Positions 1 through 64,000 of a stretch of DNA of 64,000 bases are shown piece after piece. Made by a program: the position numbers and the translations under genes. Under the pieces are notes generated by a model. It searched no databases, had not been told where the DNA came from, and saw nothing but the letters and a program-made list of their open reading frames with translations. Where the stretch lies: assembly GCF_030323025.1 (NCBI RefSeq), contig NZ_CP097329.1, forward strand, positions 4,450,001 to 4,514,000. Direction: 5' to 3'. Each line of letters starts with the position of its first letter. Positions within the stretch are counted from its first letter, which is position 1. Source of the stretch: Pseudanabaena mucicola str. Chao 1806. GTDB lineage: Bacteria; Cyanobacteriota; Cyanobacteriia; Pseudanabaenales; Pseudanabaenaceae.

Positions 1-104
1 ATAGCGGTTTTCATTTTGCCGTAGGCAAAATAAAAACTCAAAACTCTTAATGGCACTGATTTTTTGTTTTCAAATGAGTACACACTCATTTGAAAACCGC
101 TATA
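1..104. repeat. MITE-like palindromic element
   Basis: The ends are inverted repeats: ATAGCGGTTTTCA at the left edge and TGAAAACCGCTAT at 92-104. Inside are two shorter hairpins (TTTTGCCGTAGGCAAAA and TTTCAAATGAGT...ACTCATTTGAAA). There is no coding capacity. It may extend left of the window. A simpler hairpin of similar wording lies at about 57948-57985. Confidence 0.5.
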
Positions 105-113
105 GTTATTGAT

Positions 114-704
114 TTATTGATCTGTATAGTTAGCCAAGTTGATGTTTTCATAGATATCTTCAAAGGAAATATCAAATTTTACTGTTTGCAAGGATAATGC
201 TGAGTTGTCATTTCGATATTCAGACAATACCCATTTACCCTGATTTGTTTTATTAAATTGCATTACATAGTATTGATATTGGCTAATTAAAATATATTCT
301 TGAAATTCAGGGATCGAGCGATAATAATAAAATTTTTCTCCTTGATCATAATTTTGAGTCGATTTAGATAGAACTTCAACAATCAAAGAGGGATTCGTTA
401 CGGTTGTTTTGCTAGTGCCGTAATAGTTGGGTTCGCCTTCAATCAACATGATATCGGGATAAGTTGCTTCTGAGTAAGCGGGAATCCAGAGTTTAACGTC
501 ACCTATGAATATATTGTAGTTTTGTTTTTTGAGGGCAAATTTTAAGTTTGCGGCGAAGTTCAAGGCGATTTTGTTATGGTCTGTTGTGCCGCCTGTCATG
601 CTAACGATTTCTCCATTTTTATATTCATGTTTTTCCGTGGCAAGTTCCTCTATTGCTAAATATTCATCGAAGGTATAAGTTTGATTGATTAAGGTGACTG
701 TCAT
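114..704 (-). CDS. Uma2 family (DUF820) restriction-endonuclease-like protein
   Basis: A 196-residue protein with the Uma2 layout. The N-terminal segment reads FDEYLAIEE...HEYKNGEIVSM, the core is VKLWIPAYSEATYPDIMLIEG (PD followed by strand), then SLIVEVLSKST, and the end is EYILISQYQYYVMQF. In this family the PD...EVxS residues form a PD-(D/E)xK nuclease-like active site, here Asp in YPDIML and Glu in IVEVLS. Uma2 genes are expanded in cyanobacteria and often degenerate; their natural substrate is not established. The length is normal. It is the first of three Uma2 genes here; the other two lie inside the hsd operon at 5657-6887, so an association with the restriction locus is possible but unproven. 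Confidence 0.85.
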   Translation of the reverse strand: MTVTLINQTYTFDEYLAIEELATEKHEYKNGEIVSMTGGTTDHNKIALNFAANLKFALKKQNYNIFIGDVKLWIPAYSEATYPDIMLIEGEPNYYGTSKTTVTNPSLIVEVLSKSTQNYDQGEKFYYYRSIPEFQEYILISQYQYYVMQFNKTNQGKWVLSEYRNDNSALSLQTVKFDISFEDIYENINLANYTDQ

Positions 705-729
705 ATTTTTGCTCCATTTGGAAAAATAT

Positions 730-780
730 TTACTGAATGCTGACTTGCCCGATCGCTACCATCATCAACAGGCGATCGCA
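730..780 (-). pseudogene. hsdS 3'-end remnant 1
   Basis: Read on the minus strand, this translates as LLMMVAIGQVSIQ-stop, recognisably the C-terminal tail of the HsdS gene at 2815-3999 (LLPMLMNGQVSIK-stop). No more of hsdS is present. It lies directly downstream of nothing else coding and upstream of the Uma2 gene. Confidence 0.55.
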
Positions 781-798
781 TATTTCGCGTATTTGAGT

Positions 799-1057
799 TC
801 CCATTGTAGGGGTTTAGCATTTGCGCGAATATTTTGATGCCCATCACAACACTTTTAAATCGCAAATGCTAAACCCTTTCGGCAATTCATAGATAAATTG
901 TCGCTGCGTTGTGAGGTTTTGGGCAAAGCATTCCTGTTTCATGGCGATCGCAAAATTTATAAATTGTGACAGGAATGCTTTGCCCCTTGTATCTACATAA
1001 ATATTGTGTGAATCGCAATGATTTTACTTAACGCTAACTTGTCCGATCGCTACCATT
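799..1057. repeat. Paired-hairpin repeat, copy 1
   Basis: Two successive perfect hairpins: GGGTTTAGCATTTGCG with CGCAAATGCTAAACCC, then GGGCAAAGCATTCCTG with CAGGAATGCTTTGCCC. The following roughly 70 bases up to the hsdS-tail remnant are also shared with copy 2 (1637-1896). A related third copy with different but compensated stems lies at 46658-46897. No protein is evident; the short ORFs in it are not supported. Confidence 0.75.
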
Positions 1058-1065
1058 GGTAATAG
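1024..1065 (-). pseudogene. hsdS 3'-end remnant 2
   Basis: The minus-strand reading ends MVAIGQVSVK-stop, matching the last residues of HsdS (MLMNGQVSIK). It sits just 3' of hicB and at the edge of the paired-hairpin repeat. Confidence 0.5.
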
Positions 1066-1070
1066 ACTAT

Positions 1071-1310
1071 CTAGATCATATTTGAAGGAAGCGGAATAGG
1101 ATCTTGATATTGGATTGCAGCTTCAAGCCATTGTTTTTTTGCCTCAAGAATGTTATCCATAGCTTCTTGAAGATTTTCACCTGTGGAGATGCAACCAGAT
1201 AAATCTTGGATAACAACGGTATAGCCACCTTCTACTTCTGGGTAAAAAGTGATGGGATAGTTGAGGTTGATGTAGTCTTCTAAGGTCTTGAGAGTTTGTA
1301 CTGTGTTCAT
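1071..1310 (-). CDS. hicB: HicB-like antitoxin
   Basis: A 79-residue HicB-type antitoxin with the degraded-RNase-H fold pattern: ITFYPEVEGGYTVVIQDLSGCISTG, then ENLQEAMDNILEAKKQWLEAA. This is the standard HicB N-terminal domain (PEvEGGY, pDLpGc, G-x-t-xeEA). No separate DNA-binding C-terminal domain is present, as in short HicB proteins. It lies 4 bases downstream of the hicA-like gene, so the pair is cotranscribed, toxin first. Expected role: bind and neutralise the HicA mRNA interferase and repress the operon. Confidence 0.85.
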   Translation of the reverse strand: MNTVQTLKTLEDYINLNYPITFYPEVEGGYTVVIQDLSGCISTGENLQEAMDNILEAKKQWLEAAIQYQDPIPLPSNMI

Positions 1311-1314
1311 ATTT

Positions 1315-1551
1315 TTATTTATTGAGTTCTAGAAGTTTGACAATTTGTTTGAGATAAGTTCTTTTAACGGTTTGACCTCCTTTCTTTGGGATAGTTATTT
1401 TGAGACTTTTTTCATTACGAAAAGTATGATGGCTTCCTTTGTTAGATATTTCTTGGAAATTAAATTGAGTAAGAATGTAGTAAACATCGTCATAACTTAA
1501 TTCGGGTGGATCTCTTAGAAGTTTTTGGATTAGTTTTTCTAGTTTGCTCAT
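1315..1551 (-). CDS. hicA: HicA-like mRNA interferase toxin
   Basis: A 78-residue toxin of the HicA/YcfA double-stranded-RNA-binding fold. The hallmark GSHHTFRNE carries the catalytic histidine, followed by ITIPKKGGQTVKRTYLKQIVKLLEL. HicA enzymes cut mRNA independently of the ribosome. It is the first gene of the pair with hicB (4-base gap). The sequence upstream of its start is identical over about 50 bases to the 3' end and downstream flank of hsdS, so the module looks as if it was inserted or duplicated next to an hsdS tail. Confidence 0.87.
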   Translation of the reverse strand: MSKLEKLIQKLLRDPPELSYDDVYYILTQFNFQEISNKGSHHTFRNEKSLKITIPKKGGQTVKRTYLKQIVKLLELNK

Positions 1552-1567
1552 TGTTTTTGATTTAGGT

Positions 1568-1615
1568 TTATTTAATGCTAACTTGTCCGTTCATTAGCAT
1601 CGGTAGCAGCCGATC
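1568..1615 (-). pseudogene. hsdS 3'-end remnant 3 (near-identical to the living copy)
   Basis: On the minus strand this reads ...LLPMLMNGQVSIK-stop. The stretch 1558-1610 is essentially identical to 2807-2857, which holds the end of the intact hsdS and its downstream flank. It directly precedes hicA and shows that a unit carrying the hsdS tail was copied or moved recently. Confidence 0.7.
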
Positions 1616-1636
1616 GCATATTTCGCATATTTTATT

Positions 1637-1896
1637 TCCCATTGTAGGGGTTTAGCATTTGCGCGAATATTTCGATGCTCATCACGACAATTTTAAATCG
1701 CAAATGCTGAACCCTTTTGGCTATGCACAGATAAATTGTCGCTGCGTTGTGGGGTTTTGGGCAAAGCATTCCTGTTTTATGGCGATCGCAAAATTTATAA
1801 ATTGTGACAGGAATGCTTTGCCCCTTGTATCTACATAAATATTGTGTGAATCGCAATGATTTTACTTAACGCTAACTTGTCCGATCGCTATCATCA
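1637..1896. repeat. Paired-hairpin repeat, copy 2
   Basis: About 90 percent identical by eye to 799-1057, with the same two hairpins. One stem base differs (GCTGAACCC instead of GCTAAACCC), giving a G-T pair. It ends, like copy 1, in an hsdS-tail remnant. Confidence 0.75.
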
Positions 1897-1937
1897 TCAA
1901 CAGGCGATCGCCGATTTAGATTAGTTGTTGATTTTAG
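1862..1937 (-). pseudogene. hsdS 3'-end remnant 4
   Basis: The minus-strand reading is NQQLI-stop-IGDRLLMIAIGQVSVK-stop, aligning with HsdS NQQLTQLRDWLLPMLMNGQVSIK. It covers about 25 codons of the tail, with an internal stop. It overlaps the 3' end of the hypothetical gene at 1934-2338. Confidence 0.55.
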
Positions 1938-2338
1938 CGATCGCCATTATTTGTTAGAGCGTCTATCAATAAAAATTTCAGATAGTCCAGTTTTTGTAAG
2001 TATTGATGGGTGAGGGGAAATTTCTCTTTTTGAGAAAAGTATAGATCGGCAATCAAAGGATTACTTAATATAAAGGTTTGACGGAGATATTTTAATGCTT
2101 GATCTGGCTTTTGAATTTGATTAGTGATTTTTATTTGACTGGCATAACCACGCAGATCGGTAGTAATTAGGTCTATTTCTTCCATGATTGAGAATTCTTG
2201 CTCATTGAGAGAAAATGTTATGAGCGATTTAGCCTCACTTTGTTGTATTTGGTGATAGTCATGGGTTAACTGATCTAGCAGACTAATGATTTTTCTTGTG
2301 GTTTGTTCGTAAGGGTTAAGGGTTATGGTGTTAAACAT
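1934..2338 (-). CDS. Hypothetical protein, 134 aa
   Basis: I do not recognise this protein. It is mostly helical in appearance, soluble, with no signal peptide or membrane segment: SLLDQLTHDYHQIQ, then FSLNEQEFSIMEEIDLITTDLRGYASQIK, then a C-terminal helix pair DYLKFLLIDALTNN. It lies between two hsdS-tail remnants, in the position that other intervals here give to TA genes, so it may be cargo of the same kind of insertion. No partner gene is visible. Confidence 0.5.
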   Translation of the reverse strand: MFNTITLNPYEQTTRKIISLLDQLTHDYHQIQQSEAKSLITFSLNEQEFSIMEEIDLITTDLRGYASQIKITNQIQKPDQALKYLRQTFILSNPLIADLYFSQKEKFPLTHQYLQKLDYLKFLLIDALTNNGDR

Positions 2339-2384
2339 TTTAATTTACTCCGTAGGTGACAATTTTTTCAATTCCTGAATCGAT

Positions 2385-2433
2385 GCGTACCTAACATCAT
2401 GAATAGTCAATCGCGGAGTTGAGTTAGTTGTTT
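2385..2433 (-). pseudogene. hsdS 3'-end remnant 5
   Basis: On the minus strand KQLTQLRD-stop-LFMML aligns with HsdS QQLTQLRDWLLPML; the Trp codon TGG has become TGA. It abuts the stop codon of the PIN-domain fragment. Confidence 0.55.
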
Positions 2434-2557
2434 ACCATTGGCGATTAACTTCATAGAGATCAAATTTTTTGTCAATGCTAATAATGGGGACTTCTTCAGC
2501 GATCGCTTGGGCAATTAGCAATCTATCAAATGGATCTCGATGATGTAATGGTAGTAA
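2432..2557 (-). pseudogene. PIN-domain toxin (VapC-like), C-terminal fragment
   Basis: The frame LLPLHHRDPFDRLLIAQAIA...VPIISIDKKFDLYEV NRQW-stop is the typical C-terminal third of a cyanobacterial VapC/PIN toxin: H-x-D-PFDR-LLIAQA with the acidic residue, then the late Asp in SIDKKF. The first two thirds and the start codon are missing. It begins about 10 bases after the stop of the Phd/YefM antitoxin, where its toxin partner should be, so the toxin has been deleted and the antitoxin orphaned. Confidence 0.75.
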
Positions 2558-2566
2558 GGATTATTT

Positions 2567-2794
2567 TCATGCCATATACTCCTGAAAGTCTTCAAGGGGC
2601 GCGTCAAAGTCGGGCGCAATTTTAATTTGTCCTTTGGCGCTGCCTCTTTGTCTTCTTTTGGATGTGGAGGATATTTGACTTAGTTTGAGAATTGGTTGAT
2701 TGTTGCGGGTGATAATGATTTCTTCGCCTTGCAGGGCGATTTGCATGAGTTGAGGGAGTTGGGTTTGGGCGTGGGTGATGTCGATTAGTTGCAT
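2567..2794 (-). CDS. Phd/YefM-type antitoxin (orphan)
   Basis: A 75-residue antitoxin. MQLIDITHAQTQLPQLMQIALQGEEIIITRNNQPILKL is the Phd/YefM DNA-binding fold; the C-terminal KIAPDFDAPLEDFQEYMA is the toxin-neutralising tail usual for VapC partners. The downstream toxin survives only as a C-terminal fragment (2432-2557). It lies 20 bases downstream of hsdS, so it may now be transcribed with the restriction operon. Confidence 0.8.
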   Translation of the reverse strand: MQLIDITHAQTQLPQLMQIALQGEEIIITRNNQPILKLSQISSTSKRRQRGSAKGQIKIAPDFDAPLEDFQEYMA

Positions 2795-2814
2795 GGTTTT
2801 ATTTTGATTTAGGT

Positions 2815-3999
2815 TTATTTAATGCTAACTTGTCCGTTCATTAGCATCGGTAGCAGCCAATCACGGAGTTGGGTTAGTTGTTGATTTTGCTTGTGATTAT
2901 TTAAAATTAGTGAATTATATTTAGAAACAATTTCATCATATTTTTTAAGGCAATCTTCTGATGGATATACAAGTTTTAAAGTATGTAAATCATCTTTATT
3001 AATCGAGCCAAATGTTGTTCCTGAATTGTTGCGATGATCAAATATGGTTTTGAAATATTGCATCACATAAAATAGATAAGAATCAAAGCCGTATTTGCTT
3101 CTGATAGATGCTAGACCTCGCCCAATACAGCAATCATTATCTGCAATATTTAATGTGCCAACTGGCGCTCTAACACTTAAAAGTATGTCTCCTTTTTTAG
3201 CTAATCTACTTGGTGCGGTTGTATATTGTCGAACTGTTGGAAATCTCCAGCCAAAATCAGTTGAACCTTGAAAAAATATTTCTCCTTTTTTTTCTTCATT
3301 ATAAGATGAGCCATCAGGAGATTGCCCCATTGTAATATCTGCAATATCTGATAATTTCTTAACTTCCCAACCCGTAGGAATAGCCCGATCGCCTTTTCCT
3401 TCTTCCACATATACCATCTCACCGCCAGAAGACTTATAGGGCTTGCCATCTGCACTAGGCTTGCCCTGAGCGAAGTCGAAGGGAAAGTCAAACTGCACAA
3501 ACCAATAATCATAAATTGTCTTAGCCAGACTCTCTAACTCAGCATTAATCCGATTATTCAGTTCAATTTTGGCATCAAGAGCAGAAAGAACATTTGCGAT
3601 TCTTTTCTGTGTGTCAATGTTTAAATAGGCTAAAACCTTTAAAGGATGTAAATGATTCCTATTCATTGTAGGAACACCCGATCCACTTTTTTGACTTTGT
3701 AGCCCTAAAGTTTTTAGTAGATAAAAGATATATTTAGGCTCATTTCCTTTGAAATCTTTTACAAACAACGATGTGTTGTGAGGAAAGAAATTTTCATTTA
3801 TAAAATGAGGTAATCCAACAGTCCCACTTCTACCAATCGTAATACCCGGTCCAATGACTTTATATTCATCATGGTATCCAAGAATTCCATTTGAAGAGAT
3901 AACAGGATATTTCCCGAAATTAAAATCTGATTTTGGCAGATCATAGCCTCTTTGAAATTCAATTAAATCACCTAAAGTAGTAGTAGAAATTTTACTCAT
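2815..3999 (-). CDS. hsdS: Type I restriction-modification specificity subunit HsdS
   Basis: A 394-residue protein with two target-recognition domains (about 1-130 and 205-345). Each is followed by a conserved helical region: IDTQKRIANVLSALDAKIELNNRINAEL in the middle and LILNNHKQNQQLTQLRDWLLPML at the end. It gives DNA sequence specificity to the HsdM2S methylase and the HsdR complex. The start overlaps the hsdM end by 8 bases (translational coupling). Oddity: residues about 173-179 (PFDFAQG) are encoded by an in-frame palindromic repeat at 3464-3483, a type common between genes in cyanobacteria, so the linker seems to have absorbed a small repeat. At least five degenerate copies of its 3' end lie downstream. 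Confidence 0.93.
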   Translation of the reverse strand: MSKISTTTLGDLIEFQRGYDLPKSDFNFGKYPVISSNGILGYHDEYKVIGPGITIGRSGTVGLPHFINENFFPHNTSLFVKDFKGNEPKYIFYLLKTLGLQSQKSGSGVPTMNRNHLHPLKVLAYLNIDTQKRIANVLSALDAKIELNNRINAELESLAKTIYDYWFVQFDFPFDFAQGKPSADGKPYKSSGGEMVYVEEGKGDRAIPTGWEVKKLSDIADITMGQSPDGSSYNEEKKGEIFFQGSTDFGWRFPTVRQYTTAPSRLAKKGDILLSVRAPVGTLNIADNDCCIGRGLASIRSKYGFDSYLFYVMQYFKTIFDHRNNSGTTFGSINKDDLHTLKLVYPSEDCLKKYDEIVSKYNSLILNNHKQNQQLTQLRDWLLPMLMNGQVSIK

Positions 4000-5626
4000 A
4001 CTTCAACCCCGCCAACTGCTTCTTAATCTCAACCTCCAAATTCCTAGACTCCGCAAAAAAGCGATCTAGATTACTTGAAAAAGACCTTAACTTCTCCTCA
4101 AACTCAGCCTGCGAAATATCCACATACTCGATTTTTACATCAAAATACTGACCCGCACTCAATGAATAATTTTTAGCCGCGATTTCCTCATAACTCACCA
4201 CCACCGAAAAATCATCGATCGCCTTCTTATCATTAAACGTTGAGATAATTTGCGCCTCCTCCGCCTCCGTTAACACCGTCTTCTGATTCTTACCATCCTT
4301 CACCGTCTCCCCCAACCCAGACGCATCAATCAACACCACATCGCCCTGATTGCCACGATCCATAAATAAAATCGACACATTCGTACCCGTCGTTGCAAAG
4401 ATATTGCTCGGCATTGATACCACACCCGCCAACATCCTCTCATCCACCAACTTCTCACGGATCGCCCGATCAATTCCCGACTGCGCCGTAATAAACCCCG
4501 TCGGAACCACAACAGCCGCCTTACCCTTGGGCTTTAGGGAATAGATAATATGCTGCAAAAATAGCGTATAAATCGCCATCTTATCCTTCGCCTTATTCGG
4601 AACCTTGGGAATCCCCGCAAAAAAGCGCTCATTATTAGCCTTAGTATCTAAATTATTCACATAATCGCTAAAATCCATCTTAAACGGCGGATTGGACACA
4701 ATGTAATCAAACTTTGCTAATTCTGCCCCCTGCTTGTGATAGGGATGCTCCAACGTATTCCCCTGAATGATATTGGGAATCGAATGCACCAAATTATTTA
4801 AAATCAAATTCAACCGCAATAAACTCGAAGACTTCTGCGAAATATCCTGCGAATAAATCGTACAGCGCTCCTCACCGATCGCATGGGCAATACTCATCAA
4901 CAAAGTCCCCGAACCCGCCGAAGGATCATAAACCGTCACATTCTGCACAGGCTGACTCACCAAAATCGCCGCCATAATCCGCGCCACCGCATGGGGTGTA
5001 TAGTATTCGGCATACTTACCGCCACTATCCTTGTTATAGTCCTTAATCAAATACTCAAACAAAGTCGCAAAAAAATCATACTTCTGCGTAAAAATATGTT
5101 CCGCACTAAATTTGATTAGCTGATTAATCACCGCCCGACAAAAATTATCTCGCTTAGAAGTATCCGTAATAAACTCAGTCACCCTATCAAACAACGGAAT
5201 CTTGGTATCCCCTTCCGTTTTGACTGAGAAAATATCATTATTTTGAAACGCGATATCGATCAACGTATCATCAAATAATTTTGCAAAGTTCTTATCATTC
5301 TGCTTCTCATACAAAGTCGCGATAAAATGATCGGGCTTTAAATTTGCCGTATTCGATGGCAATTGCAGCAACATAAACTCATAATCAGCCTCAGACATTC
5401 CCCTTAACGCACTTTCCCAACTTGGCGACTGAGCGATAATATCTGGCACAGCTTGCTTCACCTCAAAAGCAAACTTATCATTCATCAACTTATAGAGAAA
5501 CACCTGCGTAATAATCTTAAACTCATTCCCATCATTCCCCAACCCATAGGAAGCACAAATCCCCTTCAATCCATCAATCAAATCCCTAATCTTCTGCCCA
5601 AAATCTGTATCGTTTAGTTGATTCAT
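3992..5626 (-). CDS. hsdM: Type I restriction-modification methyltransferase HsdM
   Basis: A 544-residue N6-adenine DNA methyltransferase. An N-terminal helical HsdM domain (about 1-160) is followed by the catalytic Rossmann domain. The SAM-binding motif DPSAGSGTLL lies near residue 233 and the catalytic SNPPF near 311. The length is normal. It forms the modification enzyme with HsdS and is required for HsdR cutting. It is coupled to hsdS by overlapping ends and preceded by two Uma2 genes, with hsdR further upstream, all on the same strand. No frameshift or lost motif is visible, so the system may be active. Confidence 0.95.
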   Translation of the reverse strand: MNQLNDTDFGQKIRDLIDGLKGICASYGLGNDGNEFKIITQVFLYKLMNDKFAFEVKQAVPDIIAQSPSWESALRGMSEADYEFMLLQLPSNTANLKPDHFIATLYEKQNDKNFAKLFDDTLIDIAFQNNDIFSVKTEGDTKIPLFDRVTEFITDTSKRDNFCRAVINQLIKFSAEHIFTQKYDFFATLFEYLIKDYNKDSGGKYAEYYTPHAVARIMAAILVSQPVQNVTVYDPSAGSGTLLMSIAHAIGEERCTIYSQDISQKSSSLLRLNLILNNLVHSIPNIIQGNTLEHPYHKQGAELAKFDYIVSNPPFKMDFSDYVNNLDTKANNERFFAGIPKVPNKAKDKMAIYTLFLQHIIYSLKPKGKAAVVVPTGFITAQSGIDRAIREKLVDERMLAGVVSMPSNIFATTGTNVSILFMDRGNQGDVVLIDASGLGETVKDGKNQKTVLTEAEEAQIISTFNDKKAIDDFSVVVSYEEIAAKNYSLSAGQYFDVKIEYVDISQAEFEEKLRSFSSNLDRFFAESRNLEVEIKKQLAGLKYE

Positions 5627-5656
5627 AATATTTAAAATAGATGATTAGACAGATAA

Positions 5657-6259
5657 TTAAAAAGATAACTCTTGAAACAACTCAGTTAAAGCCAGACTAA
5701 AATTAGGAATTACATCCTCCCCATCCAAACTATCCTCTAACTTCAATAACTTTGATGGCTTTGGCTGATGATACACCAATACCGACTCCTCATCAGGCAA
5801 AATTACCCATGCCAAACGAGTTCCATTTTCAAAATATTCCACCAGCTTATTATGAATCTCTTCAAAGGTATTGCTAGGCGAAATAATCTCCACCGCAAGA
5901 TCGGGCGCACCCTCAAAAAATCCCTTTGGTAAACGCTTGACCCCTTGCAACCTTGAACGATCAATAAATGCTAAATCAGGCGATCGCTTATTCCCCGTCT
6001 TCATTTTAAAAGCCGTACTCGAATCACAGGTCACACCGAGCTTATTCACCCTCACAAACCCTGTCAAAAAATACCCCAGTACCAACGCTAAATATCCATG
6101 CTCTAAACCTGAATTTGCCACAATTACTAATTCTCCATCCACATATTCATAGCAATTTCCATCATCAGGCAAAGACATAAACTGTTCATCGGTCATACTT
6201 TGCGAAGCGGTTGTGTCTTGAGTATTTAAGGTATTAGGTAAGGCGATCGCTTGAGTCAT
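5657..6259 (-). CDS. Uma2 family protein in the hsd operon (second of the pair)
   Basis: Uma2/DUF820 protein. MTDEQFMSLPDDGNCYEYVDGELVIV is the N-terminal sheet; RSPDLAFIDRS holds the PD motif; DLAVEIISPSNTFEEI holds the Glu-x-x-Ser motif; LAWVILPDEESVLVY closes the fold. I chose the ATG at 6259, which leaves a 4-base gap to the upstream Uma2 gene; an earlier start at 6286 would overlap it. All nuclease-like residues seem present. It sits between hsdR and hsdM, an unusual place, and may be passenger or accessory nuclease. Function is unproven. Confidence 0.85.
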   Translation of the reverse strand: MTQAIALPNTLNTQDTTASQSMTDEQFMSLPDDGNCYEYVDGELVIVANSGLEHGYLALVLGYFLTGFVRVNKLGVTCDSSTAFKMKTGNKRSPDLAFIDRSRLQGVKRLPKGFFEGAPDLAVEIISPSNTFEEIHNKLVEYFENGTRLAWVILPDEESVLVYHQPKPSKLLKLEDSLDGEDVIPNFSLALTELFQELSF

Positions 6260-6263
6260 CGTT

Positions 6264-6887
6264 TTAAGCTCCCATTCCTGCTGCAAAAATCTGATTAGCC
6301 ATCAAGTTCAATTCTGGAAAAGTCGGAGATATAACTCGCGCATCTCCCTGAAATGTAGTCACCTGATATTCGCCATCAATTAACTCATGCACTAAAATCG
6401 TCGGCTGTTTCGGATTGCCGATAAATCTTCTGCCGCCAATCCCCAAATAATCCACCGTCCAATACTCAGGAATCCCCATCTCTTCGTAATCTTTAGCCTT
6501 AATAAAATAATCATCGCGCCAATTAGTACTCACCACCTCGATCGCAATTACAATTGAGGCTCCTTGAATAATTGTCGATTGCTTTTCCCACAATGGCTCA
6601 TTCACCAAATTAGCAGTTTTGACAATTAGAATATCAGGCAAATAAGCAGAATCAGCATCAGGCAATTTGAGAAATGCGTTACTTGGCAAAAAATAAGGCA
6701 ACTTTGCTAACTTCACCAAAAAGGCAATTTCAATACTCAAAAATCCCTTAACTTGCTCATGCGTTCCAACAGGCTGTGACATCTCAACAATTACTCCATT
6801 GTGCAACTCATAAAAACCCTGCTCAGGCTTCCACTCAACAAACTCATCAAAAGTGACTAACTGTGTTTTCGCTACGGCTAGAACCAT
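6264..6887 (-). CDS. Uma2 family protein in the hsd operon (first of the pair)
   Basis: Uma2/DUF820 protein of about 207 residues. TFDEFVEWKPEQGFYELHNGVIVEMS begins the fold; SAYLPDILIVKTANL carries the PD; SIVIAIEVVSTNWRDDY carries the Glu-Val-Val-Ser strand; EYWTVDYLGIGGRRFIG follows. I prefer the ATG at 6887 (MVLAVAK) over a TTG seven codons earlier. It starts 42 bases downstream of hsdR and is followed within 4 bases by a second Uma2 gene. The two are divergent paralogues rather than a recent duplication. Confidence 0.85.
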   Translation of the reverse strand: MVLAVAKTQLVTFDEFVEWKPEQGFYELHNGVIVEMSQPVGTHEQVKGFLSIEIAFLVKLAKLPYFLPSNAFLKLPDADSAYLPDILIVKTANLVNEPLWEKQSTIIQGASIVIAIEVVSTNWRDDYFIKAKDYEEMGIPEYWTVDYLGIGGRRFIGNPKQPTILVHELIDGEYQVTTFQGDARVISPTFPELNLMANQIFAAGMGA

Positions 6888-6929
6888 CTCTATGTACCTA
6901 CCTTGCAATTACGTTTTCCTATTATAACT

Positions 6930-9900
6930 TTAAGCCCCGCCCCCATTAAATTCATTCATATATTCCTTCACCACCAGATTATTGATATAGGTTGAGGTTT
7001 CCGCATTGAGCTTGATCTTTTGCTGCGTAAACTGAGCAATCAGCAACCGAATCATCTCTTTACTAAAATAAACCTCGTTATTGAGAATCTTCGTATTTTG
7101 CAAAACAAACCCATCCGCATCAACCTTTACGCCTAGCAACACCTCACAGATTTTGCGCTCCGTTGCCGACAATTTGCCCCACTCAACCAATCGCTTATGC
7201 AACCTCACATACTTAGGATCATGGTCATATTTCGCCTTTAATAGGTTATTTTGACGATTAAGCTCCTTAATCTTTTCATAAATCTTATTCAGACTGGCAA
7301 TATTCGCGTTCATCTCCTCTTGGCTCACCTCACTCAGTTTTTTCTGCTTAAACAAACGCTCTAGCTCATCTTTCAACTTCACAAATTTCGGATCAGTCTT
7401 ATCAAAATTATCCGCCAAAGCCTCACGGGTTCGCCTCAATGTATTCTTGAGCTTATCCGCCAGCACCAATTCCTCTTCTCCCACCTTCACAAAGGAGAAG
7501 ATCACATCTTCCAAGGCTTCATTCAATAAGTTAGTGACATCCACACCACTTTCTAATCTTGCACTCAGATTAATCGCATCTAAACGATTACTAGCCTCAC
7601 GATACAAATCACCTAATTTCTGAAAATCCAACTTTTCTAAAAGTTCATAATGACCCGTCAACCGAATCAAGTTATAAAGGCTTTTCGCATTCCCTAAAAC
7701 CTTTTTTAGAGCTAAAACTGTTTCTCTGTCCTGTATTTGGCTAATCTGTTGCGAGAAAATCTCCGCGTTTGCCGTGTCATAGCGAAATAGAACATCCTCA
7801 ATTTCCGCAATCTCCGATTCTATCTCTTCCTTTGATTTAAACAAATTGGAGTAATGCTCTAACTCATCCCCCAATTCTGCCTGCAATTCATCAAAATAAG
7901 CCTTATTAGTCGCATCAAATTCCTTCCGAATATCGGCAAAATCCACCACAAAACCATAGCGAAAATCCTGATAGGGGCGATTAACGCGAGTTAGTGCCTG
8001 TAGCAAGTTATGTTTCTTGATCACCCGTCCTAAATAGAGCTTTTTCAGGCGCTTTGCATCAAATCCAGTCAGCAGCATATTGTAAACAAACAACAGATCG
8101 ATCCTACCTTCCCTAAACTCCTCAACCCAGTTTTTGCGCTCATCTTTTGTGCCAATATCATGAAGAATCAACGCCGCAGTCAGCTTTGATTTCTGCTTTT
8201 TCTGATTGAGCAGAACCTCATACTCCGCGCTGACATCACTGAGGCGAGAAGATGGATTTTGCGGATTTTGCGGATTTGGAAATCTTTCTAGAAAGATCTC
8301 ATGAAGCATTTTTGCCTGTTCTGAGCTATCACAAATCACCATCCCGCCAATGGTGCGATCGCCAAAACGTGATCGGCTCTGCTCAAAATCTTGCAGGATA
8401 TAGTCCAGCAAAGGCTCCACATATTGCCGATGAGCAAATATTGACTGCTTATCGATCGCGCCTTTCAACACCTCAGCAGTTTCTAAAGCCTTTTGCAAAA
8501 CCAGCTTATAGGTAGTTTCAATCTCCTCACGGATCAGTCGTAACGTATACCCATCAGCGATCGAAGCATTGTAATAATACTTGTGAATATAATCACCAAA
8601 TAATCCTTTTGAGTTATATTCATCGCCTAATAGAGGTGTTCCCGTTAAACCAATCAAGATCGCATTGCGATCCGATTCGACTAGATTTACTAAAAATTGA
8701 CCAGTTGGCTTATAACTGCGATGTACCTCATCTAAAAAATAAATACGCTGAATATTTACATCGTAATCTTCAGTTTTTAAGACGTTAGGATCATCTTTAA
8801 ATTTCTGAATATTAACCACTGTAATCTCTGACCTGCCTGACAAGTTATGAATCACACTAGTAGATTTAATATCCTTCGTAAAAGCCTCCCTTGAGTCGAT
8901 CGCATGGACAATTAAGCCCCGACTGGTAAATTCTTTTTTGGCTTGTTCTAACAAATCAAGGCGATCGACTATGAAATAAAACTTAGGGACAATCTTTTTG
9001 CTTTGATAATAATCCGTCAAAAACTTGACACTATAAAAAGCCAAAGCCGTCTTACCACTGCCCTGAGTATGCCAAATAATCCCCTTGTTGATGCCATTAT
9101 CCAAAGACTTGGCGATCGCTCTAGTCGCGAAAATCTGCGGATAACGCATAATATGCTTCTGCCAGCCGTTTGTGTCTTTTACATAGGCGATCGCATATCT
9201 CAAGATAAATTGCAGGCGATCGCGGCTAAACAACGAGGTTAATAGACGATTGGTTGGCGCATGGGGCGATTTGTTAGTAATAAATTCAGGATTATGCTTA
9301 ATAATCTGGTAATTATTATCTTTGAGAACATAGTTCTCGATCGCTTCACTTTCGGTGCTTAACAAGGTTTCTAAATCAAGAGATTCTTCTTCTCGAAAGA
9401 AATTAAAAGTATGTTTTTGATAGGAAGGAGAAGCATAAAACGCGCCTTGAATCGGTAAAGGTGATTCACTGTCATATTCCATGTTGTTGGAGAAGATCAT
9501 CAACTGCGTGATATTGGCAAATCTTCGGAACTTCTTATTCTGAAAACGCCTGTCAATGCGATCGCGTTCAGTTATAGCTCCTTCTCTGTTGTTAGGCTTT
9601 TTTACCTCCACAAAAGCTAAAGGCATTCCATTAATCAGTAAAACAATATCAGGGCGAAACTCTTCTTCTCCATTTCTAAAGGTAAACTCCGTCACCACAT
9701 GAAAACTATTGCGATCGAAGTTCTCAAAATCAATCAACTTATAGCCCGACTGATCAATTAACCGTTCATAAAAAGTCTTGCCCAGATCATTATTGTCTAA
9801 AACGAAGCGAATCTCAGCTAATAACCTAGCTATGTCATCTTCTTCAATTAGCGGATTGATTTCAGCAATACTTTTCTTGAAAATATCAGCAAAGATATTT

Positions 9901-10007
9901 GTTGTATCATCCCATACGGCATTTTTTAACGATAAGTATTCATACCCTAGTCGATGCAGGTGTAATACTGAAGGCAGCTTTACTCTGGAGTCTTCATTAA
10001 AAGCCAT
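6930..10007 (-). CDS. hsdR: Type I restriction endonuclease subunit HsdR
   Basis: A 1025-residue motor nuclease. The N-terminal PD-(D/E)xK nuclease shows RPDIVLLINGMPLAFVEVKK (about 117-137). Then come two RecA-like helicase domains with Walker A HTQGSGKTALAF (about 312), the DEVH box in YFLDEVHRSYKP (about 420), SAT-like GLTGTPL, and the late motif TGFDAKRLKKLYLGR with ALTRVNRPY. The C-terminal third is helical (HsdM/S docking). It translocates DNA with ATP and cuts unmodified DNA. It is the first gene of the operon; the promoter should lie in 10008-10050. No disruption is seen. Confidence 0.95.
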   Translation of the reverse strand: MAFNEDSRVKLPSVLHLHRLGYEYLSLKNAVWDDTTNIFADIFKKSIAEINPLIEEDDIARLLAEIRFVLDNNDLGKTFYERLIDQSGYKLIDFENFDRNSFHVVTEFTFRNGEEEFRPDIVLLINGMPLAFVEVKKPNNREGAITERDRIDRRFQNKKFRRFANITQLMIFSNNMEYDSESPLPIQGAFYASPSYQKHTFNFFREEESLDLETLLSTESEAIENYVLKDNNYQIIKHNPEFITNKSPHAPTNRLLTSLFSRDRLQFILRYAIAYVKDTNGWQKHIMRYPQIFATRAIAKSLDNGINKGIIWHTQGSGKTALAFYSVKFLTDYYQSKKIVPKFYFIVDRLDLLEQAKKEFTSRGLIVHAIDSREAFTKDIKSTSVIHNLSGRSEITVVNIQKFKDDPNVLKTEDYDVNIQRIYFLDEVHRSYKPTGQFLVNLVESDRNAILIGLTGTPLLGDEYNSKGLFGDYIHKYYYNASIADGYTLRLIREEIETTYKLVLQKALETAEVLKGAIDKQSIFAHRQYVEPLLDYILQDFEQSRSRFGDRTIGGMVICDSSEQAKMLHEIFLERFPNPQNPQNPSSRLSDVSAEYEVLLNQKKQKSKLTAALILHDIGTKDERKNWVEEFREGRIDLLFVYNMLLTGFDAKRLKKLYLGRVIKKHNLLQALTRVNRPYQDFRYGFVVDFADIRKEFDATNKAYFDELQAELGDELEHYSNLFKSKEEIESEIAEIEDVLFRYDTANAEIFSQQISQIQDRETVLALKKVLGNAKSLYNLIRLTGHYELLEKLDFQKLGDLYREASNRLDAINLSARLESGVDVTNLLNEALEDVIFSFVKVGEEELVLADKLKNTLRRTREALADNFDKTDPKFVKLKDELERLFKQKKLSEVSQEEMNANIASLNKIYEKIKELNRQNNLLKAKYDHDPKYVRLHKRLVEWGKLSATERKICEVLLGVKVDADGFVLQNTKILNNEVYFSKEMIRLLIAQFTQQKIKLNAETSTYINNLVVKEYMNEFNGGGA

Positions 10008-10031
10008 AGATTGTATTAAAGTATAGATAAT

Positions 10032-10143
10032 TCAAAAATGGCTGTATCGAATAACTGGGAAGCCAATCTTGTCATCAATTAGTTCTATATTATCCATATC
10101 AGAGAGTAAACAGTCCAGCCAACTGACTAACTCATACTCATAG
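10032..10143 (-). pseudogene. C-terminal remnant of an unknown gene
   Basis: The minus-strand frame YEYELVSWLDCLLSDMD followed by NIELIDDKIGFPVIRYSHF-stop looks like a genuine protein end. It has no start and is cut off at 10144 by a MITE-like repeat. It lies just upstream of hsdR on the same strand. I cannot name the family. Confidence 0.35.
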
Positions 10144-10220
10144 TAAGTAGCTAGACATAAGTAAACTAAAAACCGAGAGTTTTGTTCCGCCCGCGTAGCG
10201 GGCGGAACAAAACTCTGGTT
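10144..10220. repeat. 104-bp MITE-like element, truncated copy
   Basis: It starts TAAGTAGCTAGACATAAG and contains the GC-rich hairpin TTCCGCCCG...CGGGCGGAA. It matches the complete copies at 32072-32175 and 56873-56976 up to about 10220, where it joins a broken IS4 transposase gene. The right third of the element is missing. Confidence 0.8.
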
Positions 10221-10917
10221 CATCCTCAAGACGCATCGCCGCAATATAGAGCCAATGTTGCCAAACTAGTCTGGGCTTGGACAATACCTTGGATTGACCA
10301 ACTTGGAGATCTTGGAAACAAACGTCAGCTCTTAGTTGTTTCTGCCCATCGTTAAGCAAGGTGTTTTTACGAATACGGATACGAAAGCGGGTACATGGGT
10401 CACAAAGCAGGTAATCAAACCATTCTTCCCCCACAAATTCTCGGTCTGCGGTCAAAAAGTCGATTTTGCGATCTCCAAATATTTCCAGAAATCGATTACA
10501 CAATTCACAACGTTCACGGGTGTTCGAGTTACCTTTTTTATCCAGCATCATCCATACCAATGGGAATGCGATACCGTGATGCACTACTCCCAATGTCAGC
10601 TCATTAAATACTGTCTTACCAAATCTCCAATCGGTGCGGTCGATACTGATTACCCATGGTTCAGGTATTTTCATCACTTTGACGACCATGAAAGCGATGC
10701 TTTCATAGTCCACTTCAAATTCTCGAAAAAATCTCTGTAATCTCTTATAGTGTGATTCGACTTTGGCTTCACCTCTAAATCCTGTAGCGATTTCGACTAG
10801 GTTTACTGTCTTTACTCGCATTAGTGCGATCAGGAACATCGACACAAATAAGAGTCTTGCTCTATTCCATTGCAGATGTTCATGCAACTTTTCGCGAAAT
10901 ACGCTAATCTCTTTCAT
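10221..10917 (-). pseudogene. IS4-family transposase, C-terminally truncated
   Basis: The first 230 or so residues match the intact transposase at 62646-63707 with only isolated differences (for example V/D in TVNLVEIA). The first two acidic residues (SIDRTDW and LTADREF) are kept. The third, in the Y-x2-R-x3-E-x6-K signature, is deleted. The frame now runs into repeat sequence and ends with unrelated residues. Confidence 0.9.
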
Positions 10918-10993
10918 AGGGGTTTTATTTGTGATGTGATTATCTTTTATAAAACCCCTTCCTGCCTACTTTTGCAACTTTTTGTCCTGTACT
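10221..10993 (-). mobile_element. IS4-family element, 3'-truncated copy
   Basis: Nearly identical to the left 770 bases of the complete element at 62570-63704, including the terminal repeat (TTTTTGTCCTGTACT, ending at 10993). The homology stops inside the transposase codon run AAMRLEDG, where it meets the MITE-like repeat. The right 290 bases and the second terminal repeat are gone, so it cannot move by itself. Confidence 0.92.
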
Positions 10994-11181
10994 AAGATTA
11001 TTTTGCTCATGTTTTATCAGAAACCATAAGCATTATAAAATGACGCTAACTTTAGTTCTACATACTAAAGTTAGCATCGCAATTATTTAGGCTCTAGGTT
11101 TACAGCCGAAATTATGTAAAAACAAGAACAAGAAAATGCCTAACATCTGCTTACAGTCGATTTGCTAGGGGTATCCGATAA

Positions 11182-11322
11182 AAGGATTTACGATCGCTGT
11201 TTGATGTGGAGTTTAGGCGATCGGGTTTGTGGGTGGTGTGAGTGCGATCGCTGTTTGATTTGAGGGAAAAGGTGATCGGGTTTTGTGGGTGATGAGGGTG
11301 CGATCGCTGTTTAATGTTATAT
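11182..11322. repeat. 55-bp periodic repeat array A (about 2.6 units)
   Basis: Units begin at 11215 and 11270 (AGGCGATCGGGTTT and AGGTGATCGGGTTT), with a half unit before them. Each unit carries a CGATCGG motif and a GCGATCGCTGTTTGAT motif about 30 bases apart. The same 55-base unit forms array B at 11948-12112, on the other side of the DUF433/DUF5615 gene pair. Protein coding is unlikely. Confidence 0.8.
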
Positions 11323-11667
11323 AAACTCACACGAGTCATTGATTGATATAACAACTCCTGCGGGTAAAGAAGTAATCACTTCACTTATTCGTTCCATCAA
11401 TGTCAGCAAATAATCAGGTCTAGTACTACGAGCATCCAAAATGACAATTCTCAAACTCTTTCCCACTAAATTTTGCTGATAACGCAAGTTCTTGTCCGCA
11501 GTAATAAAAGCATCAAAGGGATGATTCTCAGCTAAGCGAAGAATTTCACTATCCTTAAACCCACGCCATCCCATATCATCAACATTGTAAACTTCATAAC
11601 CTCTAGAGAGAAAAGACTGCTTGAGTTTTCTACTCAGAAGATTTTCATCCAATAATATAATCATCAA
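11317..11667 (-). CDS. DUF5615 PIN-like toxin candidate
   Basis: A 116-residue DUF5615/Mut7-C-like PIN-fold protein. MIILLDENLLSRKL has the first acidic motif; VYNVDDMGWRGFKDSEILRLA has the second; PFDAFITADKNLRYQQNL has the third (T-A-D-K-N). Such proteins are paired with DUF433 antitoxin-like proteins in many cyanobacteria and are predicted RNases. The start overlaps the DUF433 gene by 4 bases. The end reaches into the 55-bp repeat array. Confidence 0.85.
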   Translation of the reverse strand: MMIILLDENLLSRKLKQSFLSRGYEVYNVDDMGWRGFKDSEILRLAENHPFDAFITADKNLRYQQNLVGKSLRIVILDARSTRPDYLLTLMERISEVITSLPAGVVISINDSCEFI

Positions 11668-11900
11668 GCAGAACGTTCCTGAGCAATTAATAATTTAGCA
11701 GCACTTTCCAAAACCCTCATGACTTGTGATTTTAGATAAGGAAAATCATCAATAAATTCGGCTAAACCTCCCTCACCTTCAAGATAGTCAAAAAAAGTCT
11801 GCAAAGGAACTCGCGTTCCCTTAAAAACTGGAACTCCACTCATAATATCGGGATCGCGATGAATAATCCCTTTCATTTCCAATAAGTTATTTAGTGTCAT
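11664..11900 (-). CDS. DUF433 antitoxin-like protein
   Basis: A 78-residue DUF433 protein: IIHRDPDIMSGVPVFKGTRVPLQTFFDYLEGEGGLAEFIDDFPYL. This is the standard winged-helix DUF433 signature (I-x-x-dP-x-I-x-G-x-P-v-x-x-GTRv). It is the first gene of the pair with the DUF5615 protein and probably represses transcription and neutralises it. A second, distantly related DUF433 pair is found in an integron cassette at 22987-23762. Confidence 0.88.
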   Translation of the reverse strand: MTLNNLLEMKGIIHRDPDIMSGVPVFKGTRVPLQTFFDYLEGEGGLAEFIDDFPYLKSQVMRVLESAAKLLIAQERSA

Positions 11901-11947
11901 TACATTGCACGATATAACTTATTTCATTATAAAATAAAAGCATAGAA

Positions 11948-12112
11948 AGGCGATCGGGTTTGTGAGTGTTGAGGGGCGATCATTGTTTAGTTTTGAGGAT
12001 ATAGGCGATCAGTTTTTGTATGTGTTGAGGGGCGATCGCTGGTTGATTTGGAGAAATAGGCGATCGGGTTTTTGGGGTGGTGAGGGGCGATCGCTGTTTG
12101 ATATTGAGATTT
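11948..12112. repeat. 55-bp periodic repeat array B (3 units)
   Basis: Units start exactly at 11948, 12003 and 12058, each 55 bases: AGGCGATCGGGTTT...GAGGGGCGATCGCTGTTTGAT. Every unit includes one or two HIP1-like sites. Same unit and same orientation as array A. The two arrays bracket the TA-like gene pair. Confidence 0.85.
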
Positions 12113-12206
12113 AGGGATAGATATTTATGAAGAATCACAGAAATTGCGATCGCTAAGAAAGATCAGTTATCATTAAATTAGATCCGAATTAAGTGCTTTG
12201 ACAACT

Positions 12207-12500
12207 ATGATCGAGCTAAAAAACATCCACTCCTTGAGCGACTTCAAGCGCAACGCTAAAGAATTTATTGAACGCATTAAATCAACACAATCGCCTATGG
12301 TTCTAACCGTTAACGGTAAAGCTGAAGTCGTTGTCCAAGATGCTCATGCCTTTCAAGCAATATGCGATCGGGCAGAGCAAGCCGAAGCTGAACTTCGCGC
12401 ACTGAAACTCGCAACACTACAACAAGACATTAACCTCGGAATTGCACAACTCAAAAATGGTGACTACACCGAATACGATTCGGTAGTCCACCAGATGTAA
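12207..12500 (+). CDS. Phd/YefM-type antitoxin, 3' end rewritten by IS1
   Basis: A protein of about 97 residues from the ATG at 12207; a TTG three codons earlier is less likely. The fold is that of Phd/YefM: LSDFKRNAKEFIERIKSTQSPMVLTVNGKAEVVVQDAHAFQAI, then a helical tail ending QLKNGDYTEYDS. The codons after YDS (VVHQM-stop) come from the left terminal repeat of the IS1 element at 12482. The native neutralising tail is lost, and no RelE/ParE-type toxin follows. It is probably an inactivated module. Confidence 0.8.
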   Translation: MIELKNIHSLSDFKRNAKEFIERIKSTQSPMVLTVNGKAEVVVQDAHAFQAICDRAEQAEAELRALKLATLQQDINLGIAQLKNGDYTEYDSVVHQM

Positions 12501-13256
12501 GGATAAGATTACAAAAGAAACTTTAGTCACGTAATTATCGATGCCAAATTGTCCAAACTGTAACTCAAAAGATGTTGTCAAAAATGGATTTATTCATAAC
12601 GGGAATCAAAACCATAAATGCAAAGCCTGTGGTCGCCAGTTTGTGGAAGCACCAAGGCAAAAACTAATCTCTGAAGAAACCAAAGCCTTGATTGACAAAC
12701 TCTTACTTGAGAAGATTCCTCTTGCAGGTATTGCCAGAGTTTGTGACGTTTCTGAAACTTGGTTGCAGGATTATGTCAATCGTAAATACAAGGTGATTCC
12801 TCAAAAAGTGAATGTATCCGCTAAAAAAAGGAAGACTAACGATTCAGTGTGATGAGATGTGGTCATTTGTTGGTAATAAAGGCAACAAACAATGGATTTG
12901 GCTTGCTCTTGATATCGAAACCCGCAAAATTATTGAGGTTCATATCGGCGATCGCTCCGAACAAGGAGCCAAAAAACTCTGGGACTCTTTACCCAGTGTC
13001 TACCGTCAGTGTGCGGTCGCTTATACAGATTTTTGGAGAGCTTACGCTCTTGTATTTCCTACACCCCGTCACAAACCTGTGGGAAAGGAATCTGGTAAAA
13101 CCAATTATATTGAGCGGTTTAACTGTACGATGCGGCAACGCGTTTCCCGATTAGTTCGTAAAACTCTCTCCTTCTCCAAAAAACTAGAAAATCACATTGG
13201 TGCTATCTGGTTTTTTATTCATCACTACAACTCATCCTTACTTGTTTAGGACTACC
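12482..13256 (+). mobile_element. IS1-family insertion sequence
   Basis: About 775 bp, the usual IS1 size. The short ends are inverted (GGTAGTCC at 12482 and GGACTACC ending 13256). I see no clear target duplication, so one flank may have been rearranged. It is inserted in the 3' end of the Phd-like antitoxin gene. Confidence 0.85.
12541..13249 (+). CDS. IS1 transposase, two frames (InsA/InsB-like)
   Basis: The first frame (12541-12852) has the zinc-finger CPNCNSKDVVKNGF...HKCKACGRQF and a helix-turn-helix. The second frame (to 13249) has the DDE domain: CDEMWSFVG, AYTDFWRAY and YIERFN with RLVRKTLSFSKKLENHIGAI. The frames meet at a run of seven A at about 12832. The second frame is displaced by +1 (equivalently -2) from the first, not the classical -1 of IS1. 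With six or nine A the two would form one continuous ORF. So this is either slippage-dependent or a one-base frameshift in a single-ORF transposase. Confidence 0.85.
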
Positions 13257-13268
13257 CAATTATTTATC

Positions 13269-13340
13269 TTTGCGATCGCCAACAATCTATCGGAACTCAT
13301 CAACGAAGCAGATAATTTTTGCTTGCTTAAACTTGGCTGA
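13269..13340 (+). pseudogene. Possible C-terminal gene fragment after IS1
   Basis: The open frame FAIANNLSELINEADNFCLL KLG-stop, directly after the right end of IS1, looks like an amphipathic C-terminal helix. It does not continue the interrupted antitoxin in any obvious way. I cannot name it. Confidence 0.2.
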
Positions 13341-13372
13341 TAATAGACAACTTTAATGAACGTATCGGTTAG

Positions 13373-13458
13373 GCATAACGGTTGAACTCACCCGCCGCCA
13401 CTAACTTTGGATGATAAGGTTAGCTTGAAGTGCGGTCGGGTGCAGTGATTTGTTATGC
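13373..13458 (-). other. attC A, distal end of the cassette array
   Basis: Outer cores GCATAAC (left) and GTTATGC (right) are exact reverse complements, the attC pattern. The inner arms CTCACCCGCCGCCA...GTGCGGTCGGGTG pair partly. It ends the cassette carrying 13482-14846. The recombination core on the minus strand is GTTATGC. Nothing integron-like is seen further left. Confidence 0.75.
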
Positions 13459-13481
13459 CTTTATCCAATAGGTTCTTTTTT

Positions 13482-13796
13482 CTACCTTCCACATTCTGGA
13501 ACTATTTCATGATAAATATGCTTATCCTTAGTTAATCTGGCATCTAATTGAATTAATGGACGATAAAACTGACACAATCTTTTTTCATTTTCTAGTAATT
13601 CGGGTTGAAAATCTTTACTATTAGGATAGTGATAATCTGCGGACTGCCTAGTGCCACGAAAAGACCATACTTTACCATCCCATGAAAAACTTTCTCTCTT
13701 ACCAAAATACGCAAGAAATACAAAAGAAATAACATAAAGAAATAACAGCAAAAAAAATATCTTGCCTGCGAAGTAAATCCATTTCTTATAGCCCAT
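13482..13796 (-). CDS. Small membrane-anchored hypothetical protein
   Basis: 104 residues. One N-terminal transmembrane helix or uncleaved signal (IYFAGKIFFLLLFLYVISFVFLAYF) is followed by a polar domain with three or more cysteine/aromatic positions (LCQFYRPLIQLDAR...VPECGR). I do not recognise the family. It is the last gene of the terminal integron cassette, 14 bases after the larger gene 13811-14846, and the attC lies 24 bases beyond its stop. Probably cotranscribed with its neighbour. Confidence 0.55.
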   Translation of the reverse strand: MGYKKWIYFAGKIFFLLLFLYVISFVFLAYFGKRESFSWDGKVWSFRGTRQSADYHYPNSKDFQPELLENEKRLCQFYRPLIQLDARLTKDKHIYHEIVPECGR

Positions 13797-13810
13797 CTTA
13801 ATGAATATGC

Positions 13811-14858
13811 CTAATTTAAGATATTCTTTAGCCTTGACATATAACTAGCTTTCCTTTGACCTGCACCTTCAGGATCAGGCTGAGGACTTGGGTTGACTCC
13901 CTTAGGAGTAGTTGTTCCAACTGTGTAGAGATACAAGATCACAGGATAATTTTTCGATATGTCTACTCCTCCTTTTCGCCAAAAATCGACAATTCTTTGT
14001 AACTCAGCCGCCACAGCATAAGGTGCTTTCTGAGGATTAAGCAGAAACTTGATAGTTGCATCTGTTGAATCCTTATTCCATTTAGGTGGAGGATCTATAT
14101 AACCTTGATTCACTAACTCTTTAAATCTTCTCAACTGCATTTGAGCAATCCCAATCGATACTTCGTCTAAAGGCTTTAAACCCGCAGATGCTTGTATTAA
14201 AAATCTACCAAATGATTTGGCAAAGTCATTGTCGTTAAGCGATATTTGTCCCCCTGAATTTTGAAATTGGTCTAAAATATCCTCAAATGCAATTTCATCA
14301 TACATAATTGCCGCTATCATCTCTGTCGTTATATCAGGATAGCGATCTTGTGCTCCTGCTTTTTTAATGCACTTTCTTAAGTTGTAAAGAACAATTTCAA
14401 TTCGATCAAGTCCGATATTTACGTCATATCTAAACTTGAAGGTCAAATTAGTGCGAACGATCTTCCGCACTGGTCCTTCATTCAAGTCTGCTGAATGTGT
14501 AAATTCAAAAACACCACTGTACAAAAATTCATCTGGTTTATAAGGAATTTCATAGTAGCTCTCAATTTTTACATCATCTGGATAGGTAGGGTCATCTTCA
14601 TGTAACTCAATTAGGAACTTGATGTTAAATCCTTTAGTCGTCGAAGATGTATCGAAGCGTAAGTCTCCAATCGTAAATAGTAACTTACTTGTTTTAAACG
14701 ATGTAATTTTTGCTTCGTACCACAACGGCATCTTAGGTGGTGGGAGAGACCTTATAGCTCTAATTTTTAGAGTTGGAGTACCTATGCCTTTACCATCCGA
14801 AGTTGAGATGTCTAGCTTTTCCAAATATATTTTGGCTTCTATTTCTTGAGATGTAGAC
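13811..14858 (-). pseudogene. Cassette gene split at codon 4 by an IS4-family element
   Basis: About 345 codons follow the insertion (13811-14858). Joining across the transposon and its 9-base duplication restores MSTSQEIEAKIYLEKLDI, with the ATG at about 16168. The remaining reading frame is intact but has lost its start; a TTG at 14824 could serve. The middle contains ITTEMIAAIMYDEIAFEDIL and SIGIAQMQLRRFKEL, which resembles lysozyme/transglycosylase-like SIGxAQ segments, and the C-terminal end is proline rich. A peptidoglycan or toxin-like role is only a guess. It lies in the last integron cassette, followed by the small membrane protein gene. Confidence 0.65.
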
Positions 14859-16158
14859 CTGATTGACTGACAAAAGTCTAGGAAGAGTAGTCGAGAATAG
14901 AAGCATAGAACTCAATACGGAAGAATTTCTGGCGATGTTTTCGATGAGAAGCCATAGCAGGCTCAGAGTCAAGATAAGAAGTAAAAGGTTCAGAAGGGAA
15001 AAAAGTCCAGTTTTTAGTAAGAGCAGTGTGAATCCAGTTCCAGCCAATTTTAAGATAACTAAGCCCACGAAACCAATGAGGATCAACCAAACGACGATAG
15101 CCAGAATCAGCAACCGCTAGCCCTTGGGCAGTCAGAAACAAAGTAGTCATAGCAACAACAAAACAAAGGCGGGAAATAGCAGGAGCCGAACGTAAACGCG
15201 AAGATTCCAAGTCAAAGCCATTGGATTTGTCATCCAAGAAGTTTTCCTCAATATCGAACCTAAGCCCATACTCCCAGAAAGTCTTGATGGTGGTGGGTTC
15301 AGTGCTGAGAATATACCAATACTCGCGGCTATGAGATTCCCAAGCCGCCGCAATATGTACATTAGTAAGACGCTTAGACTCAGTTTTATGGACTAGGACA
15401 TTGTGGAGCAACTTGGCTTCACCAAGACGAAGATGTAATTGGTTGACAGTTTGCCAGCGATTCTTGGGATGATGTATCCAGAAATTTCCCTTGATCCTAA
15501 TCCGACATTGCCACTTTAATTGACGGACATAGTGCACCAATTCTGGATTAGCAAATCCTCGGTCGGCTAATAAAATCACTTTGATATTCATGGGTAATAG
15601 TTTCGATGCTCGTTGAAACATGTCCCGATAGCTACTCATCTCCACACTGCTACTGCGATGTTCGATGACACGCCAACATAAGGGCAAAGCTCTTCCCCGA
15701 TGCACTACACACAATCGAATGATGCAGTATTTTTTCCACAGTTGGCTCGTATCAAAGCTTAGATAGATTTCTCGCTCTTTCCAGTTTGACAATAACTCTT
15801 TGATCACTGGACTGTACAGCTTGGCGGGATTGATCCTTGGATTATTTAGCCATCTTGACAGTTGCCTTTGGGTACTTTGGGCAATTAATGCTTTGGTGTT
15901 GATGTGGCTTAGCCATTTGGTTAAATTTACACTCCCTGTAGCGATCATTCCTACCATCATCCATACCATTACTCCTAAATGGCGCACATCTGACCAGTCA
16001 CTGTATTGACTCCCGAATTTTGTTAGTTCATTATAGATACGTGAGGCGTTTTGGGTCATTTGTCCTATGCTCCTTTTTCTTCAAAAAACAGCATACGCCT
16101 CTTTTTTACTCAAATTCAATCTCTGTATACTTTCTTGCTACTTTTGTCAGTCAATCAG
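14859..16158 (-). mobile_element. IS4-family element in the last cassette
   Basis: 1300 bp with perfect 18-base terminal repeats CTGATTGACTGACAAAAG and its complement, flanked by a perfect 9-base target duplication GATGTAGAC (14850-14858 and 16159-16167). The intact duplication implies a recent, unrearranged insertion into the start of the cassette gene. Confidence 0.93.
14878..16059 (-). CDS. IS4-family DDE transposase
   Basis: 393 residues. The acidic triad is visible: YLSFDTSQLWKK, VILLADRGFANPEL, and YGLRFDIEENFLDDKSNG, which is the Y-x2-R-x3-E-x6-K signature of IS4 transposases. Full length with no stop, so probably active. It is the only gene of its element. Confidence 0.92.
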   Translation of the reverse strand: MTQNASRIYNELTKFGSQYSDWSDVRHLGVMVWMMVGMIATGSVNLTKWLSHINTKALIAQSTQRQLSRWLNNPRINPAKLYSPVIKELLSNWKEREIYLSFDTSQLWKKYCIIRLCVVHRGRALPLCWRVIEHRSSSVEMSSYRDMFQRASKLLPMNIKVILLADRGFANPELVHYVRQLKWQCRIRIKGNFWIHHPKNRWQTVNQLHLRLGEAKLLHNVLVHKTESKRLTNVHIAAAWESHSREYWYILSTEPTTIKTFWEYGLRFDIEENFLDDKSNGFDLESSRLRSAPAISRLCFVVAMTTLFLTAQGLAVADSGYRRLVDPHWFRGLSYLKIGWNWIHTALTKNWTFFPSEPFTSYLDSEPAMASHRKHRQKFFRIEFYASILDYSS

Positions 16159-16202
16159 GATGTAGACATTGGCTTCTCAATTTTTTGGTATAAATTTGTT
16201 AG

Positions 16203-16288
16203 GCATAACGGCTTAATTGAGCGGCAGAAGTATCTTTCTTTTGTCACCAAAATATCACTTTTTAGTCCGCTCCAATGATTTGTTATCT
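16203..16288 (-). other. attC B
   Basis: Left core GCATAAC (minus strand 3' core GTTATGC) and right core GTTATCT. Arms CGGCTTAATTGAGCGG and CCGCTCCAATGA pair. Its 3' core matches the 5' core of attC A; its 5' core AGATAAC matches the 3' core of attC C. It closes the cassette with the membrane protein 16356-16964. Confidence 0.8.
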
Positions 16289-16355
16289 CTCTTTGTGGTG
16301 CGATTTTATAATTGCCGAATTTATTTTGCGCCAAAAATCATAGCTACGCTTTTCT

Positions 16356-16964
16356 TTAATCTCTAACTTCAGGTTCTCTTTTTTTATAAATTAGTAACCA
16401 AACTAACAGTAAACCTGTAAACACTGCAATAATGCCCATACATCCACTAAATACTAATACTCCTGGGTTGACTAGCACGTCAAAAGAGATAGCATAGGGA
16501 TTCAATCTTAAGGATGCTTGAATACTCAAGTACGCTGACAATCCCCACGCCAGTGTATTTACCAAAACCCACCAACCTGCTTGGGAAAAGAATCTTCGCA
16601 GTATTAACCATTGTGCAAGCCCAATAATGAAGCCGCCAGTAGCGTCAAAAAAATAAAAATTTTGAAAAAATCCAGCCACAAACCAACCAAGAGAAGTTGC
16701 CAAGATAAACCTGTTTGATATGGGAATCTTAGTCCTCAAGACTAGCCATTGTGCAGTTCCAATTACAGATCCAACAATTAAAGCCCCAATTATGCCACTG
16801 TTCCAAGATCTGTATAAAAAAATAAAAATGTCAGAAATCAAAGTTCTGGCAACAGTATGTAAAACTACCTTCTCAATTAGAGGTGCTAAAGCATTGATCG
16901 CCAAATTAACAACAAACGTACTTCCTAGATTAGCAAATAGCCACTTAAACCAAAATAGAGTCAT
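16356..16964 (-). CDS. Multi-pass membrane protein with repeated AQWLVLR motif
   Basis: 202 residues with about five predicted transmembrane helices. Two repeated units, VIGTAQWLVLRTKIP and IIGLAQWLILRRFF, followed by glycine-rich helices, are typical of a poorly characterised family common in cyanobacteria. No catalytic motif is seen. It is the only gene on the coding strand of its cassette; 68 bases separate its stop from attC B. Confidence 0.7.
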   Translation of the reverse strand: MTLFWFKWLFANLGSTFVVNLAINALAPLIEKVVLHTVARTLISDIFIFLYRSWNSGIIGALIVGSVIGTAQWLVLRTKIPISNRFILATSLGWFVAGFFQNFYFFDATGGFIIGLAQWLILRRFFSQAGWWVLVNTLAWGLSAYLSIQASLRLNPYAISFDVLVNPGVLVFSGCMGIIAVFTGLLLVWLLIYKKREPEVRD

Positions 16965-17022
16965 AGTTGAACCTCAAAAAATAAGCAAAATTTAAGGAAT
17001 CGGTAAAAACGTCAGTATTTAA

Positions 17023-17181
17023 CCTAAGTTACAGAGGTTAGAAGTAAATGGTAAACTTCTTAATGATGTGATCGCTTTGGCAAGAGGGGGAAGTGGTTAT
17101 GTTTTAACAGTGTTAATTGGATTATTAGCGCAAAAAATGTCTGCAACTGATAGAGCGATCACTGCATATACACTTACCTAG
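17023..17181 (+). pseudogene. Gene fragment on the opposite strand within a cassette
   Basis: The open stretch RLEVNGKLLNDVIALARGG followed by SGYVLTVLIGLLAQKMSATD and ending YTLT-stop reads like the C-terminal 50 residues of a protein. It has no start of its own. It occupies the leader of the cassette holding 16356-16964, antisense to cassette transcription. The family was not recognised. The rest of 16965-17358 shows nothing else. Confidence 0.35.
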
Positions 17182-17358
17182 TCAGAAGAATCTCAAAATC
17201 AGCAATTCCAAAATAAAAGTTAATCAGTCTTCTTTGAGATGAGGAGGAGCGATCACCTCTCACTAAGTACGGATGCCAGCGCCAATAACGCCAACCATCT
17301 CCAAACGTAGTAAAAAATCTCTCGCAAAATTTCACGAAAAACCTAACTTGCGCTGGCG

Positions 17359-17425
17359 AGATAACGGATAAGTTCAGCGGTTGACGCGGCCTTATGCGTC
17401 AATCCGCTGCAACACCGGGTTAGAA
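17359..17425 (-). other. attC C
   Basis: Left core AGATAAC, right core GTTAGAA. Arms GGATAAGTTCAGCGGTTGAC and GTCAATCCGCTGCAAC pair well. Very similar to attC K (27586-27643). Its 5' core TTCTAAC is complementary to the 3' core of attC D, so the cassette spans 20663 to 17359. Confidence 0.8.
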
Positions 17426-17520
17426 AGGGCTTGCCGCCAATGGAACGAAAGACTGGCACGGCAAGCACGGCAAAAAAAGAAGCTTTACGCATAAAGGTTA
17501 ATAGGCGGATGAACTGCTTG

Positions 17521-17690
17521 TTAGCCCTTTTTCCTGAATTCATAGAGAATGTCCTCTTGCATTTGAGCAAGGGTCTCTGCTGTTACGCTAGCCGCTTCAC
17601 GACCTCGCAAATCAATGTGCTCTTCGATAGGGCCATTATAGGAATGTAGCAGGAGACCCACGAAAGAAGTCTGGCACGAATTTAGCATAT
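17521..17690 (-). pseudogene. Cassette gene, 3' part (split by transposons)
   Basis: The frame LNSCQTSFVGLLLHSYNGPI then EEHIDLRGREAASVTAETLA and QMQEDILYEFRKKG-stop is the C-terminal 54 residues of the gene whose start is at 20658. Removing 17691-20284 and one ATAT duplication joins ...SLLND-M-LNSCQ in frame, giving a protein of about 179 residues. The family is unknown. About 95 bases of non-coding sequence lie between its stop and attC C. Confidence 0.75.
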
Positions 17691-17954
17691 CTGAGATCTT
17701 GCACCATTCCCAAAAGCTTTAAGTAGGAATGGGTTTGAGAACAATTTTAAAACCATAACGAGCAGCAATATCAGCATTAATTCGGATGTATCGGAGGAGT
17801 TTTAACCAAAGGACAGAAGGGAATAAAACAGAAAGTGTCAAATCAGAGGCAGCCTTTCAGTCCAAGACAGGAGGTGGCGACCATTGAGTACTCCAGTGAG
17901 CCAAAAGATAAGCAATCAGAGATAGAATTAGCCAACGAAAAACTCCAAGTTTTG

Positions 17955-19277
17955 AGACTGTCAAGCAAAGTGTGTAAAGTCTAGAAGCTAGAGATGGAGC
18001 CGATCCTCGAAGAGGATCGCAAAGCGATTGAGAGCAGGTTTCCAATCGCGAATGGGCATAGTCCATTTCTTAGAAATATTCCGCATAGCCAAGTAAACTA
18101 GCTTGAAAGCAGCCTCATCGGTCGGAAAAATCTGCTGAGACTTAATCACCTTCCGCAAACTGCTATTCATCGACTCAATCGCATTAGTCGTATAAATCGC
18201 CCTGCGAATCTCAAGAGGAAACGCAAAGAAGGGGATAATGTTCGCCCAATGACTACGCCAAGATTTGGAGATCGAGGGATATAGTTTGTCCCATTTTTCA
18301 GCAAAGAGTTCAAGGTTAAACTCCGCCTCCGATTCCGTCGTCGCCGCATAAATCGCCTTGAGATCGGCACAAACCTGCTTGCGTTGTTGCCAAGGTACAA
18401 AAGCAACCGAGTTTCTGACCATGTGGACAATGCACAACTGCACCTGCGTTTTAGGAAATACCGTTTCGATAGCATTGGGAAAACCAGTCAAACCGTCAAC
18501 GCAAGCAATCAAAATATCTTTGACCCCACGGTTACGAATTTCGGTGAGTACCGATAACCAGAATTTTGCACCCTCATTCGGTGAAATCCACATACCCAAT
18601 AATTCCTTGTATCCGTCCATATTCACCGCCAAGGCAAAGTACAGGGACTTGTTAATCACCCTGCCATTGTCTCGCACTTTGATGACTAGACAGTCCAGAA
18701 ATACAATCGGATAAACCGCATCAAGGGGACGGTTTTGCCATTGTTTCACCTCATCGATCACTTCATCAGTGACATTGGAAATCAGGGTCGGTGATACCTC
18801 GACACCATACATTTCTTGCAACTGGGACTGGATATCCCTGACACTCATCCCTCTGGCATATAGGGCAATGATCTTCTCGTCTAGTCCTGACAAGCGGCTT
18901 TGCCCTTTCTTTACCATCTGTGGTTCAAACTCGCCTTGGCGATCGCGTGGTATTGCAATTTCGGCTATGCCAAAGTCGCCTTGGACTTTTTTCTGGCTAT
19001 AGCCGTTACGACTGTTGCTTTGTCCTTCTGGTCTGGATTCGTGCTTCTTGTACCCTAGATGCGTTGATAATTCTGCTTCTAATGCTCGTTCCACCAGTGC
19101 GGTGGTTAGTTGTTTCAGGATTCCTCCTTCTCCGAATAGGTCGGGTGGTGTTTTACATTCTTGCAGCAATTCGTCTAGCAATTCTTTGCGGATATTCATC
19201 GGTTTTATTGTTGGTAATTGTGTGTCTTGATCATCTCTCTATATATATCCCAGACTTTACACACTTTAATTTACACT
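17955..19277 (-). mobile_element. IS256-family element
   Basis: Inverted ends GTGTGTAAAGTC / GACTTTACACAC, extended by imperfect repeats. The direct repeat CTCCAAGTTTTG occurs at 17943-17954 and at 19278-19289, consistent with a target duplication. It carries one full-length transposase gene. Confidence 0.88.
17988..19199 (-). CDS. IS256-family mutator-type transposase
   Basis: 403 residues, full length. Family hallmarks: [12 protein letters not shown], then [27 protein letters not shown], the first Asp in [14 protein letters not shown], the second in [17 protein letters not shown], and the late Glu in [15 protein letters not shown]. No frameshift, so probably active. Confidence 0.95.
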
Positions 19278-20283
19278 CTCCAAGTTTTGTAGACTGCCCA
19301 AAACAATGTAAACCAAAGCGATGTTTAATGGTTTTGAAAAATCCCTCAATCGCCCAACGCTTACGACCCAACATCACCAGATAAGCACCCGAATAAGGAT
19401 GAGAAGAAATCACAAAGCGTAACTCTCGTTTGCTATCAGCTCTTTTGAGCCAGAACCAAGAGATGGTAAATGTGGTACTTAGCCCTTCGAGTAAAACTTG
19501 TTGCCCCCGTTTGCCATGACGATAAAGTTGTTTGACCGAACGCCCATCTTGAAGCTTACGATTGCAGCGTATGCCCACAACAACTCGCCAAGCCTTTGCT
19601 CGGACTGTATTTAAAAACTTGACTGTGCAAAACTCAGTATCAGCAAGAACAATTACTTTCCTACCTTGGGTTAATCGCTTTGGCACTGTTCCCAACAATT
19701 TACAAGCTAAGTCTGATGGACTCGCATATCCCTTGCCGCGCCACACTCTAAAACTCCATGGTATTCGCCACTCACCGTAGACTAGATAAAGTAAGACTAG
19801 ATGAAGTCCTCGCTTACCGTTGAGCATCCTTACCCATGGGGCTGAGCCGTCAGCCGTCGAGGTATTTATTAGATGCAAAAACTTGCCGCATTTTGTCAAT
19901 GTGGTCAAGTCAATCAAGATCTTCAATGGACTCCCTTTGTATGGTCGATGCTGAGCGATTTGCTCTAAGATGATCTGACGGGTTATCCGAATCACTGACC
20001 GCGTAGACCAGTTATAGTGATTTAGAAACCGACTTAACGAACTGGCTGATTTTACTTGCGTATGTTGAGGTAAAGGATGTCCCTGCGCTTCGAGAAATAG
20101 TCCCAATATCGCATTCAGACTGGCTTTTTGATACACACTAGGCATAAAGCTCAGAAGGCTATAAACTAACCTTTGGGCGTGCTTAACGATGCTTTCCATA
20201 TCGTTATTTAAATTAGTACTACGCCCTTTTTTTCACATCTCTCGTCTTTTTGCAACCCCTTTTTAGAATGGTGCAAGATCTCA

Positions 20284-20658
20284 GATATCGTTCAGCAAGC
20301 TTTCCCAATTAGCTGCATCTAGGGCTGACTTGGACTTCGTGAGCCGGTCAGCTTTCTGCTCCTTCCATCTCTTTAGCTTGGTTTCACTCCAACCTTTTCG
20401 GCGTAGCTTTAACTCTTCGTTGTCAGCCGCATTCTTTTGACGTTCAAGCTTTGATTCATCACGTGCCAGGGAACCTAGAAACGTTCCACAATCGCAGTGA
20501 CCTTGCGTGGTGAGAAAGTAATGCTCACCAGGTTTTAGATGCTCTTCAATACTAGGGTTTCGTTGTGGTTTAAGTGTGCGCCCATGCTTAACCGCGATGT
20601 CAGTCAGGACGGACAGGTTCGCAGAGCGAGGTAGCACGGCCGTAATGAAGTAACACAT
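20284..20658 (-). pseudogene. Cassette gene, 5' part (split by transposons)
   Basis: It begins with ATG 5 bases after the attC D core (MCYFITAVLPRSANLSVLTDI). A CDCGTFLGSL motif is followed by a long basic, charged helix (RKGWSETKLKRWKEQKADR). It runs into the transposon at ...SLLND and stops at a TGA in the transposon end. The 3' part is at 17521-17690. The reconstituted protein is about 179 residues; I cannot name it. The CxC near residue 56 may bind metal. Confidence 0.75.
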
Positions 20659-20662
20659 AGAC

Positions 20663-20748
20663 TTCTAACGGTCTGGTTGAGCCGCCTCAGTTAAACTTTG
20701 GCTTTTGAAGATCACATTTTAGAGGTCGGCTCCAACGCAGTGTTAGCC
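20663..20748 (-). other. attC D
   Basis: Left core TTCTAAC, right core GTTAGCC. The arms GGTTGAGCCGCC and GGTCGGCTCCAACGCAG pair with the usual unpaired bases. Nearly the same sequence as attC E and attC H. It closes the PRTase/NADAR cassette: the NADAR gene stop is 20 bases from the core. Confidence 0.88.
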
Positions 20749-20767
20749 ATCCGACTGCATGAGCCAA

Positions 20768-21745
20768 CTAATTTATTAAAGGTAATTGAGATTCTGCAAT
20801 GTACCGAACTGGTTTAGTAAGTTTTCTAACTTTACCAATCTCAACGGCTCGATCTAACCATTTACGCATTATCTTCAAGTCAGTGTTCTCGAAAATCTCA
20901 ACTAACTCTTTATCGGTGCGTTCGGTTTTCAAGCTACCTATTATGTATGGCATCATAATTTGAGAAGCATCATATTTTTGGTGTTCGGATTCAATAGACT
21001 CAGCACTCACATGGCTATTTATGGTATTTTTTCCGTTAAAATCAGACTCAAGCATAGGAGTATCTGGCAAAACGACTTCTGAATCAGGTTGGTTATTTAC
21101 CTTGTTAAAGTCCAGTAAATCCCTGTAATTGTCTAGATGATATTCACTATTTGCTGAAACTGAGCTAATTTCTTGTCCATACAACAAAAAATTTTGAATT
21201 GGAAGAGGCTTTACAATTGTTTCGGAAGTAATTTCTCCAGTCTTTATTTGTTCTCTTACTTGCATTAACAAACGTCCAAGCACATTAGCACCAGTAAGAA
21301 TTTCTTCGTCTTCTGGTTTAGCACCCCAAAAATCATCTTTCCTTGAATCTTCAACGATTGGTAAATCTCCTGTCTCTAGTAGAAGCTCACTAAATTTCTC
21401 CCAATTTTGAACAAGTTTTACCTGCAAACACCAACGCATTACTTTTGTTCGGACTATATCCCAGTCAACACGAGAATTATCTCGGTAAGGCTTGCTTTTC
21501 ATTTTTGCTGTCATGGGACTCCGTTCAGCAATGATTAGTCTTTGGACTTCAGGTAGATGAGGGAAACGGCAAGCTTGATAGAGTGCTTCAGAAGTCAAAA
21601 TCTTGACTCCGTTAACATTTAACAGGTATCCTCCTGCCATGTTAGACAACCCACCGAATTTTTCAGCAGTCTTACGAAAAGTAATACATTCTAGCCTGTT
21701 ATATGTTCTTGACTCAGGAAGCTTTGCTACTGCTGGCATCTTCAA
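20768..21745 (-). CDS. NADAR-domain protein with C-terminal extension
   Basis: 325 residues. Residues about 20-180 show the NADAR (YbiA/RibX) pattern: FRKTAEKFGGLSNMAGGYLL, TSEALYQACRF, SPMTAKMKSK, VRTKVMRWCLQVKLVQN, LLLETGDLPIVEDSRKDDFWGA, NVLGRLLMQVRE. NADAR domains act on ADP-ribose-linked substrates, including removal of ADP-ribose from DNA guanine in some TA systems. The last 60 residues (TERTDKELVEIFENTDLKIM and on) look like a winged helix. It overlaps the upstream PRTase-like gene by 4 bases in a two-gene integron cassette. Likely a partner, antidote or effector in a nucleotide-based conflict system; that role is inferred. Confidence 0.85.
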   Translation of the reverse strand: MKMPAVAKLPESRTYNRLECITFRKTAEKFGGLSNMAGGYLLNVNGVKILTSEALYQACRFPHLPEVQRLIIAERSPMTAKMKSKPYRDNSRVDWDIVRTKVMRWCLQVKLVQNWEKFSELLLETGDLPIVEDSRKDDFWGAKPEDEEILTGANVLGRLLMQVREQIKTGEITSETIVKPLPIQNFLLYGQEISSVSANSEYHLDNYRDLLDFNKVNNQPDSEVVLPDTPMLESDFNGKNTINSHVSAESIESEHQKYDASQIMMPYIIGSLKTERTDKELVEIFENTDLKIMRKWLDRAVEIGKVRKLTKPVRYIAESQLPLIN

Positions 21746-22818
21746 AATTCCTCCAATTCAGCAATTGGCGTAATGTTAACTGTCCGAGGAAATAGGGGAT
21801 ACCAAGCATTTAATGGAGAAGCTTTATTGGGATCACCCCACCATAATGCCAGTGGACAGTTATTTGCGATATTACGATATGTTATCAGAACTGCCCCAAA
21901 ACCTAAAGACTCAAGATAGTCATATCCTAACGGACGCATACTGGTATTTGGACTTCTAGGCAATGAAACAATGTATGCGCCAGCCTTCAAGAATGCGTAC
22001 TCGATTACTTTACGGGCATCAGGTGAAGAAAAAATGCTGTCCTGAGTTGGCATATCATTAGGACGAAATAAAGGTGGGAAAGATTGATTAGACTTTTGAA
22101 GTCGCTGATTATTTACTGCATGAATATATTGATCGACAAGTTGATCGCTAGAGATTTCATGAGACCAAAAACAATCAAATCTTGACGGATTTCGCCGTGA
22201 GTTATGAAATTCATACCATTTCCAAAAATGTACCGAAATATTTTTTAGACGTGCTTGCTCCTCAATTTTTATTTTTGAATACTTAAATCCTTCTGTATGA
22301 TGTGCAAAAAATATTATGTGTAAAGTTGTTCCGTGTATGGCTGTTGGCAACCAAGAGATAATGTCACGTCTAACCCTATTGCCAGAGTATAAGCAATCAT
22401 CAAAATAAATATAAGCAATTGGATTTCTACCACAGTCCTTAACTTCAATTCCATATAGTCTTTGGAGAAGTGAATCGCAAATGCTCACTAAATCCTTTTG
22501 ACTACTACCTTTTGTTTGAATTTGCAGAAATTTTATATTTGGTAATGTTCTAGCAGGATCTGAGCCAAGTAGTTTTTCGGAAATTAACGCTCTACGAATA
22601 AAGGCTTCAGCCTTTTCATGGGAAATATAGTAGGTTTTCAGAATGCGATCCATCTGCTCAAGGATCACTATTTGGGCATTGTCGCCACAACCAAACTTGT
22701 CAAACTGAGTTACCCATCTGTTAACATGACTTGGATTAATAGTGCGGATCTCGCCCTGTCGATAATCAGCGATTGTTGTTGCGATTGATTGGAGTAAAGC
22801 TTCACGCTGGTTAGTCAT
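21742..22818 (-). CDS. Phosphoribosyltransferase-like (PRTase-CE type) protein
   Basis: 358 residues. The phosphoribosyl-binding loop pattern IAYIYFDDCLYSGNRVRRDI is at about 134-153 (two acidic residues, then S/T-G). This is preceded by helices ERMDRILKTYYISHEKAEAF-like and followed by LHIIFFAHHTEGF. The long C-terminal part includes YAFLKAGAYIVSLPR and MRPLGYDYLESLGFGAVLITYRNIANNCPLALWWG. This architecture matches the PRTase-related proteins predicted by Aravind and colleagues to act in conflict systems, sometimes near NADAR genes. It is translationally coupled (ATGA overlap) to the NADAR gene. A defence or TA function is inference. Confidence 0.75.
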   Translation of the reverse strand: MTNQREALLQSIATTIADYRQGEIRTINPSHVNRWVTQFDKFGCGDNAQIVILEQMDRILKTYYISHEKAEAFIRRALISEKLLGSDPARTLPNIKFLQIQTKGSSQKDLVSICDSLLQRLYGIEVKDCGRNPIAYIYFDDCLYSGNRVRRDIISWLPTAIHGTTLHIIFFAHHTEGFKYSKIKIEEQARLKNISVHFWKWYEFHNSRRNPSRFDCFWSHEISSDQLVDQYIHAVNNQRLQKSNQSFPPLFRPNDMPTQDSIFSSPDARKVIEYAFLKAGAYIVSLPRSPNTSMRPLGYDYLESLGFGAVLITYRNIANNCPLALWWGDPNKASPLNAWYPLFPRTVNITPIAELEEF

Positions 22819-22895
22819 ACTGGCATAAGACCGTAGCTAATTATTTTCTGTTGCCAGCCACTTTACAATACCGTTGCCACAAGTAACTAAAGAAG

Positions 22896-22981
22896 GGCTA
22901 ACGGTCTAGTTGAGCCGCCTCAGAAATATTTTGGTGTTAAAGAATGATTTTTTAGTGGTCGGCTCCAACGAAGTGTTAGAC
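22896..22981 (-). other. attC E
   Basis: Left core GGCTAAC, right core GTTAGAC. Arms GTTGAGCCGCCTCAG and GGTCGGCTCCAACG. Same family as attC D and H. Its 3' core GTTAGCC matches the 5' core GGCTAAC of attC D, and its 5' core GTCTAAC matches the 3' core of attC F. Confidence 0.88.
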
Positions 22982-22986
22982 ATTTG

Positions 22987-23379
22987 CTACGGGATGAACA
23001 GACGACTTACGCCTAGATAGTTTTCAAGGTAGAGAGCGATCCCAATCAAGCGATCAACGCATTCTTCTCGATATTCTCGCTCAATAATCCGATCAACATT
23101 TGCAAGTGTAACCACAGGCAATGAAGTTGGCAAACATTCTTATCGAATTACTTGCTCTAAAGAATCTTCACCTTTCATACTACGGTTAGCAGTTAGCAAA
23201 ATCATTTGATTTTCTTGAGCAAATCTCCAGACCACTCTATCGCTGCTGGTTATTGGCAACTCAACTTCATCAAAGTAAACAAAACGAATTTGCAAAACCT
23301 CAAGCCACCCTTCAGAGGTAATACTACCGAAAAGCATGAGTGACTGTCCTTCAATATTGTGATCGATTAAAAAAATCAC
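22987..23379 (-). pseudogene. PIN-like (DUF5615-type) toxin candidate with an internal stop
   Basis: The frame begins MIFLIDHNIEGQSLM, runs to EDSLEQVIR, has one TAA at 23140-23142, then continues in the same frame as ECLPTSLPVVTLANVDRII...LYLENYLGVSRLFIP-stop to 22987, just before the attC. The C-terminal part reads as coherent protein, so one nonsense change separates about 80 residues from the last 50. Acidic residues in LIDHN and SSDRVVW and the TANRSMKGED motif fit a PIN-like RNase fold. It overlaps the DUF433 gene by 4 bases. Confidence 0.8.
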
Positions 23380-23762
23380 TTGTTTTTTGCTGCTCGTTTA
23401 GCTTTACGCACTTGCAGTTTTTGCCAAGCAGATGCATATTCAGGCTTTGGCGGCAACTTAGAAATATAAGCAATGCGTTCTTTGTTGCGTTCTTCCCAAT
23501 AATATCGAATTTCTTCTGCTTGCTGTAATACAGTTTGATATTCTGATTCGACTTCTTCGTAGTGAGTGTCGATATAAGACATTGCTGCGTCAAACTGCTC
23601 ATCAGTTAGATAAAATTGGTGGCGGATTAAATGGCGCGGGTAACCTGCATGAATATAGTCGATCACTTGATACAAGGTTATTCTTGTACCAGAAATTGTC
23701 AGACCACGCTCTGTTCGGGTAATTGCTGGTTTGTTGTCATGAGATAACAGCATATTAATCAT
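23376..23762 (-). CDS. DUF433 antitoxin-like protein
   Basis: 128 residues. The start of the domain reads ITRTERGLTISGTRITLYQVIDYIHAGYPRHLIRHQFYLTDEQFDAAMSYI, the DUF433 signature (G-l-x-I-x-GTRItlYdvid). The C-terminal tail is long, charged and helical (EEIRYYWEERNKERI...RKAKRAAKNK). It is the first gene of a TA-like pair; the PIN-like partner carries a stop codon. Both belong to one integron cassette between attC F and attC E. Confidence 0.85.
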   Translation of the reverse strand: MINMLLSHDNKPAITRTERGLTISGTRITLYQVIDYIHAGYPRHLIRHQFYLTDEQFDAAMSYIDTHYEEVESEYQTVLQQAEEIRYYWEERNKERIAYISKLPPKPEYASAWQKLQVRKAKRAAKNK

Positions 23763-23949
23763 TACCTCTTGTTCGCATATGGTTGTTGCTCCCTCCTTAT
23801 CATATCACCTCCAACTCTATTCGCCTTCACGTCAGTAAAAATAAGGTGCGTTAATCAAATGTAACGCACTCTACAAGATCGGCGATCGCACTAAACTAAA
23901 AATCACGCTACCAGTAGCGTATGCTATCAAAATTTATGGCATAAAAATG

Positions 23950-24137
23950 CTATCTGTAACATTAGTCTAAACTCCAATAAGTCTGGACGCGATGTAGCGA
24001 ACTTGATGCAAACCTTAGCTAAGGAGCAGAGATGCACAATTTTGTTGGTTACCCATGACAATTGCATTTTGGATGTCGCCGATCGCATTGTAGAAATGGA
24101 AGATGGTAATCTCACCAATAACTCGATAAACAGATAA
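23950..24137 (+). pseudogene. DevA-like ABC ATPase, C-terminal fragment
   Basis: The plus-strand frame LNSNKSGRDVANLMQTLAKE then QRCTILLVTHDNCILDVADR and IVEMEDGNLTN, stop at 24137, is the end of a DevA/HetC-type exporter ATPase: the switch histidine in VTHDN and the following D-loop region are clear. Walker A, signature and Walker B are missing. It lies inside the leader of an integron cassette and antisense to the cassette gene. The rest of 23763-24195 holds nothing else that I can support. Confidence 0.7.
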
Positions 24138-24195
24138 GAAATTTGAGAAGATACGGGAGATGAGAAGAATCGCTTGGTATTTGTAGAGTGTTTCG

Positions 24196-24309
24196 GTCTA
24201 ACGCCGGATTTGACCGGCACGCACCGGCATTGCGCCGCAAGACGTATGCTCTCGCGCATGGCTTGCGGCGCAATGCCGGTGCGTGTCCGCGTCGAACGAC
24301 CTGTTAGGC
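24196..24309 (-). other. attC F (long, GC-rich stem)
   Basis: Left core GTCTAAC, right core GTTAGGC. The centre forms an extended hairpin: GGCACGCACCGGCATTGCGC with GCGCAATGCCGGTGCGTGTC. Longer and more GC-rich than the other sites, like attC sites of proteobacterial cassettes. It closes the cassette with gene 24320-24796. Its 5' core GCCTAAC matches the attC G 3' core. Confidence 0.85.
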
Positions 24310-24319
24310 AGCATAGCCG

Positions 24320-24796
24320 TCACCATGGTCTCCCATACTCCCGGTAATGCCTCTGAAGCATGGGACTGTAGTGAGCGACTAGAGGGGATACATCGCGCTC
24401 ACTTACTTCCGAATGCCACCCAAGATCATTCTGTACCGCCATAGCGACTCTCCTCACCAATCGCCATTCCGGTTTCCTTTCAAGAGCCTTCCGACACCAG
24501 AGCGAGTGCTCTGCGGGTTGCAGCAAGTGCATCAAGAACGACAGTTCTTCGTTTGACGGCGGCAATGAGTTTAGGTCGGCTGACAGGCCGAGGCGATGAA
24601 CAAAGTAGCTCCACGGTTCGTCATCACGCCAGTAAAAGTACTGCCGATACGCTTCGACTATTACGACGAGCGGATTTCGCTCCAGCGATGCAAAAAAGCC
24701 AGCTTCCCCAGAATCGGCGGGCAGCAATGGCAATGCCTGGATCTGCTGGTCGACCGGAGCGGCGAGAAACCCGAGTAACACAGCGAAATGGTTCAC
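24320..24796 (-). CDS. Hypothetical protein of foreign composition
   Basis: About 158 residues from a GTG at 24796, placed 16 bases inside the cassette; an upstream extension would run through attC G and is rejected. The reading frame is clearly more GC-rich than the surrounding cyanobacterial DNA and lacks GCGATCGC sites. A possible hydrophobic start (HFAVLLGFLAAPV) is followed by a globular helical domain (VVIVEAYRQYFYWRDDEPWSYF, SLWCRKALERKPEWRLVRRVAMAVQ). I do not recognise the family. Probable transfer from a GC-rich bacterium by the cassette route. Confidence 0.6.
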   Translation of the reverse strand: MNHFAVLLGFLAAPVDQQIQALPLLPADSGEAGFFASLERNPLVVIVEAYRQYFYWRDDEPWSYFVHRLGLSADLNSLPPSNEELSFLMHLLQPAEHSLWCRKALERKPEWRLVRRVAMAVQNDLGWHSEVSERDVSPLVAHYSPMLQRHYREYGRPW

Positions 24797-24811
24797 GAGC
24801 GTGCTCCTGCT

Positions 24812-24897
24812 GCCTAACGGCTTAATTGAGCTGCGACAAGTATGCTTCAACTCTCACCAGTATACTCTGTATTGTCTGCACCAACGAAGGGTTAGGC
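24812..24897 (-). other. attC G
   Basis: Left core GCCTAAC, right core GTTAGGC. The arms ACGGCTTAATTGAGCTGCG and GTCTGCACCAACGAAGG are close to those of attC B. Between it and the decayed site at 24944 are only about 50 bases, so it closes an ORF-less mini-cassette or a cassette that lost its gene. Confidence 0.8.
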
Positions 24898-24943
24898 TTC
24901 ACACTTAGACTCTTGAAACTCATATTTGATGACGTAATTTTTG

Positions 24944-25016
24944 AAGCCAAACAGTCTAGTTGAGCGTCTGCTAGTAACCTTTGCATCCACTCCAAGATCG
25001 GGGTTTGCGAAAATCT
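24944..25016 (-). other. Decayed attC after the ankyrin gene
   Basis: On the minus strand the 3' half GACGCTCAACTAGACTGTTT closely resembles the matching part of attC H (GGCTCAACTAGACCGTT). The core is changed from GTTAGGC to GTTTGGC, and I find no convincing 5' half. Probably a mutated, inactive site. Confidence 0.5.
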
Positions 25017-25017
25017 T

Positions 25018-25857
25018 TCACGAAGAGCGGCGCTTTCTAGCAGTTTCCATAATGCGAATCATCTTCTGATATTTTTCCCCTTCTTCTCTGTAAGTTCCAC
25101 CTCGCGTCGCATCCAGATATTTCTCATTGGCTTGGATGAAAGGCGAGATTCCCTTGTTGTCCTTCCAATCCACGTCAGCTCCTGCGTCTACTAACATAGC
25201 TACACTCTCAACACAATTATTTCCAACTGCGTAATGTAGAGGTGTGCTACCTATAAAGTCTTTCGTGTTAACTTCGGCTTTTGCTGCGAGTAACAAATTG
25301 ATCACTTTAGTGTCGCAATATGACGAAGCCGCTGTATGCAAAGGAGTTTGGTAGGATTTATTTTGAGCATTGACATTGGCATCTCGATTAATCAGCAGTT
25401 CGGCTACGTCACTCCAGTGGGACGGCACTAGATGCAATGGAGTATTTCCGTCAAAATCTTTTGCATTGACATCAGCACCTTTGTCAGTTAAAAACTTTGC
25501 AATTTCATACGAACCAGAAGGATCTCCAAAACGAAAGGCTAAATAATGCAGTGGTGTGTGGCCAGTGATGTCATCACGACCATTCACATACGCACCTTTG
25601 CTCACCAGGAATTGTACCAACCTTAAATCTCCACTTTTAACTGCACAGCCGAGCAAAGGTGGCGATAATTTCATTGAACTCCAATTTCCATAAATCAGGA
25701 CATCTTCATGCCGATTGGGATCGCCACCCCACTTAACATATTTTCTGATTTCGTTCGGCTTTTTACAGATTCCGTACCTATCTTGATTACATCCACCATT
25801 GAGGATTAGCAGTCCAATGAATAGGCTAGTAATGAATAGTGGGCGTTTGAACAGCAT
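25018..25857 (-). CDS. Ankyrin-repeat exported (lipo)protein
   Basis: About 279 residues from the ATG at 25857. The signal-like start MLFKRPLFITSLFIGLLIL is followed by NGGC, a weak lipobox. Then come at least five ankyrin repeats (GHTPLHYLAFRFGDPSGSYE, GNTPLHLVPSHWSDVAELLI, YQTPLHTAASSYCDTKVINL, GSTPLHYAVGNNCVESVAML), each with the TPLH signature and GADVN turns. The C-terminal end is basic. Probably a periplasmic or membrane-bound protein-binding protein, possibly an immunity protein; ankyrin proteins of this type occur in cassettes. An alternative TTG start lies at 25887. The leader 25858-26017 has no gene. Confidence 0.8.
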   Translation of the reverse strand: MLFKRPLFITSLFIGLLILNGGCNQDRYGICKKPNEIRKYVKWGGDPNRHEDVLIYGNWSSMKLSPPLLGCAVKSGDLRLVQFLVSKGAYVNGRDDITGHTPLHYLAFRFGDPSGSYEIAKFLTDKGADVNAKDFDGNTPLHLVPSHWSDVAELLINRDANVNAQNKSYQTPLHTAASSYCDTKVINLLLAAKAEVNTKDFIGSTPLHYAVGNNCVESVAMLVDAGADVDWKDNKGISPFIQANEKYLDATRGGTYREEGEKYQKMIRIMETARKRRSS

Positions 25858-26017
25858 AGGTATACAGCTTGGGTGAATGAGCGCCAATCAAGTTTAGAAT
25901 CACGAACTTGTGTTGTTAGACTACTAAGCGAGCAATCCACGATGACCATTCTTGATTTCACGGCGTACCATTAATCTACACAATTGCTGAGGCGTTGAAC
26001 ATGAAAGTACCTTCCTC

Positions 26018-26103
26018 GCCTAACGGTCTAGTTGAGCCGCCGCAGTCAAACTTTGGATTTGACAGATCACTTTTGAATGGTCGGCTCCAACGCAGTGTTA
26101 TAC
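26018..26103 (-). other. attC H
   Basis: Left core GCCTAAC (minus-strand 3' core GTTAGGC), right core GTTATAC. Arms GGTTGAGCC-type and GGTCGGCTCCAACGCAG, as in attC D and E. The hicA stop lies 10 bases from the right core. The 5' core GTATAAC matches both the attC K 3' core and an internal core at 26958. Confidence 0.88.
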
Positions 26104-26113
26104 CTCTTCAATA

Positions 26114-26320
26114 CTACAAGTCTCGCTCTGTAAGTTCAGCAATTTTCATTAACGCTCTCAATGTTCCAATCTTTAAATCTTGATTGCGGTGAACAGGGAT
26201 AGATAAGATTTTTGAACTTTGAAAATTCTCATAAATATGATGACTTCCAGTAATTCTTTGTAAAGTCCAACCTCTTTGCTCAACAATCTTACAAAGTTGT
26301 TTTCCAGAGATAGACTTCAT
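26114..26320 (-). CDS. hicA: HicA-type toxin in an integron cassette
   Basis: 68 residues of the HicA/YcfA fold: SGKQLCKIVEQRGWTLQRITGSHHIYENFQSSKILSIPVHRNQDLKIGTLRALMKIA. The GSHHIY motif has the catalytic histidine, and IPVH-x-NQDLKIGTLRALMK is the usual C-terminal part. It overlaps the upstream hicB by 4 bases. Expected to be an mRNA interferase. TA cassettes are known to stabilise chromosomal integron arrays. Confidence 0.92.
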   Translation of the reverse strand: MKSISGKQLCKIVEQRGWTLQRITGSHHIYENFQSSKILSIPVHRNQDLKIGTLRALMKIAELTERDL

Positions 26321-26520
26321 ACAGCGATTTCCACAACTTTATCACTTGAGCTTATATTCTTCAGTCTGTTGGCAACACTCAACCAGCCCTCAATTGCGTC
26401 TTGTAAATTTTTCATTACCTCATCTAAGTTATCACCTTCAGTGATGCACCCTGGCAATGCTGGTACTTCTGCCCAATAACCACCTTCTTCTGCTGGATGA
26501 ATGACTGCGCTGATTTTCAT
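26317..26520 (-). CDS. hicB: HicB-type antitoxin in an integron cassette
   Basis: 67 residues: ISAVIHPAEEGGYWAEVPALPGCITEGDNLDEVMKNLQDAIEGWL. This is the HicB N-terminal domain with the EEGGYWAEVPALPGC motif. Here the antitoxin gene comes first and overlaps hicA by 4 bases, the reverse of the gene order at 1071-1551, so the two hicAB pairs are independent acquisitions. Confidence 0.92.
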   Translation of the reverse strand: MKISAVIHPAEEGGYWAEVPALPGCITEGDNLDEVMKNLQDAIEGWLSVANRLKNISSSDKVVEIAV

Positions 26521-26587
26521 AGACTGATTTTTGAATATGTACTTAATCTATAATATCAGACTCAGAACCTTCAAGAAAACTTGAACC

Positions 26588-26935
26588 TTAGTCTCCAAAC
26601 CAGTCTTTTAATTTTTGCCTTGTTTTTCCCTTAACATTTTCATCTATATGAATTGCTACGGCAGCTACGGCAGCAGCCAGCGCACCTAGATCGTCCGCAT
26701 ATCCAACGACTGGAGTTATATCAGGAATAGCATCTAAAGGAAAGATAAAATAGCCTAACGCAGTGTATATGATTGCTTTCGCTCCAACAGGAGTATTTGG
26801 GCTTTGCGCTGCATAGTAAAGCCAAAGTGCTTTCTCTATAACTTCTTTTCCTGCTGCTAGAGCAAAGCCAAAAATTTTATCCCAGAAGCTCTGATCAGAA
26901 TAGTTTTGATCAAATTCATTTTTTTCTGAGTTCAT
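26588..26935 (-). CDS. YkvA/DUF1232 family membrane-associated protein
   Basis: 115 residues from the ATG at 26935; a longer reading would overlap the upstream gene and starts in its 3' end. The core PVGAKAIIYTALGYFIFPLDAIPDITPVVGYADDLGALAAA has the family signature D-x-IPDI-PvvGY-DDlg. The family is short, with one or two hydrophobic segments and a disputed role; it often turns up beside TA or defence genes. It lies 8 bases downstream of 26944-27549 and 67 bases upstream of hicB, so one multi-gene cassette seems to hold all four genes. Confidence 0.85.
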   Translation of the reverse strand: MNSEKNEFDQNYSDQSFWDKIFGFALAAGKEVIEKALWLYYAAQSPNTPVGAKAIIYTALGYFIFPLDAIPDITPVVGYADDLGALAAAVAAVAIHIDENVKGKTRQKLKDWFGD

Positions 26936-26943
26936 TACAATGT

Positions 26944-27549
26944 CTAAGTTGGTGGAGGTATAACGTCGTCTTTCCTCATCACGTTCTCGGCTTGCCAGAC
27001 TTCCCATTCTCTCTTGTGCAACAGCAATGTCTCATCGAACGTGCAGGGCACGACGCGCATCTGCGTACCAGTGTGAATCATTCCTAGAATTTCGTTCACG
27101 ATATCCGTATGGCGTGAATAGCACGCCCAGTAAGCTCCGTCCCAGTTGTCGAAAAGGACATCGACCGTCTTCAAGATGTGGGGACTTAGAATCCCGTCTT
27201 GGTTCCAGAACGGTCTCGGAACGGTCACGGGGGACGAGAAGCCGAACAGTCTGTTCCAATCGTCCGCGAAGAGTGTGCCTTTGGTTTCAAGGAATCTGTC
27301 GTCTTCGACAAGCGCCAGTGGCTGATCGCCAAAAAGGAGCTCAGTTGCCTCGCACTCCGCGTCCAACATGCGAGAACGATCAAACGTATCGCGCTCAATT
27401 AGCCACGAGTAACCCCGAAGTCGTGTCAGCACTGGCCGAAATATGCGCTCGAAGCAAGGACTATTGTCCTCACGTGAGTAATAGACGCGCAATCCTCGCC
27501 AGTCCACCACGCGATAGGGCCACCACCCCCATCCTTCAGTAGTACTCAT
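26944..27549 (-). CDS. Hypothetical protein of foreign composition, cassette-borne
   Basis: 201 residues, unknown. It has an aromatic-rich start (GWGWWPYRVVDWRGLRVYY), RDTFDRSRMLDAECEATELLFGD, and FDNWDGAYWACYSRHTDIVNEI near the C-terminal end. Soluble, no signal. The DNA is GC-rich and free of GCGATCGC, unlike the genes outside the array. The last codons (GTT ATA CCT ...) contain a GTTATAC sequence equal to an attC core, suggesting that its native end was replaced when the next cassette joined here and the intervening attC was lost. Confidence 0.6.
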   Translation of the reverse strand: MSTTEGWGWWPYRVVDWRGLRVYYSREDNSPCFERIFRPVLTRLRGYSWLIERDTFDRSRMLDAECEATELLFGDQPLALVEDDRFLETKGTLFADDWNRLFGFSSPVTVPRPFWNQDGILSPHILKTVDVLFDNWDGAYWACYSRHTDIVNEILGMIHTGTQMRVVPCTFDETLLLHKREWEVWQAENVMRKDDVIPPPT

Positions 27550-27585
27550 CGCACCTCCAATAGTCCCACAATTGTTTCGGTGGAC

Positions 27586-27643
27586 GTATAACGGATAAGT
27601 TCAGCGGTCGGCGTAGCCGATCCGCTGGAACTGATGGTTAGCC
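27586..27643 (-). other. attC K, nearest to the integrase
   Basis: Left core GTATAAC, right core GTTAGCC. The arms GGATAAGTTCAGCGG and CCGCTGGAACT pair strongly around a GTCGGC...GCCGAT loop stem. Short (58 bp) and like attC C. The stop codon TAA of gene 27638-28138 lies inside its 5' core, the compact layout normal for cassettes. Confidence 0.88.
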
Positions 27644-28138
27644 TTGAACTCTTGTTGGCTCACGCTCACCTTGCCTCAAGGCCGAAAAAAAAGCGGCGTT
27701 ATATTCGAGGCAATGCGCGAGGGAACCCTCAGCGAGGACCACGTCATGTCCTTGCACCAACTGAACAGGAAGCCGGAGAACAAAGAAAACATCGCCATCC
27801 TCGTACTTGCTTTCGACAAGCTGAAGCGGGATGAGATCCTCATGCCGGAACTTTCTGTGTACGACACGAAATGGAAAAACCACCCGACCCTCGACGACGC
27901 CATCGCGCTCAACTATGACCGATGTACAGGGATGGCGGTTGCACAACCAAGCTAGATAACTGCCAAATCCCCACATTACCGCCAGGACGACAAATGGATA
28001 CCATGTCGGATAATCGTTTGGGCTTTCGACTCCGTCAACGATGGCACTGATGGTTCCGAATGCTAATCCGAGTAACCACAACACCGTAAAACACCATAGC
28101 AATATCCATTTCCGAGAACCAAAATAGTAGCTGCGCAT
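27638..28138 (-). CDS. Two-helix membrane protein, first cassette
   Basis: 166 residues. Two transmembrane helices (WILLWCFTVLWLLGLAFGTI and YPFVVLAVMWGFGSYLAWL) are followed by a soluble beta-rich domain (TSVIVERDGVVEGRVVFPFRVV, FFVLRLPVQLVQGHDVVLAE). The family was not recognised; the layout resembles DUF3592-like or PH-like small membrane proteins. It is the cassette next to attI: the ATG is 2 bases from the attI core and the stop is within attC K. GC-rich, hence probably acquired from another bacterium, and the most recently inserted if new cassettes enter at attI. Confidence 0.7.
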   Translation of the reverse strand: MRSYYFGSRKWILLWCFTVLWLLGLAFGTISAIVDGVESPNDYPTWYPFVVLAVMWGFGSYLAWLCNRHPCTSVIVERDGVVEGRVVFPFRVVHRKFRHEDLIPLQLVESKYEDGDVFFVLRLPVQLVQGHDVVLAEGSLAHCLEYNAAFFSALRQGEREPTRVQG

Positions 28139-28139
28139 T

Positions 28140-28200
28140 TGCTAATTATATATTATCTTGCAAATTACAGGATAAATACTTTTATAGGATAAATATCTCA
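28140..28200 (-). other. Candidate attI recombination site
   Basis: The minus-strand core ATTAGCA is at 28140-28146, sharing TTAGC with GTTAGCC expected from the 5' core (GGCTAAC) of the first cassette's attC. Direct repeats ACAGGATAAATAC (28167-28179) and ATAGGATAAATAT (28184-28196), 17 bases apart, lie where IntI-binding direct repeats are found in known attI sites. A TATAAT hexamer on the minus strand at about 28147-28152 could be part of a cassette promoter. The rest of the gap (28201-28284) has no clear LexA box. Confidence 0.6.
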
Positions 28201-28284
28201 CGACTTGCTAGATAAAGCAACTAATAAGCGTAATATCTAGTCTCTTGCAGGGTAATATCCTCCTATAGAATTTTATTAAGCAAA

Positions 28285-29316
28285 ATGTTGGATAACATAC
28301 CCAAGCCTGTACTGAAAAATCAGATGCCTGCCCTAGCCTCAAATGGGCAGATTGAGCCGCCACCTAGAGAGATGTTAGATCGAGTTAGGGATGCCATTCG
28401 GGTTAAGCATTACTCCTATCAAACCGAAAAATCCTATGTGCAATGGATTCGGCGGTTTATTTTGTTTCACAATAAACGACACCCAAGTGAAATGGGAGGT
28501 GATGAAGTTAATGCTTTTTTAACGCATTTGGCAACTACCGAAAATGTGGCAGCATCAACCCAAAATCAGGCGCTTAGTGCAATCTTGTTTCTTTACCGTG
28601 AAGTATTGCAGCAAGAACTCGATCTCAACCTTGATGCAGTTAGAGCCAAAAAGCCCCGCCGCTTACCAACAGTGCTTACAGCCGAAGAAGTACGGGCAGT
28701 ATTGCAACAAATGGAAGGCGTTTCACAACTGGTAGCAAAATTACTGTATGGCAGTGGCTTAAGACTAAATGAAGCCCTGAGCTTGCGGGTTAAGGACTTA
28801 GATTTTGCTCAAAAGCAACTGCAAATTCGTGATAGTAAGGGCATGGAAAGCCGTATCACAATGTTGCCTGATGCACTTATGGAGTCATTGCAGTTGCATT
28901 TAAGTGCAGTTAAGTTATTGCATTTACAGGATTTAGAGCATGGATGCGGCGAAGTGCATCTTCCATTTGCCTTAGAGAGAAAATATCCCAACGCACCCAA
29001 AGAATGGATTTGGCAATATGTATTTCCCAGTCATAGCCTTGTTACAGATCCGAGATCGGGAATAGTTAGGCGATATCACATTCATGAGAGTAATATCCAA
29101 AGAGCAGTTAAAAGTGCCGTTGTTCAAGCAAGAATTCAGAAAAGGGTTAGTAGCCATACATTTCGCCATAGCTTTGCCACACATTTATTAGAAAATGGCT
29201 ATGATATCCGTACTGTACAGGAGTTATTGGGACATAAAGATGTCAAAACAACCATGATTTATACTCATGTTCTCAATCGCGGCGGTAAAGGAGTAATTAG
29301 TCCGCTCGATCGCTAG
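28285..29316 (+). CDS. intI: Integron integrase IntI
   Basis: A 343-residue tyrosine recombinase. The N-terminal core-binding domain is [27 protein letters not shown]. Catalytic Arg is in [21 protein letters not shown] (about 160), [15 protein letters not shown] gives His and the second Arg (about 293-296), [17 protein letters not shown] gives His and the nucleophile Tyr. [19 protein letters not shown] (about 230-248) is the extra patch found only in integron integrases. No stop or frameshift. It would recombine folded attC strands with attI. It is divergent from the cassette array on its left. The first 30 codons may be an extension; an ATG at 28372 is an alternative start. Confidence 0.96.
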
Positions 29317-29333
29317 ATAAACAAGACTTAGAT

Positions 29334-29816
29334 CTAAATACCCGTAAGCTTAGCGATCGCCCCTTCTAAAGAGCTTGGTAGCGATCGCAACAACTTACGT
29401 TTTTCAAAATCCACAGGTACGAGGGTCACCGTTGCTGTTACACATAGATCTGTTTCTGTACGAATTTGATATTCCCAGTTTAGACGTACCTTATCTGGCA
29501 CAAGCTTCGTCATGACCAGCACATCATCGCCCATTCTTGCAGAACGATGATAACGCAAAGACATCTCAGCTACAGGTAAATCAACCCCTGCTGAGACTAG
29601 TTCCTCAAAGCTCATCCCCACTGTCCGCAAACATTCTACCCTTGCCTCTTCCATCCAAGTTAAATACATTCCATGCCAAACTACGCCTGAATAGTCCGTA
29701 TGGTGGGGATAGACTCGCACAGGGTAGTTGAACCAACCATTATTAGTATTAGTTGGTTGAAACTTAGTAATCTCACTGGTTAGAGTTGTAGAAGGTAAAT
29801 CTGCCATTATGGTCAT
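29334..29816 (-). CDS. Acyl-CoA thioesterase, 4HBT family
   Basis: 160 residues of the hot-dog fold: FNYPVRVYPHHTDYSGVVWHGMYLTWMEEARVECLR contains the catalytic Asp in the HTDYSGVVWHG motif of YbgC/DHNA-CoA-type thioesterases. Then LPVAEMSLRYHRSARMGDDVLVMTKL. In cyanobacteria one role of the group is 1,4-dihydroxy-2-naphthoyl-CoA hydrolysis in phylloquinone synthesis, but substrate cannot be decided here. It is convergent with intI (stops 17 bases apart), a boundary between integron and core chromosome. Confidence 0.85.
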   Translation of the reverse strand: MTIMADLPSTTLTSEITKFQPTNTNNGWFNYPVRVYPHHTDYSGVVWHGMYLTWMEEARVECLRTVGMSFEELVSAGVDLPVAEMSLRYHRSARMGDDVLVMTKLVPDKVRLNWEYQIRTETDLCVTATVTLVPVDFEKRKLLRSLPSSLEGAIAKLTGI

Positions 29817-29831
29817 ACCTAGAATAAATAA

Positions 29832-30215
29832 CTACAGTAAATTCTCTAGGCGACGGCGCATCATGGCAATTACGGGATCTTCGACTATGATTTCATCCTC
29901 TGGCTCTGATTGATTATTTTCGAGATCCTTAGACCAATCAGTTTTATCAACATTTTTCTCAGGTGGTACTAGTAGACCCTCGGTTGGCACAATATTTAAG
30001 TCATAGTTCGATTCTCGACAAAATGCCTCTAAATCTTCGCTGTCAATACTCTCTACTGTCGGCGATAAAAAATCCTGCGCTTCTAGTAGACCTGCATAAC
30101 GAATTGCATCATCTTCCTGTTCAAACGCAACCACAATGTTGTCACCATCTATTTCTAGGGTGTAGATACCTTCGTTATCGGTGTTGGCGTTAAACAGCAA
30201 TACCCAAACTTGCAT
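29832..30215 (-). CDS. DUF3110 domain protein
   Basis: 127 residues: MQVWVLLFNANTDNEGIYTLEIDGDNIVVAFEQEDDAIRYAGLLEAQDF is the DUF3110 signature, common in cyanobacteria and plastid-bearing eukaryotes. The C-terminal half is acidic and probably disordered, ending in an MMRRRLENLL helix. Function unknown. It lies 15 bases upstream of the thioesterase on the same strand, likely cotranscribed. Confidence 0.88.
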   Translation of the reverse strand: MQVWVLLFNANTDNEGIYTLEIDGDNIVVAFEQEDDAIRYAGLLEAQDFLSPTVESIDSEDLEAFCRESNYDLNIVPTEGLLVPPEKNVDKTDWSKDLENNQSEPEDEIIVEDPVIAMMRRRLENLL

Positions 30216-30297
30216 AGAAAAAACTCGACCATTAGAAAAGTTTTAATATTGTATAACACGCTTATATACCTATCGCTAAGCTCAGAACTCTAAGTAG

Positions 30298-30334
30298 GTA
30301 AGGATGGGCGGCGCGAAGCACCGCCCATCCTTAC
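30298..30334. repeat. GC-rich intergenic hairpin
   Basis: Perfect stem GTAAGGATGGGCGGCGC / GCACCGCCCATCCTTAC between divergent genes. One of several such palindromes here with a GCGGCGC-type centre (also 35484-35522, 43023-43068, 44765-44795). Confidence 0.6.
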
Positions 30335-30392
30335 CACAATACAGACTACCAGCTTAACGATGATTAAAAATTTTTAATGGGGAGTTGTAACT

Positions 30393-30944
30393 TTGCGTCT
30401 CGATCACTACACCACAGGAACTTACACTGTCGGTGCACCACTTTGGAAACAAGTCCTTTGGTACTTTATTGGCTCACCAATTGTGCGTAGTTACTTTATG
30501 CCTTTTTCAAGCTTGAAGGTAATTATTTTGCGCTGTTTTGGTGCAGAAATTGGTCAAGGTGTGCGGATTAAAACGGGGGTGCGCGTCAAATTTCCTTGGC
30601 GTTTAATTATCAAAGATTTTGTCTGGATTGGGGAAGATGCTTGGCTGGATAATCTCGACCTGATTACGATTGAGAGCCACTGCTGCATATCCCAAGGGGT
30701 ATATCTCTGTACAGGCAATCACGACTGGGGCGATCGCGATTTTACGCTGCGTACTGCGCCCATTTATATCGAATCAGGCAGTTGGATTGCCGCCCATGCG
30801 ACCATTGCCTCAGGGGTTAGAGTCGGTCAAGGCGCAGTTTTAGGCTTAGGTAGTGTGGCGACGCGATCGCTAGAGCCAATGACAATTTATAGTGGCAATC
30901 CCGCGATCGCCATTAAGTCACGTAAAATCAAATTACGCGAATAA
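30393..30944 (+). CDS. WcaF-like acetyltransferase (hexapeptide repeat)
   Basis: 183 residues with the WcaF layout: a conserved N-terminal (LWYFIGSPIVRSYFMPFSSLKVIILRCFGAEIGQGVRIKTGVRVKFPWRL), left-handed beta-helix hexads (WIGEDAWLDNLDLITIE, HCCISQGVYLCTGNHDW), the catalytic-type His in TGNHDW, and a final IASGVRVGQGAVLGLGSVATR. Predicted to acetylate sugars during exopolysaccharide or lipopolysaccharide synthesis using acetyl-CoA. Start TTG or GTG near 30393 is assumed. It lies 49 bases upstream of the methyltransferase and may be cotranscribed. Confidence 0.88.
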   Translation: MRLDHYTTGTYTVGAPLWKQVLWYFIGSPIVRSYFMPFSSLKVIILRCFGAEIGQGVRIKTGVRVKFPWRLIIKDFVWIGEDAWLDNLDLITIESHCCISQGVYLCTGNHDWGDRDFTLRTAPIYIESGSWIAAHATIASGVRVGQGAVLGLGSVATRSLEPMTIYSGNPAIAIKSRKIKLRE

Positions 30945-30993
30945 ATGGCATCACCATTTATTCGCGCTTAGAAATTATATTTTTTAAATTATT

Positions 30994-31941
30994 ATGACTG
31001 TTGCCAATTCAGCCCCTAGCCCCAAAATTGGACTAGCTTCACGATTAGTTAATGGCATTTTAGCAATTAGCCCTTTATTTAATATTGCCAAACAACGCGC
31101 TCGGAAGATGATGATCAAACGCTCCGAGTCAATGGGCGTAAACTGGCGACAAATTGTTGCTGATTTGCAAAAACAAGATCTTGATGGCGAACTTGCCAAA
31201 GTCCAAAATCCTAATGTCCAGTATCCCGAATACTACCTCAAGCATTTCCACGCCTATGAAGAAGGGAATCTCGGCTGGCTACCTGCAACGGAAGTAGAAG
31301 TTGCAGCCTATGCTGTGCATTCACGAATTTGGAATGATGCGGAACCTCCTGTAAAAGGTGATCCCCGTCTACGCCAAAGCTATATTGATATTGTTAAAGA
31401 GAAGATTCCTGCACCTCAAGATATTCTCGATATTGGTTGCAGCGTTGGGATGAGTACTTTTGTATTGCACAATGCTTATCCACAGGCAAAAATTACAGGC
31501 TTGGATTTATCTCCCCATTTTTTAGCGATCGCCAATTACAATACGCGCACTAAACATCCAGAGTTACAAGAATCACAACAGATCAAGTGGATTCACGCCG
31601 CCGCCGAAAATACAGGCTTACCTGATGCTTCCTTTGATTTTGTTTCCTGTTTTCTCTTATTTCACGAATTGCCTCAAGATGCGACGAGGCAAATTTTGCG
31701 TGAAATCCGTCGTGTCTTGCGTCCCAATGGTTACTTCACACTTATGGATATGAATCCCTACTCCGATATCTATCTCAAGATGCCTCCCTACATCCTAACT
31801 TTACTCAAGAGTACCGAACCCTATCTCGATCAATACTTCTCTTTTGATCTAGCCTCTGAGCTAGTAGCCGCAGGCTTTGAGCCTCCTATGATTACGGCAA
31901 ATACGCCTCGCCATCGCACTGTGATTGCCAAAGCTGTATAA
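30994..31941 (+). CDS. Class I SAM-dependent methyltransferase
   Basis: 315 residues. The catalytic domain begins near 145 with ILDIGCSVGMSTFVLHNAYPQAKITGLDLSPHFL (SAM motif I and acidic motif II), then FDFVSCFLLFHELPQ and ILREIRRVLRPNGYFTLMD. The N-terminal 130 residues (RKMMIKRSESMGVNWRQIV, YPEYYLKHFHAYEEGNLGWLPATEVE) are typical of a cyanobacterial and plastid subgroup. Substrate is unknown, perhaps a small molecule or quinone. The region 31942-32071 after it has nothing recognised. Confidence 0.85.
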   Translation: MTVANSAPSPKIGLASRLVNGILAISPLFNIAKQRARKMMIKRSESMGVNWRQIVADLQKQDLDGELAKVQNPNVQYPEYYLKHFHAYEEGNLGWLPATEVEVAAYAVHSRIWNDAEPPVKGDPRLRQSYIDIVKEKIPAPQDILDIGCSVGMSTFVLHNAYPQAKITGLDLSPHFLAIANYNTRTKHPELQESQQIKWIHAAAENTGLPDASFDFVSCFLLFHELPQDATRQILREIRRVLRPNGYFTLMDMNPYSDIYLKMPPYILTLLKSTEPYLDQYFSFDLASELVAAGFEPPMITANTPRHRTVIAKAV

Positions 31942-32071
31942 AGTTGTATAAATATGATGATGTGCCGTACTTTGTAAAGCACATCGTCGCTAGAGTTTGA
32001 GAGCTTTTAGGTTTTCCCTAATATAACTGACAACGCTATATTAAAATTATTAAAGATTAGATAAGATTTAC

Positions 32072-32175
32072 TAAGTAGCTAGACATAAGTAAACTAAAAA
32101 CCGAGAAGTTTGTTCCGCCCGCTACGCGGGCGGAACAAACTCAGGTTTTGGGTTTTAATTAAGTTGTGCTACTTA
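32072..32175. repeat. 104-bp MITE-like element, complete copy
   Basis: Ends TAAGTAGC and GCTACTTA are inverted repeats. The interior is nearly palindromic with CCGCCCG/CGGGCGG in the centre and AAACTAAAAACC-type arms. Complete copies: here and 56873-56976 (inverted); a truncated one is at 10144-10220. Confidence 0.85.
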
Positions 32176-32220
32176 CAAAGTATTTGTATCGCTAATTTTA
32201 ATAAATAGCCCACCAAGTTT

Positions 32221-32703
32221 ATGATAATTGAAATTCCCGAACCACTTAAAACATTGGTGACTTTTGCTCACCCCATTCTCATGATCCTGACCCTAATTTT
32301 GGCATTGTATGCAGGTTATGTTGGGTGGCAATACCGCAGAATTCGTAGTACTGAGGGTGATGAAAAAAAAGCGCTAATCTCCAAAAAATATAATCTCCTC
32401 CATCACAATCTAGGTTCGATATTCTTATTGTTAATGGTGGCAGGTGCGATCGGTGGTATGGCTGTGACTTATAACAACAATGGGAAGTTGTTTGTGGGAG
32501 CACATTTGATTGCTGGCTTAGGACTCACTTTTTTAGCTGCATTATCAGCAGCACTAGCGCCTATACTTCAACAGGGTAAGGAATGGGCGCGGAGTACCCA
32601 TATAGCAGTGAATACTGTATTAGTTGGCATTTTTGTATGGCAAACCCTAACAGGCTTTGAAATTGTCCAGCGAATTCTCGAACAAATGTCTAAAGCTTCA
32701 TAA
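32221..32703 (+). CDS. DUF4079 family membrane protein
   Basis: 160 residues with four transmembrane helices: PILMILTLILALYAGYVGW, HHNLGSIFLLLMVAGAIGGMAVTY, HLIAGLGLTFLAALSAALAP, STHIAVNTVLVGIFVWQTLTG. Several conserved histidines (FAHP, LHHNLG, GAHLIAG, THIAVN) fit a cytochrome b561-like haem-binding bundle, as proposed for DUF4079 in cyanobacteria and plants. Function is unproven. Its stop is followed at once by a strong bidirectional terminator. Confidence 0.85.
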   Translation: MIIEIPEPLKTLVTFAHPILMILTLILALYAGYVGWQYRRIRSTEGDEKKALISKKYNLLHHNLGSIFLLLMVAGAIGGMAVTYNNNGKLFVGAHLIAGLGLTFLAALSAALAPILQQGKEWARSTHIAVNTVLVGIFVWQTLTGFEIVQRILEQMSKAS

Positions 32704-32736
32704 CAAAAAAGCGGCACAATGCGCCGCTTTTTTGTT
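32704..32736. terminator. Bidirectional rho-independent terminator
   Basis: AAAAAAGCGGC(ACAAT)GCGCCGCTTTTTTG: a GC stem with A-run and T-run between the convergent DUF4079 and yajQ genes. Confidence 0.85.
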
Positions 32737-33226
32737 AACGGTAGTTTGTGAATTGGAGAGCGAGGGGAAAGTCTTCACCTTTGACGAGTTGGATAATTGC
32801 TTGAAGTTCATCCTTTGATTTGGAAGTGACTCGCAAAGCATCACCTTGAATTGATGCTTGAGCTTTAGGGAAACTATCACGGATGGTTTTAGAAAGTTTT
32901 TTGGCTTGATCTTGCTCAATACCACGCTTGAGTTTAATCTTTTGGGTGACACGATTACCGCTAGCAGATTCGATTTCGCCATAGTCAAAGATTTTTAGGG
33001 ATAGGTTACGCTTGATTGCTTTAGATTGCAGCACATCGACAACTGAGGTAAGTGTCATTTCACTATTAGTTTTGATAGTTATGAGTTCTTTCTCAAGTTC
33101 AACTTCTGTATTTGTATTTTTTAGGTCATAGCGACTAACAATTTCACGGCGAGTTTGATCGATCGCATTCACAAGTTCTTGATGATCAAAATCACTAACG
33201 ATGTCAAAGGAGTAACTGGAAGCCAT
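32735..33226 (-). CDS. yajQ: YajQ family nucleotide/c-di-GMP-binding protein
   Basis: 163 residues with the full YajQ pattern: [34 protein letters not shown], then [72 protein letters not shown]. Members bind tRNA or cyclic di-GMP in other bacteria; some act as transcription co-regulators. Normal length. It stands alone, convergent with DUF4079. Confidence 0.93.
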
Positions 33227-33304
33227 AGATTTATTTTAGTTATTTTAGATTTTATTAATCACAAAGCAGCAGGAGCCGCCATGTTTGCGTCCCCAATCCT
33301 ACCA

Positions 33305-33372
33305 AAAAACGGTATAGCTAAATGGTTTGTGGAAGCCCACCCCGAAGAGGCAGGGCTTCCACAAACCATTTA
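33305..33372. repeat. Palindromic intergenic element
   Basis: CTAAATGGTTTGTGGAAGCC and GGCTTCCACAAACCATTTAG form a long perfect stem around a short loop between yajQ and the aldo/keto reductase gene. Non-coding. Confidence 0.7.
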
Positions 33373-33383
33373 GGATTGTTATA

Positions 33384-34511
33384 CTATTCCCAGAGCCGCC
33401 GACCTTCCTCACCATGCAAACGATCATGGGTATCCCTCAAAAGTCTAGGGATTTCCAGATTTTCGGGACATCTCGGCAAGCAGTCGCCACAGTCAGTACA
33501 GCGAATGGCTTTATTTCCCGGAAACCAATGTCCTGCATTCTCAAACATTTTATAGCGATATTTCCCAAAATCCACCATATCAAAACCGATCGCTAAATTT
33601 CGCAGCCTGAGAACTTCAGGAATATTAATACCTTCGGGACAGGGTAGGCATTGATAGCATTGCGAACAGAGATCGTTTTCTAAAATTGTATAGCGGCGAT
33701 TCATGCAATCGATAACTGCGGATTCTAATTCAGACATCGGAGCATCATTATCCCATGCGTCCTGATGGGAATCTACTTCTCTAGGATTAGCTGCCCCAAG
33801 ACTGAGGGTATGGATACGCTGATCACTCAGCAAAAAGCGATCGCACATATATAAAGCTGTATATGGATAGCAAACACCTGATAGCTCTTCGGAAGGGGTA
33901 TAAAGCATCCCACCTTTATCCGATGGCGAAATAATAAATACCCCCATATCTTGTTCATGAGCAAGTTGTACCGCAGGTGCATTACGCTGATTGAAGTAAT
34001 AGTAATGGAGATTAACGGACTCAAATAAGTTAGTACGAATCGTGTCTAAAATTACCTCAAGTGAACCATGGGTAGAAAAGCCTACATGCCTAATCATTTT
34101 TTGATCGACAGCTTCCCTAACTGCTTTCATACATCCATTGGGATCTTTCACAAGATCGAGATGTTCATATAGATTAATCCCATGAATATCGAAGTTATCA
34201 ATATAGTCCACATTCATTTTTTTGAGGGACTGTTCGATTTGTCGATGCATAGAGTCTGCATCTTTGATAGGACTAATTTTGGTAGTCAGATAAAAGCGAT
34301 CGCGTTGCTTACTAAGCCCATTTCGCATAGCCTGACCAATAAATTCTTCACTCTTACCATATCCCTGTGCTGTCTCTATATGGTTAATGCCAACTTCTAA
34401 GGCGTGCCAAATCGTTTTTTCTGCATTCGTCGCAGATTCTAAATAACGCATTGCTCCTAAGGAGAATACGGACAAAAGCATCTCAGTTTTGCCAAAACGA
34501 CGATAGCGCAT
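33384..34511 (-). CDS. Aldo/keto reductase with C-terminal 4Fe-4S domain
   Basis: About 375 residues from the ATG at 34511; a start 14 codons earlier lacks family similarity. The AKR barrel has the catalytic Asp/Tyr region HIETAQGYGKSEEFIGQAM and Lys in YLTTKISP, VDYIDNFDIHG, and MIRHVGFSTHG. The last 90 residues hold cysteine clusters CSQCYQCLPCPEGINIPEV and CTDCGDCLPRCPENLEIPRLL, typical of ferredoxin-like Fe-S binding in this AKR subgroup. Substrate is unknown; probably redox chemistry with NADPH and Fe-S electron transfer. Confidence 0.9.
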   Translation of the reverse strand: MRYRRFGKTEMLLSVFSLGAMRYLESATNAEKTIWHALEVGINHIETAQGYGKSEEFIGQAMRNGLSKQRDRFYLTTKISPIKDADSMHRQIEQSLKKMNVDYIDNFDIHGINLYEHLDLVKDPNGCMKAVREAVDQKMIRHVGFSTHGSLEVILDTIRTNLFESVNLHYYYFNQRNAPAVQLAHEQDMGVFIISPSDKGGMLYTPSEELSGVCYPYTALYMCDRFLLSDQRIHTLSLGAANPREVDSHQDAWDNDAPMSELESAVIDCMNRRYTILENDLCSQCYQCLPCPEGINIPEVLRLRNLAIGFDMVDFGKYRYKMFENAGHWFPGNKAIRCTDCGDCLPRCPENLEIPRLLRDTHDRLHGEEGRRLWE

Positions 34512-34620
34512 AGTTAATTTATTAAATTTGCTAATTTTATAGGAATGACGCAAAAATGATGGAAAATCGTTATTTTAAATTCATAAATTGAAGTATAGCT
34601 TGGTATTTCCTGCAACAGAT

Positions 34621-34715
34621 TTAGGACTTACGCATTGGGTAGATGTGGTGCGGGCTTCGCCCGCACCACATCTACCTCAATCCTAAGAAATTCGTTCGGT
34701 TTGCGTAAGTCCTAA
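34621..34715. repeat. TTAGGACTTACGCA element, long version
   Basis: Terminal repeats TTAGGACTTACGCA and TGCGTAAGTCCTAA enclose a second hairpin GTAGATGTGGTGCGGGC / GCCCGCACCACATCTAC. A 42-base version with the same ends lies at 55461-55502, and the words GTAGATATGGTG recur at 59155. MITE-like, no coding. Confidence 0.75.
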
Positions 34716-34791
34716 AATATTTGAAAGCTTGACGAAGCTATGCTTTCAAATATTTCTCTGGGTTTCTAAGTCAGCGCTTTGCGCTGTAATT

Positions 34792-35367
34792 CTAAAGCGC
34801 GTGAATCACATTGGTAACTACACCCCAAATATGGAGATCGGTATGTTCATCGATCTCAATGGGCTTAAAAGCTTCATTTTCAGGCATGAGCCATAGTTTA
34901 TCTCTAACCCTACGAATTCTTTTTACCGTTAATTCTCCATTTACCACAGCGATCACAACTTGACCATTGGTAACTTCAATCGAGCGATCAACAATCAACA
35001 TATCATTGGGATGAATCCCTGCATCAATCATTGATTCCCCAACCACACGCACCAGATATGTGGTTTCAGGATGTTTCACCAGATGGCGATTGAGATCGAT
35101 ATTATCATCCACATAGTCTTCGGTGGGGGCAGGAAGCCCTGCTGCAACTGGGTTGAGATAGAGAGGCAAGCTCACCTTAGTCTTTCTTTCGGGTTTGAAG
35201 ATGGATTGAACCATCGTTCCTAATTCGATTTCTTGGCTACCTCCAGCCAAAGCTGCTAAAATTTCATCAGCAATTCTGATCGGTAGCCTTACCGCTTTAG
35301 TCGCCTCGCCATATTTCCCTGTTCCTTGGGGACGACCTGCACCTATACGTTTTCCTCCTCGTGGCAT
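34792..35367 (-). CDS. UmuD-like S24 family self-cleaving peptidase
   Basis: 191 residues from the ATG at 35367 (MPRGGKRIGAGRPQGTG, a DNA-binding-like basic start). A linker with an Ala-Gly pair (NPVAAGLPAPTEDYV), the likely autocleavage site, is followed by catalytic Ser in VVGESMIDAGIHPNDMLIVDRS and Lys in VNGELTVKRIRRV. UmuD/LexA-type proteins are cleaved upon DNA damage; UmuD then activates a Y-family polymerase. No umuC follows. The N-terminal part resembles a small DNA-binding domain, so a regulator role is possible. A longer reading would run through a palindromic repeat at 35484-35522 and is rejected. Confidence 0.82.
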   Translation of the reverse strand: MPRGGKRIGAGRPQGTGKYGEATKAVRLPIRIADEILAALAGGSQEIELGTMVQSIFKPERKTKVSLPLYLNPVAAGLPAPTEDYVDDNIDLNRHLVKHPETTYLVRVVGESMIDAGIHPNDMLIVDRSIEVTNGQVVIAVVNGELTVKRIRRVRDKLWLMPENEAFKPIEIDEHTDLHIWGVVTNVIHAL

Positions 35368-35483
35368 CTGATTTTCTCCAAGTACATTACAAACGCATGA
35401 AATGTGTACACTTATCAATAAAAGTATACTCAAAAAATGGCAGCTTATTAGTAATTTTGCCCCATAAGCCTTATAGCCAAAAA

Positions 35484-35522
35484 GCAGAAGAGAGTTGCGG
35501 CGCAACTCTCTTCTGCTTTTTG
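35484..35522. repeat. Palindromic intergenic repeat
   Basis: AAAAAGCAGAAGAGAGTTGC and GCAACTCTCTTCTGCTTTTT form a perfect stem. The rest of 35523-35804, upstream of the desaturase gene, shows no gene; it probably contains that gene's promoter. Confidence 0.65.
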
Positions 35523-35804
35523 GGCTGAGGCAGAACATTTTGGTTGCGTTTTACAAATCCCTTCAGGAATTTTCCAACGAATCATGTAACATCAGAAACA
35601 TATTGCGATCGCTACTACAGGTCTTTGCGCCAAATAAAAACTGACTTTTTGCTACAAGCATTACAAATTTGAGTTTGAATGTGGGTAGTGGCTTAGGAAA
35701 TATGGGTGACACACAATCCGTATTCACTAAAATGCTGCCATCTTTGGCACTACCGTATAAGTGAAAGAATTATAAGTACGACATTTAGTTAGACATGGTA
35801 AAAG

Positions 35805-36923
35805 ATGCAAGATCGAGACGAATCCACGCAGTCCAAGATTCTCGAAAAAGAATCAGTAAAAAAATTGAAATTTGCCAAGAATAGTGGATTTCAGGTAGAA
35901 CTAAGACGACGGGTTGACGAACTTTTTCAAAACAGTAATCTCAAAGAGCGTGATTGTCCCCAAATGTACGCAAAGACAGCGACCCTGTTAATTGGCTTTT
36001 TGGGAACCTATGCAGCCTTAATTTTTTTAGCCCAGACATGGTGGCAGGTTTTTCCTCTATGTATCCTCATGGGTGTAATCATCGCAGGTATAGGGTTTAG
36101 CATTCAGCATGATGGCGCTCATCGTGCCTATTCCAATTCGCTATGGATAAATAAACTCATGTCGATGAGTCTTGATCTCATCGGTGGTAGTTCCTATATT
36201 TGGCATTGGAAACATGATATTTTACATCATACCTACACTAATATTGCTAGCTATGACATGGATCTGGAAGTGGGAATGTTTGGAAGGCTTTCTCCATCTC
36301 ATCAAAAGCTTCCATTTCACCGTTGGCAGCATTATTACCTATGGCTGTTATATGGTTTTCTGGCAATCAAGTGGCATTTTTTCGATGATTTTAATAACTT
36401 GATCACGGGCAAAATTAGCGATCGCAACTATCCTCGCCCTAGAAATAGTAATTTAGTAATCTTCTGTGCTGGTAAGCTAACATTTCTGACGATTGCGTTT
36501 GTGATTCCCTCACTATTTCACTCATTTTGGCTTGTTTTAGCTAGCTATAGTCTCATCGCATTTACCCTAGGGCTTTTGCTAAGTGTCGTCTTCCAGTTAG
36601 CTCATGTGGTGGAAGAAGCAGATTTTCCTATTCCTGATGAAGAGACCTGTTTAATTGAGAAAGATTGGGCAATTCATCAAATCGAAACTACAGTAAACTT
36701 CTCTCGCAACAACCCATTTCTAACTTGGTTGCTCGGTGGTTTAAATTTTCAAGTCGAGCATCATCTCTTCCCCAATATTTGCCATATCAATTACCCTGAG
36801 ATCTCCAAGGTAGTTGAGCAAACCTGTCAAGACTATGGGGTGAGATATAACTATCACCGTTCCTTCTGGGCGGGTTGCCTCTCCCACTTCCATTGGTTAC
36901 GCCGTATGGGAACTTCTTTCTAA
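35805..36923 (+). CDS. Acyl-lipid fatty acid desaturase
   Basis: 372 residues. Three histidine boxes coordinate the di-iron site: QHDGAHRAYS (HxxxH), HDILHHTYTN (HxxxHH) and NFQVEHHLFPNICH (QxxHH). The Gln in the third box marks front-end (Delta5/Delta6-type) desaturases. Four hydrophobic segments surround them. No cytochrome b5 domain, as usual in cyanobacteria where ferredoxin gives electrons. It probably introduces a double bond in membrane lipids; regioselectivity cannot be read from the sequence. It is followed by a terminator. Confidence 0.9.
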   Translation: MQDRDESTQSKILEKESVKKLKFAKNSGFQVELRRRVDELFQNSNLKERDCPQMYAKTATLLIGFLGTYAALIFLAQTWWQVFPLCILMGVIIAGIGFSIQHDGAHRAYSNSLWINKLMSMSLDLIGGSSYIWHWKHDILHHTYTNIASYDMDLEVGMFGRLSPSHQKLPFHRWQHYYLWLLYGFLAIKWHFFDDFNNLITGKISDRNYPRPRNSNLVIFCAGKLTFLTIAFVIPSLFHSFWLVLASYSLIAFTLGLLLSVVFQLAHVVEEADFPIPDEETCLIEKDWAIHQIETTVNFSRNNPFLTWLLGGLNFQVEHHLFPNICHINYPEISKVVEQTCQDYGVRYNYHRSFWAGCLSHFHWLRRMGTSF

Positions 36924-36975
36924 CAGAACTGATGTTACATAGGTGAAACGATCACTGTAACATCAGCTTTAAGAC

Positions 36976-37006
36976 AAAATAGCCGTATATTGCACGGCTA
37001 TTTTTG
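36976..37006 (+). terminator. Rho-independent terminator
   Basis: AAAATAGCCGT(ATATTGC)ACGGCTATTTTT, downstream of the desaturase and of the porin coming from the other side. Confidence 0.75.
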
Positions 37007-37026
37007 ATTTAATTGAAATTACTGGT

Positions 37027-38853
37027 TTAGAAGGTGAAAGTAGTACGTAGAGTGAAGCCCCAAATTGGCTCTGGTGTACCGACATCGGGATTAAGTACTA
37101 CATAAATGTCAGGGGTGATACTAATATTCCGATTGAATCTATGTGTGTAAAAGACCTCGATCAACCAAGGGGTATTAAGATCTTTACCTCTAGGGTCATT
37201 ACTGCTGGTGACATAGGGAGGAATTGCCACTAGAATACCTCCGTGATTGCCTTCCTTAAATAGATCAAAGAATCCTAAACTTAGAGCTGCATTGATAACA
37301 TTGGCAGTAGTACCCCTGTTCAAATTTAGGGCGGATGTAGTCGAGAACCATCCACCTAAACCAACTTTGGGAAATATTCTCCAATCAAACTGACCACCAA
37401 AACTATCAGCAATGGTAGGTGTGTCGAAACCAAAGGCAGCTGTTGCGAGATTAGTACCAGTAGGTCCCGAGAAACTAACTCGTCCAGCTAAATCTGGATC
37501 ATTAGGAATAGTCCCACTCCAATATTTGTGGATAAAGTTTAAAGAACCACTAAACTGCTCTGAAGGCTTAAAGGTGAGCTGTGTAGCGATCGTACTGCTG
37601 CCGCCAAATAGTCCTAAAGAACCAGAACCAGCTTTACTAGCTTGAACATCACTGGCAAAGTAGCCAGCATGGAGTTGCCATTGATCACTAAAGCGATAGG
37701 CAGCACCGATACCAGTATCCGTAAATCCAGGTCGGAAAATTACAGGGTTAAAGAGACCATAAGCAGTGTTGGGAACAGAAGTTCCATTACGCAGAGGACT
37801 GATTACAGGGAAAAAGTCAAAGGGCTGTAGTCCCAAAGCTGAGATCCAGATGGTTGCTTGTTCGCCAACAGGGAAGCGATAGAAGAGTTGACCAACAGCG
37901 AAAGTATTTGCTGCTTTAGTGGCAGTAGATCCATCAAGAGCAAAGTTAGCTATATTACTAGCATTCGTCGCATTACCACCAACAACATTAGCAGTTGACG
38001 GAGAGTTGTTTGTGCCTACATTGACGCTCAACAAATCTTTTCCAGTAAAACTGGTATTAAATCGAAGATTTACAGAATAAGCAAATAATAAATTACTGCT
38101 TCTATTCCGACCATCAGTGGCTCTTGTGCCATTAGTTGCGATCGCTCCTAGCAAAAAGTTGGCTGAACCCAACAGTTTTGTAGTGGTAGAAAATTGTTGT
38201 TCTTCGATTTTTGCTGTTTTTGCTTCAAGATTGTCAACTCTTCCCCTAAGTGCGGCTAGCTCAGAAGCAAATTCTTCTTGAAGTTTTTTCAAGGTAGCGA
38301 GATCTTCTTTGCTAACCTTGTCAGCTAGCCCTGCGGAGATGATTTCATTGATCTTGTCTAATGCAGTATTCAAACCTGCGGCAAATTCGTAACGAGATAA
38401 AGCCTTTTTGCCCCGATAGGTACTGTCGGGATAACCAGCTATCACTCCATAGCGTTCTATCAATGATTGAAGTGCTGTAAATGCCCAGTCAGTTGATTTG
38501 ACATCCGTAAGTTGTGATACAGAAGTAACTGCTGCCAATTCCGAGTTTTGAGAAGGCAGCTTTGCATTGGCATCAGAAAGCTGGGTGACAGGAACTACGA
38601 GATCATCTTGCTGTGATGCTGCTGGTAATGGAGATTGTAATCCTACTCCTGAAACATTAATTACATCATCAATTTGTAATGGCTTACTAGCAGATGTCTT
38701 GCTATCTGCTAGTTTAGGGATTTCTGTACTAGTGAACTGTCTATTCTCTGCAACTTTCTTAACTTCATTAGCATTAACTGATGAAGTACTAGTGAGCGCA
38801 GCTACTAGCAAGATGGGAAATGATAACGCAAATTTTTGCGAAGCCTTGGACAT
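37027..38853 (-). CDS. SLH-domain OprB-type (iron uptake) porin
   Basis: 608 residues from MSKASQKFALSFPILL, at 38853; a longer start adds 22 residues without a signal-like pattern. Signal peptide to about 30, then an SLH domain (VTSVSQLTDVKSTDWAFTAL, GVIAGYPDSTYRGKKALSRYEFA), a short coiled coil (LQEEFASELAALRGRVDNLEAKTA), and a beta-barrel ending in TLRTTFTF with a terminal Phe. This is the dominant outer-membrane porin type of cyanobacteria, implicated in iron and inorganic ion uptake. A long AT-rich leader (38854-39365) lies upstream. It may join the nearby organosulfur genes in supplying outer-membrane entry. Confidence 0.92.
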   Translation of the reverse strand: MSKASQKFALSFPILLVAALTSTSSVNANEVKKVAENRQFTSTEIPKLADSKTSASKPLQIDDVINVSGVGLQSPLPAASQQDDLVVPVTQLSDANAKLPSQNSELAAVTSVSQLTDVKSTDWAFTALQSLIERYGVIAGYPDSTYRGKKALSRYEFAAGLNTALDKINEIISAGLADKVSKEDLATLKKLQEEFASELAALRGRVDNLEAKTAKIEEQQFSTTTKLLGSANFLLGAIATNGTRATDGRNRSSNLLFAYSVNLRFNTSFTGKDLLSVNVGTNNSPSTANVVGGNATNASNIANFALDGSTATKAANTFAVGQLFYRFPVGEQATIWISALGLQPFDFFPVISPLRNGTSVPNTAYGLFNPVIFRPGFTDTGIGAAYRFSDQWQLHAGYFASDVQASKAGSGSLGLFGGSSTIATQLTFKPSEQFSGSLNFIHKYWSGTIPNDPDLAGRVSFSGPTGTNLATAAFGFDTPTIADSFGGQFDWRIFPKVGLGGWFSTTSALNLNRGTTANVINAALSLGFFDLFKEGNHGGILVAIPPYVTSSNDPRGKDLNTPWLIEVFYTHRFNRNISITPDIYVVLNPDVGTPEPIWGFTLRTTFTF

Positions 38854-39069
38854 TATAAAGAGTTCCTCACATGATGAAAAAATTACTGAGATTTTGTCGA
38901 TTAAATGAGCATTAATCACAAACTCATAGTTAGTTTTTACAAATAATTACAAATTAGCTTATGAGTAGAAATGTTTAACTTCTTAAACAAAATCTCATGG
39001 TCGGTTTTGAGATTAATTTCTCACTTTGAAATTAAGCCCAGATTGAAATTTATACATAAGATCAATTAA

Positions 39070-39097
39070 CACTCATAAATACGTGTAGATATCGTAG
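39070..39097 (-). promoter_or_regulatory. Possible CTACGRTA-type operator upstream of the porin
   Basis: On the minus strand CTACGATATCTACACGTATT resembles the palindrome half and centre seen at 42889-42916 and 55591-55618. It is about 220 bases upstream of the porin start. The second arm is poor. The remainder of 38854-39365 is AT-rich with no gene. Confidence 0.35.
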
Positions 39098-39365
39098 TAT
39101 TTATAAATACTTGCATAATCCTGAAACAAAAATCAAGTATATTGCTTTACTTTTAAAGATTCATTTTCAAGATTTTGAGACAGAAATAACTTTTTTGGTA
39201 GTACGTAATACAATTACAAGAAACTAAAATATGATTAAGGAAATATGGCACTGCCTAATTTCTAGATAATTGAAAGTAATTAATCAAAAAAATAAAAATT
39301 GATTAATTTGATTAATCCAGTTATATACAGAATTTGTTGATTTGTTAATCATTTTTATTGAAAAG

Positions 39366-40196
39366 TTAGCGGATTTCAAAACCTAAGTTATGAAGGATTG
39401 CAGTCAAGCGATCGCGTCCACCAAGAGCCGCCGCATTCGCAACTCTTGCCGTGGAATGGGTTGACCAATCACTATTTACGCCTGTCTGTTGTTGCTGATA
39501 GAAATTTGTCATGATGCGATCATATTCAGTGATCGCTTGTTCTTGAACTTCTGTGGAATAGGATTCGCGATGAAGAACTGCTGATTGTCCTAGACGGGGT
39601 TTCACAGCAGGAATATTTGCGGGATCGGGATAGCCGACACTAAGACCGAACACAGGAAAAACTAGTGGAGGCAAGTTGAGTTCCTTAGCTACAGCTTCAG
39701 GATTATTGCGAATTGCGCCAACGTAGACTGTTCCTAAACCTAAAGATTCGGCAGCAGCTACAGCATTTTGAGCAGCAAGGGAGGCATCGATTGCTCCAGT
39801 GAGAAATGTCTCTAAATAATCTAATCCTTCGGAAGTGGCGTTGCGGGAATTCGCAATATTTCTTGCCCGTGATAAATCCGCAAGCCAGACTAGAAATAAA
39901 GGCACTTGGCGAATATGAGCTTGGTTCCGCGCAAGTACAGATAGGCGATCTTTGCGTGCGGGATCTTCAACAGCAATCACACTCCATAACTGTAAATTAG
40001 ATGAACTTGCTGCCGATTGAGCCGCCGCTATTAATGTTTCTAAAGTGCCATTAGGTAAAGGCTTAGATAAATAGGAACGGATCGAACGGTGGGTTAAGAG
40101 ATCGCTAATATGGTCATTCCAAAGGAAATCATCGGGAAAAGCATTGCCATAACGATCATGTAAGAGCGTAATTGGATTAACTGTTGTGGCAGTCAT
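39366..40196 (-). CDS. Nitroreductase-family NADPH-dependent oxidoreductase
   Basis: 276 residues of the NfsA/Frp flavin-reductase fold: LLTHRSIRSYLSKPLPNGTLETLIAAAQSAASSSNLQLWSVIAV (FMN-binding His-Arg-Ser-Ile-Arg start), VAAAESLGLGTVYVGAIRNNPEAVA, and LVFPVFGLSVGYPDP. Binds FMN and uses NADPH. In sulfonate gene clusters such proteins supply reduced flavin to monooxygenases. It lies 80 bases downstream of the SsuE-like gene. Confidence 0.88.
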   Translation of the reverse strand: MTATTVNPITLLHDRYGNAFPDDFLWNDHISDLLTHRSIRSYLSKPLPNGTLETLIAAAQSAASSSNLQLWSVIAVEDPARKDRLSVLARNQAHIRQVPLFLVWLADLSRARNIANSRNATSEGLDYLETFLTGAIDASLAAQNAVAAAESLGLGTVYVGAIRNNPEAVAKELNLPPLVFPVFGLSVGYPDPANIPAVKPRLGQSAVLHRESYSTEVQEQAITEYDRIMTNFYQQQQTGVNSDWSTHSTARVANAAALGGRDRLTAILHNLGFEIR

Positions 40197-40276
40197 AGTT
40201 TTCTCGTGTAAAAAATTAGTTAGGTGATTGGTGATTGGCTATGAATGAATAGATCTTGACTTCACATGCTTTGGAT

Positions 40277-40870
40277 TTAAGCAATGTTCAAAATTAGCTT
40301 TGCATTGCTAGGATTATTCTTTTTATTTTGGCGATCGCGGATTGCTTCTAGGAAATCTTGCAAGGAGGTTTGCAAACGTAATGAAAGTTCCAGATCGGTA
40401 GTTAATTCGGTCTGATTGTGTTTGATTTGTTCTTCTACAGCAAACACACTATTTAAGATATGCGTAGCACCTAATTCTGTGAGCACAGGTTTGAGGGAAT
40501 AGTCAATTGCTAAGGAATGCGAACTGGTGTGGCTAGTCGCTAGAGGCAAAATCACCTTATGGTCAAAAATACCGTTAGGAAGGATATCGAGGAAAGATTT
40601 TAATAAACCTGTATAGGCAGCCTTTATGATCGGACTGACAATAATGATGCCATCAGCCTCTTCGATCAATTGGCGCGGATATACCAAGGCAGGACTCGCA
40701 TATCGTCCCAAGGCAAGATCCTCAGCAAGCAGACTACGCACTAGTAGGGTATTTATCTGTAACGTAAAGATGTCTAATTGATTTTCTAGTAAATACTTGG
40801 CGTAGTTTAAAAGAGAATGTGCTTTACAGGGATGGATTGGGCTACCACCGATTAAGAGAATCCGAGTCAT
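40277..40870 (-). CDS. ssuE: NADPH-dependent FMN reductase, SsuE-like
   Basis: 197 residues of the flavodoxin-like fold: MTRILLIGGSPIHPCKAHSLLNYA (phosphate loop for FMN), then ADGIIIVSPIIKAAYTGLLKSFLDIL and ILPLATSHTSSHSLAIDYSLKPVLTELGA. SsuE provides FMNH2 to a sulfonate monooxygenase. It is paralogous to 44939-45469. It lies between the ssuB/ssuC pair and the nitroreductase on the same strand. Confidence 0.88.
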   Translation of the reverse strand: MTRILLIGGSPIHPCKAHSLLNYAKYLLENQLDIFTLQINTLLVRSLLAEDLALGRYASPALVYPRQLIEEADGIIIVSPIIKAAYTGLLKSFLDILPNGIFDHKVILPLATSHTSSHSLAIDYSLKPVLTELGATHILNSVFAVEEQIKHNQTELTTDLELSLRLQTSLQDFLEAIRDRQNKKNNPSNAKLILNIA

Positions 40871-40927
40871 GAAATAATCCTGTATTTGATGTAGATAAGG
40901 GTTCTGCGATTTAATAAAGAACTAAAT

Positions 40928-40960
40928 TTTTTGTGGCGCGGCGAAGCCGCGCCACAAAAA
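40928..40960. terminator. Hairpin after ssuB / before ssuE
   Basis: TTTTTTGTGGCGCGGC(GAA)GCCGCGCCACAAAAA: a perfect GC stem with flanking A/T runs. It could attenuate between ssuB and ssuE. Confidence 0.6.
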
Positions 40961-41049
40961 TTCGATTCCTGATTTTCCTGCATGTCCTTAACGATCTAGA
41001 AATAGAGAGACATCCTAATTTCTAGATCGTTAGGTGATGGTAATGGCTA

Positions 41050-41820
41050 CTAGGCAGCAACTTGAGAAATGGTTTCCACTTTGGCAAAAGATCCTGCATT
41101 CATTACTCTGCTACGAATCTTGTCCACCAATTCTGCAAACTCAGCACTGCCACGGGCCCGGGGACGAGGTAGATCAATTTTTAAATCTAAACCTATTTGA
41201 CCATTCTCTATAAGAAGTAGTCGATCGCTTAGGGCAACAGCTTCTTCAACGTCGTGGGTAATTAGTAAAGCGGTAAATTGCTGTTCTTGCCATAGGCTTT
41301 CTAATAAACTCTGCATTTCAATGCGAGTTAATGCATCTAAAGCGCCTAATGGTTCATCTAACAACATTAAACGAGGTTCGCTGACTAAAGCTCTTGCTAG
41401 GGCAACTCGTTGCTTCTGTCCACCCGAGAGAATGGATGGAAATTCACTAGCGCGATCGCCTAGACCAACTTGCGACAAAGCCCATCGCGCTCGACTACGA
41501 GATTCTTTTTCTAAGCCCAAAGCCACATTTTGATAAACCCGTTTCCAAGGTAATAGCCTCGGCTCTTGGAACATTACCCGTGCAATAGGATTAATTCCCT
41601 TGACAGGTTTATCATCTACCCAAAGTGAACCAGCACTAGGGGCTGACAAACCTGCGATCGCACGTAAGAGAGTACTTTTCCCACAGCCACTGCGCCCAAC
41701 AATGGAAATAAACTCTCCCGCTTTGATTTCCACATTTAAACCTTGGAGCACATGGTTTTTCCCAAAGCTTTTCCAAAGATCGCTAGCAACAAGATTTACG
41801 CCTCTTGCAGAACTTGACAT
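41050..41820 (-). CDS. ssuB: Aliphatic sulfonate ABC transporter ATPase
   Basis: 256 residues of the nitrate/sulfonate/taurine (SsuB/TauB) ATPase group. Walker A GRSGCGKSTLLRAIAGL, Q-loop VMFQEPRLLPWKRV, signature LSGGQKQRVALARAL, Walker B LMLLDEPLGALDAL, switch His in LLITHDVEEAVALS. Energises SsuC. It is 117 bases downstream of ssuC and in the same direction. Confidence 0.92.
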   Translation of the reverse strand: MSSSARGVNLVASDLWKSFGKNHVLQGLNVEIKAGEFISIVGRSGCGKSTLLRAIAGLSAPSAGSLWVDDKPVKGINPIARVMFQEPRLLPWKRVYQNVALGLEKESRSRARWALSQVGLGDRASEFPSILSGGQKQRVALARALVSEPRLMLLDEPLGALDALTRIEMQSLLESLWQEQQFTALLITHDVEEAVALSDRLLLIENGQIGLDLKIDLPRPRARGSAEFAELVDKIRSRVMNAGSFAKVETISQVAA

Positions 41821-41937
41821 AAGAACTCCAATTTACAAATTACTCAATGATTAGAAATGTTTAGTGATTGTGATGGTTAGGATCGAGCGAAGTGCGACAT
41901 ATCCTAACCCCTTTTAACTGACTACACCCAAGGGAAC

Positions 41938-42789
41938 TTAAGCAGCTTTTACCTTTTGATAATTAGGATGCCAATTTAAAAACCATGCTTCCAAAGCTCT
42001 GACGATGACATCAGCCAACTTTCCAAAGCTGGCATATAGGATGATGCTAAATACCACTACATCCGTTTGCATAAATTCGCGCGCACTGGTTGCCATATAG
42101 CCAATTCCTGAGTCAGCAGCGATCGTCTCGGCAACAATTAATGATAACCACATGATACCTAGCGAAAAGCGCACTCCTACCAAAATGGAAGGTAATGCGC
42201 CAGGGAGAACAATATTCCAAAATAGTTGCAAAGGATTGAGTCCATAGACCTTGCCCATTTCAATCAACCCGCTATCAATACTGCGGATACCGTGGAAAGT
42301 ATTGATATAGATAGGGAAAAGAACGCCACTAGAAACTAGAAATAGTTTCGCTTCTTCACCAATACCAAACCAAAGGATCACCAGAGGAATTAAAGCAAGG
42401 TTAGGAATATTCCGCCACATTTGTAAGGTGGTGTCGAGAATTTTTTCTGAAACTGTGAATAGTCCATTTACTAAACCAAGCACAAAACCAATGGAACCGC
42501 CGATCGCAAAACCTGTTAATGCGCGTGAAGCACTGATTTTAAAGTTTGTGGCTAATTCTCCTGTTTGTGCCAGTTTGATTGCCGCAGAAACTACAGTAGT
42601 TGGAGCAGGTAAAATTCTTGTAGATAGCCAACCAAATTGCACCGCAAGCTGCCACAGAATCACCAGAAAAATAGGAAATAGCCAAGGCACTAACTTGTCG
42701 AAAATTCCTTTTACTTGAGCGATCGCCTTTACAAATGACGTTTGCTTTGACTGATAAGGAGGAGTAGAGGATGAGGAGGTATATTGCAT
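41938..42789 (-). CDS. ssuC: Aliphatic sulfonate ABC transporter permease
   Basis: 283 residues, six transmembrane helices. The EAA-type loop is in EMGKVYGLNPLQLFWNIVLPGALPSILVGVRFSLGIMWLSLIVAE, typical of SsuC/TauC/NrtB permeases. Starts with a short cytoplasmic extension. First gene of the minus-strand set ssuC-ssuB-ssuE-nitroreductase. A perfect palindrome lies about 100 bases upstream (42889-42916). Confidence 0.92.
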   Translation of the reverse strand: MQYTSSSSTPPYQSKQTSFVKAIAQVKGIFDKLVPWLFPIFLVILWQLAVQFGWLSTRILPAPTTVVSAAIKLAQTGELATNFKISASRALTGFAIGGSIGFVLGLVNGLFTVSEKILDTTLQMWRNIPNLALIPLVILWFGIGEEAKLFLVSSGVLFPIYINTFHGIRSIDSGLIEMGKVYGLNPLQLFWNIVLPGALPSILVGVRFSLGIMWLSLIVAETIAADSGIGYMATSAREFMQTDVVVFSIILYASFGKLADVIVRALEAWFLNWHPNYQKVKAA

Positions 42790-42888
42790 AGTGGTCTTTA
42801 TAGTCTACTGAACGCGACCAAATCACGACCTACAAAGCTATGGGAAACCTGTATTTTGATGTGTCGCAGTTGGATTTGAGGCTTTAAT

Positions 42889-42916
42889 CTACGGTATAAT
42901 CATGTAGTTACCGTAG
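42889..42916 (-). promoter_or_regulatory. Palindromic operator candidate upstream of ssuC
   Basis: CTACGGTA, 12 bases, TACCGTAG: perfect 8-base arms, 28 bases overall, a size typical of LysR- or GntR-type dimers. Sequences with the same left arm and spacing are upstream of ssuA (55591) and the amidohydrolase (49675). A sulfur-status regulator is inferred. Confidence 0.55.
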
Positions 42917-43022
42917 TATATAAAGCCAGTATGTCACTTGCTGTAAAAAAAATCAATCTTTTTAAAAAATTGATTAAAAATTTGGTGTTATAGCAAAGCA
43001 AGTTTTGCTTAGGACATAAAAC

Positions 43023-43068
43023 CAGAAGATGAGTTGCGGCGCGAAGCGCCGCAACTCATCTTCTGGTT
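43023..43068. repeat. Palindromic intergenic repeat
   Basis: CCAGAAGATGAGTTGCGGCG and CGCCGCAACTCATCTTCTGG form a perfect stem around CGAAG. A second hairpin, TGAAAGCGCGGC...GCCGCGCTTTCA, is at 43130-43158. These fill the gap between ssuC and the TauE-like gene. Confidence 0.65.
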
Positions 43069-43186
43069 TGGGTTTGTATTAGCTAACTTTTTTTTTGCTA
43101 TATGTATCGCAGTATGCACAGAAGTATCTTGAAAGCGCGGCAAAGCCGCGCTTTCAAAATTTCTCTTTTAGGACTATCAAATTAAA

Positions 43187-43969
43187 GTGAGTGAAATTAT
43201 CGAAATCTTGACGCTTTGTGGATTTGCCTTTTTTGCGGGGTTAATTGATGCTGTGGTAGGTGGCGGAGGATTAATTCAACTGCCTGCAATGTTAATTATA
43301 TTGCCGCAGACTGCGATCGCTTCCATCCTTGGGACAAGCAAATTTGTATCTATGGCGGGTACGGCGATCGCCGTCAATCAATATGCCAAACAACAAAAGA
43401 TTGATTGGCAGACAACAATTCCCGCAATGGTGACGGCCTTTGTATTTTCTTTTTTAGGCGCAAGAATTACGAGTTTGCTTAATCCTAGTTTGATGCGTCC
43501 TGTAATTTTAGTTTTACTAATTGCTGTGGCAATATACACCTTTAGTAAAAAAGACTTTGGTTTACTACAATCACTCAAAGTTAGTAAATCTCGTCAATAT
43601 TTTTACAGTATTGCGATCGGTAGCACGATTGGTTTTTATGACGGTTTCTTTGGACCAGGGACAGGCAGTTTCTTGATTTTTGCCTTTACGAGTGTCTTTG
43701 GCTATAGTTTTTTGACGGCTTCTGCTGCTGCTAAGGTAATTAATTTTGCCACTAATCTAGCTGCTGTAATTTACTTTGGCTTTAGCAAGCATATTCTTTA
43801 TTACTTGGGAATCCCGATGGCAATTTGTAATATTTTCGGAGCTTTTATTGGTGCAAATTTAGCAATATCTAAAGGTAGTCAATTTGTGAGGAATTTATTT
43901 TTAATAATTGTCTCATCGCTAATTTTGAAACTAGGCTATGACATTTTTATTATTAAATACGGTAAATAA
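43187..43969 (+). CDS. TauE/SafE family sulfite/organosulfur exporter
   Basis: 260 residues from a GTG. About eight transmembrane helices. The family signature is GFAFFAGLIDAVVGGGGLIQLPAM at the start and SIAIGSTIGFYDGFFGPGTGSFLIFAF in the middle, an internal repeat. Proteins of this family export sulfite, sulfoacetate or similar anions. Fits removal of sulfite made during sulfonate breakdown. It is divergent from ssuC, so both may share regulation. Confidence 0.88.
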   Translation: MSEIIEILTLCGFAFFAGLIDAVVGGGGLIQLPAMLIILPQTAIASILGTSKFVSMAGTAIAVNQYAKQQKIDWQTTIPAMVTAFVFSFLGARITSLLNPSLMRPVILVLLIAVAIYTFSKKDFGLLQSLKVSKSRQYFYSIAIGSTIGFYDGFFGPGTGSFLIFAFTSVFGYSFLTASAAAKVINFATNLAAVIYFGFSKHILYYLGIPMAICNIFGAFIGANLAISKGSQFVRNLFLIIVSSLILKLGYDIFIIKYGK

Positions 43970-44120
43970 CGCGAGAGAATAGCTATTTTTTGAGTTATTA
44001 AAACAATCAAATATTGTGATTAAACCCTGTTCCATTTTACTAATTCCTATTAGTTTCTTGAGCTAGAATGTATTCATGAGAACAAATGTAATAGTTCTTA
44101 ATATTTCCATGGAGATTGAT

Positions 44121-44714
44121 ATGAAATACCTCAAACGACTAGCTATTCCCTGTTTACTCATGGGGCTATCCCTGAGTGCTATTTCTGTAGCGATTCCTAG
44201 AACAAATAGTGCGATCGCTCAAGATTTGACAACCTCTTCACCAACAGGATTTATCCAAGTTCCTAATCTTGTTTCTGTTGATGCAACTGAGCGTGATACC
44301 AATATCCGCAATGTTACTTACTCATTTCAAATAGCAGTTCCCCAACAAACAGGAGCAGCTTTGCAAAAGGTAACAATCGCTCAAAAAGATCCCATTGAAG
44401 CAATTGCTTTTTCTAGCGATCGCACTACAGCTTATATTCAAGAAGCATCAGGTGATCGTATTCCTGTAGACACAAAAACAGTTATTGATCCAAATACTAA
44501 AGCTATATCCGTTGTATTTACTTCGCCAATTACCGCAGGTAAAAGAGTAATTGTTGGTTTGCGTCCTCAAAGCAATCCCAGTCTAGAAGGTGAATATGTA
44601 TTCGGGGTGACTGCCTTTAGTGATGCTCAACAATCACAAGGTCAATTGATTGGCTATGGCAGAATTGGTATTTACAACACCTTCGTTTATGAATCATTTG
44701 TACCAAATTTCTAG
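44121..44714 (+). CDS. DUF2808 exported protein
   Basis: About 197 residues from the ATG at 44121, which has GGAG 8 bases before it; an ATG 15 codons upstream lacks this and adds a non-signal leader. Signal peptide MKYLKRLAIPCLLMGLSLSA to about 33 (SAIAQ). The mature part has the DUF2808 pattern: ITYSFQIAVPQQTGAALQKVTI, then PITAGKRVIVGLRPQSNPSLEGEYVFGVTAF and a GYGRIGIY end. The family is cyanobacterial and of unknown function. Confidence 0.85.
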   Translation: MKYLKRLAIPCLLMGLSLSAISVAIPRTNSAIAQDLTTSSPTGFIQVPNLVSVDATERDTNIRNVTYSFQIAVPQQTGAALQKVTIAQKDPIEAIAFSSDRTTAYIQEASGDRIPVDTKTVIDPNTKAISVVFTSPITAGKRVIVGLRPQSNPSLEGEYVFGVTAFSDAQQSQGQLIGYGRIGIYNTFVYESFVPNF

Positions 44715-44814
44715 AATTTTGCAACGCTTTTAACGATTATCGTAGTTCGGTTTTGAGCGTTTTAATGATGGGCGGCGCTTCGCGCTGCCCGTCATTTTTT
44801 ACTATGCGAGATTT

Positions 44815-44938
44815 ATTTAGATACACTAATAATTAGTATTTCATAATTTGTGATCTAGACGACATATGTTAACACGCCAACTATGACAGACTCATAAAAT
44901 AAATCCACGATAAACCAGTCGGATAATGAGGGTATTTA
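44815..44938 (+). promoter_or_regulatory. Duplicated regulatory region, copy 1 (before ssuE paralogue)
   Basis: Over about 120 bases it aligns with 49585-49707: shared TTTAGATA, CTAATAATTAGTATTTC (an inner palindrome), ATCTAGRCGACAT, CTATGNCAGACT, and TCGGRTAAYGAGRGTATTTA just before the start codon. The downstream genes are unrelated, so the conservation is most simply regulatory. Confidence 0.7.
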
Positions 44939-45469
44939 ATGACTAATATTCTTTTAATCAATGGGAGTCCTTCTGCTCCTTCTAGATCGCAAGGCATTTT
45001 AGAATATGCGATCGCCCTATTAAATGCACAAGGAATCAAAACCAATTTACTATCTGTGCGTGATTTACCTGCGGAAGATTTGGTATTTGGTAAATATAAT
45101 AGCCCTAGCCTCGAACAACCCAAGGCTCTGCTAGAAGAGGCTCAAGCCGTAATTATTTCTACTCCAATTTACAAAGCATCCTATACAGGCTTACTCAAAA
45201 CTTTTCTCGATTTACTTCCTCAAAAAGCCTTAGCTGATAAAGTGATCCTTCCTATTGCTACTGGTGGTTCGATCGCCCATTTGTTAGCGATCGACTTCAC
45301 TCTCAAACCTGTGCTAAGTGAGCTAGGTGCTAGGCATATTCTGGGAGTTGTCTATGCGATCGATAAGCAGATCGCTGTGAATGATGATCGTAGTGTCACC
45401 CTAGAAGAAGAAATTGACCAAAGACTAAAACAATCCATCGAAGAATTAATCAAAGCTATTAAGAAATAG
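44939..45469 (+). CDS. ssuE: NADPH-dependent FMN reductase, SsuE-like (second copy)
   Basis: 176 residues: MTNILLINGSPSAPSRSQGI (FMN phosphate loop), AQAVIISTPIYKASYTGLLKTFLDLLPQKAL, LPIATGGSIAHLLAIDFTLKPVLSELGARHIL. It resembles the SsuE-like protein at 40277-40870 throughout, with canonical SsuE features. It gives FMNH2 to flavin monooxygenases such as the one at 61128. Preceded by a conserved 120-base leader. Confidence 0.9.
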   Translation: MTNILLINGSPSAPSRSQGILEYAIALLNAQGIKTNLLSVRDLPAEDLVFGKYNSPSLEQPKALLEEAQAVIISTPIYKASYTGLLKTFLDLLPQKALADKVILPIATGGSIAHLLAIDFTLKPVLSELGARHILGVVYAIDKQIAVNDDRSVTLEEEIDQRLKQSIEELIKAIKK

Positions 45470-45591
45470 TCCTAGTCTTGCAGACTCCTCATCTTTACAG
45501 CATCTCGCAACAATAGCAAAATCTTCCATCTCCATAAAAAGCTAAGAGCTAAAAGCTAATTTCCTCCTTTGTCCTATTGTCTTCCCTCCCT

Positions 45592-46629
45592 ATGAAATAC
45601 AACAAACTTGGTGAGAGCGATTTACAAATTTCCGAGATAACCCTTGGGACAATGACCTGGGGTAATCAAAACACAATCGCTGAAGCCCACGAACAATTAG
45701 ATTATGCCTTTGATCATGGTGTAAATTTCCTTGATGCAGCCGAAATGTATCCTGTACCAGTGCAAGAGAAGACACAAGGCTTAACCGAAAGCTATATTGG
45801 TGAATGGTTAGCTAAACGTCAACGGGACAGAGTCATCGTCGCCACCAAGATTGCAGGACCAGGGCGTGGATTTGCTTGGCTCCGTAGTGGTGTGCAGAAG
45901 ATTGATCGCGCCAATATTGAACAAGCTGTTAACGATAGTCTCAAGCGTCTCCAAACCGATTACATCGATCTTTATCAAATTCACTGGCCAGATCGCTATG
46001 TACCGCAATTCGGTGAAACTGTTTACGACATCACAAAAGAGCGTGAAACAGTCCCGATTTCTGAACAACTTGCTGTATTTGATGACCTGATTAAAGCAGG
46101 CAAGATTCGCCATATCGGAGTCAGCAATGAAACCCCTTGGGGTCTTTCCAAATTTACCCATATCGCGAAGAAGAAAGATTTGCCCAAAATTGTTTCGATC
46201 CAGAATGCCTATAGCTTGCTGAACCGAGCCTTTGATGGAGCTTTAGCTGAAGCTTCTCATCATACGAATGTGCCATTACTTGCCTATAGTCCTCTTGCCT
46301 TTGGTCTATTAACAGGTAAGTATCTCCATGACAATCCTCCCAAAGCGCGTCTAAATGCTTTTGCAGGATTTGGCGATCGCTATCGTAAGCCCAATGTTAC
46401 CAATGCCGTTGCCGCCTATGTAGAACTTGCCAAGGCACACAATATCAAACCTTCGGCTTTAGCCTTAGCCTTTGTCCGCAGTCGTTGGTTTGTCGCCAGC
46501 ACGATCATCGGTGCGACTAGTTTAGATCAACTAAAAGAGGATCTCAATAGCGTCAATGTGGAATTAGATTCTGCGATTTTTGCTGAGATTGAAAACGTAA
46601 ATTCTCTTTATCCCAACCCCGCGCAATAA
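45592..46629 (+). CDS. Aldo/keto reductase, Tas-like
   Basis: About 345 residues from the ATG at 45592; a TTG five codons earlier is unlikely. MKYNKLGESDLQISEITLGTMTWG, the catalytic region NFLDAAEMYPVP (Asp, Tyr), Lys in VIVATKIAGPGRG, YIDLYQIHWPDR, IRHIGVSNETPWG, and the NADPH-binding end ASTIIGATSLDQLKEDL. Closely follows the Tas type. Function in the cluster may be reduction of aldehydes released from sulfonates. Confidence 0.9.
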   Translation: MKYNKLGESDLQISEITLGTMTWGNQNTIAEAHEQLDYAFDHGVNFLDAAEMYPVPVQEKTQGLTESYIGEWLAKRQRDRVIVATKIAGPGRGFAWLRSGVQKIDRANIEQAVNDSLKRLQTDYIDLYQIHWPDRYVPQFGETVYDITKERETVPISEQLAVFDDLIKAGKIRHIGVSNETPWGLSKFTHIAKKKDLPKIVSIQNAYSLLNRAFDGALAEASHHTNVPLLAYSPLAFGLLTGKYLHDNPPKARLNAFAGFGDRYRKPNVTNAVAAYVELAKAHNIKPSALALAFVRSRWFVASTIIGATSLDQLKEDLNSVNVELDSAIFAEIENVNSLYPNPAQ

Positions 46630-46657
46630 CACAAAAGACAATGATTTTGTAGATTGC

Positions 46658-46897
46658 GTAGGGGTAGAGCATTTGCACCAAAATTTTTGCCTTCCATCGA
46701 AATCTTAAATCGCAAATGCTCTACCCTCTCCGCTTTTGTCAACAATTTGTCCCTGCGGTATAAATTTATTCCTACATTACTAATTTATTCCTAAGTTCTA
46801 AATTTATTCCTAAGTTGCGAAGTTTAGGGCAGAGCATTCTCAAATCAAGGTGATCTGTAAATCTTATAGATTGTTGTGAGAATGCTCTGCCCCTACG
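46658..46897. repeat. Paired-hairpin repeat, copy 3 with compensated stems
   Basis: Same two-hairpin plan as 799-1057: GGGTAGAGCATTTGC with GCAAATGCTCTACCC, then GGGCAGAGCATTCTCA with TGAGAATGCTCTGCCC. The outer edges CGTAGGGG and CCCCTACG also pair. Compared with copy 1, changes in one arm are matched in the other. The middle includes three repeats of AATTTATTCCTA. It fills the gap between the AKR and GST genes. Confidence 0.75.
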
Positions 46898-46937
46898 GAT
46901 CGATCTTCCAATCACCAATTCCCAATCACCAATTTCT

Positions 46938-47504
46938 ATGTCCAAAATTCAACTCTACAGCGCTAAAGCCTGCCCCTATGCCCATCGTACTCGTCTAGTT
47001 CTAGGCGAAAAGGGAATTGACTTTGAATATACCGAAATTGATTTGCAGAACAAACCTGAATGGTTCTCCTCAATTTCTAAGTATGGCAAAGTTCCTGCGC
47101 TCCGTCATGGCGAAAATGAAGTTTATGAATCGGCGATTATCAATGAATATATAAACGATGTATTCCCTGAACCTGCTTTGCTCCCAAAAGATGCTGGTTA
47201 CAGAGCGATCGCTAGAATCTGGATTGACTATGCTAATACTAAATTTTCATCTGCTTTTGGTAAGTTATTACGTGGCAAGACCGATGAAGAACAGGCACAA
47301 GGTCGTCAGGAATTAAACGAGGCAATTTTATTTATTGAGAATGAAGCCCTAGCTAAGCGCTCTGGTGATGGAGCTTACTGGTTTGGTGAAAATATTTCCC
47401 TCGTCGATCTCACTTTCTATCCTTGGTTTGAGCGCATTCCCACTCTTGAGCATTATCGCAATTATACGATTCCCACAATTGCATACCCTCAATCACAAGG
47501 GTAA
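46938..47504 (+). CDS. Glutathione S-transferase, C-terminally truncated
   Basis: 188 codons. The thioredoxin-like N-terminal domain reads [33 protein letters not shown], with CPYAHR as in omega/stringent-starvation-like GSTs, then [21 protein letters not shown]. The all-helical C-terminal domain reaches [23 protein letters not shown] and then breaks off at about 47482, where flavin-monooxygenase sequence begins in another frame. So the last 30 or so residues are replaced by IAYPQSQG. It may be partly functional or a pseudogene. Confidence 0.8.
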
Positions 47505-48140
47505 GTACTTCTCGGTCAAAGGACCTCTGAATGTCGCCCGTCCTCCTCAAGGCTATCCCGTGATCGTTCAAGCAGGAGCTTCGGAACCTGGACGCGAACT
47601 AGCGGCAAGAACTGCTGAAGTAATCTTTACCGCTAATCAAACCCTTGCTGACGCGCAGGAATTCTATAGCGACGTTAAAGGTCGTCTTGCCAAATATAGG
47701 CGATCGCCTCACGATTTGAAAATTATGCCAGGCGCGTTTCCTGTGATTGGACGCACCGAAGAGGAAGCCCAAGAGAAGTATGAATTTCTGCAATCTTTGA
47801 TTCATCCCGATGTCGCTTGGGGCATTTTGAAGCTTTGCGTGAGCTATATCGTTCTCTCGCCACAGCACGCGGACATCGCACAATTATTGGTACTCCCGAA
47901 AGTATTGCTGATCAATTGCAAGAGTGGTTTGACAATGGTGCTGCCGATGGATTCAATATCATGCCTCCCATTCTGCCCACAGGTTTAGATGATTTTGTCA
48001 ATCTCGTCGTTCCCATTCTCCAAAAGCGTGGGTTATTCCGCACTGCCTATGAAGGGAAGACTCTCCGCGAAAATCTGGGTTTACGTCGTCCTGCTAATCA
48101 GTACACAATTCGCAATCAGGAAAGACAGTTGGTTGCTTAA
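47482..48140 (+). pseudogene. LLM flavin-dependent monooxygenase remnant (5' truncated, internal deletion)
   Basis: The first piece (47482-47825) reads [52 protein letters not shown]...LIHPDVAWG; the second piece, in another frame (about 47820-48140), reads [32 protein letters not shown]...[13 protein letters not shown]. Both align with the intact monooxygenase 61128-62486. The N-terminal 200 residues and about 75 residues between the pieces are missing. It was joined to the GST gene by a deletion. Confidence 0.88.
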
Positions 48141-48146
48141 TGGCTG

Positions 48147-48244
48147 TTAGCTGTTAGCTGTTTTCTGTTAGCTGTTTTCTGTTAGCTGTTAGCTGTTTTC
48201 TGTTAGCTGTTTTCTGTTAGCTGTTAGCTGTTTTCTGTTTTCTG
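48147..48244. repeat. Heptanucleotide tandem array with 35-bp higher-order pattern
   Basis: Fourteen 7-base units of two kinds, A = TTAGCTG and B = TTTTCTG, in the order AABAB AABAB AABB. This is an STRR-like cyanobacterial heptamer array. Between the monooxygenase remnant and purT, non-coding. Confidence 0.9.
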
Positions 48245-48251
48245 AATAATC

Positions 48252-48292
48252 AAAAACGGGAAGCTATTTAAAATCTAGCTTCCCGTTTTTGG
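48252..48292 (+). terminator. Hairpin terminator before purT
   Basis: AAAAACGGGAAGCTA and TAGCTTCCCGTTTTT form a stem ending in a T-run, after the heptamer array. Confidence 0.7.
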
Positions 48293-48350
48293 GTGTTAAT
48301 GCTAAAAGCGTTATGATATAGCTGTTTTGTCAAAAAATAAGGTGAACTAA

Positions 48351-49514
48351 ATGGCGATCACATTACCGAAAAAAATCATGCTACTTGGCTCTGGGGAACT
48401 AGGTAAGGAGTTTGTTATTGCCGCCCAAAGACTCGGTAATACGGTAATTGCAGTTGATCGCTATGACAATGCACCTGCGATGCAAGTTGCTGATTGTAGG
48501 GAAGCAATCTCGATGTTGGATGGTGAGGCACTCGAAACTGTCGTCAAAAAACATCAACCTGATTTGATCGTGCCAGAAGTGGAAGCAATCCGTACTGAAA
48601 AGCTGCTGGAACTGGAAGCACAGGGTTACACGATCATCCCCACTGCTGCTGCTACCAACTTCACGATGAATCGCGATCGCATTCGGGATTTAGCTAGTCA
48701 TGAATTAGGTTTACGAACTGCTAAATATGCCTATGCCAATAGCCTCGATGAACTAAAAACCGTTGCCACCGAAATTGGCTTCCCGAATGTGATTAAACCT
48801 GTGATGTCTTCCTCTGGCAAGGGTCAATCTGTTGTCAATTCTCCCGATGAATTGGAAAAAGCTTGGGATTATGCGATCGCTGGCGGTCGAGGTGATACAG
48901 CCAAAATCATCATTGAGGAATTTATCAATTTTGAAGTCGAAATTACCCTGTTAACAATCCGTCAATGGCAGGGAGAGACTCTATTTTGCGAAGCGATCGG
49001 GCATCGGCAGGAACGAGGTGACTATCAAGAATCATGGCAGCCCGTTGGCTTAACCTCTTCTCAAGTCAAAGATGCACAGGACATTGCTCGTAAAGTTACC
49101 GATAAACTTGGCGGTGCAGGTATTTTCGGGGTGGAATTTTTTATCACTAAAGATGAAGTAATTTTCTCGGAACTGTCCCCTCGTCCCCATGACACTGGAA
49201 TGGTTACTCTCATCTCTCAAAATCTTAACGAATTTGAACTCCATTTACGGGCAATTCTCGGCTTACCGATTCCTACAATTGAATTGCTCAGTCCATCCGC
49301 CAGTGCCGTCATTCTTGCCAGCGGAAGTAGTGACAACATTTCCTTTTTAGGTGTAGAGGCAGCTCTTGCGATCCCCAACACAGAAATCCGTTTATTTGGC
49401 AAACCCGATTCTCGTCCCTACCGCCGCATGGGTGTAGCTTTAGCTAAAGGCAAAAATGTGATCGAATCCCGTCAAAAAGCAACAGAAGCTGCTTCCCAAG
49501 TCAAAATCATTTAA
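48351..49514 (+). CDS. purT: Formate-dependent phosphoribosylglycinamide formyltransferase
   Basis: 387 residues of the ATP-grasp fold: [84 protein letters not shown], the ATP-grasp [17 protein letters not shown], and [17 protein letters not shown]. PurT makes formyl-GAR from formate, ATP and GAR in purine synthesis. Normal length. Odd neighbour of the sulfonate genes; formate released by dehydrogenases or oxygenases could be the link, but this is speculation. Confidence 0.95.
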
Positions 49515-49584
49515 GGAAGAGATCAGAGTGGTGACTCTAAGCGCCTCCACTCTGATCTTGGCTGGGAATAGTTTTATCAAAATT

Positions 49585-49707
49585 CTTAGATAAACTAATA
49601 ATTAGTATTTCTCATATTTGTAATCTAGGCGACATTCGTTTTGAGCATCGCTATGTCAGACTTTTATCATTAATCTACGGTATCCCAATCGGGTAACGAG
49701 AGTATTT
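49585..49707 (+). promoter_or_regulatory. Duplicated regulatory region, copy 2 (before amidohydrolase)
   Basis: Aligns with 44815-44938 over the whole leader, including ACTAATAATTAGTATTTC and the TCGGGTAACGAGAGTATTTA end. It also carries CTACGGTA at 49675, the arm of the palindrome before ssuC. Confidence 0.7.
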
Positions 49708-51264
49708 ATGAGTAAATATAGCCGCTTAAGTACTTCGCCTTCCGCCGCATTGAAAGCGAAACTTGACTATCCAGTAATCGACACCGATATCCATACTAAC
49801 GATTTCACCCCCGACTTTGAGGACTACATCGCTAACTATGGCGGTTCCAAATTAGTCGATGAACTGCGTAAAGCTGAATTTGGTCGCCTCAATCCTAAGT
49901 CTGAAGGTAAAGACTGGTATCAACAAACCCCCGAAGAGCGTCAATATCACCGCACTTTACGTTCTCCTTGGTGGGCTAGAGTTACCAAAAATACTTTGGA
50001 TCTTGCTACTTACACTCTTCCCTCCCTATTGGCAGAGCGTCTAGCAGAACAAGGTTCTGATTATTCAGTACTTTTCCCTAATAACGTCTTGGCGGCGGCT
50101 GGTAGTAGCAATGAGAATCGTCAAGCTTTGCAACGCGCCATCAATCACTACCACGCTGACCTTTATCGCAAATATAGCGATCGCCTCACCCCTGTCGCTG
50201 GAATTCTCTTGAATGATCCTAAAGAAGCGATCGAAGAGTTGGAATTTGCGGTCAATGTTTTGGGCTTGAAGGTCATCAATATCCCTGGTGGTGTCAAACG
50301 TCCGATTAAGGCGATCGCTGATAAATATCCTGCCGACAAGTATCCTGAAATTGCTCGCTATGCCTCCTACATCGATTTCTATGGTATCGATAGCGAGTAT
50401 GACTACGATCCTTTCTGGGCAAAGGTTGTCGAACTTGGTGTACCCATTGCCACTCATTACGGTAGCCAAGGTTGGACTGGTCGCTCTTCCATCAGCAACT
50501 ACATGAAGAACCACATCGGGCATTTTGCCGATGGTTCGGAAGCTTTTGCGAAGGCTCTGTTCTTTGGTGGTGTCACCAAACGCTTCCCACAATTGCGCGT
50601 GGCTCTACTCGAAGGTGGTGCTGATTGGGGCGCTCATGTTTACATTCACTTGGTCGATCGCTTCTTGAAGCGCAACCTTGAAGGCTTGAAGAACTACGAT
50701 CCTACCGAAGCTAATGCTGATGAATTGCTCGACATCTTCGAGAAATATGGTCAAGAATTGACTAAGGGTAGATCCTTCACTAAGGAAGAATTACTCCAAA
50801 CCGTTCTCGGTTCTTCGTTCCTACGGCACAGCCGTTCTCCTGTTGGTGATGAGCTAGAAGACTTTGGTAAGGCTGGGATTGAGAAGATTGAAGATATTCG
50901 CGATCGCTGGGTTGATAACTTCTTCTTTGGCTCTGAGTCTGATGATCGCACGATTGCGGCTGCTTTCAACGACAAGGCTAATCCATTGGGCGTGAAGATC
51001 AATGCGATCTACTCCTCTGATGTCGGACACTGGGATGTTCCTGATCTCACTCAGCCTCTTGCCGAAAGCTGGAACTTGGTAGAAGAAGGTGTAATTACGG
51101 AAGCTGATTTCAAGGCTTATGTGTTCTCAAATCCTTACAAGTTCTACACTCAAGCAAATCCTAATTTCTTTAAGGGAACCCAAATTGAGGCAAAGTTGAA
51201 TAAATATCAACCCGCCCCAGTTGCTGCTAAACCAGCCGCTCAAAAGGTCGCTGTATCTGTCTAA
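49708..51264 (+). CDS. Amidohydrolase-family metal-dependent hydrolase
   Basis: 518 residues, amidohydrolase_2 type. The start YPVIDTDIHTNDFTPDFEDYI holds the D-x-H metal motif. Later VPIATHYGSQGWTG gives a metal-binding His, LRVALLEGGADWGAHVYIHLVDRF another, and INAIYSSDVGHWDVPDLTQPL the final Asp/His. Decarboxylases and hydrolases of this fold attack C-C or C-N bonds of aromatic and carboxylic compounds. In this island it could process a carbon skeleton after desulfonation. Ala-rich C-terminal tail. A TauD-like regulon leader precedes it. Confidence 0.85.
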   Translation: MSKYSRLSTSPSAALKAKLDYPVIDTDIHTNDFTPDFEDYIANYGGSKLVDELRKAEFGRLNPKSEGKDWYQQTPEERQYHRTLRSPWWARVTKNTLDLATYTLPSLLAERLAEQGSDYSVLFPNNVLAAAGSSNENRQALQRAINHYHADLYRKYSDRLTPVAGILLNDPKEAIEELEFAVNVLGLKVINIPGGVKRPIKAIADKYPADKYPEIARYASYIDFYGIDSEYDYDPFWAKVVELGVPIATHYGSQGWTGRSSISNYMKNHIGHFADGSEAFAKALFFGGVTKRFPQLRVALLEGGADWGAHVYIHLVDRFLKRNLEGLKNYDPTEANADELLDIFEKYGQELTKGRSFTKEELLQTVLGSSFLRHSRSPVGDELEDFGKAGIEKIEDIRDRWVDNFFFGSESDDRTIAAAFNDKANPLGVKINAIYSSDVGHWDVPDLTQPLAESWNLVEEGVITEADFKAYVFSNPYKFYTQANPNFFKGTQIEAKLNKYQPAPVAAKPAAQKVAVSV

Positions 51265-51299
51265 GATTAGCGATTACTTCTCAACGCGATCGCTTTATT

Positions 51300-52046
51300 T
51301 TGGCGACTAAGGCTGTCGGGAAAGTCGTTAACGCGCCTTGGGATCAAGGTGCTTCGCGCAAACATTTATTTGAGGCGATCGATCATTCTCTGCGTCGCTT
51401 GCAGACTGATTATGTCGATCTTTATCAACTCCATTCTGACGACACAAATACGCCCCTTGATGAGACGATTGAAGCTTTAGATGCGATCGTCTCATCTGGG
51501 AAAGTGCGCTACATTGGCATTTCTAATTTCCTTGCCTATCGCCTCAGTCGTGCCTTGGGTAAAGCGGACACGCGCCGATTGACGAGATTTATTTCCGTGC
51601 AACCTCGCTATAATCTTCTATTTCGGCAAATCGAAGGAGAACTTTTGCCCCTTGCTCAAGAAGAAGGATTAGCCGTAATTCCTTACAATCCTCTCGCAGG
51701 TGGATTGCTGACAGGTAAACATAGTCCTAATCAAAAACCAGCCTCAGGAACAAGGTTTACCCTTGCTGCTGCTAAGGTCTATCAAGATCGCTATTGGCAC
51801 GATCGCGAATTTAGCACTGTCCAAAAATTGCAAGATGTGGCGAAGGAAGCAGGGATTCCGCTAACTACCTTGTCTCTGGCTTGGGTATTGGCGAATTCGA
51901 TTATCACGGCTCCGATTATTGGCGCGAGTCGTCCTGAACAACTTGCAGATAATTTCAAGGCGTTAGAGATCAAGTTAGATGCTGACTTAAAAGACAAGCT
52001 CGATCATATTTCTGCTGAATATCGCCTCGGTGATGCGTTGAGATAG
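51300..52046 (+). pseudogene. Aldo/keto reductase, N-terminally truncated
   Basis: The frame can be followed back to QRDRFILATKAVGK at about 51276, overlapping the amidohydrolase end. A normal AKR has about 75 more residues before this, including the NADPH-proximal strand, catalytic Asp and Tyr. The rest is well preserved: TDYVDLYQLHSDD, VRYIGISNFLAY, VIPYNPLAGGLLTGK, TAPIIGASRPEQLADNF. Only a TTG is available as a start. Probably inactive. Confidence 0.8.
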
Positions 52047-52106
52047 ATTTTTGATTTTGCCTACGGCAAAATCAAAAATCAAAACTGCTACATCTTAGAA
52101 ACTTAA

Positions 52107-54131
52107 ATGACCACAAAAACTCGTCCGTCAAATCGCAAAAGCTTCAAACATAATTTGCGATCGCACCTCAGATCCCAAGCCTTTCAACGGGCTGCTGATG
52201 CTCCCGATCTTCCCGCAACACCTTTCCGTTTTGTCTGGCATTTTGTCAGCCAATTTCGCTGGTGGTATGTAGCGATGGTGGCGCTCGAAGCACTCCATGC
52301 TATTTGTGGGATTATGCTTCCCTTTGCGATCGGCGAAATTATGCGAGGAGTCACTAGAGCCAGTCAGCATGGTGCAGGGCTAGAAGCAATTTGGAATCCT
52401 TTTATGTTGTTCGCATGTTTAAGCATTGGTGAAGTGGTCTTTGGCAAAACCTCTGGACTCGTGATGATTTTGTTACAGCCCGTTTTGCGCCAGCACGTAG
52501 CCCGCAATCTTTTCGCCTATTTACAGCATCATTCCCATCGCTACATTAGCAATAGTTTCGCAGGAGCCTTAGCCCATCGCATTGGTGAAACTTCCCTTGG
52601 CGTTGCCCGCACTTTATATTCCCTCATTTTCGATTTCATGCCTGTGGGCATCGTGATGACAGTGGCGATCGCCTTACTAGCTCGCGTAAATACTGGGCTA
52701 GCGCTATTTGTAGGAATTTGGGCTTTTTCCTTTGTTTCTGTTTCCTATTGGCTTGCCTCTCGCAGCCGACCCTACGAGCTAGCTGCGTCTTCTGCAAGGA
52801 GCGAAACCATCGGGCAGATTGTCGATACTGTCACTAATCTCAGCAGTGTGCGTTTGTTTGCCAAATTAGGATTTGAGCGCAAATATTTGCGCGATCGCCA
52901 TGTGGTCGAACTCAAAGATGTAAGACGGGCAAACTGGTATTCAGAGCGTGTAAAACTGTTCCAATTCATCGCTGGAGCCGCCCTCAAAATTGGTACGCTC
53001 TATTATGCTCTGACTCTATGGAGTCAAGGCAAGATTGAAGTTGCTGATTTTGTAATGGCAAGTAGTATCGCACTTTTGATTATTTCTGAAGCGAAGAATT
53101 TAAGTCGTCGCTTTTTGGAATTTTTCGAGCATATTGGTAATGTCAGCAATGGTGTTTACACAATCATTCAACCCCATGAGATTGTTGATCGCGATCGCCC
53201 GATATCTCACTCTATTACCCAAGGCAAAATCGAATTTCGAGATGTTACCTTTAGCTATTCTGAAGAAAAGAAAGTTTTTGATCGTCTCTCGATCACAATT
53301 GAATCAGGGCAAAGAGTCGGACTAGTCGGCTTATCGGGTTCAGGTAAATCCACTTTTGTCAATTTAGTATTGCGCCTCTTCGATCCACAATCAGGGCAAA
53401 TTCTCATTGATGGTGTGGACATTCGCGACATCAGCCAAGAATCTCTCCATGCCCAGATCAGCCTCATTCCTCAAGATCCATCCCTGTTTCATCGCACCCT
53501 CCTCGAAAATATTCGCTATGGGCGCTTAGAGGCAAGCGATCAGGAAGTAGTGGAAGCTGCAAGAAAAGCTAATGCCCATGAATTTATCCAACAAATTCGC
53601 GAAGGCTATGACTCAATGGTGGGAGAGCGTGGTGTAAAGCTATCGGGTGGTCAACGTCAGAGAATTGCGATCGCCAGAGTCATTCTCAAAGATGCGCCAA
53701 TTCTAATTCTCGATGAAGCAACATCTAGCCTTGATTCGATTACCGAACGCGCCATTCAAGACACTCTCGACAAAGAGATGAATGGTAAAACCGTGATCGT
53801 TGTCGCTCACCGTCTTTCGACAATTTCCCATTTAGATCGCATCCTTGTCTTTCATCATGGAGAGATCGTTGAAGATGGCTCTCATACTGACCTGCTAGCG
53901 CTAAAAGGTGCATACCATCGCCTATGGCAAATGCAAGCAGGCGGATTCTTACCTGAAAATCTTGATGAAAAAGATTTTGCCGCTTCAAAAAGTAATAATT
54001 TCAAGAATAACTTTAAGAGTATTTCCTTACATACTTCTTCAGCTAAGGCGATCACCACAAATAAAAATTTAACAAATGGCAATTTAAACGTTCCCCTTGA
54101 TTCTATTGAAGAACATCCTGTTCAAGATTAA
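52107..54131 (+). CDS. ABC exporter (ATPase-permease fusion)
   Basis: 674 residues. Six transmembrane helices (about 45-335) are followed by an ATPase domain: FRDVTFSYSEEKKVFDRLSITIESGQRVGLVGLSGSGKSTFVNLVLRLF (Walker A), LIPQDPSLFHRTLLENI (Q-loop), VKLSGGQRQRIAIARVIL (signature), ILILDEATSSLDSITE (Walker B and D-loop), VIVVAHRLSTISHLDRI (H). The C-terminal 60 residues are Ser/Asn-rich. A homodimeric exporter of lipid or hydrophobic compound. Adjacent to an MFS transporter and within the sulfonate island; probable efflux or detoxification. Confidence 0.93.
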   Translation: MTTKTRPSNRKSFKHNLRSHLRSQAFQRAADAPDLPATPFRFVWHFVSQFRWWYVAMVALEALHAICGIMLPFAIGEIMRGVTRASQHGAGLEAIWNPFMLFACLSIGEVVFGKTSGLVMILLQPVLRQHVARNLFAYLQHHSHRYISNSFAGALAHRIGETSLGVARTLYSLIFDFMPVGIVMTVAIALLARVNTGLALFVGIWAFSFVSVSYWLASRSRPYELAASSARSETIGQIVDTVTNLSSVRLFAKLGFERKYLRDRHVVELKDVRRANWYSERVKLFQFIAGAALKIGTLYYALTLWSQGKIEVADFVMASSIALLIISEAKNLSRRFLEFFEHIGNVSNGVYTIIQPHEIVDRDRPISHSITQGKIEFRDVTFSYSEEKKVFDRLSITIESGQRVGLVGLSGSGKSTFVNLVLRLFDPQSGQILIDGVDIRDISQESLHAQISLIPQDPSLFHRTLLENIRYGRLEASDQEVVEAARKANAHEFIQQIREGYDSMVGERGVKLSGGQRQRIAIARVILKDAPILILDEATSSLDSITERAIQDTLDKEMNGKTVIVVAHRLSTISHLDRILVFHHGEIVEDGSHTDLLALKGAYHRLWQMQAGGFLPENLDEKDFAASKSNNFKNNFKSISLHTSSAKAITTNKNLTNGNLNVPLDSIEEHPVQD

Positions 54132-54147
54132 CAACAGAGGTGATGTA

Positions 54148-55449
54148 ATGAAGAATTGGAATAGGCAAGGCGATCGCATATTTAACATCGTTTATCACTA
54201 CTTACCCGCTATGCGCTGGCAGAATTTTCGCCTGTTTTTTGGCGGACAGTTACTATCCATGTCTGGGACATTCATGACCCAACAGCTTACGATTCCTTGG
54301 CTGGTTTATGATTTGACTCACTCAGCATGGATGTTAGGGGTAGCGGGATTTGTACAATTTTTGCCTACATTAATCGTGATTCCCTTTTCGGGAGTATTGA
54401 GCGATCGTTGGAGTCGCCGCGACTTGTTAATGTTCGTGCAGATCGTGGGAATCGCTGTATCTCTCGCGTTAACAATTCTGACTTTTACGAATTTGATTAC
54501 CTTCCCAATCCTGTTAGGACTAAGTGTTCTCAACGGCATGATCAAAGGACTAGATATGCCCGTGCGCCATACCATCGTTACGGAAACCGTTGATGATCGC
54601 GCTGACAGTAGTAATGCGATCGCCTTAAACTCAGTGATGTTGAGTTCTTCTCTCGTACTAGGTCCCGCAGTGGGCGGAATTTTAGTCGCGACATTAGGCG
54701 TAAAATATTGTTTCCTCTACGACACAATTAGCTATATCCCAGCAATCTTGACTCTGCAAGCGATGCAGTTTCCTACAATCCATTCCAATATCCGTTCCAG
54801 CTTAGGAGAGACTTTTCAGAAATTAGGAGAAGGCTTTAAATATGTTGCTCAAACTCAGCCTATCCGTGCAATTTTGTTGATGATTGCTTTAAAGGGACTT
54901 GTAGGAATGGCGCATATTGCTCTCATGCCTGTTTTTGCTGCCGAGATTTTAAATGGAAATGCCACAACGATGGCGCAGCTTAGTACTTCTGCTCCGATTG
55001 GTTCATTCTTTGCCTGTTTATATCTCAGTGTCAGGCGCGGAATCGCAGGGCTAGAGCGTTTAATTGTCTTTGCTCAAGTGGCGATCGGCATAAGTTTGAT
55101 TTCTTTCTCTCTATCGCGACAGGTTTGGCTATCAATTGTGATTCTCGTCTTTACAGGTGGCTTCACGATTCTCCAAATTACTAGTAGCAATATGATTATC
55201 CAAACCCTAGTTGCAGAGGATAAACGCGGTAGGGTGATGAGTTTCTATGCCCTCGCGATGGTGGGAATGATGCCTTTTGGAAACCTATTTGCAGGCACGT
55301 TAGCCAATAGCTTTGGTGCAACTAATGCTTTGATTATCTGCGGTGTTTTGAGTATTTTCGGGGCAGTCTGGTTTTCGGCACAGTTACCATCCGTCAGCCG
55401 TTGGATTGATCGCGAAACAAAATCATTACAAATTCCTGCATCTCCTTAA
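54148..55449 (+). CDS. MFS transporter (enterobactin-exporter-like)
   Basis: 433 residues from the ATG at 54148, preceded by GAGGTG; an earlier in-frame ATG would overlap the ABC gene by 35 bases. Twelve transmembrane helices. FRLFFGGQLLSMSGTFMTQQLTIPWLVYDLT and the loop motif GVLSDRWSRRDLLMFVQIVG define the EntS/MFS_3 group. It lies 16 bases after the ABC exporter, so they probably form an operon. Confidence 0.9.
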   Translation: MKNWNRQGDRIFNIVYHYLPAMRWQNFRLFFGGQLLSMSGTFMTQQLTIPWLVYDLTHSAWMLGVAGFVQFLPTLIVIPFSGVLSDRWSRRDLLMFVQIVGIAVSLALTILTFTNLITFPILLGLSVLNGMIKGLDMPVRHTIVTETVDDRADSSNAIALNSVMLSSSLVLGPAVGGILVATLGVKYCFLYDTISYIPAILTLQAMQFPTIHSNIRSSLGETFQKLGEGFKYVAQTQPIRAILLMIALKGLVGMAHIALMPVFAAEILNGNATTMAQLSTSAPIGSFFACLYLSVRRGIAGLERLIVFAQVAIGISLISFSLSRQVWLSIVILVFTGGFTILQITSSNMIIQTLVAEDKRGRVMSFYALAMVGMMPFGNLFAGTLANSFGATNALIICGVLSIFGAVWFSAQLPSVSRWIDRETKSLQIPASP

Positions 55450-55460
55450 TTAGTTAATTA

Positions 55461-55502
55461 TTAAGACTTACGCATCACATCTACCCAATGCGTAAGTCTT
55501 AA
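55461..55502. repeat. TTAAGACTTACGCAT element, short version
   Basis: TTAAGACTTACGCAT and ATGCGTAAGTCTTAA flank CACATCTACCCA, which matches part of the inner hairpin of the element at 34621-34715. It may also act as a terminator for the MFS gene. Confidence 0.7.
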
Positions 55503-55590
55503 GATTTGTTGGGAGTTTAGGGTTAATTCCTTTTTGTATTGCATTTGACTTGCGTTTTATTTCGACTCGTGTGAGGATAGTTTCTGCAAA

Positions 55591-55618
55591 CTACGGTATT
55601 TACGTGTATATTTAGTAG
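55591..55618 (+). promoter_or_regulatory. CTACGGTA-type operator candidate upstream of ssuA
   Basis: CTACGGTA then 12 bases (TTTACGTGTATA) then TTTAGTAG: same length as the ssuC palindrome with a weaker right arm. About 75 bases upstream of the binding-protein gene. Confidence 0.45.
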
Positions 55619-55691
55619 ATTATTCAAGATCTCCAACCTACAAAGGATCTACAGGATTTCCATAATTTCCCATAACTCGCTAGACAAATCC

Positions 55692-56843
55692 ATGAAAGAA
55701 CTGCCTCCATTGTTTAAGGTCTTCACTCGCCCCGACCAAGTCCAAAAAATTAAAAGGCGATCGCTATTATTTTCCGCCGCCTATAGCCTCGTTTTATCTA
55801 CCACTTTAATTGGTTGCGGTTCCACTCCTACAGCCTCAACTTCAAGCGATTCTAAAACTGCATCAACATCACCTAACGCCAAAGCTACTGAAACCAGTAA
55901 AGCTGCTGCCAGTGGGGAGAAAAAAGTTATTCGGATTGTACGCTCCAAACAACTCACAGCGTTAGCAGTATTAGAAAAACAAGGCACATTAGAGAAAGCC
56001 TTTCAACCCCTCGGCTATGAAGTGAAATGGGCGGAATTTGCCGCAGGCCCTCAACAACTTGAAGCTTTAAATGCTAATGGTCTTGACATTGCCTCCACTG
56101 CCGAATCGCCTCCTGTATTTTCCCAAGCCGCAGGTAGTCCATTGGTTTATATTGGTGCAACTGCTAGTAATGGTAAGCCCGTAGCCCTTTTAGTCGGCAA
56201 GGATTCACCGATTAAGAGCATTCAAGATCTTAAGGGCAAAAAAATCGCTTTCCAGAAAGCTTCTATCGGTCATTACCTAGCGGTTAAAGCCTTTGAAAAA
56301 GAAGGATTATCAACGAGTGATTTTGAATCTGTCTTTTTACCTCCTGCTGATGCCAGCGCTGCTTTTAGCCAAGGCAAGGTTGATGGATGGTTTATTTGGG
56401 ATCCATTTATTACCCGTACGGAACTAAGTGGAGTTGGACGAGTATTGATTGATGGAGAAAAGCTCCGAGATACTCGTAACTTCTACACCACAACTCGTAA
56501 ATATTATGAGGGAAATAAAGATGCCATTAAGCTTTTCTTTGAAGAGATAGAAAAGGCTGATGCATGGGTAAAAGCAAATCCCAAGGAAGTTGCCGCCCTA
56601 CTAACCGATGTCACCAAGGTTGATGCACCCATCTTAGAAAAAATGCATACTAAGTATGAGTATGGATTGCGTCCAATTACCGAAGATGTGATTAAAGAGC
56701 AAGAGAAAGTTGCTGAATTTTGGTTCAAATATAAGTTGATTCCTAATAAGCCCGATGTTCGGACTGGCTTCCTAAAACCTGAAGAGTACGAATACATTAC
56801 TCCGAAGAATGTTCTTGCTCTCGCCAAAGAAACCAAGTCTTAA
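55692..56843 (+). CDS. ssuA: Aliphatic sulfonate-binding lipoprotein (SsuA-like)
   Basis: 383 residues. The lipoprotein signal ends STTLIGCGS (Cys near 43), preceded by an unusually long n-region KELPPLFKVFTRPDQVQKIKRRS. A Ser/Thr-rich linker is followed by the periplasmic-binding fold IRIVRSKQLTALAVLEKQGTLEK, EVKWAEFAAGPQQLEALNANGLDIASTAESPPVFSQAAG, KGKKIAFQKASIGHYLAV, VDGWFIWDPFITRTEL. Binds sulfonate and delivers it to SsuC/SsuB, encoded 14 kb away. Confidence 0.92.
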   Translation: MKELPPLFKVFTRPDQVQKIKRRSLLFSAAYSLVLSTTLIGCGSTPTASTSSDSKTASTSPNAKATETSKAAASGEKKVIRIVRSKQLTALAVLEKQGTLEKAFQPLGYEVKWAEFAAGPQQLEALNANGLDIASTAESPPVFSQAAGSPLVYIGATASNGKPVALLVGKDSPIKSIQDLKGKKIAFQKASIGHYLAVKAFEKEGLSTSDFESVFLPPADASAAFSQGKVDGWFIWDPFITRTELSGVGRVLIDGEKLRDTRNFYTTTRKYYEGNKDAIKLFFEEIEKADAWVKANPKEVAALLTDVTKVDAPILEKMHTKYEYGLRPITEDVIKEQEKVAEFWFKYKLIPNKPDVRTGFLKPEEYEYITPKNVLALAKETKS

Positions 56844-56872
56844 TCTGTAATCTCAAACCCAATTTTCCTGAT

Positions 56873-56976
56873 TAAGTAGCTCAACTTAATTAAAACTAAA
56901 AACCAGATTTTGTTCCGCCCGCTACGCGGGCGGAACAAAATTCTCGGTTTTTAGTTTACTTATGTCTAGCTACTTA
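56873..56976. repeat. 104-bp MITE-like element, complete copy (inverted)
   Basis: TAAGTAGC at the left and GCTACTTA at the right, centre CCGCCCGC(TA)CGCGGGCGG. Compared with 32072-32175 it lies in the opposite orientation. Between ssuA and tauD. Confidence 0.85.
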
Positions 56977-57056
56977 CCAATCTAATTACCAATTTGTCAT
57001 TGACAGATTGGTAATTATCATAAGAAACCCCAAGCCTCTTAAATATATTTCAATAT

Positions 57057-57941
57057 ATGACCATCACACTTTCAGCGATCGCATCAAATACATCACAGGA
57101 AGTAAGTATTACGCCTCTGGATGCGCCTTTAGGAGCCGTAGTTACGGGCTTAGATGCCAGTAAACCCATCGATCCCGCCACAATTTTGCACCTGAAACAA
57201 GCCCATCGGAACTACCATATTCTGATCTTCAAAAATCAGAAGTTAACCGATGAGCAATTAAAGAACTTCGCCTATTATTTCGGTGATTTATTTGTTCCCC
57301 TTGACGAAACCCCTGTACTTGCTTCTAAAACAGGCGTAACACCTGTAGTCATTCCTGTAGCCAATATCGAAGGCGGCTTTACGGGGACAGGCGAACTCTC
57401 TTTTCATGCCGATCATCATTGGACACCCTATCCCTCTAGCGGTTCCTTTCTCTATGCTGAAGAAGTGACTACCAAGGGCGGAGAGACAGCTTGGCTCAAT
57501 CTTAACCTCGCCTATGAAGCTTTGAATGATGCAACTAAAGAACGCATTAAGGATTTGCAATTGATCACATACAATCCCTTTGTGCGGACTCCTGACTCGC
57601 CCCGACGCTCATACCGCAAAGATACTAGCACACCACTAGTTGCACCTGTATTTCCTCATCCTCTGGTACGCACTCATCCAGAAAGTGGCTTGAAGATTCT
57701 GAGCCTCGGCTATGAGACAGAAGTATCTCTAGTGGGAGTCGATCCAGAGGAAGGTTCGGCGCTAATTGCCCAATTGCGTCAGCATCTTAATCAACCCAAA
57801 TTCTATTACGAGCATAAATGGTCTGTCGGTGACATTGTGTATTGGGACAATCAATCAACTCTGCATCGCCGTACAGCTTTCGATCCCAGTGAGCGCCGTG
57901 TTTTAAAGCGGATTAGCCTTGCAGGTAGTCGTCCATTCTAG
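57057..57941 (+). CDS. tauD: TauD/TfdA family alpha-ketoglutarate-dependent dioxygenase
   Basis: 294 residues. The Fe(II) facial triad is visible: FHADHHWTPYPSSGSFLYAE (H-x-D) and VYWDNQSTLHRRTAFD (distal His), followed by Arg RVLKRISLAG for 2-oxoglutarate. PLGAVVTGLDASKPID starts the fold. TauD releases sulfite from taurine; TfdA relatives use other substrates, here most likely a sulfonate given the two flanking SsuA-like genes. Confidence 0.92.
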   Translation: MTITLSAIASNTSQEVSITPLDAPLGAVVTGLDASKPIDPATILHLKQAHRNYHILIFKNQKLTDEQLKNFAYYFGDLFVPLDETPVLASKTGVTPVVIPVANIEGGFTGTGELSFHADHHWTPYPSSGSFLYAEEVTTKGGETAWLNLNLAYEALNDATKERIKDLQLITYNPFVRTPDSPRRSYRKDTSTPLVAPVFPHPLVRTHPESGLKILSLGYETEVSLVGVDPEEGSALIAQLRQHLNQPKFYYEHKWSVGDIVYWDNQSTLHRRTAFDPSERRVLKRISLAGSRPF

Positions 57942-58041
57942 AGCTATAGGGGTTTTCATTTTGCAATAGACAAAATGAAAACCCGCCTGATTCTCTACGT
58001 TCATTTTCAAAAATAAAGATTTCTAAGATTTCAAGACTTTC

Positions 58042-59151
58042 ATGATTACATCACTCAAGCGGTCTCATCATTCTCAATCTTCATTATGGAGACAGTTTGG
58101 TTTACTGATAGCTCCTAGTTTACTAGCTCTATCAACGGCTCTGACAAGTTGTAGCGTTTCTACAAAACAAGCTACATCAACTAGTCCTACAAATAATCCT
58201 GCAAGTAATCCATCAAAAAGCGCAGATAAACCTGTTGCGATTAAAACAAAGGTAATTCGGGTAGGATATCAAAGCTCTGGAGATTTAACGAAAGTTCGCG
58301 GGGTGTTAGAAAAACGTCTAGAGCCTTTAGGGGTTAAGGTCGAGTGGTCACAGTTTGCGGCAGGTCCCCAATTGATGGAAGCCTTAAATGTAGGCAAAGT
58401 TGATATTGGCTCAGTGGGTGAAACTCCACCGATTTTTGCTCAAGCCGCAGGTTCGCAATTAGTCTATGTGGTAGCCCGTAAACCTAGTGAAGGTAAAGGC
58501 AGTGGCATCATTGTCCAGAAGGATTCGCCTATTAAGACCGTTGCGGATCTGAAAGGACAGAAAGTCGTTTTTCAGAAAGGTTCTGCTTCCCATTATTTGA
58601 TTGTGAAGGCATTAGAAGAAGTGGGACTGAAATATAGTGATATTCAGCCTGTAACCTTGCCACCTGTAGAAGCGAGAGAAGCCTTTTTTCAAGGGAAAAT
58701 TGATGCTTGGGTGACATGGGATCCTTATCTAGCGCTAGCAGAAACTAAGGGCAATGGGCGGATCATTAGAGATGCCCATAAAATTGCTACGCAGGGAGGT
58801 TTCTATATCGCGTCTCGGAGCTTTGCTACGGATAATCTTGACTTGCTCCGTATTGTGATTGAGGAGATTGATAAGAGCGGTCAATGGGCGGAAGCTAATC
58901 GTGCGGAAGTGGTGAAGTTAGTTGCTCCCATTTTAAAGATTGAGCCTGAAATTCAAGAAATTGTAACTAGTCGTGCTAGTTATCGCTTAAGACCAATTTC
59001 ACCACAAATTATTGAAAGCCAGCAAAAAATTGCTGATTTATTTACACAAGAGAAAGTCATTCCCAAAAAACTCGATCTTAGAGAAGTGATTTTGACCCCT
59101 GAGCAATATGCTGCAATGACTCCCGAATCTCTGAAGGACTCCAATAACTAG
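58042..59151 (+). CDS. ssuA: Sulfonate-binding lipoprotein (SsuA-like), second copy
   Basis: 369 residues. Lipoprotein signal with lipobox LSTALTSC (Cys near 33), a Ser/Thr/Pro-rich linker, then VIRVGYQSSGDLTKVRGVLEKRLEPLGVKVEWSQFAAGPQLMEALNVGKVDIGSVGETPPIFAQAAG, KGQKVVFQKGSASHYLIV, IDAWVTWDPYLALAETKG. About half identical by eye to 55692-56843; likely different ligand range. It starts 101 bases after tauD. Confidence 0.92.
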   Translation: MITSLKRSHHSQSSLWRQFGLLIAPSLLALSTALTSCSVSTKQATSTSPTNNPASNPSKSADKPVAIKTKVIRVGYQSSGDLTKVRGVLEKRLEPLGVKVEWSQFAAGPQLMEALNVGKVDIGSVGETPPIFAQAAGSQLVYVVARKPSEGKGSGIIVQKDSPIKTVADLKGQKVVFQKGSASHYLIVKALEEVGLKYSDIQPVTLPPVEAREAFFQGKIDAWVTWDPYLALAETKGNGRIIRDAHKIATQGGFYIASRSFATDNLDLLRIVIEEIDKSGQWAEANRAEVVKLVAPILKIEPEIQEIVTSRASYRLRPISPQIIESQQKIADLFTQEKVIPKKLDLREVILTPEQYAAMTPESLKDSNN

Positions 59152-59233
59152 TGTAGATATGGTGCAGACAAAGCCCACATCATATCTACAAAATGGAAAT
59201 CTAAGCGAGACAAAATATAAATTCAACACAACT

Positions 59234-60010
59234 ATGACTTTAGCAACTATCAACCCAGAGAAAGATCAAGCAAATTCTTCAATTCGGACTTCTTGCGTGA
59301 AAATCGCTAATGCTGGTTTGCTAATTGATGCCTATCTTGCAGAACCAAATCACTTTGGTGTATTTCCTGCGGTGATTGTGGTACAGGAAATATTCGGGGT
59401 AAATATCCATATTCGTGAAGTCGTCGAACGTTTGGCGCGAGAAGGATATGTGGCGATCGCACCTGCATTATTTCAGCGCACGGCTCCCAACTTTGAGTCA
59501 GCCTATTCCCCTGAAAATATTCAAGAGGGACGAGATTTGAAGGATAAAACTAAAGCTGATGAAATCATTAGCGATATTCAAGCAGCGATCGCCTATCTCA
59601 AGGGCTTGCCTAATATCAAGGATGAGGCGATCGGCTCGATTGGATTTTGCTTTGGTGGTCATGTGGTTTATCTGACCGCGACATTACCAGAGATTAAAGC
59701 AACTGCTTCCTTCTACGGTGCTGGTATTCCTAGCACTACGTTCGGTGGTGGTGAACCGACTATTCGTCGTACTAAAGACATCACAGGAGCCATTTATGCC
59801 TTTTTTGGTGAAGAAGATGCAGGAATTCCTTTAACAGATGTGGACAAAGTGGAAGCAGCACTGAAAGAGGCGAATATCTCCCATAAAGTTTTCCGCTATG
59901 CCAATGCTGGACATGGGTTCTTCTGTAATCATCGCGGCAGCTACCATCCCGAATCGGCAGCAGATGCTTGGACTCATGTTTTGGAATTGTTTCAAGAGAA
60001 ACTAAAGTAA
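59234..60010 (+). CDS. Dienelactone hydrolase family protein
   Basis: 258 residues from the ATG at 59234; an ATG 25 codons earlier lies in a repeat-like segment and is rejected. Alpha/beta-hydrolase: FPAVIVVQEIFGVNIHIREVVERLAREGYVAIAPALF, nucleophile Cys in IGSIGFCFGGHVVYLTA, Asp in FFGEEDAGIPLTDV, His in RYANAGHGFFCNH. The Cys-x-His-Asp triad and GFCFGG mark dienelactone hydrolases. In this setting it may open lactones or hydrolyse esters from aromatic sulfonate degradation. Confidence 0.9.
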   Translation: MTLATINPEKDQANSSIRTSCVKIANAGLLIDAYLAEPNHFGVFPAVIVVQEIFGVNIHIREVVERLAREGYVAIAPALFQRTAPNFESAYSPENIQEGRDLKDKTKADEIISDIQAAIAYLKGLPNIKDEAIGSIGFCFGGHVVYLTATLPEIKATASFYGAGIPSTTFGGGEPTIRRTKDITGAIYAFFGEEDAGIPLTDVDKVEAALKEANISHKVFRYANAGHGFFCNHRGSYHPESAADAWTHVLELFQEKLK

Positions 60011-60081
60011 AGAACCAAATTTTGATAGAGCGGCAAAGCCACTCTATCAAAATAAATACTAAGAAATAGCGAGCAAAATCA

Positions 60082-61047
60082 ATGAAAGCGTTATTACCTA
60101 AAGAATTTGCCGATTGCTTAGAACCACATTTAACTAGCGATCGATATCCCGATCTCGAAAAAGCATGGGTAGACTCAACTGGCAAGATTGAAGGCGATCC
60201 TACGGATGCCGAGGTCTATTTCAATTGGTTCTATCTTAAACCTCCGACTCTACATAAAGTCCTCGATGTTGCCCCCAAAATCCGTTGGCATCAAACCCCT
60301 AGTGCTGGTGTAAATCATATTCTCACACCGAAATATCTAGAGCGCGATATTATCCTCACCAACGGTGCAGGCAATTCTGCAATTCCGATTTCCGAGTTTG
60401 TGCTGACCTACATTCTCTACCATGCCAAGAAAATCGATATCTTAATAGAGCTACGTCAACAACGTGGCTGGAAGCGTGGGTTTGAGCTACAGCTTGGTGA
60501 AATTTATGGGAAAACAATCCTGATTATTGGTGCTGGCAAGATTGGTCAAGCGATCGCCCAACGCGCCAAAGCCTTTGGATTAAAGGTGATTGGATCACGA
60601 AGTAATCCGCAACCGCTTGAGAATTTTGATTTGATTGTTGGTAAGGATGAATGGCGATCGCATTTACCAGAAGTTGATTATGCAGTAATTGCCACACCAC
60701 TTACCCCTGAAACCATCAAGCTATTTGATGAAGCGGCGATCAATGCTTTGCGTCCCGAAGCTTTTGTGATCAATATTGCTAGGGGTGCGATCGTCGATGA
60801 GGGTGCATTGATTAAGGCTCTTAAAGAGGAAAGAATTGCAGGTGCGGCGCTTGATACCTTCACCGTAGAGCCTTTACCTCAAGAGAGTCCCCTCTGGACT
60901 TTGCCGAATGTGTTCATCACACCCCATACTTCCGCTTCCTCACCAAGAGCGATCGATCGCATTGTCAATCTCTTTCTCGATAATCTGCAACGCTATCGCA
61001 CAGGTCAGCCTTTGCGGAATGTAGTGGATAAGTCTACGGGTTATTGA
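60082..61047 (+). CDS. D-2-hydroxyacid dehydrogenase (NAD-dependent)
   Basis: 321 residues. The NAD-binding GKTILIIGAGKIGQAIAQRAKAFGLKVIGSRS (G-x-G-x-x-G), then VDYAVIATPLTPETIKLFDEAAINALRPEAFVINIARGAIVDEGAL with catalytic Arg, Glu in the DTFTVEPLPQESPLW segment, and His in PHTSASSPRAIDRIV. Family reduces or oxidises 2-hydroxyacids. Role in the island could be pyruvate/glyoxylate or sulfolactate-type intermediate turnover (inferred). Confidence 0.9.
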   Translation: MKALLPKEFADCLEPHLTSDRYPDLEKAWVDSTGKIEGDPTDAEVYFNWFYLKPPTLHKVLDVAPKIRWHQTPSAGVNHILTPKYLERDIILTNGAGNSAIPISEFVLTYILYHAKKIDILIELRQQRGWKRGFELQLGEIYGKTILIIGAGKIGQAIAQRAKAFGLKVIGSRSNPQPLENFDLIVGKDEWRSHLPEVDYAVIATPLTPETIKLFDEAAINALRPEAFVINIARGAIVDEGALIKALKEERIAGAALDTFTVEPLPQESPLWTLPNVFITPHTSASSPRAIDRIVNLFLDNLQRYRTGQPLRNVVDKSTGY

Positions 61048-61127
61048 TACTCATCTTAAGTCCTTTCCTACTCCCTTGAAGAGTAGGTAAAGAGATCTAA
61101 AACTTTAACGTGAATTTCTAAGAAACT

Positions 61128-62486
61128 ATGACTGAAAAACGTAAACTTAGGCTTGGCGCATTCCTGATGAGTTCAGGACATCACGTTGCTTCTTGGCGCT
61201 ATCCTGAGGCCAACGCCGAGGGTGGTTTAGATTTTAATCACTTCCGTAAAATCGCTGAAACTGCCGAACGTGGTAAATTTGATACGATTTTCTTTGCTGA
61301 TGGTGTGTCGGTACGCGATCGCGGTCAAGATAAGGACATCATTAGTCGTGCGGGTCACGTCGCACATTTTGAACCAATCACTTTGCTTTCGGCATTATCT
61401 GTCGTTACAGAACATATTGGCTTGATTGCCACCGTTTCCACTACCTATAACGAACCCTATCATCTCGCTCGTAAATTTGCTTCTCTAGATTATCTTAGCG
61501 GTGGTCGAGCTGGTTGGAACTTGGTGACATCAGCAACCGATAGTGAAGCGAAAAACTTCAATCTAGAAAAGCACCCTGACCATGCACCACGCTATCAACG
61601 AGCCCGTGAATTTGTAGATGTGGTCAAGGGACTGTGGGACAGTTGGGAAGATGATGCCTTCATTCGCGATAAGGAATCGGGTATCTTTTTTGACCCAGAC
61701 AAGCTCCATGTTCCCAATCACAAAGGAGAATACTTCTCTGTGCGGGGACCTCTGAATGTGGCACGTCCTCTTCAAGGCTATCCAGTAATCGTGCAGGCAG
61801 GCTCATCGGAAGATGGCAAAAACTTGGCGGCGGAAACGGCAGAATTGATTTTCACGGCTCACCAAACCCTTGCGGATGCTAGAGCCTTCTATGTAGATGT
61901 GAAGGAACGGGCGGCGAAAATCGGCCGTAATCCCGATCATATTAAAATCATGCCAGGGATTTTCCCCGTGATTGGTCGTACCGAAGAGGAAGCGAAAGAG
62001 AAGTTCCAAAAGCTACAGGATGGGATCGATCCTAAGGTTGGTTTGGCTTTGCTGGGCAGTATGTTAGGCAATGTTGATTTGTCGGCATATCCCCTTGATG
62101 AACCTCTGCCTGATTTACCTGAAACAGAGTTACAGCAGAGTCGTCAGGATTTGTTGATTAGATTAGCGCGACGGGAAAATCTAACCATTCGTCAACTCTA
62201 TCAATGGATTGCAGGAGCTAGAGGTCATTATCAACTTGTCGGTACTCCTAAACAGATAGCCGATCGCATTGAGGAATGGTTTGTCAATGATGCTGCTGAT
62301 GGCTTTAATATCATGCCTCCCTATTTACCGACTGGATTAGATGAGTTTGTGGATTCGGTAATTCCGATCTTGCAAGAGCGTGGGCTGTTCCGCACTGAGT
62401 ATGAAGGAAAAACTCTCCGCGAAAATCTCGGTTTACCTCGTCCAAATAATCAATTTGTGGTTAAGAAGGAATTGGTAACTGTATAG
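61128..62486 (+). CDS. LLM-class flavin-dependent monooxygenase (NtaA/SnaA/DszA type)
   Basis: 452 residues. KLRLGAFLMSSGHHVASWRYPEANAEGGLDFNHFRKIAETAERGKFDTIFFADGVSVRD is the family start; AGHVAHFEPITLLSALSVVTEHIGLIATVSTTYNEPYHLARKFASLDYLSGGRAGWNLVTS is the flavin-binding barrel part; RENLGLPRPNNQF the end. Uses FMNH2 and O2; members act on nitrilotriacetate, dibenzothiophene sulfone and similar compounds. FMNH2 would come from the SsuE-like reductases. Related pieces are found in a broken form at 47482-48140. Confidence 0.93.
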   Translation: MTEKRKLRLGAFLMSSGHHVASWRYPEANAEGGLDFNHFRKIAETAERGKFDTIFFADGVSVRDRGQDKDIISRAGHVAHFEPITLLSALSVVTEHIGLIATVSTTYNEPYHLARKFASLDYLSGGRAGWNLVTSATDSEAKNFNLEKHPDHAPRYQRAREFVDVVKGLWDSWEDDAFIRDKESGIFFDPDKLHVPNHKGEYFSVRGPLNVARPLQGYPVIVQAGSSEDGKNLAAETAELIFTAHQTLADARAFYVDVKERAAKIGRNPDHIKIMPGIFPVIGRTEEEAKEKFQKLQDGIDPKVGLALLGSMLGNVDLSAYPLDEPLPDLPETELQQSRQDLLIRLARRENLTIRQLYQWIAGARGHYQLVGTPKQIADRIEEWFVNDAADGFNIMPPYLPTGLDEFVDSVIPILQERGLFRTEYEGKTLRENLGLPRPNNQFVVKKELVTV

Positions 62487-62569
62487 CGATCTCAAGCAAG
62501 CTAGACATAGTTTTGACAATGTAAGGGTAATTCATGAATTGCCCTTACTTAACTATCCTGTGCAATCTT

Positions 62570-63704
62570 AGTACAGGACAAAAAGTTGCAAAAGTAGGCA
62601 GGAAGGGGTTTTATAAAAGATAATCACATCACAAATAAAATCCCTATGAAAGAGATTAGCGTATTTCGCGAAAAGTTGCATGAACATCTGCAATGGAATA
62701 GAGCAAGACTCTTATTTGTGTCGATGTTCCTGATCGCACTAATGCGAGTAAAGACAGTAAACCTAGACGAAATCGCTACAGGATTTAGAGGTGAAGCCAA
62801 AGTCGAATCACACTATAAGAGATTACAGAGATTTTTTCGAGAGTTTGAAGTGGACTATGAAAGCATCGCTTTAATGGTCGTCAAAGTGATGAAAATACCT
62901 GAACCATGGGTAATCAGTATCGACCGCACCGATTGGAGATTTGGTAAGACAGTATTTAATGAGCTGACATTGGGAGTAGTGCATCACGGTATCGCATTCC
63001 CATTGGTATGGATGATGCTGGATAAAAAAGGTAACTCGAACACCCGTGAACGTTGTGAATTGTGTAATCGATTTCTGGAAATATTTGGAGACCGCAAAAT
63101 CGACTTTTTGACCGCAGACCGAGAATTTGTGGGGGAAGAATGGTTTGATTACCTGCTTTGTGACCCATGTACCCGTTTTCGTATCCGTATTCGTAAAAAC
63201 ACCTTGCTTAACGATGGGCAGAAACAACTAAGAGCTGACGTTTGTTTCCAAGATCTCCAAGTTGGTCAATCCAAGGTATTGTCCAAGCCCAGACTAGTTT
63301 GGCAACATTGGCTCTATATTGCGGCGATGCGTCTGGAGGATGGCGATTTATTAATTGTTGCTACCGCTCATGATCCGAATACCGCTATTACTGACTATGC
63401 CAAACGTTGGGCGATTGAGACTTTGTTTGGTTGTTTTAAATCTCGTGGCTTTTGTTTGGAGGCGACTCACCTTCAAGACCCTGAACGCCTTTCTAAGCTT
63501 ATTGCTTTACTCACCCTCGCTTTATGTTGGGCTTTTTCTTCGGGGCTTTGGCTTGCTCAGCTCAATCCCCTCAAACCTAAAAAGCACGGTCGCTTACCTA
63601 AGAGCATTTTTCGTCTTGGCTTTGATTACCTGCGTCATATCATCTTTGACATCCATCTCAATTCCGAGGCTTTCTTCAACTCCATTAAATTTTTGTCCTG
63701 TACT
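62570..63704 (+). mobile_element. IS4-family element, complete copy
   Basis: 1135 bp, ends AGTACAGGACAAAAA and its complement (15 bases). The transposase stop codon lies just beyond the right repeat. The same element is truncated at 10221-10993 and the two are nearly identical, which indicates recent transposition. No convincing target duplication is seen. Confidence 0.92.
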
Positions 63705-63707
63705 TAA
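62646..63707 (+). CDS. IS4-family transposase
   Basis: 353 residues, intact. DDE: ISIDRTDWRFGK, DFLTADREFVGEEW, and YAKRWAIETLFGCFK, an exact Y-x2-R-x3-E-x6-K motif. Helical N-terminal domain (WNRARLLFVSMFLIALMRVKTV). It is likely functional and could mobilise the truncated copy only if that regained an end. Confidence 0.94.
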   Translation: MKEISVFREKLHEHLQWNRARLLFVSMFLIALMRVKTVNLDEIATGFRGEAKVESHYKRLQRFFREFEVDYESIALMVVKVMKIPEPWVISIDRTDWRFGKTVFNELTLGVVHHGIAFPLVWMMLDKKGNSNTRERCELCNRFLEIFGDRKIDFLTADREFVGEEWFDYLLCDPCTRFRIRIRKNTLLNDGQKQLRADVCFQDLQVGQSKVLSKPRLVWQHWLYIAAMRLEDGDLLIVATAHDPNTAITDYAKRWAIETLFGCFKSRGFCLEATHLQDPERLSKLIALLTLALCWAFSSGLWLAQLNPLKPKKHGRLPKSIFRLGFDYLRHIIFDIHLNSEAFFNSIKFLSCT

Positions 63708-63856
63708 TGTGAGTTCGGGATAATTTGAAACAGTCTTTGAGAGAGGGTTTGCGTAGCAAACCCTCTCTCAAAGACCAAAAGTAAAAGCCTTGCTTAGCAA
63801 GGCTTTTACTTTTGGTCTTTTAAAACTTGCCAACTTAACCCGAACTCACGTTACTT
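63708..63856. repeat. Nested palindromic element at the window end
   Basis: GTGAGTTCGGG and CCCGAACTCAC are the outer repeats. Inside are hairpins GAGAGAGGGTTTGC/GCAAACCCTCTCTC and GTAAAAGCCTTGC/GCAAGGCTTTTAC, plus GACCAAAAGTAAAAG/CTTTTACTTTTGGTC. Non-coding, MITE-like. The rest (63857-64000) shows no feature I can support. Confidence 0.65.
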
Positions 63857-64000
63857 AGATCTGCAAAATAGAAATACAGCCTATTTGAGTTTGGGCAGTA
63901 CAGCAATATTTTTGAAAGAGGCGATTCGCACTGTTTTTAAAAAATTTCATGTTAATGTTTTACGTCTTCAAGTGAGCGCAAAGCACTTTAATCCAATAAG

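What the first reader, a model, noticed from the sequence alone, without database searches (positions are those of the whole stretch)
5657..6887. Two Uma2 genes built into a type I restriction operon
Between hsdR and hsdM are two divergent Uma2 (PD-(D/E)xK-like) genes with short gaps and no promoter-sized space, and a third lies just past the locus. Uma2 function is unknown; a repeated link to hsd operons would suggest an accessory nuclease role in defence.
Basis: partly seen in the sequence, partly recalled or inferred. Interest (0 to 1): 0.5.

Follow-up and report, generated by a model that had tools for sequence, protein, structure and literature searches.

The report
Uma2 genes embedded in restriction operon
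In a Pseudanabaena cyanobacterium two small nuclease-like genes of unknown job sit in the middle of a DNA-restriction operon, probably inserted one after the other; such operons look like landing slots for many kinds of small accessory genes, not for this kind alone.

Summary
But the effect looks like one of the slot: XisH, XisI and DUF29 are concentrated there at least as strongly per kb, and only about 1% of the genus's Uma2 candidates lie in hsd interiors. UWO311 carries the same operon with Uma2b but without Uma2a. The 16 Uma2 proteins aligned keep the H/PD/E/K site; dN/dS is 0.03-0.13. PADLOC's phage-defence candidate PDC-S03 matches all three Uma2 proteins, so the idea is known though, as far as I saw, untested. 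Newer is that inserted accessory genes are often followed by a copy of the upstream hsd gene's 3' end (14 of 122 junctions, 4 of 488 control pieces); a nine-copy hsdS-tail array with toxin-antitoxin and Uma2 cassettes follows hsdS here, in another order than in UWO311.

The parts
6930..10007 (-). hsdR, type I restriction subunit, 1025 aa
   Evidence: Pfam HSDR_N, SWI2_SNF2, ResIII, T1R_D3-like; 82% identical to the UWO311 protein
6264..6887 (-). Uma2b, 207 aa, older resident of the hsdR-hsdM junction
   Evidence: Pfam Uma2; PADLOC PDC-S03, E 4.1e-89; counterpart at the same place in L028; dN/dS 0.13
5657..6259 (-). Uma2a, 200 aa, probably a later insertion between Uma2b and hsdM
   Evidence: Pfam Uma2; absent at this site in L028, where 22 bp stand in its place; nearest relatives at other loci
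3992..5626 (-). hsdM, type I methyltransferase, 544 aa
   Evidence: Pfam N6_Mtase; PADLOC MTase_I; 90% identical to UWO311
2815..3999 (-). hsdS, specificity subunit, 394 aa; overlaps hsdM by 8 bp
   Evidence: Pfam Methylase_S, two stretches; 39% identical to UWO311 HsdS
2814..2890 (-). hsdS 3' tail, the reference copy of the repeat
2570..2794 (-). cassette: Phd/DUF2281-like antitoxin gene, followed by a toxin-like remnant
   Evidence: Pfam DUF2281, PhdYeFM below its cut-off; the remnant is read from the sequence only
2392..2432 (-). hsdS tail copy, 78% over 41 bp
1937..2338 (-). cassette: 134 aa ORF, no Pfam match, conserved in UWO311
1861..1935 (-). hsdS tail copy, 77% over 75 bp
1567..1632 (-). 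hsdS tail copy, 86% over 66 bp
1074..1551 (-). cassette: HicA toxin and HicB antitoxin genes
   Evidence: Pfam HicA_toxin, HicB_lk_antitox
1023..1071 (-). hsdS tail copy, 78% over 49 bp
729..795 (-). hsdS tail copy, 67% over 67 bp
114..704 (-). Uma2c, 196 aa, cassette of the hsdS-tail array
   Evidence: Pfam Uma2; 93% identical counterpart in L028 between two tail copies
1..19 (-). edge of a further tail copy (-57 to 19); two more lie left of the window at about -307..-250 and -1093..-1019
   Evidence: L091 joined to the window

Best explanation
This is a type I hsdR-hsdM-hsdS operon whose gene junctions serve as landing slots for small accessory genes, and two Uma2 genes landed in the hsdR-hsdM slot, Uma2b first. 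Shown: relatives of the operon in other phyla mostly have hsdR abutting hsdM; UWO311 has Uma2b but not Uma2a; both genes have intact frames and sites, low dN/dS, the operon's direction and almost no gaps. Inferred: they are co-transcribed with hsd and act as self-contained PD-(D/E)XK-type nucleases expressed along with restriction, probably as a second defence or addiction layer, not as subunits of the type I enzyme. Inferred from the tail repeats: many such genes enter and move by recombination that uses, or leaves, a copy of the upstream hsd gene's 3' end, which recreates the junction for the next gene. Uma2a and Uma2b themselves show no tail copy, so their route of entry is unknown.
For: Site without Uma2a in UWO311. 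hsdR and hsdM within 150 bp in 63 of 77 related loci, two of the 77 being Pseudanabaena. Interior excess 15 against 1.31, flanks 4 against 4.25; with one representative per HsdR cluster (19 clusters) 6.3 against 0.64-0.95. Interior inventory with XisH/XisI, DUF29, PIN, Schlafen-AlbA, PemK, YhcG, Fic; XisI, XisH and DUF29 clusters have 8, 7 and 8 members inside against 1, 1 and 3 in 620 kb of random DNA, Uma2 13 against 12 (names checked on two members each). dN/dS: Uma2a 0.08-0.13, Uma2b 0.13, Uma2c 0.03, hsdR 0.08. H, PD, E, K invariant in 16 of 16 aligned Uma2 proteins. Uma2b has diverged from UWO311 at silent sites about as far as hsdR (dS 1.7 and 1.5). Tail copies at 14 of 122 junctions against 4 of 488 control pieces.
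Against: No expression data; co-transcription rests on spacing and direction. dS values are near saturation. Absence of Uma2a in UWO311 could also be a loss. Two Uma2 (L081, L083) are antisense to their operon, which fits insertion but not co-expression. By number of operons Uma2 is the most widespread family of the slot (11 of 37, against 6 for the next of those compared), which leaves room for a Uma2-specific link. Only 6 of 19 HsdR clusters in the genus and 2 of 24 in the class carry Uma2. Random DNA has tail copies too (10 of 417 genes).
Confidence: 0.58

Rival explanations
1. Uma2 is a dedicated accessory nuclease of type I restriction: it finishes off DNA that the type I enzyme has cut or stalled on, and is kept in the operon for that reason.
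For: Strong interior excess with flanks at background; conserved site and low dN/dS; Uma2b stayed with hsdR since the split from UWO311; Uma2 is found in 11 of 37 genus operons, more than XisI, XisH or DUF29; hsd label clustered on the Uma2 tree, 9 changes against a shuffled mean of 14.9, 0 of 500 as low.
Against: 6 of 30 loci of Uma2b relatives (two of them this operon) and 4 of 30 of a second clade (one the query itself) have an hsd gene within 1.5 kb; of all 71 Uma2b matches in the genus, 7 fall at interior places of the census. 26 of 37 genus operons have no interior Uma2. Other unrelated families fill the same slot. The tree's clustering is partly due to orthologous operons and to sampling hsd loci.
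Confidence: 0.17
2. Uma2 genes are selfish, randomly spreading elements, as proposed by Feder and Bujnicki 2005, and operons such as hsd or hox merely tolerate them.
For: 84 matches in this genome; earlier report of virtually random insertion without a methyltransferase link (PMC551604, sections read); a DUF820 (Uma2) gene inside the Synechocystis hox operon (PMC4963859, passages); Uma2a looks like a recent arrival.
Against: Placement is not random here: interior excess of about 11-fold with flanks at background. Low dN/dS. No repeat brackets Uma2a or Uma2b: the repeat finder on 5500-7100 gave eight short two-copy families (12-19 nt), none at the insert's ends; 3' ends of Uma2 had no extra copies in 0 of 34 tested.
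Confidence: 0.25

Closest known systems
PADLOC PDC-S03 (phage-defence candidate, single gene)
   Same: PADLOC models PDLC04832-PDLC04835 match all three Uma2 proteins here, Uma2b with E 4.1e-89; PDC entries are described as coming from a guilt-by-embedding survey (passages of PMC10855318 and PMC12988326).
   Different: Candidate only. The word PDC-S03 has no occurrence in the papers of the held library that the search listed, and the source preprint (Payne et al. 2024) is not held, so its text was not read.
[quoted passage not shown] coli E2348/69
   Same: A toxin-antitoxin module inside a type I operon, the site being called a potential recombination hotspot (PMC12255303, passages).
   Different: A two-gene pair in another junction, in an island with tested anti-phage activity; here single Uma2 genes in the hsdR-hsdM junction.
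prrC in the EcoprrI type IC operon
   Same: A nuclease gene embedded in an hsd operon (PMC3874165, passage).
   Different: PrrC is an anticodon nuclease held by the type I complex; no such contact was tested for Uma2.
COG4636/Uma2 family (1wdj, 6okh, 9y1l, 3ot2)
   Same: Same family by sequence and same PD-EXX-K site.
   Different: The 2005 study found no methyltransferase link; this census finds an excess inside hsd operons of one genus.

Membership tests
Uma2 / COG4636 | Match to Pfam PF05685 over its cut-off | tested here: met
   111, 104.3 and 107 bits against a cut-off of 27
Uma2 / COG4636 | PD-(D/E)xK variant site: His, PD, E, and Lys moved to a helix | tested here: met
   H, PD, E and K invariant in 16 of 16 aligned proteins; residues as given in PMC551604 section 6; their spatial place was not modelled here
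Uma2 / COG4636 | Nuclease activity | not testable with these tools
   no biochemical data
Type I restriction-modification operon | hsdR, hsdM, hsdS close together on one strand | tested here: met
Type I restriction-modification operon | R-M-S order as in relatives without inserts | tested here: met
   70 of 80 related loci read R-M-S; hsdR and hsdM within 150 bp in 63 of 77
PADLOC PDC-S03 | Match to the PADLOC models | tested here: met
   best E 1.2e-16 (Uma2a), 4.1e-89 (Uma2b), 3.2e-24 (Uma2c)
PADLOC PDC-S03 | Anti-phage activity | not testable with these tools
   candidate class; no test seen in the passages read
Integron cassette array (considered for the hsdS-tail array) | Cassettes flanked by attC sites that keep an inverted repeat | tested here: inconclusive
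   read by eye only: degenerate tail copies lose the short inverted repeat of the hsdS tail; no integrase search was run

The most novel reading that the evidence does not exclude
Type I restriction operons carry a self-perpetuating cassette slot: accessory genes enter at the stop codon of an hsd gene together with a copy of that gene's 3' end, so every next gene keeps its native stop-start junction, and repeated tails then let cassettes (toxin-antitoxin pairs, Uma2, YhcG, Abi) be added and shuffled by homologous recombination, an integron-like array without an integrase.
Probability: 0.3. Interest if true: 0.7.

Novelty: new member of a known kind. Interest (0 to 1): 0.42.

Why it matters
It turns a hunch about an abundant unexplained family into numbers: embedded Uma2 is in excess in hsd operons of one genus, but as one guest among many. 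That argues against reading a restriction role from context alone, a caution for guilt-by-embedding in general. The repeated hsd tails, if upheld, would explain how guests get in without breaking the host operon and would give a sequence mark for finding new embedded defence genes.

Tried and rejected
Hsd-exclusive Uma2 subfamily: the first tree suggested two clades whose 6 of 6 rows each were in or beside hsd genes, but the sample had been drawn partly from hsd loci. Searches from the proteins gave 6 of 30 and 4 of 30, so this was dropped. The 30 are the loci the tool handed out, not all matches (71 for Uma2b). I counted hsd matches of at least 40 bits: L262 and L263 (this operon and its same-species copy), L264 (a 44-bit piece), L269, L270, L279. 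Left out were L267 (24 bits) and L273 (30 bits); L271 lies in an hsd operon whose hsd genes fall outside 1.5 kb. Some loci are cut short by contig ends.

Integron array: considered for the hsdS-tail repeats; the copies do not keep an inverted repeat (by eye), no integrase search was run, so not claimed.

Tail copy or other bracketing repeat at the Uma2a/Uma2b junction: looked for by eye and with the repeat finder, none found.

Promoter and terminator scan: 19 promoter-like sites against 20.9 in shuffles, uninformative.

Independent-operon check: collapsing HsdR at 70% or 50% identity leaves the excess in the genus (6.1-6.3 against 0.61-0.95), but in the class it falls to 1.1-1.2 Uma2 against 0.31-1.05, so no firm excess is claimed outside Pseudanabaena.

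Limits of the census. 44 of the 46 genus loci come from HsdR matches (the window's own match is represented by its same-species copy L027) and two (L021, L023) from methylase matches. Nine of the 46 (L021, L031, L035, L036, L071, L075, L088, L090, L094) and nine of 49 class loci had no second hsd gene in reach and were dropped; 31 of 37 and 32 of 40 have all three kinds. Uma2 was found with a home-made HMM that recovers 30 of 30 of the own genome's best Uma2 loci; the weaker 54 of the 84 own matches were not tried. Expected counts scale first-look candidate numbers by 84/92, a calibration from one genome. Random regions (31 stretches of 20 kb at round coordinates, four genomes) gave 14 Uma2 in 620 kb, somewhat denser. 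The 15 interior ORFs include one split gene in L093 (14 genes) and orthologous operons. For the inventory 150 of 162 interior ORFs were scanned; left out were the same-species locus L029 (7), L099 (4) and one of L022. The alignment holds 15 of the 17 interior Uma2 genes (14 genus, 3 class) plus Uma2c; the split gene of L093 and the short L079:3144-3662 were left out. Pfam's list shows the first 25 of 77 families, and the two PIN models may share proteins.

Full report
WHAT IS THERE. The window is G000:C1:4450001-4514000 of a 4.53 Mb single-contig genome. On the minus strand stand hsdR (6930-10007), Uma2b (6264-6887), Uma2a (5657-6259), hsdM (3992-5626) and hsdS (2815-3999). Gaps are 42, 4 and 30 bp, then an 8 bp overlap. 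A third Uma2 (114-704) follows hsdS on the same strand.

TWO ARRIVALS. In 63 of 77 loci with an HsdR related to this one, two of the 77 being Pseudanabaena and the rest titled as other phyla, hsdR and hsdM lie within 150 bp, so the slot was probably empty at first. L028 has hsdR, one Uma2 matching Uma2b, hsdM, hsdS and a counterpart of Uma2c; window 6285-5628 is replaced there by 22 bp. Uma2a is therefore an insertion in this lineage or a loss in the other. Its nearest relatives (80-84% identical) stand at other places in G015, G011 and G008, with no hsd match in 19 kb, which favours insertion. Uma2b and hsdR have similar silent divergence from UWO311 (dS 1.7 and 1.5), hsdM much less (0.47), so hsdM has probably been exchanged while Uma2b stayed. 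The larger dS values are near saturation.

FUNCTIONAL CONSTRAINT. dN/dS is 0.13 for Uma2b, 0.03 for Uma2c and 0.08-0.13 for Uma2a against its relatives. The residues H, PD, E and K are invariant in 16 of 16 Uma2 proteins aligned, 13 of them from other hsd operons (15 of 17 interior genes plus Uma2c, see Tried and rejected). They correspond to the site described for COG4636 (PMC551604, section read). Sequence relatives with solved structures are 1wdj, 6okh, 9y1l and 3ot2 for Uma2a and 6okh for Uma2b.

IS THERE AN EXCESS? Of these 37 and 40 hold hsdR plus at least one other hsd gene. In the genus the interior non-hsd space is 87.1 kb with 15 Uma2 ORFs against 1.31 expected from genome counts (Poisson P 1e-11), or about 2.0 from random regions (14 Uma2 in 620 kb); the flanks, 290.6 kb, hold 4 against 4.25. 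With one representative per HsdR cluster the figure is 6.3 against 0.64-0.95 (19 clusters, 6 with any Uma2). In the rest of the class it is 3 in 81.4 kb against 0.73 (P 0.04), and 1.1-1.2 against 0.31-1.05 after collapsing. So the excess is firm in Pseudanabaena and doubtful beyond it. This differs from the 2005 finding of no methyltransferase link (PMC551604), whose cyanobacterial members came to 84% from six genomes.

IS IT ABOUT UMA2? Of 150 interior ORFs scanned, 15 match Uma2, 8 DUF29, 8 XisI, 7 XisH, 7 PIN and 6 PIN_3 (possibly the same proteins), 6 Schlafen-AlbA, 4 each YhcG, PemK and Fic. XisI, XisH and DUF29 clusters have 8, 7 and 8 members inside against 1, 1 and 3 in 620 kb of random DNA; the Uma2 cluster has 13 against 12 (names checked on two members each). 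The random counts are small, but per kb Uma2 is, if anything, less concentrated than these. Against this reading, Uma2 is spread over 11 operons and the others over 6, 6 and 4. The 15 interior ORFs compare with 1,573 first-look Uma2 candidates in the 20 genus genomes with hsd loci, 38-104 each. In the own genome Uma2 is also near Cas1 (3 of 5 within 5 kb, rotation P 0.017; 2 of 5 within 3 kb, P 0.059) and, not significantly, near N6 methylases (4 of 12, P 0.067; 3 of 12, P 0.089). From the protein side, 6 of 30 loci of Uma2b relatives and 4 of 30 of a second clade have an hsd gene within 1.5 kb, the queries' own operons included. On a tree of 87 Uma2 rows the 16 hsd-embedded ones need 9 changes against 14.9 in shuffles: clustered, but of several origins.

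TAIL COPIES. Downstream of hsdS the 3' end of hsdS is repeated: nine copies including its own from 2890 to -1093, the last three at or beyond the window's left edge. Between them stand small cassettes: an antitoxin-like gene with a remnant, a 134 aa ORF, HicA/HicB, Uma2c, and further remnants. L028 has five copies and counterparts of four cassettes in another order (A, Uma2c, HicAB, ORF134 instead of A, ORF134, HicAB, Uma2c). Across 122 hsd junctions with 250-5000 bp of extra DNA, 14 hold a copy of the upstream hsd gene's 3' end, against 4 of 488 pieces from inside the same genes (P 1e-7) and 10 of 417 random genes (P 1e-4). Anywhere in a locus, extra tails occur in 11 loci for 137 HsdS tested, 10 for 136 HsdM and 4 for 173 HsdR, against 1 for 138 pieces near the hsdS 5' end; not all of these lie beside an insert. 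In L022, L185, L205, L210, L213, L223 and L228 an accessory ORF starts on the hsd stop, and in L205, L213 and L223 the ORF after the tail copy starts on the copied stop too; L187, L217 and L218 lack such an overlap, and in L040 the copy comes before the accessory gene. I infer that the copy keeps the next gene's junction. How it arises is not shown. The Uma2a/Uma2b slot has no tail copy.

KNOWN OR NEW. PADLOC models named PDC-S03 match all three Uma2 proteins; PDCs are described as candidates from a guilt-by-embedding survey, mostly unvalidated (passages; the preprint itself not held). DarTG2 inside hsd (PMC12255303, passages), PrrC inside hsd (PMC3874165, passage) and Uma2 inside hox (PMC4963859, passages) are precedents. 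So the pair is a new instance of a known kind. For the tail copies three full-text searches gave 0, 0 and 2 papers (the two were seen as listings only), which covers only open-licence papers and those words.

VERDICT. The slot and its tail copies deserve the follow-up more than Uma2 as such.

Noticed in passing
window 2890 to 1, continuing to about -1093 in L091: Nine copies of the hsdS 3' tail separate small toxin-antitoxin, Uma2 and unknown cassettes; cassette order differs from UWO311 (L028).
   Followed up: yes
window 729-1028 and 1567-1866: Two 300 bp direct repeats, 91% alike, that hold a MITE-like piece (about 240 bp) next to tail copies; a similar piece lies left of the window.
   Followed up: no
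window 729-795, 1861-1935; L028 14911-14995, 15908-15992: Degenerate tail copies carry GCGATCGC or most of it (HIP1 motif of cyanobacteria, name recalled) where the hsdS original has other letters.
   Followed up: no
G000:C1:1400000-1416000 (L021): A second hsdM-hsdS pair of this genome has Uma2 genes on both sides, two of them relatives of Uma2b and two another close pair.
   Followed up: partly
G000:C1:3191602, 3320210, 3621807, 3623649: Uma2 genes stand within a few kb of Cas1 matches of the own genome.
   Followed up: partly
L181 (Flavobacteriales MAG) 15734-17731; L156 (Flavobacterium MAG) 13078-14035: hsdM and hsdR tail copies after inserted genes outside cyanobacteria, so the mark is not confined to this phylum.
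   Followed up: no
window 10138-10917: Transposase (DDE_Tnp_1) ORF just upstream of hsdR with a strong terminator-like hairpin at 10216-10176.
   Followed up: no
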